A DNA stretch of 32,602 bases. Source: a filamentous cyanobacterium Phorm 6. Lineage in GTDB: Bacteria > Cyanobacteriota > Cyanobacteriia > Cyanobacteriales > Microcoleaceae. This document shows positions 1 to 32,602 of the stretch, piece by piece. A program made the position numbers and the translations under genes. The stretch's first letter is position 1. Every line of letters begins with the position of its first letter. The DNA lies in the NCBI GenBank assembly GCA_003003725.1, contig PVWI01000034.1:1-32602 (forward strand), written 5' to 3'. The notes beneath the pieces are model-generated. The model saw nothing but the letters and a program-made list of their open reading frames with translations. It had not been told where the DNA came from and searched no databases.

Positions 1-34
1 GGCCCAAATAGTTTCGTTGTTCAGAGGTGGCAAT

Positions 35-1252
<1,218 letters not shown>

Positions 1253-1343
1253 CTACTGCGTTAGAACTTACCACGTCAATTCATTTATCCAACTTAATCT
1301 TTTCTATATCTTAAGAATTTTGAATTTCCCAGCCCCTTGGGAA

Positions 1344-1444
1344 GTGGAAATTGGAAATTGGGAATTGCGAATTGGTAATCGGTAATGTCAACTGACAACA
1401 GTCAACTGTCAACAATCAACTGTCAACTGTCAACTGTCAACTGA
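1344..1444. repeat. Double heptamer array (GGAAATT-like, then GTCAACT)
   Basis: Positions 1344-1386 hold degenerate GGAAATT/GGGAATT units and 1387-1444 hold GTCAACT units, several with substitutions. The array fills most of the space between the gap1 start and the sbtB-like stop at 1449, leaving only a few bases between array and stop codon. The GTCAACT family recurs, inverted, at 17728-17758 and 32323-32347. Confidence 0.9.
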
Positions 1445-1448
1445 CTTT

Positions 1449-1757
1449 CTACCCAACACACCTAGTAATTAGCAATTCCACCGCATCGGAAATAAAACAC
1501 GATCCACCAAACTTATTAAGAACTGGTCTAATGTTTGCTGCAACGGCAGATACTTGATCGGGAGAACAAAAAGCCAGCACATAAATGTTATCCACCGTCG
1601 TCATTGATGAATCGCGAGAAACATGATCCCTGGTGCTTTTTCCAGCGACACCACGAATCACCGAATAATCTTGGACACCAGCTTTGTCTAAACCATCTAG
1701 AATCTTTCCCAGCTCAACTGAATGAGCTATAATCTCTATCCTTTTAACTGAATCCAT
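1449..1757 (-). CDS. sbtB: PII-like protein of the SbtB type
   Basis: A 102-residue small PII-like protein, expected to be a trimeric nucleotide-binding regulator of the bicarbonate permease encoded just upstream. Visible signs are the ferredoxin-like pattern of a beta strand (KRIEIIAHS), a helix, a T-loop-like segment (GKSTRDHVSRDSS) and a hydrophobic strand (NIYVLAFC). SD sequence GGAGGT lies inside the last codons of sbtA. ATG at 1757 gives 7-nt spacing, while ATG at 1760 gives 4 nt, so either may be used. The CGPEGC C-terminal redox loop known from Synechocystis SbtB is missing; the protein ends in TRCVG, and a heptamer array begins right after the stop. Regulation by carbon status through adenine nucleotides is inferred from the family. 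Confidence 0.8.
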   Translation of the reverse strand: MDSVKRIEIIAHSVELGKILDGLDKAGVQDYSVIRGVAGKSTRDHVSRDSSMTTVDNIYVLAFCSPDQVSAVAANIRPVLNKFGGSCFISDAVELLITRCVG

Positions 1758-1761
1758 CATC

Positions 1762-2733
1762 TCACCTCCAAAACATATTGATTCCGTATAAGTACATCGG
1801 AATACCTACAATGATGTTAAACGGAAACGTCACTGCTAAGGCCGTTGAAATATAAAGACTTGGGTTAGCTTCGGGAACCGTTAGACGCATAGCTGCGGGT
1901 ACTGCTATGTATGAAGCACTCGCACACAATACGGAAAATAGTAAAGCGTCCCCCTTTGGCATTCCGATTAATTTCGCAATTAGCAAACCAATTACTGCGT
2001 TAACTATCGGAATTAGGATTGCAAAACCGATCAGAAAAATTCCTGCTTCTTGCAAGTCTTTAATTCTGCTGGCGGCTACCAGTCCCATGTCCAACAAGAA
2101 AAAAGTCAGAACTCCGTAAAACAAATCTTGAGTAAACGGACTCATCACCTCCCAACCATGTTCTCCTGTTAGTATGCCCATGATTAGGCTACCAATGAGC
2201 AGAAATACTGAACTGTTTAGGAAGGCTTCTTGCAGCACTTCTGACCAAACTACCTCGCGTTGTCCTTCTTCGCCACCGAAGACACTCACCAGAATTAGGC
2301 CGACTATAATTGCTGGGGATTCCATCAATGCTAGGGCTGCTACCATGTACCCGTTAAAATCAATTCCCAGTTCTGTGAGAAAAGAAGTTGCGGTAATAAA
2401 TGTTACAGCACTGATGGAACCGTAGGTGGCTGCGATTGCCGCTGCATTGTAGGAATCTAGTTTAATCTTCAGTATAAAAAAAGTATAAACTGGTACAAGT
2501 GCTGACATCAACATCGCTGCCAGAATTGTCAGTGTGACTTGCTGGTTGATGCCACTTTTGGCCAATTCGACGCCGCCTTTAAATCCGATTGCAAATAACA
2601 GGTACAGTGAAAACAGTTTGGGGATTGGTGCTGGAATTTCTAAATCAGATTTGAGAAAAACTGCCAGCATTCCCATAAAAAAAGCCAATACGGGTGGATT
2701 TAAGAGATTTGACGCTACGAGACTTAAATCCAC
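1762..2733 (-). CDS. sbtA: SbtA-family sodium-dependent bicarbonate permease
   Basis: A 323-residue polytopic membrane protein, with about ten hydrophobic segments, of the sodium-dependent bicarbonate transport family. It would import HCO3- at the plasma membrane for the CO2-concentrating mechanism. Two repeated halves are visible, each with a small-residue-rich stretch (ATYGSISAVTFITATSFL near 105-122; LCASASYIAVPAAMRL in the second half). It is shorter than Synechocystis SbtA (about 374), mainly because the central cytosolic loop is reduced to roughly 20 residues (GGEEGQREVVWSE). Start is GTG with GGGAG 9 nt upstream. The gene abuts the PII-like gene (stop overlaps its SD), so the two are probably translationally coupled. 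It is a divergent family member and substrate is inferred from the family and the SbtB-like partner. Confidence 0.85.
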   Translation of the reverse strand: MDLSLVASNLLNPPVLAFFMGMLAVFLKSDLEIPAPIPKLFSLYLLFAIGFKGGVELAKSGINQQVTLTILAAMLMSALVPVYTFFILKIKLDSYNAAAIAATYGSISAVTFITATSFLTELGIDFNGYMVAALALMESPAIIVGLILVSVFGGEEGQREVVWSEVLQEAFLNSSVFLLIGSLIMGILTGEHGWEVMSPFTQDLFYGVLTFFLLDMGLVAASRIKDLQEAGIFLIGFAILIPIVNAVIGLLIAKLIGMPKGDALLFSVLCASASYIAVPAAMRLTVPEANPSLYISTALAVTFPFNIIVGIPMYLYGINMFWR

Positions 2734-2815
2734 GATCTGTCACTCCCATTTGTTAGTTTTTTAATATTACTTCACAAATAATTGTTGCACGAGAATGGAT
2801 CGATCGGGCGATCGT

Positions 2816-2835
2816 CTTCGCGGGCTTCGCTAACG
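2816..2835. repeat. Dispersed repeat with GGGCTTCGCTAACG core
   Basis: CTTCGCGGGCTTCGCTAACG differs at one base from the reverse complement of 20184-20203 (which forms the 3' end of dxr) and shares its 3' core with 32481-32497. It lies between sbtA and the peroxiredoxin gene. Confidence 0.8.
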
Positions 2836-2923
2836 AACTTTTGACCGAGAACCTTAAATGCGCCAAATACGACAAAGGTGCGCACTGCGCACCCTACAAC
2901 TTTTACAAGCTATTTGTCCCTAA

Positions 2924-3658
2924 CTAAACAACGGCCAAATAAGACTCTAGAGCTTCGGAACCACCAATCAACTTGCCATCGATAAACACTTGTGGCGCAC
3001 TTGTAGCACCAGTCACAGCCCGGAGCGATTTAGTTGTGATATCGCGGCCCAAGACGATTTCTTCATAATCCAAGCCCTTTTCAGTCAGCATTGCCTTTGC
3101 CTTAGCGCAGAAGGGACAGCCGACTTTGGTAAACAGCGAAACTACCTTCGGCTTGACTGCGCTGGAGTTGAGGTAGTGAAGCATCGTATCCGCATCGGAC
3201 ACCTTGAAAGGGTCTCCCGGTTCCTCGGGCTCAATAAACATTTTTTCAACTAAGCCATCTTTTACCACCATCGAATAGCGCCAAGACCGCTTGCCAAAAC
3301 CTAAATCTGTTTTGTCTACCAGCATTCCCATGCCTTCAGTAAATTCACCGTTACCGTCGGGAATTAACGTCACATTGTCTGACTCTTGGTCTTTTGCCCA
3401 TTCGTTCATCACAAACGTGTCATTGACGGAAATACAGATGATTTCATCTACGCCATTTGCTTTGAAGGTTTTGGCCAATTCGTTGTAGCCGGGGAGGTGT
3501 GTTGACGAACAAGTGGGAGTAAATGCACCCGGTAGCGAGAACACTGCTACAGTTTTGCCTGCAAACAAATCATCGGTGGTGACATCCACCCACTCGTTAT
3601 CTTTGCGGGTGCGAAAGGTGACACTGGGTACTCTTTGACCTTCTTTGTTAGGCAGCAT
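2924..3658 (-). CDS. Peroxiredoxin-glutaredoxin fusion protein (Prx5-Grx)
   Basis: A 244-residue hybrid thiol peroxidase reducing hydrogen peroxide and alkyl hydroperoxides, with an attached glutaredoxin so that glutathione can recycle it. Residues 1-165 form a Prx5-type peroxiredoxin with peroxidatic Cys50 in [15 protein letters not shown]. Residues 170-244 form a glutaredoxin with active site CPFC (181-184) and the cis-proline segment [10 protein letters not shown] (219-228). The same fusion is known from several bacteria, including cyanobacteria, and length is as expected. ATG at 3658 has AAGGA 9 nt upstream. The gene stands alone, with intergenic DNA on both sides. Confidence 0.95.
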
Positions 3659-3785
3659 AATTTTGAATCCTTGGGTATTTGGGTTAAATTGCTTCGTTCA
3701 TTATAGCGTACTCATAACGAGTATGACTTGTCAAGGGAAAACTGGTTTTTTCTTGGGACTCCGGGGCAAATCTAAAACTTGGTGT

Positions 3786-4427
3786 TTAAGTAGGTTGGCA
3801 ATTTCGCCTCCATTCCTTCGCTGCTGCTAACGGCTGAGGATTTTTCACACATTCTGTCAACAACTCGATATCAAGTTCCGGCAGCAATTCGCTTTTTGTG
3901 ATGAGTTCATAACCGCAATTTGACACAAATTCAACCGGAATCTTTTCTCGCAAATGGTAGATAGAAAATCTATCATTTCGCCAGAACCAAACCTCTCGCA
4001 CATTCAACCTTCTATACAGTTCCAGTTTATTAATGCTGCCACTGGTAACAATCACTTCAATTACCAAATCGGGAAAATCTTTATCTGTGCCAATACAGTA
4101 AGCTTCATCCGGCTCCGTACCACCACTTTTTTCCTGTTGTCGCAGAGTTGTAGAGCCAAAAGGAAAATATTCGATATCAGCTTCTACAAAATAAATAAGC
4201 AGCAGATTTCCAATGAGAGTTTTTCGACTTTCATGGCGGCGAGAAGGTGACATAATTTCTAAAACTCCATCTAAATAAGTAACTCGATATCCCGCAGCAT
4301 CTCCAATCGTATTTAACAGTGTTTCATATTGTTCCCAGTTCGCCCTATCCGTGATGTATCTATCTTCAGGATCTTGGCGCTGGAGTGCTTGTTCCTTAAG
4401 TAGCGTATCTAGCTCGATCGTCAGCAT
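3786..4427 (-). CDS. Uma2 family (DUF820) nuclease-like protein
   Basis: A 213-residue member of the Uma2/DUF820 family, which has a PD-(D/E)XK nuclease-like fold and is greatly expanded in cyanobacteria; its cellular role is unknown. Typical blocks are visible: YLDGVLEIMSPSRRHE (51-66), EPDEAYCIG (105-113), the core FPDLVIEVIVTSG (118-130) and the YRRLNVREVWFW block (138-149). The expected acidic residues (Asp107, Asp120, Glu124) are present, so the fold could be active. Start ATG is preceded by an excellent SD, AAGGAGG. It is flanked by unrelated genes and by copies of a dispersed inverted repeat on its 5' side. Confidence 0.9.
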   Translation of the reverse strand: MLTIELDTLLKEQALQRQDPEDRYITDRANWEQYETLLNTIGDAAGYRVTYLDGVLEIMSPSRRHESRKTLIGNLLLIYFVEADIEYFPFGSTTLRQQEKSGGTEPDEAYCIGTDKDFPDLVIEVIVTSGSINKLELYRRLNVREVWFWRNDRFSIYHLREKIPVEFVSNCGYELITKSELLPELDIELLTECVKNPQPLAAAKEWRRNCQPT

Positions 4428-4465
4428 TGGTATTACCTCCTTACAAGTTGTTCTAATTTTAGCAG

Positions 4466-4600
4466 ACGGCGGTTGAAACCAGGTTTACACAAACTTTCGT
4501 CAGCCGGACGCAGTGTAAAGAGAATAACCGAACTTTAATCACCTTTTATTCAACCGGCGTCGGCAGGTTTTGTTCGTATCCACGCGGTTTCAACCGCCGT
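4466..4600. repeat. Inverted pair of 15-bp dispersed repeats
   Basis: ACGGCGGTTGAAACC (4466-4480) and its exact reverse complement (4586-4600) bracket the space between the TPR-sulfotransferase gene stop and the Uma2 gene start. The arms are 105 bp apart, so this is more likely a pair of dispersed repeats than a terminator hairpin. Confidence 0.75.
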
Positions 4601-4606
4601 GTTATC

Positions 4607-6412
4607 TTATTCCCAATCAAACTTTCTCCCCAAATACTCCTCTAATTCCTGATTGTAAGGTTTAAAATAATCGCTCAAGCAGCAGCGAACCGACTCATTT
4701 ACTCGCAGATAAGAACCGGGATTAGCATTTTGATATTCAGACAATTGATATTCCGGCAAATTTAAGAATTCTAAAACTTGCTGAACAGTCGCCGCCGCAT
4801 TTGCATAAAAATCTTCACTTTTCAAAATTAATAACTTTTGTTTGGGAAAGAAAGCCAGCCAATTTTTAATAAATTCTATATACCTACCGCGAGCTAAATA
4901 ATTCCCCGGTTCTTCGCCGATGATGTATTCTGGATTTTGATTCAACCGTTCAATTTCATCCTTAATTGCCCGATCGAGCGATCGCCCTTCCCAATTTAAC
5001 TCCCTCAAGCGGTAGAATTGAGAAATAGCGCGATCGACCGGATTTCGCAACAGCACAATCAGTTTCGCCTCTGGACAGGCGCTGTAGAGACGTTCCGGCG
5101 CTTCCCGACAGTCAAAATAACTCGGACTTGCCTCACCCGTTACAAACTCCTCTCCCTCCGGCATTAGGGGAAAATGAGCCAAATACCAATCAATCCCTCT
5201 GTCAAAGTGCCACGAGCAAAAATCCATCTCCTTTTTAATCGGAGTCAAAATTTGCGGGTGTTGAGCTAAATAAGTGTACAGGGAAGTTGTGCCGCACCGC
5301 TGGGAACCAATAATTATAAAATTAGGAAATTTAACTGTATCTGTTGTTTTTGTGACAGGCATCTTACCTGTATTTTTAACAAAAATAGATGCCAAAGTTT
5401 GTTGGTAACTAGCAGTTTGATAACAATCAATCGCCTCAGCAATTTTGCCTTGTCTCGTCAAAACTTCCCCCAAATTCAAATAAGGCCAAAAAGCCTCCGG
5501 TTTAGCTTCAATGACTCCGCGATACAAGTTTTCAACTTCATCCAGCTTGTTTTGCTTAACCAAAACTTCCCACAAATTGTAATAAAACCACCAAGGAATA
5601 TCGGGATTTATTTCTATTGCCTTTAAAAACGATGTCGCCGCTTCATCCCACTTTTTTTGGTGGCTTAAAACAGCACCTAAATTGTAATAAGACCAGCAAT
5701 CATCCGGTTTTTGGGCGACTATTTCGCGAGATGAGGCTAATGTGCTAACGCACTTTTCCTGCTGTTTCAACAACTGCTCTAATTCCGCTGAGACTACAGC
5801 ACAATCTGGCGCAATTGTCAAGAGTATGTTGTAAAGAATAATTGCGCTGTTTGGGCGATCGTACTTTCCTAAATTTTTTCCTAACTGCAAATAAAACTCC
5901 CAATTTTCCGGTGTAATTTGCAATTGACACTGTTCTAATACCAACTTTAAATCAGACGTTGTTTGTCCGAGAACAAATCCCAATTTATCGTAAATTCTGG
6001 GCAAATCTCCGTCAATTTCCACAGCTTTCAAATACGCAGCAATAGCTTCATCCCACTGTTTTAGCTTAGTTAAAGCATCGCCCAAATTGCAAAAAGACCA
6101 AGCAAAATCCGAGTTGAGTGCAATCTCGCAGCGGTAAGCCGCAGCAGCCTCTTCCCATCGCCGAAGTTTCAGCAAAGCATCGCCCAGATTGTGATAAGAC
6201 CACGAAAAATCGGGATTTAACTCAACAGCTTTTTTGTACGCGCAGACAGCTTCCTCCCACCGTTCGAGTTTCACCAAAACATCGCCCAAACAGTGATAAG
6301 ACCACGAAAAATCGGGATGTAAGTCAACAGCTTGTTTGTAAGCAGCAGCAGCCTCATCAAATTTCCCACTTTCTTGCAGGGAATTACCCAAATTATGGTA
6401 CTCATTATCCAT
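4607..6412 (-). CDS. TPR-repeat protein with C-terminal sulfotransferase domain
   Basis: A 601-residue fusion. Residues 1 to about 345 hold TPR units of the NPDFSWSYHNLGDALLKL type. Residues about 360-600 are a PAPS-dependent sulfotransferase: the 5'-phosphosulfate loop IIIGSQRCGTTSLY (366-379) and the 3'-phosphate segment LLRNPVDRAISQFYR (454-468) are intact. It probably transfers sulfate to a glycan or protein, with the TPRs holding partners or substrate; the acceptor is unknown. ATG at 6412 is chosen over TTG at 6427 because AGGAG lies 6 nt upstream. Start and the stop of the upstream TPR-MTase-GT61 gene overlap in ATGGATAA, so translation is likely coupled. No signal peptide is seen, so the protein is presumably cytosolic. 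Confidence 0.9.
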   Translation of the reverse strand: MDNEYHNLGNSLQESGKFDEAAAAYKQAVDLHPDFSWSYHCLGDVLVKLERWEEAVCAYKKAVELNPDFSWSYHNLGDALLKLRRWEEAAAAYRCEIALNSDFAWSFCNLGDALTKLKQWDEAIAAYLKAVEIDGDLPRIYDKLGFVLGQTTSDLKLVLEQCQLQITPENWEFYLQLGKNLGKYDRPNSAIILYNILLTIAPDCAVVSAELEQLLKQQEKCVSTLASSREIVAQKPDDCWSYYNLGAVLSHQKKWDEAATSFLKAIEINPDIPWWFYYNLWEVLVKQNKLDEVENLYRGVIEAKPEAFWPYLNLGEVLTRQGKIAEAIDCYQTASYQQTLASIFVKNTGKMPVTKTTDTVKFPNFIIIGSQRCGTTSLYTYLAQHPQILTPIKKEMDFCSWHFDRGIDWYLAHFPLMPEGEEFVTGEASPSYFDCREAPERLYSACPEAKLIVLLRNPVDRAISQFYRLRELNWEGRSLDRAIKDEIERLNQNPEYIIGEEPGNYLARGRYIEFIKNWLAFFPKQKLLILKSEDFYANAAATVQQVLEFLNLPEYQLSEYQNANPGSYLRVNESVRCCLSDYFKPYNQELEEYLGRKFDWE

Positions 6413-9400
6413 GCGAAACTCCTGCAAGATTCATTAACTTCTCCAGCGATTTCAAATCCAACTGCATATTTTTATGTACGGGTTTTTCAATAGTTCCATC
6501 ATCAAACAAATCACCTATCAAATAGTAATGTTCCAAACCGCATAAATTGCTAATCATCCAATAACAACTTGGAACATAAATCGGAGAAAAAATCTCAATT
6601 ACTTTCGTTCCCGGAGAGCAGAAAACTAGATTAGTCAATCCAGCTCCGTGAGGTGAGATAACTACTTTAGCAGCAGCCAGACACGCTGCTTGCTCCGCTA
6701 CCGACATCGTTTCCAGCTTGACACTGCGAAACCCAAATTTTTCCAGGAAACTCATTACTTCTTCATCGTTGACAATTCGCCGATAAGATGCTTGTTGCCG
6801 ACTGATATAAATTCGTTCTGAATAATCAGTTTTTATGGGCTGTTGTCTAGTTAAAAAAGCTTGTTTAAGATAGTCACATTTCCATTTTGAAACCGCTCCG
6901 GCTCCATCATAAGAAATTGACGGTACTATTAATTTATCTGCTGTAATGTGGAGATTACAACGACTTTCTAAAATCTTATGTTCAGGAATTCCTAAAGTAT
7001 TTAAAGTTTCTTTTTGATAGGCAGAATCGCAGGCGTTGACAACAAACTTATCTATGCTTTCTATTAACCCACTTCTTTGCAAAAGGTCAAATCGTGTCAT
7101 GACATCAAACATCCAATGAAAATAAGCCGCTCCACCCCAACGAGCGGATAAAAAAGCCACATTTCCATCGATGTGATCAACGGGAGGTAATTTGTCGGAA
7201 GTGATGACTAATTCAGCACAACCCATTGAAATATCGCCAACAAGTTTGTTGTCTGAAGTAATGACGGCGGTAGTCACGACATCTGCCCAAGCTCGTCCGT
7301 TTGGTAGTATAGCAACAAAAGCTTTTCTGGTATGAGTTTGGTTGGCCCAAAATCTGTTGTGGCTGTCGGTAGTTTGAGAAGCGGATAAGTTGATTTGACT
7401 GGCTGGATGGATGTCAATACAAGAGATGTTCGGATTTGACTCTGCGGCGATTGCCAAATCCTCTGTAAATCCACAATATTTTTGCAGTACACTTAATGGT
7501 AAGATTTGATTACTGCATTTTTTGCGATCGCTCTCATCGACTTCTCCTTGTTGTTCTAGAGCATAACCGATATTGTCGTAAACTTCAAACAAATCGGGTT
7601 GGATTTGCAGGGCTTGAACTAAATGAGTTATTGCCGCTTCCCACTGCTGTTTGGCAATTAAAGTTAAACCCAATCCTTCGTAACACCAACAGGATTTTGG
7701 TTCTAAATTGATGCCTTTTTCATAAATTGCGATCGCATTTTCCAATTCCCCTTGCTTTCGTAGAGCATCACCCAGCTTTTTGTACAGCCAAATAGTATCC
7801 GGCGACAAATCAACCGCACGGCGAAAAGCAGCCGCAGCTTCGGGCCACTTTTCTTGCTCTTCCAGCACTTCTCCCAAACTATTATATAGCCAACAAAAGT
7901 CAGGATTCAACTCAACAGCTTTGCGATAGGCAATCTCGGCTTCTTCCCAATTTTCCACCGCAATCAAAGCCTTACCCAACTTGTCGTAAGCCCAACAAAA
8001 ATCCGGATTCAATTCAATGACTTTGCGGTAAGCAACAGCAGCTTCTTCCAACTGGGCTAGCTCCATCAACACATCGCCCAAACTGCTGTAAGTCCAACAA
8101 AAATCAGGATTCAACTCAATTGCTTTGCGGTAAGCAGTAGCAGCATCAGAATATTCCTCAATCGCCTGCAAAGTTTCCCCTAAATAGTGGTAAGCCCAAC
8201 TAAAATTTGGATTCAATTGAATTGCCTGTCTGTAAGCACTGAGAGCTTCGTCGAATAGTTCTTTTTTTTGCAAAACTTTACCCAACTTGTGGTAAGATGA
8301 GTAAGTTCCCGACTTAATTTTAATTGCTGTTTGATAGCGTTCGATCGCCTCATCGACATAACCCGCGTTTGCCGCTATATCTCCCAACTTTTCCCAGCCT
8401 TGAGAAACTAGAGCTTGCTCTTTACCCAAGTTTTGATTACCGATTTTTTTGACAATCAGTTGATAGCCTTTATGAACCACTTCTAACTGACTTGCAAACA
8501 TCTCCAAGAAAAGATTGATGCCGATTTTAGTATCTTGCTCCGGGCTGTCGGGAAACGTAAATTCGTAGTCATCAAAAATCATCAATCCGCCAACTTTCAC
8601 CAACCTCCAAGATAAAATCGCATCTTGCAGAACACTGGTGGGTTTGTGACAGCCGTCAACGTAAGCAATATCGTAATATTCCGAAGTCAAATTCACTAAT
8701 AAATCTTGAGAATAGCCTTCTAATTCAATTACTTTATCTGCTACCCCTGTTTTTGCAATATTACCCTTAAAATCTTGTTGGAAATACAAATCAATGCAAG
8801 TAATTTTTGCCGTCGGATGAGTTAAAATATTATCCAACAGCCAACAAGCAGACATTCCTTGAAAACTGCCGATTTCCACCACTTGAAAATCTGCAATTCC
8901 CGTAAATTGCTGCAAATGTCGTTGCCAAATCGGGATATTATGGGTGAACCAATCCTGCGTAAACTGGTAATTTTTCGTCGCACATTCAACCCAACCTCTC
9001 AATTCGCTGGCTTTTTGGTGACAGACAATCGCTTCCTCCAATTCGCCTAATTGTGGTAGAATGTTTCCTAAATCGTTGTAGGCTTGAGAATCATTCGGGG
9101 CGATCGCAATTTGGTGACGATAAGTGGCAATTTGTGCATATAACTCCTGCTGTTTCCGGCGCGCCTCATCCAGTTTGGCGACAACTTCCGCAGCGTTTGG
9201 TTCGATTTGCAGCGCCATGCTATAAAAAACGATCGCACCTTCCAACTGTTTCTGCTTAGCTAAACTATTTCCTAAATTTAGATAAAACTCCGTTCCCTCC
9301 AACTCAATTCCCAGCAATTTGTGGTAAGTTTTCCCGCTCGCGAGTACCTCAACAGCTTGACAATAAGTTTCAATTGTGCTGTCTAAACCCGATTCGCTGC

Positions 9401-10496
9401 GTTTCCGCAAAACATATCCCAATCTCTGATTAATTCCCGTCAAATTCGGCTGAAGCTGAACCGCGTGCAGGTAAGCCGCAACAGCTTCATCCCAGGATTT
9501 TTCGCAAGTTAAGGCAATTCCCAAATTGAGGTAAAACCAAGGAATACTTGGATTTAATTCGATCGCTTTGTGGTAACAACTAATAGCTTCTTGCCATAGC
9601 TTTTTGTGAGCCAAAGCTTCACCTAAATAATTGTGCGCCCAAGCGGAATTGCCGTTAATGTTAATCGCTTGACGGTAACAGTTAATTGCAGTATCAAACT
9701 CGCTTTTTTGCGCCAAAACATTGCCCAAACTCAGGCAAGCACGAGCGTAATTTGGATTGATTTCGATGCTTTTGCGGTGACAGGCAATTGCCCGATCTAA
9801 TTCTCCTTGAGCCGCCCAAGTTTTACCCAAACTGTGGTAAGATTCAAAGGCGTTGGGGTTGATTTCAATAGCTTTTCGATAATTGGCGATCGCATCTTCC
9901 CACTTTTTTTCACGAAACAGCATTTCCCCCAAATTATGATATGCTATGGAGAACGTTGGATCGATTTGAATTGCCCGCGAATAACACTCGATCGCGCGAT
10001 CGAACTTTGCTTGTTCAACTAGATTATTTCCCAGACTGACGTGTTCCTCAGCCGTAGCCCAATTCGGCTCAATTTTAAAAGCTTGATACCAATACTCTGT
10101 AGCTGTTTCGCGTTTTTGTAACTGCGTCCAAACTCGCGCTAACTGTCGGTAAGCATCAGCAAGGTTCGGTGCGAGAGAAATTGCTTTTTCACAAGCTGCG
10201 ATCGCCTTTTCCCACTGTTTCCCTTGAGAATACAGACTGCCGAGATTAGCGTAAACTTCCGGTAAATTGGGATTGCGATCGATCGCAGCTTCATACCACT
10301 GCTTAGCTTGCTCGATTTCACCTCGAACCTCCATCACCTTCCCCAGCGTCTGACAAGCTGTCGCCAAATTCGGCTGAATTTTCAATGCTGACTCACACGC
10401 AGCCACCGCCTCATTTAACCTACCTTCAGCTAAATAAACTTCTGCTTGCCGACTCAAATCAACCACTGCTTTTTCCATCTTCTCAATCGAGGGCAT
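6405..10496 (-). CDS. Giant TPR - methyltransferase - TPR - GT61 glycosyltransferase protein
   Basis: About 1363 residues in four blocks: TPRs (about 10-500), a class I SAM methyltransferase of the Methyltransf_24 kind (about 535-685; motif I VVEIGSFQGMSACW, then TCIDLYF, IAYVDGCHK and GGLMIFDDYEF), a second TPR run (about 700-985), and a C-terminal GT61/DUF563 glycosyltransferase (about 1055-1355; GGAAYFHWMFDVMTRFDLL and SPHGAGLTNLVFCSPGTKVIEIF). ATG at 10496 has GGAG 11 nt upstream; TTG at 10520 would add eight residues and has poorer support. It starts 24 bp after the preceding TPR-GT61 gene and its stop overlaps the following sulfotransferase gene. Role is inferred: transfer of a sugar to an acceptor plus methylation of glycan or substrate. 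No membrane segment or signal peptide is evident. Confidence 0.9.
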   Translation of the reverse strand: MPSIEKMEKAVVDLSRQAEVYLAEGRLNEAVAACESALKIQPNLATACQTLGKVMEVRGEIEQAKQWYEAAIDRNPNLPEVYANLGSLYSQGKQWEKAIAACEKAISLAPNLADAYRQLARVWTQLQKRETATEYWYQAFKIEPNWATAEEHVSLGNNLVEQAKFDRAIECYSRAIQIDPTFSIAYHNLGEMLFREKKWEDAIANYRKAIEINPNAFESYHSLGKTWAAQGELDRAIACHRKSIEINPNYARACLSLGNVLAQKSEFDTAINCYRQAININGNSAWAHNYLGEALAHKKLWQEAISCYHKAIELNPSIPWFYLNLGIALTCEKSWDEAVAAYLHAVQLQPNLTGINQRLGYVLRKRSESGLDSTIETYCQAVEVLASGKTYHKLLGIELEGTEFYLNLGNSLAKQKQLEGAIVFYSMALQIEPNAAEVVAKLDEARRKQQELYAQIATYRHQIAIAPNDSQAYNDLGNILPQLGELEEAIVCHQKASELRGWVECATKNYQFTQDWFTHNIPIWQRHLQQFTGIADFQVVEIGSFQGMSACWLLDNILTHPTAKITCIDLYFQQDFKGNIAKTGVADKVIELEGYSQDLLVNLTSEYYDIAYVDGCHKPTSVLQDAILSWRLVKVGGLMIFDDYEFTFPDSPEQDTKIGINLFLEMFASQLEVVHKGYQLIVKKIGNQNLGKEQALVSQGWEKLGDIAANAGYVDEAIERYQTAIKIKSGTYSSYHKLGKVLQKKELFDEALSAYRQAIQLNPNFSWAYHYLGETLQAIEEYSDAATAYRKAIELNPDFCWTYSSLGDVLMELAQLEEAAVAYRKVIELNPDFCWAYDKLGKALIAVENWEEAEIAYRKAVELNPDFCWLYNSLGEVLEEQEKWPEAAAAFRRAVDLSPDTIWLYKKLGDALRKQGELENAIAIYEKGINLEPKSCWCYEGLGLTLIAKQQWEAAITHLVQALQIQPDLFEVYDNIGYALEQQGEVDESDRKKCSNQILPLSVLQKYCGFTEDLAIAAESNPNISCIDIHPASQINLSASQTTDSHNRFWANQTHTRKAFVAILPNGRAWADVVTTAVITSDNKLVGDISMGCAELVITSDKLPPVDHIDGNVAFLSARWGGAAYFHWMFDVMTRFDLLQRSGLIESIDKFVVNACDSAYQKETLNTLGIPEHKILESRCNLHITADKLIVPSISYDGAGAVSKWKCDYLKQAFLTRQQPIKTDYSERIYISRQQASYRRIVNDEEVMSFLEKFGFRSVKLETMSVAEQAACLAAAKVVISPHGAGLTNLVFCSPGTKVIEIFSPIYVPSCYWMISNLCGLEHYYLIGDLFDDGTIEKPVHKNMQLDLKSLEKLMNLAGVSHG

Positions 10497-10520
10497 AATT
10501 AAACTTGCTCCAGACGCCAA

Positions 10521-13322
10521 CTAACTCAAACCCACCACTTCAAGCATTCTTTTCAGCGAACTCAAGTTCACCAAAATATCCTCTGTCAAAGAATTCTGAT
10601 ACATCAACTGTCTAATAGGATAGCATTCAAAACCCTCGCCAGCCAAGTAATAATGTTCCAACTTCAGATATTGACTAATTCCCCAGTAATAATGACTGAT
10701 ATAGTGCGGCGAAACTAACTCAATTACTTTAGTTCCAGATTGACAAAAAATCGTATTTGTCAAGCCGCTACCGTGGGCGGCAACTATCACCTCAGCATGG
10801 TAAAAATGAGCAATTTGCTCAGCCAAAGACATCGACTCAGGCAAAATAGAAACAAACCCAGATTGTGCCAAAACCTCAACCACATCTTCCTCATTCAAAA
10901 CTCGGCGGTATCTCGCTTTGCTGCGGCTGATGTAAATGCGCTTTGGATAACTATAACTAGGTAGAATTCCCTTCAGAAACTCCCTCCTCAAAAACTCGAT
11001 CGCCCACCCGGGCGGCCAGCCCAAATATCCCGCAAAAGAAGGTACAATTAACTCTGTTGCTTGAATATGAGGCAGGCGATCGCTCTCCAAGACTTTCTCC
11101 TCTGGAATCCCCAGAATCCTGAGACTTTCCCGCTGAAATTCGTGCTGACAACTATTAACCAAAAACCAATCAATCTCCGCCAAATCCCTACCACTGCGCC
11201 GCAGCAATTCGAGCCTCGGCAAAACGTCCACCATCCAGTGAAAATAAACATTTCCCGACAAACCAGAAAGCACCGCCACCTTACCTTCAATCTGCTTTAA
11301 GGGTGGAAATGATTCTAAGTTAAAAACACTATGTTTTCTCACATCATGCTTTTCGCATCCCGGCAAAAATCCCGGATAATCTCTAGACACATCAGCCAAT
11401 AAATAGTTGTCAGGAGTCATAACTGCGATCGCCTTACAAATCAGCCAATAATTTTCCTTTGGTACAATCCAAACTCGCCCATTCGGAATTGTAGCAACGA
11501 AAGTCTTCGGCGACTCCACGGGTAGAGGTTGCGAGTTAGATAAACGGCAAACTCCCCAACCTAAATGTACCGGATCGAACCACTTAGAAATTCGGTGCAA
11601 ACACATCCCGCAAGTTAAACCACCACAATCGGAATTGCGGAATTGGGAATTGAGAATTGGGAATTGGGAATTGGTAGTATTTTCTGTTGTGGCTTCCGTC
11701 TCATATTTCCAAACTATTTCTACATAATTGCCATCCAACTTAGCAGCAACCAACCAATCCCAAGTCGATAGATAAATACCTTGAGGAAGTTTGATCGCAC
11801 TTGGTTCGAGTGCAATACAATCATTTTTTAGCGATAGTAGCGGCTGCGAATACCCGTGAAATTGTAACTCTAAAACCTGTTGATAATAATCGATCGCCTT
11901 TTCACAATTTCCCTGTTTATCCTGCACTTTTCCCAACTCAAAATAAACCTGCGGTAAAGCAGGTTGAACCGTCAAAGCCATGCGGTAAACTGCAATTGCC
12001 GCATTTAGCCGCTTTTGCTGTACCAAGCAATTGCCCAACCGCCAGTAAAGCTCGGTATTTTTCGGCTGAATTTGCAAAGCTTTTTGGTAATAAGCAGCGG
12101 CTGATTCATATCCGCCGTACTCTGTTAAAGCATTCCCCAAATGCAGGTAAATTTCTGCTAAGTAATCGCATATTTCAGCAATTTGTAATTGGGAATCGGG
12201 CATCGGGCATCGGGCATCGGGAATGGTTTCTTTTTCTTCCTTCTTCCTTCTTCCTTCTTCCTTCTTCCTTCTTCCTTCTTCCTTCTTCCTTCCAGTTAAT
12301 GCTGCCAGAAATCGATCGCACGCAGCGATCGCCCTTGACAATTCATCATCTTCTACAGCAGCAACTCTGCGGCTTTTAGCTAAACGGGAGTAAGCCTCAA
12401 TAAAATTGGGCTTAAGAGCTATTGCCCGCTCAAAATAAGGCATGGCTTCAGCAATTTTGCCCAAAACCATCAAAGAAAATCCGGCGTCCGTATAGCCCGA
12501 AATATGCTCGGTATCGAGTTCGATCGCGCGATCGAAACAAGCAACCGCCGCCAAATGTTCCCCCTGCATTTGCCAAGCTTTCCCCAGATTGTAATGAGCC
12601 AAAACCATCTCCGGTTCCAACTCAATAGCCCTGAGATAAGATCCGATCGCCCTTTCGGGACTTTTGTCGAGCAATACCTGCGCTAAATTATTGTGCAGCG
12701 TCGCCCAATCCGGCTTAATCTCGATCGCCCGTTGGTAAACATCGATCGCCTCAGCAGCCCGATCGTCCTTCAGCAAAATCGCGCCCAGATTGCTGTAAGC
12801 TTCCACATAATCCGGCTTCAGATCGATCGCCTGTCGGTAAGTATTAATTGCCGCTTCAAGCTGATTATTCTGATCTAAAACCACAGCCAGATTGTAGAAA
12901 GCAAGTAGATAATTAGGTTTAAGAGCGATCGCACTTCGGTAACAGTCGATCGCCCCCAACAAATTACCCTGCTTGTGAAAAACATTTCCCAAGTTATAAT
13001 TAACTTCCGGCCAATCTGGCTTCAAATCCAGAGCTTGCCGGTAGTGAAAAACCGCCTCATCCAGCCACGAATACTCGCTATAAAGTTGACCCAAATAAGC
13101 ATGAGCCCGAAAAAAATTTGGCGAAATCTCCAAAGCTTGCACAAAAGCATCTCTTGCCGCCGTCGGATCGCCGCTCGAAGCGAGGATTTCGCCTAGAGTT
13201 GTATAAGCCAGCGGCGAAAATGGCTGTAGTTCGATCGCCTGATGGCAAAACTCGATCGCCTCTGTTAACTTCCCCTGGTTCAGATAAACTTGGGCTTGCC
13301 GGATGTATTCTTCAGTCGTCAT
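10521..13322 (-). CDS. TPR - GT61 glycosyltransferase protein with two heptamer-encoded inserts
   Basis: 933 residues. TPR units fill about 1-490 (for example LKPDYVEAYSNLGAILLKDD), and a GT61/DUF563 glycosyltransferase occupies about 600-915, with GNVYFHWMVDVLPRLELL and AAHGSGLTNTIFCQSGTKVIEL matching the equivalent segments of the next gene. Two low-complexity inserts interrupt it: residues 345-379 (RRKKEEG repeats, then a Pro/Asp-rich piece) read from arrays at 12190-12293, and residues about 551-565 (NSQFPIL type) from 11631-11674. The frame stays open through both. ATG at 13322 begins MTTEEYIRQAQVYLNQGKLTEA, like the N-termini of the sister proteins. First gene of the three-gene cluster; likely cytosolic; acceptor unknown. 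Confidence 0.9.
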   Translation of the reverse strand: MTTEEYIRQAQVYLNQGKLTEAIEFCHQAIELQPFSPLAYTTLGEILASSGDPTAARDAFVQALEISPNFFRAHAYLGQLYSEYSWLDEAVFHYRQALDLKPDWPEVNYNLGNVFHKQGNLLGAIDCYRSAIALKPNYLLAFYNLAVVLDQNNQLEAAINTYRQAIDLKPDYVEAYSNLGAILLKDDRAAEAIDVYQRAIEIKPDWATLHNNLAQVLLDKSPERAIGSYLRAIELEPEMVLAHYNLGKAWQMQGEHLAAVACFDRAIELDTEHISGYTDAGFSLMVLGKIAEAMPYFERAIALKPNFIEAYSRLAKSRRVAAVEDDELSRAIAACDRFLAALTGRKKEEGRRKKEEGRRKKEEKETIPDARCPMPDSQLQIAEICDYLAEIYLHLGNALTEYGGYESAAAYYQKALQIQPKNTELYWRLGNCLVQQKRLNAAIAVYRMALTVQPALPQVYFELGKVQDKQGNCEKAIDYYQQVLELQFHGYSQPLLSLKNDCIALEPSAIKLPQGIYLSTWDWLVAAKLDGNYVEIVWKYETEATTENTTNSQFPILNSQFRNSDCGGLTCGMCLHRISKWFDPVHLGWGVCRLSNSQPLPVESPKTFVATIPNGRVWIVPKENYWLICKAIAVMTPDNYLLADVSRDYPGFLPGCEKHDVRKHSVFNLESFPPLKQIEGKVAVLSGLSGNVYFHWMVDVLPRLELLRRSGRDLAEIDWFLVNSCQHEFQRESLRILGIPEEKVLESDRLPHIQATELIVPSFAGYLGWPPGWAIEFLRREFLKGILPSYSYPKRIYISRSKARYRRVLNEEDVVEVLAQSGFVSILPESMSLAEQIAHFYHAEVIVAAHGSGLTNTIFCQSGTKVIELVSPHYISHYYWGISQYLKLEHYYLAGEGFECYPIRQLMYQNSLTEDILVNLSSLKRMLEVVGLS
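11631..11674. repeat. Degenerate GGGAATT heptamer tract inside a coding region
   Basis: Six or so GGAATTG/GGGAATT units lie inside the TPR-GT61 gene between its TPR part and the glycosyltransferase domain. The translated product resembles the GAPDH tail (NSQFPI), since both derive from the same heptamer read on the same strand. Confidence 0.9.
12190..12293. repeat. Two adjacent heptamer arrays (GGGCATC and TTCTTCC) inside a coding region
   Basis: Positions 12190-12225 hold GGGCATC-type units; 12234-12289 hold eight perfect TTCTTCC units plus a partial one to 12293. On the coding strand they encode a highly charged RRKKEEG heptapeptide repeat followed by DARCPMPDSQ. They interrupt the TPR region at about residue 345. 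Confidence 0.95.
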
Positions 13323-13489
13323 TGCTTGCGGTGCAGTTGCGGTTGCTTTACCGCTTCAGTAAAACCTAGAAATTCTGATTTAAAAACTTTGTATGTATAT
13401 TTTGCCCGATCGGGCGATCTACTAATTTTATCAATAACTGTCGATCGATTTTTTTTTAATTGTTCCTGCTTCAGTTCCTGCCTTGAATG

Positions 13490-13528
13490 TTTCAACCTCA
13501 CCCCGCTTGTGGCAGAGTGAGGTTGAAA
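13490..13528. terminator. 12-bp inverted repeat, possible terminator of the RTX gene
   Basis: TTTCAACCTCAC (13490-13501) pairs perfectly with 13517-13528 around a 15-nt loop. It lies 74 bp beyond the RTX gene stop and 168 bp before the TPR-GT61 start, all on the minus strand. No T-run follows directly on either strand, so an attenuator or repeat-element origin is equally possible. Confidence 0.45.
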
Positions 13529-13601
13529 TCCTTTAAAACTACCAGCCTTGTGAGAACAGCCCCAGAGGTCATCCAGTGCTGCCCCACAAATGCCAGTTGT
13601 T

Positions 13602-14456
13602 TTAGAACAGCTCGAAGTTGTTCGAGGTAATCGTCAAGTTAGGTGCCAGTCGAGCAACCTCTAGCACTCCATTTGCGCCGTTGAAGAACAACGCACCGCT
13701 TGTTGGGTCGTAGACCAACTTGTTCGTTGTGGCTCCTGGGGAGTTTGCGTTGAAATTAGAAACAACGACAAACTCGCTAGCTTCAAAGTTCGTGCCCAAA
13801 CCAGCGAACACACCCCCGGACTTCAAGCGGATCTTATCTTCAGCAGGCGTAAAGTCAGTGATCGTGTCTACCCCATAATCGCCACCGCTGGAGAAGAAGT
13901 AGAACGTATCGCTGCCAGCACCGCCGGTCAGGACATCGCTGCCTCTGTCGCCAGAGATAAAGTCATTGCCAGCACCACCATCGACAGTATCATTATCTCT
14001 ACCACCGTAGAGGCTGTCGTTGCCGTCGCCGCCGCTAACTAAATCATTGCCTTTGCCGCCAAAGGCTGTATCGTTGCCGGCACGGCCCAAGATGGTATCG
14101 TTCCCGTTGTCGCCAGACAGCAAGTCATTGCCATCACCGCCGTCGATCAGGTCATTGCCTTTACCGCCAAAGATCCTGTCGTCGCCGCTGCCGCCAGCGA
14201 CCACATCGTTGCCAGTGCCTGCAAAGATATCATCATTGCCGCTGCCGCCGCCGATACTGTCATTGCCGCCGCCGGAAATAATCAGGTCATCGCCACCGCG
14301 ACCAGATATGGCATCATTGCCCCCAAAAGTGAGGATAATATCACCTTGTTCGGTGCCGTTCAACCGGTTATCACCAGAAGTACCAATCACATCAAGACCC
14401 CTCGTGGGGTTTGGAACTGAAGATACTGGGGTCGTTGGATTAGTTACCTGAGTCAT
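13602..14456 (-). CDS. RTX-type calcium-binding repeat protein
   Basis: 284 residues. After a Thr/Pro-rich N-terminus (1-20), residues about 27-185 consist of some fifteen consecutive RTX nonapeptides of the GGxGNDxhx type, which bind Ca2+ in a parallel beta roll. A non-repeat C-terminal domain (about 190-284) begins DTFYFFSSGGDYGVDTITDF and ends NNFELF, the usual context for type I secretion of such proteins. No Sec signal peptide is seen, consistent with a C-terminal secretion signal. ATG has a strong GGAGGAG SD. It is likely extracellular or surface-bound. It precedes the TPR-glycosyltransferase cluster on the same strand, separated by 279 bp with an inverted repeat, so it is probably a separate transcript; a role as substrate of that cluster is only a hypothesis. 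Confidence 0.9.
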   Translation of the reverse strand: MTQVTNPTTPVSSVPNPTRGLDVIGTSGDNRLNGTEQGDIILTFGGNDAISGRGGDDLIISGGGNDSIGGGSGNDDIFAGTGNDVVAGGSGDDRIFGGKGNDLIDGGDGNDLLSGDNGNDTILGRAGNDTAFGGKGNDLVSGGDGNDSLYGGRDNDTVDGGAGNDFISGDRGSDVLTGGAGSDTFYFFSSGGDYGVDTITDFTPAEDKIRLKSGGVFAGLGTNFEASEFVVVSNFNANSPGATTNKLVYDPTSGALFFNGANGVLEVARLAPNLTITSNNFELF

Positions 14457-15482
14457 TTACACTCCTCCTAAAAGATGAATCATTTTTCTACAATACACTT
14501 TTCCCTCCAAAGGGATTCAGTAATTGAAACCGGACATCGGCTGAGACCCTAATTTACCCGGCTGCTATAAGCTGTCATGTAATTTAAATTGTCAGCAGGG
14601 AGCCGCCGGTCGCGAGTTGAATCCTGTATTCGTTGAGCCGGAAATATCGGTTGTTTCCTGCCTTGGACTCTCGACTTGACCACTCCCTCCTCTAACATGA
14701 AAATATTCCAGTTAAACGTTTGTGAGTTTACCATACCGAGCCTGGGTGCGGCTAGTCATTTTAAAAATATTAGCCGGAAAATACACATAAACCATTTTTA
14801 ATTGGAATATGCTCTCAAGATTGAGAAATTGCAGCCCAGTCGTCGGTAACTGTCGATCGCCCCAAAGTTCGATCGCCCACAATCGAGCCATAACCGAGTT
14901 GCGACTCTTCAGTGGACTCTGGTTTACCAGACTTTTGAGTTTCCCTAATAGTTCCCAAGAAATCAAAATTTTTCAGCCTGCCTTCAAAGCCAACTCATCC
15001 CGCCCGCACCGTATCCAATCAAACCCAGCTAGAGAAATCGATTGAAGCCTTTTACCCTTAAAGCTTGTAGTCGCAAAAAAATTGACTGATCCGCAACAAA
15101 GTCGATGATCCGCTTGAAAAGCACCATCACCTGCCCAGGCCCAGAACTAAGCTGCGGAGCATCTTAATTGTCGTCTGTTGACTAGAGGCTAATTTTCAAA
15201 CAGACTAAATCTTTGAGCATCCCATTTTGGCAAATATATTCCCTATGGCCGAAGCATTGCGGCAGTATGTCTGCGCTGATAACTCATAAATGATCTGCCC
15301 GAATGCTTCGCCCCTCCAAAATTCAGACACTACGCCCCGAGCCTCAGTAAGTTTCCATATAATTAAATTTAACTAAATTATGTTTCTAGCAAACATTTTA
15401 TCGCTAATTGTTAAGTTCGGGGTGAACATTAACAACTAGCAATTTCCCAGAAATTTGGTTCAGTATTCATAGACAAGCTGTA
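14457..15482. other. 1-kb stretch without a recognisable gene
   Basis: Upstream DNA of the RTX gene. Short open frames exist on both strands but have no SD, no recognisable motif and odd composition. The only structured part is a hairpin at 15408-15435. No tRNA or known small RNA was recognised. Confidence 0.6.
15408..15435. repeat. Imperfect palindrome, possible terminator or operator
   Basis: TTGTTAAGTTC (15408-15418) pairs with GAACATTAACAA (15424-15435) with one bulged base and a 5-nt loop. It is 47 bp beyond the stop of the small membrane protein on the minus strand. No T-tract follows, so terminator function is uncertain. Confidence 0.4.
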
Positions 15483-15671
15483 CTATTTATCTGAGCGGTG
15501 TGCTTCAAGTTGCGCTGTTGACCCGTTAGTATGACTCTGGTTGTCGTAGTTGTAGATGTGAGCATCACTCTGGGAAATGTAATTTATAGAACTCGCTGCA
15601 TAGTAAATCAGCGCTAGCAGCGACACTAGATTAAGAATGCGATGAATTGGTTTCTCTGACATTTCGTGCAT
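15483..15671 (-). CDS. Small single-pass membrane protein, unknown function
   Basis: 62 residues starting MHEMSEKPIHRIL. ATG at 15671 has AGGAG 5 nt upstream, which is the main evidence for a real gene and rules against the longer frame from 15722. One hydrophobic segment (about 11-30, LNLVSLLALIYYAASSINYI) follows a short charged N-terminus; the rest is polar with His/Asn/Ser. Family not recognised. It stands alone in a repeat-rich region. Confidence 0.55.
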   Translation of the reverse strand: MHEMSEKPIHRILNLVSLLALIYYAASSINYISQSDAHIYNYDNQSHTNGSTAQLEAHRSDK

Positions 15672-15881
15672 TTTCACTCCTACTTTGTATCCAAATAGCA
15701 AGGTTGAATATAATGACTGCACTTTTTTCTACAAGTTCCCAAGAATGCAGCACCAGATAAAACATCCATTCCATCGCGTTATGCACTCCCGATTCTCGAT
15801 CGCCTCAAACAAGTCTTACTCTAGATTCAACGGAAATTGCAGGTCTAATTAGCATGGCAATCTCTGCCTTTAAATGTCTTA

Positions 15882-16009
15882 TATAGCGGTTCTAAAAAAA
15901 GTGAGGTATGCCCTATGCCCTATGCCCTATGCCCTATGCCCTATGCCCTATGCCCTATGCCCTATGCCCTATGGCGGATAGTACGTCATCTTTCTGAGAC
16001 TCGGCTATA
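15882..16009. repeat. Palindromic element, copy 1, with nine ATGCCCT units in its loop
   Basis: Outer arms TATAGCGGTTCT / GAGACTCGGCTATA and inner arms AAAAAAAGTGAGGTA / GTACGTCATCTTT are inverted. Between them are nine perfect ATGCCCT heptamers (15908-15970). Copy 2 (17917-18013) has nearly identical arms but a different tandem sequence. It looks like a non-autonomous palindromic repeat; no protein gene is inside. Confidence 0.85.
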
Positions 16010-16039
16010 TACAGCATATTCCATGTAGATGTAGTATGG

Positions 16040-16102
16040 AGAAACCGGGTTTCTTGAACGGTATCATTTTCTACCCAAGAACTGTAAAGAAACCCGGTTT
16101 CT
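16040..16102. repeat. Inverted pair of 16-bp GAAACCGGGTTTC repeats
   Basis: AGAAACCGGGTTTCTT (16040-16055) and its reverse complement (16087-16102) flank 31 bp. Each arm is itself nearly palindromic. A related sequence occurs at 17646-17668, so this is a dispersed family. Confidence 0.8.
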
Positions 16103-16592
16103 GGGGTGTACTATTTGGACTATATCGAACTCTACAATTACCTGATCGAGAGCTGCCAAAATTAAAAAAATGAGTTGTAAAAGCTTGCACCGCAAAGAAT
16201 AAAGCTGTTTTAAAATAGTAAGCAAACATTTTACTAAATTCGATCGTGCGCAATCGTCGAAAGCAATAAAAATGATCGACGTTGAAAAAACACAAAAATA
16301 TATCTAAAGTTAGAGTTTTGTAAGTGACAAGCTGTGTAATGCGGTTCTGCGTAAGTCCTGATTAAGTCATGATGTCACAGAAAAAAGTGGCACAAAAAAA
16401 CAGAATCTAGAATTTGAAGGTCGTAAAAAATTACTGTTTGGTAATTCAGCATTTTTATTGTATTCGACTTTCTAGCTGCGTTTTGCGGCCACTATGCAAA
16501 GTAATGATTTGTTGGCTGCGAGGAGCCATGCACGGGGGATAATCTATGACGAGACAACAGATTGTGTTTAAGTCAGTTACTTAAACAGTTTA

Positions 16593-16811
16593 TTAGAAGT
16601 TTTGCTCGGATTTAGCGGCCTGTACAACCGACTTCTTGCTAGTAATTTGTAAAATAGATAGGGGCAGAACAACAGGCCAAACCAGAGGCCCGATTACTAA
16701 GGCTATCCAAGAAATCAAGTCTTTTTTAGATGTTGCAGTATCTTTCCAAAAACTTTTGAACCAAACAAAAAAAACGATTAAGGCAATCGAAAAGTAGCCT
16801 ATGATTATCAT
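16593..16811 (-). CDS. Small two-segment membrane protein, unknown function
   Basis: 72 residues: hydrophobic segment 1 (about 2-18, IIIGYFSIALIVFFVWF), a short charged linker (KDTATSKKDL), hydrophobic segment 2 (about 33-55, ISWIALVIGPLVWPVVLPLSIL) and a polar C-terminus. The clean pattern of two membrane helices around a basic linker supports coding; the SD is weak (GGTCAG). It resembles short cyanobacterial hypothetical membrane proteins, but no function is known to me. Confidence 0.6.
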   Translation of the reverse strand: MIIIGYFSIALIVFFVWFKSFWKDTATSKKDLISWIALVIGPLVWPVVLPLSILQITSKKSVVQAAKSEQNF

Positions 16812-16922
16812 TGTTTTACTGACCAGCTCATAGATGGGATTAAACTATTTATCATTATTGTAAGCTGTCGCGGATTTAAATTGTATATTCAGGGCGGGTT
16901 CTCCCACCCCGCAAGACGTTGC

Positions 16923-16957
16923 TTTTTTTGACATACAGTTTTTTTTGACATACAGTT
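16923..16957. repeat. 17-bp tandem duplication (T-run plus GACATACAG)
   Basis: TTTTTTGACATACAGTT occurs twice in direct succession, spaced 17 bp. Confidence 0.85.
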
Positions 16958-17175
16958 TAAATGCAGAACAGCTTATCTCAGGGTGCCGATCGCCAGTTTC
17001 GGCCACCAAAGCTGCAAATGTCCACAGCCCAAAGTTTCAAAAGTCTCCGAATCTAGATTGTGCCATACGATCGATCGCACCGCACTCAAAATCTTGGACT
17101 CAGGACTTTTCGAGGTTTCATCAAACTTTGAGCCGATCGACCCCAGTTACACCAAATGCGATATGTCTCATGTAT

Positions 17176-17191
17176 TGTGACTTGAATCACA
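17176..17191. promoter_or_regulatory. CRP-like palindrome TGTGA-N6-TCACA
   Basis: TGTGACTTGAATCACA fits the consensus half-sites of CRP-family cAMP receptor proteins, which cyanobacteria possess (SyCRP1). It is 121 bp before the start of the small gene at 17313. A further TCACA lies at 17232-17236, 45 bp on. Binding by a CRP protein is inference. Confidence 0.5.
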
Positions 17192-17312
17192 TACACTCGC
17201 AGACTTCGATCGTAAGTTGAGCTAAGAAGGATCACATAGGTTAGCCGACTGCCATCACCCTACTCTGTTTTCAAATGCTCGATATTAGAGTAGTTGAATT
17301 AAAAAGTATTTC

Positions 17313-17510
17313 ATGCAAGCTTTGACTTTAAAATCCGACTGCGCGATCGCTGAATTGTTCTATCAAGTCACCCATTCAGGCAATCTGACTCGGACTCAAA
17401 GCCACGGACTGCGGACACTCTGTGAAAGCGCTCTCAGCCAAGACGACCGAGATGCAGTCAACCGCCTGCTTCATGCAATCCGCCGCGGATGGGTCAGGAT
17501 TTCCGATTAG
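17313..17510 (+). CDS. Small conserved-type protein, paralogue A
   Basis: 65 residues, no membrane segment. It aligns without gaps over most of its length with the product of 18300-18500: xIAELxxQVxHSG, LTxTxxxxL, and the C-terminal block AVNRLLHAIRRGWVRISD versus AINRLLHAVRRGWLKVVD. Conservation at protein level with divergent DNA supports both as genes. The alpha-helical, basic C-terminus suggests a binding or adaptor role, but function is unknown. A CRP-like site lies upstream and a hairpin with a T-run downstream. Confidence 0.75.
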   Translation: MQALTLKSDCAIAELFYQVTHSGNLTRTQSHGLRTLCESALSQDDRDAVNRLLHAIRRGWVRISD

Positions 17511-17645
17511 TCCCCTCAGACAGCAACTTGAGGCTGGTATTTCTACATTCTCTCCTCCAAAACTTTGCCAGCAATCAGATTTTCGTGAGTGTGCCCCTCC
17601 ATTAACCCTCTGACAAAATATCCTGCTGCGATCGTTTCAATCGAA

Positions 17646-17675
17646 CCCGGTTTCTCGAAGAAGCCGGGATTTTTG
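17646..17675 (+). terminator. Hairpin followed by a T-run, probable Rho-independent terminator
   Basis: CCCGGTTTCT (17646-17655), loop CGA, AGAAGCCGGG (17659-17668) with one G-T pair, then ATTTTTG. It is 136 bp beyond the stop of paralogue A. The arms belong to the dispersed GAAACCGGG family, so a repeat may have been co-opted. Confidence 0.55.
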
Positions 17676-17727
17676 ATCTGAAGCAGTCAGCAGTAATATC
17701 AATTCCGGTTACACCCGTACCGAAATT

Positions 17728-17758
17728 GTTGACAGTTGACTGTTGACTGTTGACTGTT
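17728..17758. repeat. GTTGACT/GTTGACA heptamer tract
   Basis: Four or so heptamer units, the reverse-complement family of the array at 1387-1444. Confidence 0.85.
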
Positions 17759-17916
17759 TGAAAAATACCGATGCAACCGCAAACGATCTAATTAAGTAGA
17801 TATACGGAAAAACAATTACACCAAGACACTCAGTAAATATAGCCAAATCCGAGTTCTTAAATACAGTTAGAGTTTTACGTTTAATTAAGTCGATCGATAT
17901 TATTTAGCAGTTATTA

Positions 17917-18013
17917 TATAGCGGTTCTCAAAAAAGTGAGGTATGCCCGCAAGCCCGCAAGCCCGCAAGCCCGCAAGCCGGATAGTACCTCATCTTTATG
18001 AGACTCGGCTATA
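17917..18013. repeat. Palindromic element, copy 2, with four GCCCGCAA units in its loop
   Basis: The arms match copy 1 (TATAGCGGTTCT, GTGAGGTATGCCC, GGATAGTAC, TCATCTTT, GAGACTCGGCTATA) but the loop carries four octamers (17945-17976) instead of heptamers. Pairing TATAGCGGTTCTCA / TGAGACTCGGCTATA and GTGAGGTA / TACCTCAT gives a long stem. Confidence 0.85.
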
Positions 18014-18106
18014 ATTTATTTGTTAATAAATATCATTTCATTTATTATGTTCTATTAACAAGAACTACAGATATCGGAGTTGCCAAAAGCGAGGAATCGG
18101 GACGGA

Positions 18107-18154
18107 GTTTGTATTTATAGTTGCTCTCTCGTTTGTATTTATAGTTGCTCTCTC
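18107..18154. repeat. 24-bp perfect tandem duplication
   Basis: The 24-bp unit beginning GTTTGTATTTATAG and ending CTCTCTC is present twice without a mismatch, 18107-18130 and 18131-18154. Confidence 0.95.
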
Positions 18155-18194
18155 GATCGAAGAAACCTGCGATCCCAAATCCGGTTGATACAAA

Positions 18195-18244
18195 TCACAA
18201 ATCAAGACCGAATAGATCACATTTACTCACGTATTTGAATCACA
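18195..18244. promoter_or_regulatory. Three TCACA motifs spaced 22-23 bp
   Basis: TCACA at 18195-18199, 18217-18221 and 18240-18244, about two helical turns apart, end 56 bp before the start of paralogue B. The middle one (TCACATTTACTC) matches TCACATACACTC upstream of paralogue A. Operator function is inference. Confidence 0.4.
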
Positions 18245-18299
18245 TAAATATGCATAAAATCAGTCAATACTGTCAAAAGTGAGTTCAAGAAAAAACATC

Positions 18300-18500
18300 A
18301 TGATGACACAAACGCTTTTATCTCAATTTACTATTGCAGAGCTAGTTTTTCAGGTATATCACTCCGGTCTGCTGACCCCCACTCACAGACAACAGCTCAA
18401 AACAGCACTCTTAGATGACTGCCTTACCGAAGAAGATCAAACAGCCATCAACCGCTTGCTCCACGCCGTTCGGCGGGGCTGGCTGAAAGTAGTAGATTAG
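18300..18500 (+). CDS. Small conserved-type protein, paralogue B
   Basis: 66 residues from ATG at 18300 (MMTQTLLSQFTIAEL). This start places the IAEL motif at the same residue number as in paralogue A (17313-17510), so it is preferred over GTG at 18279. The C-terminal block INRLLHAVRRGWLKVVD is shared. A hairpin follows the stop. No function recognised; the two genes look like an old local duplication. Confidence 0.75.
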   Translation: MMTQTLLSQFTIAELVFQVYHSGLLTPTHRQQLKTALLDDCLTEEDQTAINRLLHAVRRGWLKVVD

Positions 18501-18605
18501 ACTGTACACCAATATTTTTTGCCACTCCTCTTTCAAATACATTGCATCACCTGAAGGCAAAATTAAATCTCCTCAGCCAATAGATTCAGGAATTAGGTTA
18601 AATGT

Positions 18606-18634
18606 AGGGTGCCCCACCAGCACCCTGCGGTTTT
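18606..18634 (+). terminator. Short hairpin with T-run after paralogue B
   Basis: AGGGTGC (18606-18612), 7-nt loop, GCACCCT (18620-18626), then GCGGTTTT. It lies between the convergent stops of paralogue B (18500) and the pentapeptide-repeat gene (18657), so it may end plus-strand transcription. The sequence also resembles a common dispersed repeat. Confidence 0.45.
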
Positions 18635-18656
18635 AAATTCTTTTTTACCAGCTTAT

Positions 18657-19406
18657 TTAATCAGAAATTTTACCGTCAGGCATCATCGCTTCTCTCAAAT
18701 TCGCCTCCTTCAAACTTGTCCCCCGCAAATTGGCTTCATGCAAGTTTGCTCCCCGGAGATTTGCTCCCTTAAGGGAAACTCCACTCAAATCGGCTAGATG
18801 AAGATTTGCACTGCTTAAGTTAACTCCGCTCAAATCGGCTCCCTTCAAATCCGCTTTTTCGAGATTTGCTTCCGTCAAATTTGCCCAACTCAGATTTGCT
18901 TGAGTTAGGTTAGCAAAACTGAGGTCAGCTTGTGTTAGGTTGGCGTCGGTTAAATTTGCTTGAGTAAGGTTGATTCCGCAAAGTTTGACCTCTGTCAAGT
19001 TGGCACCTTGCAAGTTAGCGTTAACTGCATAAACTTGCATCAAAATTGCCCGCTGGAGGTTGGCATCTCTGATGTCTGCACCTCTGAGACTCGCCCCCGT
19101 TAAATCGGCTCCACTGAGTACGACACTCCGCAAGATGGCTCCGCTTAAATTGGCTCCTACCGCCCTGCATTCGCCGAAATTAGCCGACATGAGGTTGGCT
19201 TGGGAGAAGTTCCCTTGGCTGATATCTGCTTGATAGAGAGTGGCTCTGTAGAGGGTGATGCCGATCGCACTTGCACCTGTTAAACTAGCTCCAGTCAGGT
19301 CAATATCGCGCAAATTTGTCCTTGACATATTGACACCGGCCAAATCTACTTTGTGAAAAACCCGTTCTCCGGCTGCATACCGCGTGAGAAGTTCCTCTGC
19401 ATTCAT
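18657..19406 (-). CDS. Pentapeptide-repeat protein
   Basis: 249 residues; from about residue 19 to 240 nearly every fifth position fits A(D/N)LxX, for example ANLTDANLTQADLSFANLTQANLSWANL (read in pieces), predicting a right-handed quadrilateral beta helix. The first 18 residues (MNAEELLTRYAAGERVFH) form a short helical cap usual in cyanobacterial members. No signal peptide or extra domain is visible. Such proteins are abundant in cyanobacteria and mostly of unknown role; a few mimic DNA and inhibit gyrase. ATG at 19406 has GGGGGA upstream. It is divergent from the phosphoribosyltransferase gene with 54 bp between starts. Confidence 0.9.
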   Translation of the reverse strand: MNAEELLTRYAAGERVFHKVDLAGVNMSRTNLRDIDLTGASLTGASAIGITLYRATLYQADISQGNFSQANLMSANFGECRAVGANLSGAILRSVVLSGADLTGASLRGADIRDANLQRAILMQVYAVNANLQGANLTEVKLCGINLTQANLTDANLTQADLSFANLTQANLSWANLTEANLEKADLKGADLSGVNLSSANLHLADLSGVSLKGANLRGANLHEANLRGTSLKEANLREAMMPDGKISD

Positions 19407-19460
19407 GTCATTTCCCCCAAAATATTGAATAATGTCTTTGATATTTCAATAATATTAGGC

Positions 19461-19973
19461 ATGAGCGACCTTTACATTTCTTGGTCTGAGTACCATCGCA
19501 AAATTGAGGATTTGGCTGTACAAATTTACGAATCTCAATGGAAATTCGATCGCATTGTCTGTCTGGCGAGGGGAGGGCTGCGCGTCGGCGATACTCTGTC
19601 GCGGATTTTCGACAAACCTCTGGCGATTTTAGCGGCCTCGTCATACAGTGGGGCTGAGGGAAAAGTTCGGCGGGTGATCGAGTTTGCGCCTAATTTGACA
19701 ATGGTGGGCGATAATTTGGGCAGCCAGATTCTGCTAGTTGACGATTTGGTAGATTCAGGAATTAGTTTGGAGCAAGGTATCGCTTGGCTGAAGAGTCGTT
19801 ACGGCGAGGATATTCAGGAAATTCGGACTGCTGTGCTTTGGTACAAAGCTTGTTCTGTGGCGAAACCCGATTATTATGTAGATTATTTGGCGGATAATCC
19901 TTGGATTCATCAACCTTTTGAAATGTACGAAAAGATGAGTGCGGCTGATTTGGTGGTGTCCATCAAGAATTAG
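19461..19973 (+). CDS. Predicted phosphoribosyltransferase
   Basis: 170 residues. The PRPP-binding loop ILLVDDLVDSGISLEQ (about 90-105) and the earlier CLARGGLRVGDTLSR segment (34-48) are diagnostic of type I phosphoribosyltransferases, closest in look to the xanthine/hypoxanthine-type COG2236 group. It likely salvages a purine base using PRPP in the cytosol, but the base is not evident from sequence. ATG at 19461 is chosen because the conserved protein starts MSDLYISWSEYH; the frame is open back to 19353 but that part overlaps the divergent gene. The SD is weak. Confidence 0.85.
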   Translation: MSDLYISWSEYHRKIEDLAVQIYESQWKFDRIVCLARGGLRVGDTLSRIFDKPLAILAASSYSGAEGKVRRVIEFAPNLTMVGDNLGSQILLVDDLVDSGISLEQGIAWLKSRYGEDIQEIRTAVLWYKACSVAKPDYYVDYLADNPWIHQPFEMYEKMSAADLVVSIKN

Positions 19974-20069
19974 TATTGAATACAAAGTGAAATAGGGCGG
20001 GAACCCTCGCCCAAAACTTTGATTTGTCTCTTCCCCATATTTTGTACTTATACAAATCATGAAAAGTAG

Positions 20070-20090
20070 GGACACGGCAATGCCGTGTCC
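20070..20090. repeat. 21-bp palindrome GGACACGGCA-A-TGCCGTGTCC
   Basis: Ten-base arms around a single A. It sits between convergent genes next to a longer inverted repeat; probably a dispersed repeat, possibly acting as a terminator stem. Confidence 0.75.
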
Positions 20091-20095
20091 GGCTC

Positions 20096-20159
20096 AGGTT
20101 CGTAGTGAGGACTTTAGTCCTCTGATTTTTATGCGGACTAAAGTCCTCACTACGAACCT
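20096..20159. terminator. Perfect 25-bp inverted repeat, possible bidirectional terminator
   Basis: The arm at 20096-20120 (starts AGGTTCGTAGTGAGG, ends TTTAGTCC) is an exact reverse complement of 20135-20159, with a 14-nt loop. It separates the convergent phosphoribosyltransferase and dxr genes, ending 26 bp from the dxr stop. There is no terminal T-run, so it may be a palindromic repeat element that also stops transcription. Confidence 0.5.
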
Positions 20160-20183
20160 AAGAATTAGCGAACCGAAAGAATA

Positions 20184-20203
20184 CGTTAGCGAAGCCCTCG
20201 AAG
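20184..20203. repeat. Dispersed repeat supplying the dxr stop codon
   Basis: Reverse complement CTTCGAGGGCTTCGCTAACG, one base different from 2816-2835. It encodes the last five dxr residues (LRGLR) and the TAA stop. Confidence 0.8.
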
Positions 20204-21376
20204 AGGAGCGCCCAATTCGACACTTCCAGCCAAAACTTCCAACCGCGCCCACTGATCCGCAGCCAAAATATCCTCTAAACCAGGACTTTCACAGTTATCA
20301 GCTTGATGTTTGTCGCACACATTCTCAATCAACTTCGGAATATCCAAAAACTGAATTCTTTCATCCAAAAATAGCGCTACAGCCTGTTCATTTGCCGCAT
20401 TCAGCACCGCAGGCATGGAGCCGCCTGCACGTCCTGCTGCATAGGCTAACTGCATACAAGGATACTTTTTGTGGTCTGGTTCTCGGAAAGTCAAATCCCC
20501 AGCTTTTACTAAATCTAGTCGCGGCCAATCTGTATGAATTCGCTCCGGCCAAGACAAAGCATAAAGCAGCGGCAATCGCATATCCGGCCAACCCAATTGT
20601 GCCAATACCGACGTATCTTGCAGCTCAATTAATGAGTGAATTATGCTCTGGGGATGGATGACAATATCAATGTCGTCATAATCCAGGCCGAACAAGTAAT
20701 GAGCTTCAATTACTTCTAATCCTTTATTCATCAAAGTAGCAGAATCAATGGTGATTTTCTGCCCCATCGACCAATTCGGATGTTTTAAGGCATCGGCGAC
20801 TGTTACTCCGGCTAATTTGTCGATCGGGAAATCTCGAAAAGAACCACCCGAAGCTGTGAGAATAATTCGGCGTAAACTTCCATCTGGTATACCTTGGAGG
20901 CATTGAAAAATTGCCGAATGTTCCGAGTCTGCCGGCAATACTTTAACCCCGTATTTTTCGACTAAGGGGTTGACAACGGGGCCGCCGGCGATTAATGTTT
21001 CTTTATTCGCTAAGGCAATATCTTTGCCTGCTTTGATAGCGGCAATTGTTGGCAGCAAACCAGCACAGCCAACTATGCCCGTGACGACGGCTTCAGCGTC
21101 GCCGTATTTGGCAACTTCGACAACGCCTGACTCGCCAACAAGTAAAATAGGTTGAGGGTCGATATCTGCGATCGCCTCTTGTAATTCTTGTAGTTTATCT
21201 TCGTCGCAAATCGCGACAATTTCCGGTTTAAACTGGCGAATTTGCTGTGCGAGTAACGTTATATTTCGTCCAGCGGTTAACCCGACAATCCGAAATTGTT
21301 CCGGGTATTGAGCTACAATATCCAGAGTTTGAGTACCGATGGAGCCTGTGGAGCCGAGAAGAGTTATTGCTTTCAC
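20186..21376 (-). CDS. dxr: 1-deoxy-D-xylulose 5-phosphate reductoisomerase
   Basis: 396 residues; converts DXP to 2-C-methyl-D-erythritol 4-phosphate with NADPH, the second step of the MEP isoprenoid pathway (source of carotenoid and phytol precursors). The N-terminal NADPH motif [14 protein letters not shown] (8-21), [12 protein letters not shown], the substrate/metal segment [22 protein letters not shown] and [23 protein letters not shown]-type blocks are intact. Start is GTG at 21376; no better ATG is nearby. The last codons and stop come from a dispersed repeat, so the C-terminus may have been slightly altered. Divergent from the DUF2079 genes, with 100 bp between starts. Confidence 0.97.
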
Positions 21377-21476
21377 AATTTTTTAAGGTTTTGTGGATTA
21401 TTCTAATATTACGATTAGTGGAACTTAAATTAGCGGTTAGCTATTGCGTGGCAAGCACATTTGAAGGAATCATATT

Positions 21477-23075
21477 TTGAGTCGTCAGCTAGTGCCAGAT
21501 TTCATGGAGAATGGGAAAAATTTTGCTGATGACCGTGAGGAGATCGGCGTTGGAATCGCGGATAATATAGAAGAAGGTCGATCGCACTTACCGTCGAGTT
21601 TGGTTTGGGCGATCGCGATTGCTGCAATAATTTTCTTTTTGTCTAGCAGTTTACGGCACGCCTTATTCCAATCAACAGCCTTCGATTTGGGGATTTTTGA
21701 CCAAGCAATTTACTTAATCTCCCAAAACCAAACGCCGTTTTCTTCTTTGATGGAGATGCACATTTTGGGAGATCACGCAGCGGTAATCTATTATCCGCTG
21801 GCTTTGCTGTACAAAATTTACCCTGATGTGCATTGGCTGCTGTTAGTACAAGCAGTTGCTTTATCGCTAGGGGCTTTGCCTAGCTGGAGTTTAGCGCGTT
21901 TGGCCGGCTTAAATCAAGTACAATCCCGTGCGATCGCCATAATTTATTTGCTGTATCCGGTGGTATTCAACATCAACTTATTTGATTTTCACCCGGAAGT
22001 GATCGCTTTACCCGCACTGTTAGCAGCAATCTTGGCGGCGCGCCTAAATAAACTGGTGTGGTTTTGTACCGCAATTTTATTAGTTTTGAGTTGCAAGGCT
22101 GTTTTGTCCATAACCGTTGCTGCGATGGGTTTATGGCTGTTTTTTTGCAAAAAAAAGCAACGATTAGGGGCGATCGCACTTTTGCTCGGTGTAGCATGGT
22201 TTTTGATAGCATCCCAAAAAATCATCCCCTACTTTAGCGGTAGCGAAGTCGCAGGAGTCGGGCGCTACAGCTATTTAGGCAAATCCGTCCTAGAAATCAT
22301 CATCAACCTCATATTAAAACCCCAGCTAGTATTAGGAAAAATCCTTTCATTCGACACATTAAAATACTTATTTATCCTCACCTTACCCGTATTTTGGCTG
22401 TTACTGCCATTCTCCCACAAAATCCACCTTAAATATTTAACAGCCCTAATTCCTGCAATCCCTACCTTAATTATCAACATCCTCTCCGACTTGCCATTTC
22501 AACGCAGCTTAGCCTATCAATATTCAGTGCCAATCATTCCATTTTTAATCTTAGCAATCATCGCCAAAGCAGCAGCAATAAAAAACGCAGATCAAGCTAC
22601 ATCGCTAAATTCAGAAAATATTCACTCACCTAAAACCGCAAATCTACAATTTAAAAATATCCAAATCCCGCAACTGTGGCTGGGAATGCAATTACCCAAA
22701 GCAATGATAATTTGGTCATTAATAATTTTCCTATTGCTGGGAGAATCCAAAGACTTTATTCTGTACGCAAATAGACTAGATACCTGGCAAGCCACACGGG
22801 AAGCAATCGCAAAAGTTCAACCCCAAAGCAGTATTTTAACAGATAATAGACTTGCCCCTCACTTTGCCCACCGCCCCACAGTCAAATTACTTTCACAAAT
22901 TTCACCCCAAACAAATTTAGCTGAATTTAAATACATATTATTAAATCTTCGCCATCCCTGGCCCGATACAGAAAAAACTGGTAACACCTTAGCAACTAAA
23001 CTTAAAAACAATCCCACTTTTCAATTAACTTATCAAAAAAACGAAGTTCTACTATTTAAACGCATCGCCGATTAA
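21477..23075 (+). CDS. DUF2079 membrane protein, paralogue 1
   Basis: 532 residues with around ten membrane segments. Conserved blocks shared with the next two genes: RHALFQSTAFDLGIFDQAIYLISQ, GDHAAVIYYPLALLYKIYPDVHWLL and LFDFHPEVIALPALLAAI (each read in parts). Acidic and His residues in these loops resemble the organisation of GT-C membrane glycosyltransferases, to which DUF2079 may be related; substrate is unknown. TTG at 21477 has AAGGA 8 nt upstream; ATG at 21504 is the alternative. Compared with its paralogues it has about 30 extra N-terminal residues, mostly acidic. First gene of a three-gene tandem. Confidence 0.85.
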   Translation: MSRQLVPDFMENGKNFADDREEIGVGIADNIEEGRSHLPSSLVWAIAIAAIIFFLSSSLRHALFQSTAFDLGIFDQAIYLISQNQTPFSSLMEMHILGDHAAVIYYPLALLYKIYPDVHWLLLVQAVALSLGALPSWSLARLAGLNQVQSRAIAIIYLLYPVVFNINLFDFHPEVIALPALLAAILAARLNKLVWFCTAILLVLSCKAVLSITVAAMGLWLFFCKKKQRLGAIALLLGVAWFLIASQKIIPYFSGSEVAGVGRYSYLGKSVLEIIINLILKPQLVLGKILSFDTLKYLFILTLPVFWLLLPFSHKIHLKYLTALIPAIPTLIINILSDLPFQRSLAYQYSVPIIPFLILAIIAKAAAIKNADQATSLNSENIHSPKTANLQFKNIQIPQLWLGMQLPKAMIIWSLIIFLLLGESKDFILYANRLDTWQATREAIAKVQPQSSILTDNRLAPHFAHRPTVKLLSQISPQTNLAEFKYILLNLRHPWPDTEKTGNTLATKLKNNPTFQLTYQKNEVLLFKRIAD

Positions 23076-23084
23076 ACGAATAAA

Positions 23085-24668
23085 ATGCTAACTTTACAAT
23101 CTCCAAAATCCCATCCAGTATTTTTAATGATTGTCGTGACAACGATAGTCTTATTTACCGCCAGCAGCGCGCGCCACGCCTTGTTTCATTCCACTGCATA
23201 CGACTTAGCCATTTTTGACCAAGCAATTTACTTAATTTCCCAAAATCAAACCCCATTTTCCTCATTAATGGGAATTAATATTTTAGGTGATCATACGGCG
23301 TTTATTTTCTATCCGCTAGCTTTACTTTACAAAATATATCCCGATGTGCACTGGCTGTTATTCGTGCAAGCTTTTGCCCTAGCTTTAGGTGCTTGGCCTA
23401 GCTGGAGTTTAGCACGTCAAGCGGGATTAAATGAACCAAGGGCGATCGCACTTGCCGCCGTATATCTGCTTTATCCCGTAGTATTTAACGTCAATCTGTT
23501 CGACTTCCACCCCGAAGTAATTGCCTTACCCGCAATTTTAGCAGCAATCCTAGCCGCCAGACTCAATCAAACATTGTGGTTTTGTGCAGCCATCCTTTTA
23601 ATTTTAAGCTGCAAAGCCGTGCTATCTTTGACAGTTTTGATGATGGGTGTTTGGCTATTTTTCTTTGAAAAAAACCGCAAGTGCGGACTCATCGCTATAT
23701 TTCTCGGTGCAGCTTGGTTTTTGATAGCCACTCAAGCAATCGTACCATATTTTAATCAAGGCAAACAACACGCAGGTGTCGGGCGATATCACTATTTAGG
23801 AAACTCGGTTTTGGAAATTGCGATAAATTTAATTATCAAACCTCATCTAGTAGCAATCCGAATTTTTTCGACTGAAACTTTAGGATATTTGATTTTGTTA
23901 TTTTTGCCTGTAATTTGGTGGATTTCCCCGCGCCAACTGTCACCCTTGATTAGTGCTTTACCCATGCTATTCATGAATATTCTCTCTGATATTGATGCTC
24001 AGCGAGATTTGATTCATCAATATTCTGTGCCGATATTTCCGTTTTTATTAACTGTGGTAATTTCCACGGTAGCAGACAGACAGAAAAGAGGCAAGGATTT
24101 TTGGAAAAATGCCCGGAGTTATCTATGGAATCACCGCCACTTGATGCCGCGAATTTGGAAGCCAGTATCGCAACGCCTTTCTATTAAATCTGTCAAACAT
24201 ATCTGGATGCGCCGACTTTGGATTCGCCGCAATTGGATGTGGGGAAAATTGCTGTTTACTAATTTGTCGAAATTGTTGATTTTATGGTCGCTTTTTAGTT
24301 TCTTGATTTTAGCAAAGTATGGATATTTTGGGACATTTTATTTAGAGTCTCTCGATACTTGGCAAGCGACGCGACAGGCAATTAATTTAGTGCAAACTCA
24401 AGGCAATGTTCTAACAGATAATTCTCTCGCAACTCATCTCGCTCACCGACAAACAATTAAATTGCTGCACCAAGTTGCCAACGGACAGAGTTTGAATGAA
24501 TTTGAGTATGTACTATTAAATATGCGCCATCCTTGGCATGATACTGCTGATACTGCTGTCAGTGTCGTCGCTAAACTTAAAAATTCTCCTGAGTTTAAGA
24601 TAAGCTATCAGCAAGACGATGTGTTTTTGTTTCAGAAAGTCAGCCCCAAAATAGGTAGCAATGAATAA
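23085..24668 (+). CDS. DUF2079 membrane protein, paralogue 2
   Basis: 527 residues, starting 9 bp after paralogue 1. The same blocks are present (YDLAIFDQAIYLISQ, LGDHTAFIFYPLALLYKIYP, NLFDFHPEVIALP). It differs by a strongly basic, Trp-rich insertion around residues 330-395 (pieces RKRGKDFWKNARSYLW and HIWMRRLWIRRNWMWGK by eye) just before the last hydrophobic segment. The C-terminal soluble part (YESLDTWQATRQAINLV to LFQKV) is shared by all three. The stop overlaps the next start in ATGAATAA, so translation is probably coupled. Function unknown; predicted plasma-membrane enzyme. Confidence 0.85.
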   Translation: MLTLQSPKSHPVFLMIVVTTIVLFTASSARHALFHSTAYDLAIFDQAIYLISQNQTPFSSLMGINILGDHTAFIFYPLALLYKIYPDVHWLLFVQAFALALGAWPSWSLARQAGLNEPRAIALAAVYLLYPVVFNVNLFDFHPEVIALPAILAAILAARLNQTLWFCAAILLILSCKAVLSLTVLMMGVWLFFFEKNRKCGLIAIFLGAAWFLIATQAIVPYFNQGKQHAGVGRYHYLGNSVLEIAINLIIKPHLVAIRIFSTETLGYLILLFLPVIWWISPRQLSPLISALPMLFMNILSDIDAQRDLIHQYSVPIFPFLLTVVISTVADRQKRGKDFWKNARSYLWNHRHLMPRIWKPVSQRLSIKSVKHIWMRRLWIRRNWMWGKLLFTNLSKLLILWSLFSFLILAKYGYFGTFYLESLDTWQATRQAINLVQTQGNVLTDNSLATHLAHRQTIKLLHQVANGQSLNEFEYVLLNMRHPWHDTADTAVSVVAKLKNSPEFKISYQQDDVFLFQKVSPKIGSNE

Positions 24669-26112
24669 ATTAAACTATTTTAAACATCTAAAACCTGATC
24701 CGGTAATTTGGCAAATCGCCCTTTTTGCCATAATATTTTTCCTATGCAGCAGTGTACGCCATACGCTGTTTGAATCCAACGCTTTTGAACTAGGAATTTA
24801 CGATCAAGTAGCGTATCTAATCAGTCAAGGACAAACGCCGTTTTCCTCATTTCTCGAAATTCACCACCTGGGAAATCACGCGGCTGGGGTGATGTATCCC
24901 GTGGCTTTGCTTTACAAAATATATCCCGATGTTCATTGGCTGTTGTTAGTGCAAGCCGTAGCCCTAGCATCCGGTGCTTTGCCAGTTTGGAATTTGGCCA
25001 GTCAAGCTGGATTAAAGAATAGTATAGCTTGGGCGATCGCCTGTATCTACCTTTTCTATCCCTTAGTCTTCAATGTCAACCTCTTCGACTTCCACCCCGA
25101 AGTAATTGCCTTACCCGCACTCCTAGCAGCAATCCTAGCCGCGCGGCTGAATAAAACTCTGTGGTTTTGTGCTGCCATCGTCTTAGTTTTAAGCTGCAAA
25201 GCCGTGCTATCTCTAACTGTAGCTGCGATGGGATTGTGGCTCTTGTGTTTTGACAAAAAACGCAATTGCGGACTCATAGCTTTATTTCTCGGCGCGGGTT
25301 GGTTCCTGGTAGTTACTCAAGCTGTGATCCCGTATTTCAATCAAGGAAGAGAACACGCAGGAATCGGGCGCTATGAATATTTAGGTCATTCAGTTTTAGA
25401 AATTGCTGCTAATTTAATATTGAAACCAAATCTGATTTTAGGGCGGATTTTTTCTGGTGATACTTTTGAATATCTAGCGTTATTGATATTGCCTGTAGTT
25501 TGGTGGCTTTCGCCGCGCCACTTGACACCTTTAATTAGTGCGGTTCCGATGTTGGCGATGAATATTCTTTCTGATATCCCGGCTCAACGAGATTTGATTC
25601 ATCAATATTCTATTCCGATATTGCCATTTTTGTTGGTTGCCGTAATTTCCAGTTTAGCAGACAGGAATCAGCACCAGGGAAAGATAATATTTGATAGATT
25701 GCCAATTCCTAAGTATCAATTGCCGAGAGTGATTGTAATTTGGTCGTTGATTGGTTTCTTAGCTTTGGCAAAATACGGCTATTTTTGGACTATTTATGTA
25801 GATTCCCTCGATACCTTGCCGGCTAGCAGAGAAGCAATTGCTCTCGTTAACACAAAAGGCAGTGTGTTAACAACTTCTCACATGGCTCCGCACTTAACTC
25901 ACCGCCCTGTAGTAAAATTAACTCAGGCTCAGACGCCTCCTGCAAATCTCGCAGAGTTTGAGTATGTCTTGCTTAATCTGAGGTATCCTGGCTGGATGAG
26001 CGATCGAGCTTTTGTACAAAACCTAGTAACTCAACTCGCCAATAATCCCCAATTTCAACTCAAATATCAGCGGGATGACATTTATCTATTTGTCCAAAAG
26101 GCAAACAAATAA
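24661..26112 (+). CDS. DUF2079 membrane protein, paralogue 3
   Basis: 483 residues, the most compact copy. Blocks: FELGIYDQVAYLISQ, LGNHAAGVMYPVALLYKIYP (GNH where the others have GDH), NLFDFHPEVIALPALLAAI, then a short loop before the last hydrophobic segment. The loss of the Asp of GDH could reflect altered activity. DNA identity with paralogue 2 is visibly high around the HPEVIALP region, suggesting recent duplication or gene conversion. Last gene of the tandem; predicted membrane enzyme of unknown substrate. Confidence 0.85.
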   Translation: MNKLNYFKHLKPDPVIWQIALFAIIFFLCSSVRHTLFESNAFELGIYDQVAYLISQGQTPFSSFLEIHHLGNHAAGVMYPVALLYKIYPDVHWLLLVQAVALASGALPVWNLASQAGLKNSIAWAIACIYLFYPLVFNVNLFDFHPEVIALPALLAAILAARLNKTLWFCAAIVLVLSCKAVLSLTVAAMGLWLLCFDKKRNCGLIALFLGAGWFLVVTQAVIPYFNQGREHAGIGRYEYLGHSVLEIAANLILKPNLILGRIFSGDTFEYLALLILPVVWWLSPRHLTPLISAVPMLAMNILSDIPAQRDLIHQYSIPILPFLLVAVISSLADRNQHQGKIIFDRLPIPKYQLPRVIVIWSLIGFLALAKYGYFWTIYVDSLDTLPASREAIALVNTKGSVLTTSHMAPHLTHRPVVKLTQAQTPPANLAEFEYVLLNLRYPGWMSDRAFVQNLVTQLANNPQFQLKYQRDDIYLFVQKANK

Positions 26113-26705
26113 ATCATCTTCTCTTCCTTCGCACCCTTTGCGCCTAAGCGCTTCGCGCAGGCTGCGCCAACGCGGTTCGTAACATAAATCTCATTCACAA
26201 ATCAATTTCAAATCCATCCTCCGCTTTCAAAGCTCTTATTGCCAACTTCAATTAAGTTTTTAGCGTGCAAACCAATAGTTTACTGCAGAGGTAGCTAGCA
26301 GCGCGGGAGGTGGATTTTAACATTAATCTGACCAAAGTACAGTCAGCGAGCAAAATCAGCCGGGAGGGAGGAGATTTTGGTGGCCGGTGGGCTCCGGGGA
26401 AATTGCCATCAAATGCTGGTCACAAGGACATGGCTGTGCTATATGATCTCAATTGTATCCGCTGTGGGGGATGGTTGATGGCGCGATCGCCCAAATCTAT
26501 TAGCTGCTCCAAAAACCAGGTCAGCCACCAGTTCCCCGAACCAAGACGGATGCGTGAAAAATCACTAAAAAACCGACAACCTAAAACTCAAATTTTGTCA
26601 AGGTTTTGCTCTTTGTAACTAAACAGAAATATACAAGTGTTTAAAATCACATTCTGCGGTACAATTATTAAAAGCTCGTAGCATCCTCAACTCCGATCCT
26701 AAACT
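26113..26705. other. 0.6-kb stretch without a convincing gene
   Basis: Begins with a GC-rich imperfect repeat (about 26140-26180, GCGCCTAAGCGCTTCGCGCAGGC in part) of the dispersed CTTCGCG type. The open frame 26310-26618 has a Cys-x2-Cys pair but no SD and no family signature. The 5' region of ftrC lies at the right end. Confidence 0.6.
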
Positions 26706-27068
26706 ATGAACACAACAGAAAAATCAAAACTCTCCAACCAAAAAACTTTGGAGGCGATGAAGAATTTCTCCGAAACCTACGCCAAGCGCACCGGAACTTA
26801 CTTTTGTTCCGAGCTTTCTGTCACTGCTGTAGTAATTGAAGGACTAGCAAAGAACAAAGACGAACTAGGCGCTCCCTTATGCCCTTGTCGCCACTACGAA
26901 GATAAAGAAGCCGAAGTAAAAGCCGCCTACTGGAACTGTCCTTGCATTCCCATGCGCGAGCGCAAAGAGTGTCACTGTATGTTATTTCTGACCCCAGATA
27001 ACGATTTTGCTGGAACTAATCAGGAAATTGGCATGGATCAGCTCCAAGCTGTCAGAGAGACTATGTAA
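26706..27068 (+). CDS. ftrC: Ferredoxin-thioredoxin reductase catalytic (beta) subunit
   Basis: 120 residues. Catalytic subunit that reduces thioredoxin with electrons from photosystem-reduced ferredoxin. Three Cys-x-Cys motifs are intact: CPC (59-61), CPC (78-80) and CHC (89-91). By analogy with Synechocystis, Cys59, 78, 80 and 89 bind the 4Fe-4S cluster, and Cys61 and Cys91 form the redox disulfide. Length and the segment RERKECHCMLFL are typical. The variable subunit (ftrV) is not in this window. Monocistronic by position. Confidence 0.97.
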   Translation: MNTTEKSKLSNQKTLEAMKNFSETYAKRTGTYFCSELSVTAVVIEGLAKNKDELGAPLCPCRHYEDKEAEVKAAYWNCPCIPMRERKECHCMLFLTPDNDFAGTNQEIGMDQLQAVRETM

Positions 27069-27212
27069 TCGGTTAAGTAGGCGGTCGTGAATTGGCAGCA
27101 GTTTTGAAAATAGATCGTTATTGTTCCGATTTTTAAGACTTAGCTATTAACAAAAACCGATCGCCGCCTACTCAAACACGCATCCCATCGAAAATTCCCA
27201 ATCTCCAATCGA

Positions 27213-27620
27213 ATGATAGAGGAAATGCCGATCGAGTTTTGGCACGGTATCGAACAATTTAACAGCCAAGATTTTTACGCTTGTCACGATACTTTAGAGG
27301 CTTTGTGGATGGAAGCGGGCGAGCCGGAAAAAAGGTTCTATCAGGGAATATTGCAAATTGCCGTTGCGCTCTATCACTTAGGAAATCTAAACTGGCGCGG
27401 TGCAGCAATCTTGCTGGGAGAAGGAATCAATCGGCTCAGTTATTATCAGCCGAGTTATGCCGGAATTGCCGTTGAAGATTTACTCAGAGAAAGTGCTAAA
27501 CTTTTGAGCGCTTTGCAGCAAGCCGGGCCGGCAAAAGTAGCAGAATTTCTGCCACTGTTCGCAGGTACAGAAGTTGCAGGCTTGCATTTGCCATATATTC
27601 TAAAAGTAGAACCAACTTAA
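27213..27620 (+). CDS. DUF309 domain protein
   Basis: 135 residues, all-helical. The DUF309 signature is visible: FNSQDFYACHDTLEALWMEA (16-35) followed by FYQGILQIAVALYHL (42-56) and a GEGINRL helix. The His/Glu-rich first helix pair is the family hallmark; biochemical role is unknown. A candidate terminator hairpin lies at 27811-27842. Confidence 0.9.
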   Translation: MIEEMPIEFWHGIEQFNSQDFYACHDTLEALWMEAGEPEKRFYQGILQIAVALYHLGNLNWRGAAILLGEGINRLSYYQPSYAGIAVEDLLRESAKLLSALQQAGPAKVAEFLPLFAGTEVAGLHLPYILKVEPT

Positions 27621-27688
27621 ATATCATAAAACTTGCACAATAAATTCTTGGACAGGCTTTTATCTCATTATTTTGTTTGTAGTCAATA

Positions 27689-27747
27689 AGGACTGAAGTC
27701 CGAACGATCAAACGGCAGGCAGAGGACTGAAGTCCGAACGATCAAAC
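27689..27747. repeat. Two direct 25-bp repeats around GGACTGAAGTCC
   Basis: The unit starting AGGACTGAAGTCCG and ending ATCAAAC occurs at 27689-27713 and 27723-27747 without mismatch. The core GGACTGAAGTCC is nearly palindromic and resembles the GGACTTTAGTCC core of the inverted repeat at 20096-20159. Confidence 0.9.
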
Positions 27748-27810
27748 TAGAAATCAGCCAAATACGTCGTGAAAATGGCTGTTGTCTTGCTAGGATAAGT
27801 GGTTGACGCT

Positions 27811-27842
27811 CTCAGGAGGTCGATCGACCTCCTGAGCATTTT
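27811..27842 (+). terminator. Perfect 26-bp palindrome followed by a T-run
   Basis: CTCAGGAGGTCGA (27811-27823) and TCGACCTCCTGAG (27824-27836) are self-complementary, then CATTTTTC. A typical Rho-independent terminator shape for plus-strand transcripts from the DUF309 gene, and it isolates the downstream Lpt-like genes. Confidence 0.75.
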
Positions 27843-27963
27843 TCACGGCCGTTAAGATAAAATATCTAACCGATCGGGTGTGGTGGAGCTAATTTCCCTA
27901 GAGAAAAATCAGGGGTGAGATAATGCCCTTCATCAATTTCAAAAATTTTGAGGTTTGTCAGCT

Positions 27964-28473
27964 ATGATGCTCTCCGCTAAACTACTCAATTCCCGAATCT
28001 TCAAAGGATTATCGCTGCTTTTGCCCCTGACTCTGGCAGGCGCGATCGCCTCTCCCACCTACCCGCAAGCCGCGCCGCCCCGCACTCTTTCCGTGCGATC
28101 GGACATTCAGGAAGCCGACTCCAAAACCGGCATCGTGACAGCCCGCGGCAACGTCCAAATCAACTATCCAGCCCGCCAAATGCAAGCCACCGCAGCTCAA
28201 GCACAATACTTCAGCCGCGAGCGCCGGATTATTCTCAGCGGCGACGTTTATGTATTGCAGCAGGGAAACAGCCTGCGCGGCGAAACCATCACATACTTGA
28301 TTGACGAAGGGCGGTTTATTGCGCTCCCAGACAAGCCAGGACAGGTAGAATCCGTCTATCTCGTGGCGCCGGAACAAGATTCAGCCACTCAAAACTCGAT
28401 CGGCTCCCCACCTGCCCCAGTAAGTCCTCAGCCCGCTGCTAAACCGCCGGCACGTCTAACAACTCCCAACTAA
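27964..28473 (+). CDS. LptA/OstA-like periplasmic protein
   Basis: 169 residues: an N-terminal signal-like hydrophobic stretch (LSLLLPLTLAGAIASPTYPQA), then an OstA/LptA-like beta-jellyroll segment (SDIQEADSKTGIVTARGNVQI, DVYVLQQGNSLRGETITYLIDEGRFIA in parts) and a Pro-rich C-terminal tail (about 140-169). LptA bridges lipopolysaccharide from the inner to the outer membrane through the periplasm. ATG at 27964 is preferred; TTG at 27955 would add three residues. Next to an LptB-like ATPase and an LptF/G permease, which supports the assignment. Confidence 0.88.
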   Translation: MMLSAKLLNSRIFKGLSLLLPLTLAGAIASPTYPQAAPPRTLSVRSDIQEADSKTGIVTARGNVQINYPARQMQATAAQAQYFSRERRIILSGDVYVLQQGNSLRGETITYLIDEGRFIALPDKPGQVESVYLVAPEQDSATQNSIGSPPAPVSPQPAAKPPARLTTPN

Positions 28474-28644
28474 AAGCTGCTGGTAGCAGCGAAATTTCGC
28501 GTCGGCAAAAACATACTACTTGGGATAGATGCGAAATTTCCTCATTTTAAAAATAAGAAGTTTGAGTGTGTAGGATATAGACTTGAGGCTCGATCGCCCA
28601 AACCCACAGTCTCAAATTAGCTGGTAGAAGTTGGCTCAGCGAAA

Positions 28645-29373
28645 ATGAAAATTGTACTCGAAAATATTCACAAATCCTACGGAAAACGTCATGTCGTCAG
28701 TCGCGTCAACCTTTCTGTAGCTCAAGGAGAAATCGTAGGACTCCTCGGCCCTAACGGCGCAGGGAAAACCACAACATTTTACATAGCAACTGGATTAGAA
28801 AAACCCAATCAAGGGACTGTTTGGCTCAACGATTTAGACATCACTAAGTTACCGATGCACCAGCGAGCACATTTGGGAATTGGCTACCTCGCTCAAGAAG
28901 CCAGCATTTTCCAAAACATGAGCGTGCGTGACAACATTTTGTTAGTCCTAGAACAAACTCAAGTGCCGCGCTGGGAATGGAAAAATCGAGTCGATTTCCT
29001 GTTGCAAGAATTCCGCTTAGAAAAAATAGCATCTAGTTTGGGAATTCAAATATCCGGGGGAGAAAGGCGCCGAACTGAACTGGCGAGAGCCTTAGCCGCA
29101 GGGCGAGACGGGCCGATGTTCCTATTTTTAGACGAACCGTTTGCCGGGGTAGATCCGATCGCCGTTGACGAAATTCAAACGATTATTGCCAAACTGCGCG
29201 ATCGGCAAATCGGCATCCTGATCACGGATCACAACGTCCGAGAAACCCTCGAAATTACCGATCGAGCCTACATCATGCGAGACGGCCAAATATTAGCATC
29301 CGGCGCAGAAGAAGAACTTTACAGCAACCCTTTAGTGCGGCAATATTACTTGGGGGACAGCTTCGTGCGATAG
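28645..29373 (+). CDS. lptB: LptB-like ABC transporter ATP-binding protein
   Basis: 242 residues. Powers lipopolysaccharide extraction from the inner membrane. Walker A GPNGAGKT (35-42), Q-loop Gln84 in YLAQEASIF, signature ISGGERRR (136-143), Walker B MFLFLDEP (158-165) and H-loop His196 are all present. The YLAQEASIFQNMSV block and C-terminal LVRQYYLGDSF are typical of LptB. Start ATG at 28645. It lies 171 bp after the LptA-like gene and 74 bp before the permease, probably one operon. Confidence 0.95.
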   Translation: MKIVLENIHKSYGKRHVVSRVNLSVAQGEIVGLLGPNGAGKTTTFYIATGLEKPNQGTVWLNDLDITKLPMHQRAHLGIGYLAQEASIFQNMSVRDNILLVLEQTQVPRWEWKNRVDFLLQEFRLEKIASSLGIQISGGERRRTELARALAAGRDGPMFLFLDEPFAGVDPIAVDEIQTIIAKLRDRQIGILITDHNVRETLEITDRAYIMRDGQILASGAEEELYSNPLVRQYYLGDSFVR

Positions 29374-29447
29374 TCATTTAAAAGCATTCGGTATTCGGCA
29401 AAATTTTAAATTTTAGATTAAGGAGGAATCAGCGACAACGCGCAACT

Positions 29448-30614
29448 ATGAAAATAGCAATGTCCAAATCTTTCAACCCCCTCAACTGGCTGCCGAGAAT
29501 TTCAGTAATGGACTGGTACATTACCAAAGAACTAATCGGCCCATTTCTATTTGGCGTCGGACTCTTTACATCCGTCGCTGTCACAGTTGGAGCCTTATTT
29601 GAATTAGTCCGCAGAGTCACAGAATCCGGCCTCCCCTACGGCGCAGCCCTAGAAATATTTCTGCTGCAAATTCCCTACTTTGTAGTATTGGCTTTCCCGA
29701 TGTCAATGCTGCTAGCAACCTTAATGGCCTACAGCCGAATGTCCAGCGACAGCGAACTAATCGCCCTCCGCAGTTGCGGAGTTAGCGTTTACCGACTGGT
29801 AATGCCGGCAGTGATTATGAGTTTAATTGTTGCCGGCTTCACCTTTGCTTTGCAAGAGTTAGTAGTACCCGCCGCCAGCTACAGAGCAACTTCAACTTTA
29901 GACAGAGCCCTGAAGCGGGAAAAACCCACATTTCAAGATCGAAATATTATCTACACAGAATTTCGCAAACCCGAAAAAGGCGGCGACGAAACCCTGTCCC
30001 GCTTTTTTTATGCAGAACAGTTTGACGGCCAGCAAATGAAAGGTTTAACAATTATCGATCGCTCCACCCCAGGCCTCAATCAAATCGTTTCTTCAGAATC
30101 AGCTACTTGGAATCCCTCAGAAAATACCTGGGATTTTTTCAACGGAACCGCCTATCTAGTAGCTCCTGATGGCTCTTACCGCAATATAGTTAGATTTCAA
30201 CATCAACAGTTGAAACTCCCGCGCACGCCTTTAGATTTAGCTGCTAGAGTGCGGGATTTCAAAGAGATGAATATTGCCCAAGCTCAGGAGCGTTTGGATA
30301 TTATTAAAAACAGCGGCGACGCACCGCAAATTCGCAAATTAAAGGTGCGAATTCAAGAAAAATACGCTTTTCCTTTCGTCTGCATGGTATTTGGTTTAGT
30401 CGGAGCAGCTTTGGGAACTCAACCGCGCCGCTCCGGCCGGGGGACGAGTTTTGGGATTAGCGTAATCGTGATTTTCACTTACTACGTCTTTGGTTTCATC
30501 ACCAGTTCAATGGGCGTAAAAGCTGTTTTGACTCCGATTATATCGGCTTGGCTACCAATAATGTTTGGCTTTGGAATCGGCGGATTATTGTTGGTGCGAG
30601 CCGCAGCTAGGTAA
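29448..30614 (+). CDS. LptF/LptG family permease
   Basis: 388 residues of the YjgP/YjgQ family, the membrane part of the LPS extractor. Membrane segments occur near the N-terminus (ELIGPFLFGVGLFTSVAVTVG), around 75-95 and 115-135, and three at the C-terminus (about 300-385). Between them is a periplasmic jellyroll (about 140-290). The motif MAYSRMSSDSELIALRSCGVS is diagnostic. Only one such permease is visible here, whereas E. coli uses LptF plus LptG, and cyanobacteria commonly carry one. GGAGGA lies about 20 nt before ATG 29448, further than usual, so either the start is at a downstream Met or initiation is SD-independent. Confidence 0.92.
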   Translation: MKIAMSKSFNPLNWLPRISVMDWYITKELIGPFLFGVGLFTSVAVTVGALFELVRRVTESGLPYGAALEIFLLQIPYFVVLAFPMSMLLATLMAYSRMSSDSELIALRSCGVSVYRLVMPAVIMSLIVAGFTFALQELVVPAASYRATSTLDRALKREKPTFQDRNIIYTEFRKPEKGGDETLSRFFYAEQFDGQQMKGLTIIDRSTPGLNQIVSSESATWNPSENTWDFFNGTAYLVAPDGSYRNIVRFQHQQLKLPRTPLDLAARVRDFKEMNIAQAQERLDIIKNSGDAPQIRKLKVRIQEKYAFPFVCMVFGLVGAALGTQPRRSGRGTSFGISVIVIFTYYVFGFITSSMGVKAVLTPIISAWLPIMFGFGIGGLLLVRAAAR

Positions 30615-30665
30615 TTTATATCAAATGGGCTAAACAGGCCAAACAGGGCATTGCTAACGAGTAAG

Positions 30666-30870
30666 CAGTAACCAGTAACCAATAACCAATAACCAATAAC
30701 CCAATACGATTTACGCCCCGGAGATCCCCCTCGCATCCCCCGAAAGCAAGGGGGACTTTGAGAGCATTCTTGTCCCCCCCTTTTTAAGGGGGGTTAGGGG
30801 GGATCTCTCTTAAGTGAACCGTATTGACCAATAACCAATAACCAATAACCAATAACCAGTAACCAATAAC
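30666..30870. repeat. CAATAAC heptamer array interrupted by a palindromic element
   Basis: Five units on the left (30666-30700) and six on the right (30829-30870). Some units read CAGTAAC. The array ends one base before the stop codon (30872-30874) of the minus-strand gene. The interruption is described in its own entry. Confidence 0.95.
30702..30826. mobile_element. 125-bp MITE-like palindromic insertion in the heptamer array
   Basis: Ends CAATACGATTTAC / GTGAACCGTATTG are inverted (11 of 13 matches), with further inner pairing GAGATCCCCC / GGGGGGATCTC and a C-run/G-run hairpin. Flanking ACC on each side (30699-30701, 30827-30829) looks like a 3-bp target duplication: removing the element and one ACC restores perfect CAATAAC register. 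It has no coding capacity, so it must be non-autonomous if mobile. Confidence 0.75.
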
Positions 30871-30871
30871 T

Positions 30872-32230
30872 TCAAGGATTACCAAAAGTATTAATTTCGC
30901 CGCCGCCAATGTAGCGTCCCGGTGTCAACGAGCGGGGTGTAGAAAAAGGTTGCGGTTGAATTTGCTGCCCCTGATTATTGTTGTTTTGAGGAACAGCTCC
31001 AAAGTTAGGCTGGCCAGGCAAGTTAAGCTGATTTGATTGAGCTGGTTGAAACTGAAAATTTGCTGAATTGGGAGATAATTGAGGGCTAATTATTCTGCTT
31101 CCGCCAATCCCATTGTCAAAAGGGGACTGCCCGACATTGGGAAGTAGCTGTATGGGCGTTGGTGCGACGACTGGAATTGCCCCTGATGCAGCTTCCGGTG
31201 TCAAGCCGGAACCGGATAAATTAGTTTGGTAGGGATTTTTGGGCAAAGCTACAGTCGCAGGGCGTGCATTAATTTCGGGGAGGCTTGGTACTCTGGAATT
31301 TAACCCGGAAAATGCTTCAGGGGCTGTAGCTGCTGGGTTTAAGAACTGTTGAGATTCGTTGATAATTGTATTTGTGGGAGCCAGGAGCGAAGGGAGTGCT
31401 GCCGGAACATTCGCAGGATTTGCTCTCCCTTGAGCTGTGGCGGCTGTTGGGAATAAATTTGCTGAATTTGCAGGAGGCTGAGTGGAAGCAGGTCGATCGA
31501 CCAATTTAGCTGAGGAATCAGTTTTCTGAGCCGTCGCCGTTGCCGAAGTGTTAGGAGCGACGTATTTTTTCATAGCTGCTTGCAGCGGACTCAAAGGCAA
31601 AGGATTTTCGTTTTGTTTGGCTGAATTAGCACTATTCGAGGGCTGCGATGAAGTTGCTGTCGCTGTACTGCCATACTCGCCGATCGTTTTTGTCCCAGAA
31701 TTCAATCCGCTGTCGCCAGATAAACTGGTAGCTGATGACGTGTCTGAACTTGGCAAGCTGGAATTTTCTGGGTTATTGTTTGCACCAGAGACAACAGGAT
31801 TTGCTAAGTTTGGTAATGGCAAAAATCTGTTGCTTGCCACCTGCTTCGGGGCTGAAGATGGCTGGCGAGTTCCTGAGCTGCGAGCGCGAATTTCGTCGAA
31901 TAAACCTTGGTCTTTAACTACTGATGAATTTAAGAAGTTTTGTTCATAATTAGAACGATTGAACTGATTGACTAACGCTGGTGAACTGTCGATTTCAGCG
32001 GCAATGGCGGTATCTTCAGCAGACAGCCCCGGCAGTGAATCGGGATTGTTTGAGGTTGCTACTTCTTCGCCATCTATGCTCAACTTTTCTGGGTGTACGG
32101 TGACTTCCCAGATAAATACTCCCCCCGCGCACAGCACGGTTAGCGGAGCCCAAACCGCTGGTTGAGCCCAGTGGCGCAAACGCGCTATTAGGTAGCGGAC
32201 AGATGTAGGTAATCCTTTAAAACTTGACAT
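30872..32230 (-). CDS. Single-pass membrane protein with long Pro/Asn/Ser-rich extracytoplasmic tail
   Basis: 452 residues from ATG at 32230; TTG at 32263 would add 11 residues. A basic N-terminus (VRYLIARLRHWAQ) and one membrane segment (about 25-45) predict an N-in topology, then an acidic region (about 45-110) and a low-complexity region to about 435 (Pro, Asn, Ser, Ala, Gln, Thr). The C-terminal GRYIGGGEINTFGNP is distinctive and looks like a short conserved tail found in cyanobacterial hypothetical proteins. No catalytic motif; probably a surface or periplasmic structural protein. A heptamer array starts one base after the stop. Confidence 0.8.
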   Translation of the reverse strand: MSSFKGLPTSVRYLIARLRHWAQPAVWAPLTVLCAGGVFIWEVTVHPEKLSIDGEEVATSNNPDSLPGLSAEDTAIAAEIDSSPALVNQFNRSNYEQNFLNSSVVKDQGLFDEIRARSSGTRQPSSAPKQVASNRFLPLPNLANPVVSGANNNPENSSLPSSDTSSATSLSGDSGLNSGTKTIGEYGSTATATSSQPSNSANSAKQNENPLPLSPLQAAMKKYVAPNTSATATAQKTDSSAKLVDRPASTQPPANSANLFPTAATAQGRANPANVPAALPSLLAPTNTIINESQQFLNPAATAPEAFSGLNSRVPSLPEINARPATVALPKNPYQTNLSGSGLTPEAASGAIPVVAPTPIQLLPNVGQSPFDNGIGGSRIISPQLSPNSANFQFQPAQSNQLNLPGQPNFGAVPQNNNNQGQQIQPQPFSTPRSLTPGRYIGGGEINTFGNP

Positions 32231-32602
32231 AGTTTTGCTTTCATCCGATCGTGCGGACTTCAAACTATTTTTCTTAGTTTATCACATCAATCTCGATCGT
32301 TTTTGCTGTCGGGACGTTCATTCAGTTGACAGTTGACAGTTGACAGCTTGCCTAGACCTAGAAGGAAGAGGATTGGAGTAATGAATCGTCTGATTTTAAT
32401 TTCTCGCCTTTAGGGCTTGGGGCCTTAAACCAATTCTTTCTGGTAAGTGCGATCCTCTTCGTTGGCGTAGCCCCCGTAGGGGCGGGCTTCGCTAACGGGC
32501 TTTGGATTCAAGGTTGCTACAGATATTTGACACTCAAGCGGGCTAAAGCCGCTGAGATTCTTGAAGAGTCCAGAGTCTGAACTTCAAAGGCGCACTCAAT
32601 TC
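32231..32602. other. Right-hand 0.37-kb stretch without a gene
   Basis: Contains the GTTGACA heptamer tract (32323-32347) and a dispersed repeat of the GGGCTTCGCTAACG family (32481-32497) with a neighbouring palindromic CCCCCGTAGGGG. Nothing else recognised. Confidence 0.6.
32323..32347. repeat. GTTGACA heptamer tract
   Basis: Three units of GTTGACA, same family as 1387-1444 and 17728-17758. Confidence 0.85.

Follow-up and report, generated by a model that had tools for sequence, protein, structure and literature searches.

Genes for TPR-Borne Glycosyl-, Methyl- and Sulfotransferases Accompany a Candidate RTX Protein Substrate in a Filamentous Cyanobacterium

As judged from sequence comparison and gene order, a subfamily of RTX proteins is tied in several cyanobacterial families to TPR-bearing GT61 enzymes of group A (TPR-GT61-A), and in the window analyzed here (32,602 nucleotides, part of the 6.64-Mb draft genome of the filamentous cyanobacterium Phorm 6) as well as in a related genus the pair is accompanied by a TPR-methyltransferase-GT61 and a TPR-sulfotransferase. 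With somewhat more confidence than doubt, it is proposed that these genes represent a dedicated protein-decorating operon, in which the TPR enzymes would glycosylate, methylate and sulfate the RTX protein before its type I export. An enzyme set that probably attaches sugars to an RTX protein, and methylates and sulfates them, prior to export would constitute a new kind of protein-decorating line, and the genomic tie between the RTX subfamily and TPR-GT61 names candidate enzyme-substrate pairs.

Organization of the Gene Block

Three consecutive minus-strand genes encoding TPR fusion proteins had been described in the initial annotation, and the corresponding ORFs are present, with Pfam domains above cut-off. 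Gene A (10521-13322) encodes TPRs and a C-terminal GT61 domain (group A), whereas gene B (6405-10520) encodes TPRs, a Methyltransf_24 domain, further TPRs and a GT61 domain (group B); both assignments are based on Pfam. Gene C (4607-6427) encodes TPRs and a PAPS sulfotransferase, as assigned by Pfam. The ORFs of genes B and C as listed start at TTG, and the next in-frame ATG codons, at 10496 for gene B and 6412 for gene C, are the likely starts. With these codons, the reported spacing of 24 bp between genes A and B followed by an overlap of 8 bp between genes B and C was reproduced.

The block extends one gene beyond that description. Upstream of gene A and codirectional with it, a gene encoding an RTX calcium-binding protein of 284 aa was found on the minus strand (13602-14456), recognized by Pfam PF00353, composition and a C-terminus profile; its product is the proposed substrate. 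The RTX gene and gene A are separated by a structured spacer with two strong hairpins (13323-13601, minus strand), delineated by its folding z-score and a consensus of nine loci. On the other side of the RTX gene, about 4 kb (14457-18656) contain short ORFs only, and three consecutive genes encoding DUF2079 membrane proteins are located on the plus strand at 21477-26112. Seven-base tandem repeats occur inside gene A, between its domains (11631-11674, 12191-12224 and 12234-12292), where they preserve the frame and are read as low-complexity linkers, and elsewhere in the window at 53-153 and 15907-15973; repeat units in the window are GGAATTG, GGGCATC, TTCTTCC and TATGCCC.

Domains and Structural Models of the TPR Enzymes

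Glyco_transf_61 (PF04577, curated cut-off 27 bits) was assigned to residues 693-867 of gene A (E 1.7e-31, 109.8 bits) and to residues 1133-1308 of gene B (E 5.4e-30, 104.9 bits). Furthermore, Methyltransf_24 (PF13578) was located at residues 548-652 of gene B (E 8.1e-20; 72.1 bits versus a cut-off of 26.3) and Sulfotransfer_1 (PF00685) at residues 369-563 of gene C (E 3.7e-18; 66.3 bits versus a cut-off of 22), and Pfam detected TPR arrays in each of the three proteins. Hence, GT61 and sulfotransferase, the domains on which the initial annotation had staked its reading, are supported by HMM search. Gene B features the sequence VVEIGSFQG at 547, presumably the SAM glycine motif, and gene C features IIGSQRCGTTSLYTYL at 372 and LLRNPVDRAISQFY at 459, which we take to be the nucleotide loops of a PAPS sulfotransferase and which look intact.

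His695, Arg800 and Arg806 (gene A numbering) are invariant in 16 of 16 GT61 rows, and the motif HG[SAG]G[LI]TN is likewise kept in all 16. Two UDP-binding Arg residues and an acceptor-side His are named for EOGT and POMGNT2 in the accessible portion of PMC13123520; in the present enzymes, the second Arg was located via the POMGNT2 alignment, the first Arg and the His via spacing and motif in comparison with the published description. Three residues ahead of the His, where the eukaryotic N-R-R triad has its Asn, all 16 rows have V, I or A, and an Asn one residue earlier than the triad position occurs in 8 of the 16. Since GT61 members of Proteobacteria are likewise described as devoid of the triad Asn (PMC13123520, accessible portion), this residue is seen as a mark of the eukaryotic subtype and not of GT61 as a whole. 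In the PDB, the GT61 profile reaches only POMGNT2 and EOGT at E 0.01 (best values 9.8e-8 and 1.2e-6), enzymes that, according to the same portion of PMC13123520, act on proteins or protein-bound glycans. In the PDB, gene C matched two heparan sulfate enzymes, with E 2.7e-24 for 3-O-sulfotransferase and E 1.1e-22 for N-sulfotransferase, and since heparan sulfate sulfotransferases are its closest matches, the acceptor of the gene C product is likely a sugar.

The model of the gene A product reached a mean pLDDT of 78 and a pTM of 0.72 and contains about twelve TPRs, counted from the helices of the model, whereas the model of the last 872 residues of gene B reached 71 and 0.52, respectively. For both models, the best PDB match was O-GlcNAc transferase (E 8.6e-19 for gene A). 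The Foldseek results for both are dominated by the TPR arm, with TPR proteins throughout the best 50 rows listed, and the GT61 domain is modelled with low-to-fair confidence. The TPR arms had initially been interpreted as scaffolds; arms that hold the substrate fit better, the top PDB matches of the modelled arm being O-GlcNAc transferase. None of the four proteins, including the RTX protein, has a hydrophobic N-terminus as judged by hydropathy. At residue 196 of gene C, inside the TPR region, a 19-residue stretch is hydrophobic at 1.81 and readable as a membrane segment.

The length of the TPR arrays, in which an excess over catalytic need could be read, would also suit arms whose main role is to chaperone the RTX protein for export, the catalytic domains being regulatory or vestigial. 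This explanation is considered very improbable, given that HG[SAG]G[LI]TN, the His and both Arg residues are conserved throughout the GT61 rows and that the presumed nucleotide loops of the sulfotransferase appear intact. A further alternative is that the enzymes tailor an exopolysaccharide or an LPS-like surface glycan, the RTX protein being a co-regulated matrix partner and not the acceptor. GT61 includes polysaccharide enzymes, e.g., of plant xylan (PMC13123520, accessible portion), gene C resembles heparan sulfate enzymes, which act on polysaccharide, and genes for LptF/LptG and an ABC ATPase (at 28645) lie 14 kb from the block on the opposite strand. It is nevertheless regarded as unlikely, because no polymerase, flippase or lipid-carrier transferase is encoded among the four genes, the TPR superhelix is of the O-GlcNAc transferase type, and the pairing described below is to one RTX subfamily.

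The RTX Partner Protein and the Spacer

The RTX protein was assigned to PF00353 with E 4.5e-33, has a pI of 4.05 and contains no Cys; its traits, i.e., PF00353 repeats, acidity, absence of Cys and, as judged by hydropathy, absence of a Sec signal, fit an RTX-repeat protein. Its ATG is preceded by AGGAGGAG, representing a ribosome site. The RTX repeat family is the only Pfam family above cut-off for the partner RTX protein, and no NCBIfam family was above cut-off. The last 125 residues of partner RTX proteins align across the family, and an end motif is common to 52 of 54 partner RTX proteins versus 1 of 16 other RTX ORFs; on the basis of these alignments, the RTX partner is regarded as a distinct subfamily. 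In addition, the motif NPTxP at the N-terminus was considered as a general recognition or acceptor mark and rejected: it was present in 36/54 partners of the family and 4/16 other RTX ORFs, and in 1/18 linked RTX proteins from the class level or from plasmids.

A profile of the C-terminal stretch, termed A1, was built from 11 partners including the window gene and a second RTX gene of the same genome, located on contig C21. In its own genome, A1 yielded at least 38 matches (150 of 195 candidates scored), two of which were strong, namely the window gene with 158.6 bits and the C21 gene with 152.1 bits; the third-best match listed reached 50.3 bits. Both strong matches adjoin GT61-A genes.

The spacer (fold z -5.26) was compared over nine loci including the window, and 6 of the 54 predicted pairs of the consensus showed a compensatory change. 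An intrinsic terminator between the RTX gene and gene A was considered and discarded: none was present on the coding strand in a scan of 13200-14900, and the two conserved hairpins are devoid of a T run. The hairpins may represent a processing or attenuation element, and the spacer is a possible expression divider. Combined with the RTX ribosome site, such an arrangement would suit the production of much substrate and little enzyme. Type I secretion is the route to be expected for a protein with these sequence features. A Pfam scan of 16 window proteins revealed no type I exporter, the ABC gene mentioned above being adjacent to LptF/LptG. In the draft genome, 19 HlyD-like matches were recorded, all below the curated cut-off, and weak matches also occurred in 13 of 14 control genomes.

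Conservation of the Block in Related Cyanobacteria

The four-gene block is conserved in Microcoleus and Tychonema and, more distantly, in Kamptonema. Around gene B, 31 loci of relatives were fetched. Gene B is present in all of them, although split into several frames in two (L051, L054). Upstream of gene A, 23 loci contain an RTX gene, which in one of them (L058) is cut by the contig end; the contigs of the remaining eight stop before that point. Gene C was found in 26 loci, is cut by the contig end in four (L051, L054, L058, L060) and is missing in one of the 31 (L050). As far as the contigs reach, gene order is kept in the 31 loci, except for L050 without gene C, and four loci (L064, L065, L066, L074) contain two tandem RTX genes. 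An order kept across these loci indicates that the arrangement is more than chance. Thus, the coordinated layout suspected previously is backed by synteny in relatives, and the conservation of neighbors, the second point on which the initial annotation depended, was observed. In the three loci of the related genus (L076-L078) the block is preserved with all four genes; the neighbors usual in the genus of the window, i.e., GAPDH, SbtA, peroxiredoxin and Uma2, were not found in the stretches fetched there, which reach about 4 kb downstream. L079 and L080, from another genus of the family, are devoid of an RTX gene; they feature two TPR-sulfotransferase genes as well as two GT61-B ORFs with TPRs or fragments.

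Linkage of RTX and GT61 Genes within the Family

In the loci fetched around GT61 matches, 50 of 69 testable GT61-A genes were preceded within 2 kb by an RTX gene of the same orientation, versus 0 of 62 GT61-B genes. A gene was regarded as testable if its contig continued for 1.5 kb or more upstream, and 12 GT61-A and nine GT61-B genes at edges were set aside. Three loci (L171-L173) were chosen with knowledge of a nearby RTX gene, and without them the GT61-A count is 47/66. In 20 arbitrarily placed 19-kb regions of relatives, serving as control, only one RTX was present among 306 ORFs. About half of the remaining GT61 loci are near copies from one genus, and therefore the GT61 tree is the better measure of independence. 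On this tree of 133 GT61 domains (19 edge rows dropped), which was computed by a quick method and has several open forks, the RTX label requires four changes as compared to a mean of 42.5 after shuffling. Within one GT61 clade, RTX is present in 55 of 66 rows; nine of the other 11, which have no RTX in reach, form one subclade.

Starting from the RTX side, 67 of 87 listed A1 matches of at least 101 bits in the family (f1) have a listed GT61-A gene downstream on the same strand within 6 kb. The other 20 comprise nine at a contig edge and 11 that are unexplained or located beside an unlisted GT61. At 20 other RTX loci of the genus no GT61 match was found nearby, showing that many RTX genes are unlinked. 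These loci were hand-picked, omitting RTX places known at GT61 loci, and therefore represent no independent control; moreover, the repeat pattern recognized RTX in 12 of the 20, and at least two (L200, L204) end close behind the RTX gene.

The pairing of GT61-A genes with one RTX subfamily favors, at the level of gene neighborhoods, protein glycosylation of a candidate substrate. Accordingly, the earlier wording 'surface glycan or glycoprotein' can be narrowed to protein glycosylation of the candidate RTX substrate. The clade members without a nearby RTX gene would be accommodated if the TPR enzymes modified other surface proteins and the RTX product bound or anchored the modified glycan as a lectin or matrix component, and certain RTX toxins are reported to act as weak lectins (PMC3034196, accessible portion). 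This explanation is judged distinctly unlikely: among the candidates scored, the full-score C-terminus is confined, within this genome, to the RTX genes of the window and of C21, both of which are operon-linked, and in a non-systematic look at the loci inspected no other recurring candidate acceptor was seen.

Linkage across the Class

A search of 338 genomes of the class with profile A1 and with the gene A GT61 domain showed GT61-A/RTX pairing in several cyanobacterial families. Of 70 GT61 rows from outside family f1 that reached 208 bits or more, 20 had A1 upstream on the same strand within 4.5 kb, or 23 of 73 when three weaker rows are added, which were included for lying near RTX. None of the GT61/A1 pairs recorded class-wide within 20 kb had any other arrangement. 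Counted by A1 matches, 24 of 140 were linked, and 14 of 30 among those of 84 bits or more. Four families (f9, f40, f55, f56) account for the linked genomes. Four partner-type RTX loci were fetched as seemingly unlinked. Two of them have a TPR-GT61 right behind the RTX gene, namely L246, which adds a fifth family (f8), and L247, in which the two genes overlap by 20 bp as called; no TPR enzyme lies beside the RTX genes of L244 and L245. Three loci counted as unlinked (L252, L270, L274) possess a TPR ORF right behind the RTX gene, so that the linked count is low.

By chance, about 0.06 links would be expected class-wide versus the 20 seen among 70. This number bears on plain co-inheritance, i.e., on the notion of an accidental pairing that stems from the sheer number of RTX genes in these genomes. 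Between 95 and 219 PF00353 matches per genome were indeed reported for 29 genomes of the genus, up to 150 candidates having been scored. As an explanation of the pairing, abundance is disfavored by the class-wide count and by the single RTX among the control ORFs, and the absence of RTX from all testable GT61-B genes likewise speaks against it; an accidental pairing is scarcely credible.

Proposed Mechanism

Within the proposed decorating operon, the RTX protein would be made in the low-calcium cytosol and stay unfolded there, as a calcium-poor cytosol keeps RTX chains unfolded. In this state, the RTX chain would be held or threaded by the TPR superhelices of the three enzymes, in the manner of the TPR arm of O-GlcNAc transferase, which threads its substrates. 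The GT61-A enzyme encoded by gene A is predicted to attach the first sugar to the RTX protein, the product of gene B may add a second sugar and/or methylate the sugar, and the product of gene C would sulfate the glycan. Subsequently, the protein would exit by type I secretion and fold with calcium outside the cell, resulting in surface display of a methylated, sulfated glycan, which would be in keeping with a glycoprotein of the oscillin or SwmA type.

Downstream partners vary by lineage, as would suit a shared initial step that is finished in different ways; in two loci (L151, L164) the downstream partner is a TPR-GT2. A cross-family system is put forward more tentatively, as a serious possibility that falls somewhat short of being the expected outcome. 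GT61 enzymes with TPRs like those of O-GlcNAc transferase would glycosylate unfolded, cytosolic RTX proteins before type I export, lineage-specific TPR-borne methyltransferase, sulfotransferase and GT2 enzymes would carry out the finishing, and the system could represent the missing machinery for glycosylated RTX motility and S-layer proteins such as oscillin, yielding a bacterial protein-bound sulfated glycan. If the proposal holds, GT61 would join the enzyme families of bacterial cytoplasmic protein glycosylation, and a possible gliding or sheath material would be provided by a protein-bound glycan that is both methylated and sulfated.

Comparison with Known Systems

O-GlcNAc transferase and SPINDLY, which are members of GT41, resemble the present enzymes in the long TPR superhelix ahead of the glycosyltransferase and rank first among the structural matches of the model. 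By Pfam, the present catalytic domain belongs to GT61 and not to GT41, so that the enzymes would work alike without being members. HMW1C-type N-glycosyltransferases, also of GT41, are described as soluble enzymes acting on a secreted adhesin; they differ from the present case in glycosyltransferase family and in export of the adhesin by two-partner secretion. EOGT and POMGNT2 share the His and the two Arg residues, and the GT61 profile reaches no other PDB family at E 0.01; they differ in being ER enzymes for which the accessible portion of PMC13123520 describes no TPR arm, and their triad Asn is not at the matching place here.

A further close parallel is FlmG of Caulobacter, whose TPR arm binds flagellin and which performs cytoplasmic O-glycosylation before secretion (PMC7591256, accessible portion). 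Common to both would be a TPR arm for an exported protein and cytoplasmic O-glycosylation, which for the present operon is proposed from the genes; the GT-B type of the catalytic domain of FlmG may be a further shared trait. Whereas the FlmG substrate is flagellin and no sulfotransferase or methyltransferase partner is described in that portion of PMC7591256, a GT61 domain and an RTX candidate are found here. An operon that follows FlmG/O-GlcNAc transferase-like logic with another glycosyltransferase family and another substrate is, by analogy, the best explanation.

Oscillin and SwmA are reported as glycosylated cyanobacterial RTX proteins at the cell surface that are needed for motility (PMC3034196, accessible portion). 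The partner protein shares the RTX character with them and, under the proposal, would likewise be glycosylated and located at the surface. For Phormidium sp. KS, the accessible portion of PMC4284469 reports no close oscillin homolog, which calls for caution in equating the RTX protein of a gliding cyanobacterium with oscillin. In a phage-resistant Nostoc substrain, a mutation upstream of the RTX gene all3346 is described (PMC10811720, accessible portion). Neither a dedicated RTX-glycosylating TPR enzyme nor a system of RTX and TPR-GT61 was found in the literature covered, which comprised titles and abstract openings and few subscription journals. Among the swimming mutants of marine Synechococcus, some reportedly have hits in glycosyltransferase genes.

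Second Copies and Plasmids

Related clusters occur on the own contig C21 and on plasmids. Contig C21 contains, on one strand, genes for RTX (631 aa), TPR-GT61-TPR (1728 aa) and TPR-sulfotransferase. The same order of RTX, TPR-GT61 and TPR-sulfotransferase was found on plasmid pOSCIL6304.01 of Oscillatoria acuminata PCC 6304, where the genes are annotated as calcium-binding protein, tetratricopeptide repeat protein and sulfotransferase; Pfam confirms RTX and sulfotransferase, and a domain search confirms GT61. On plasmid p3 of Planktothrix agardhii No.365 (L249), genes for GT61, TPR and TPR-sulfotransferase adjoin a plasmid replication gene, in a stretch without an annotated RTX gene, the gene table there being incomplete. 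The C21 cluster (L004) is located on a 43.6-kb contig featuring ParA-like, recombinase-like and transposase-like ORFs, as read by eye, and may therefore be plasmid-borne, as in pOSCIL6304.01. Another part of C21 (L044:8423-13549) encodes a 1294-aa ORF with PhyH, UbiA and TPR, followed by a TPR-sulfotransferase.
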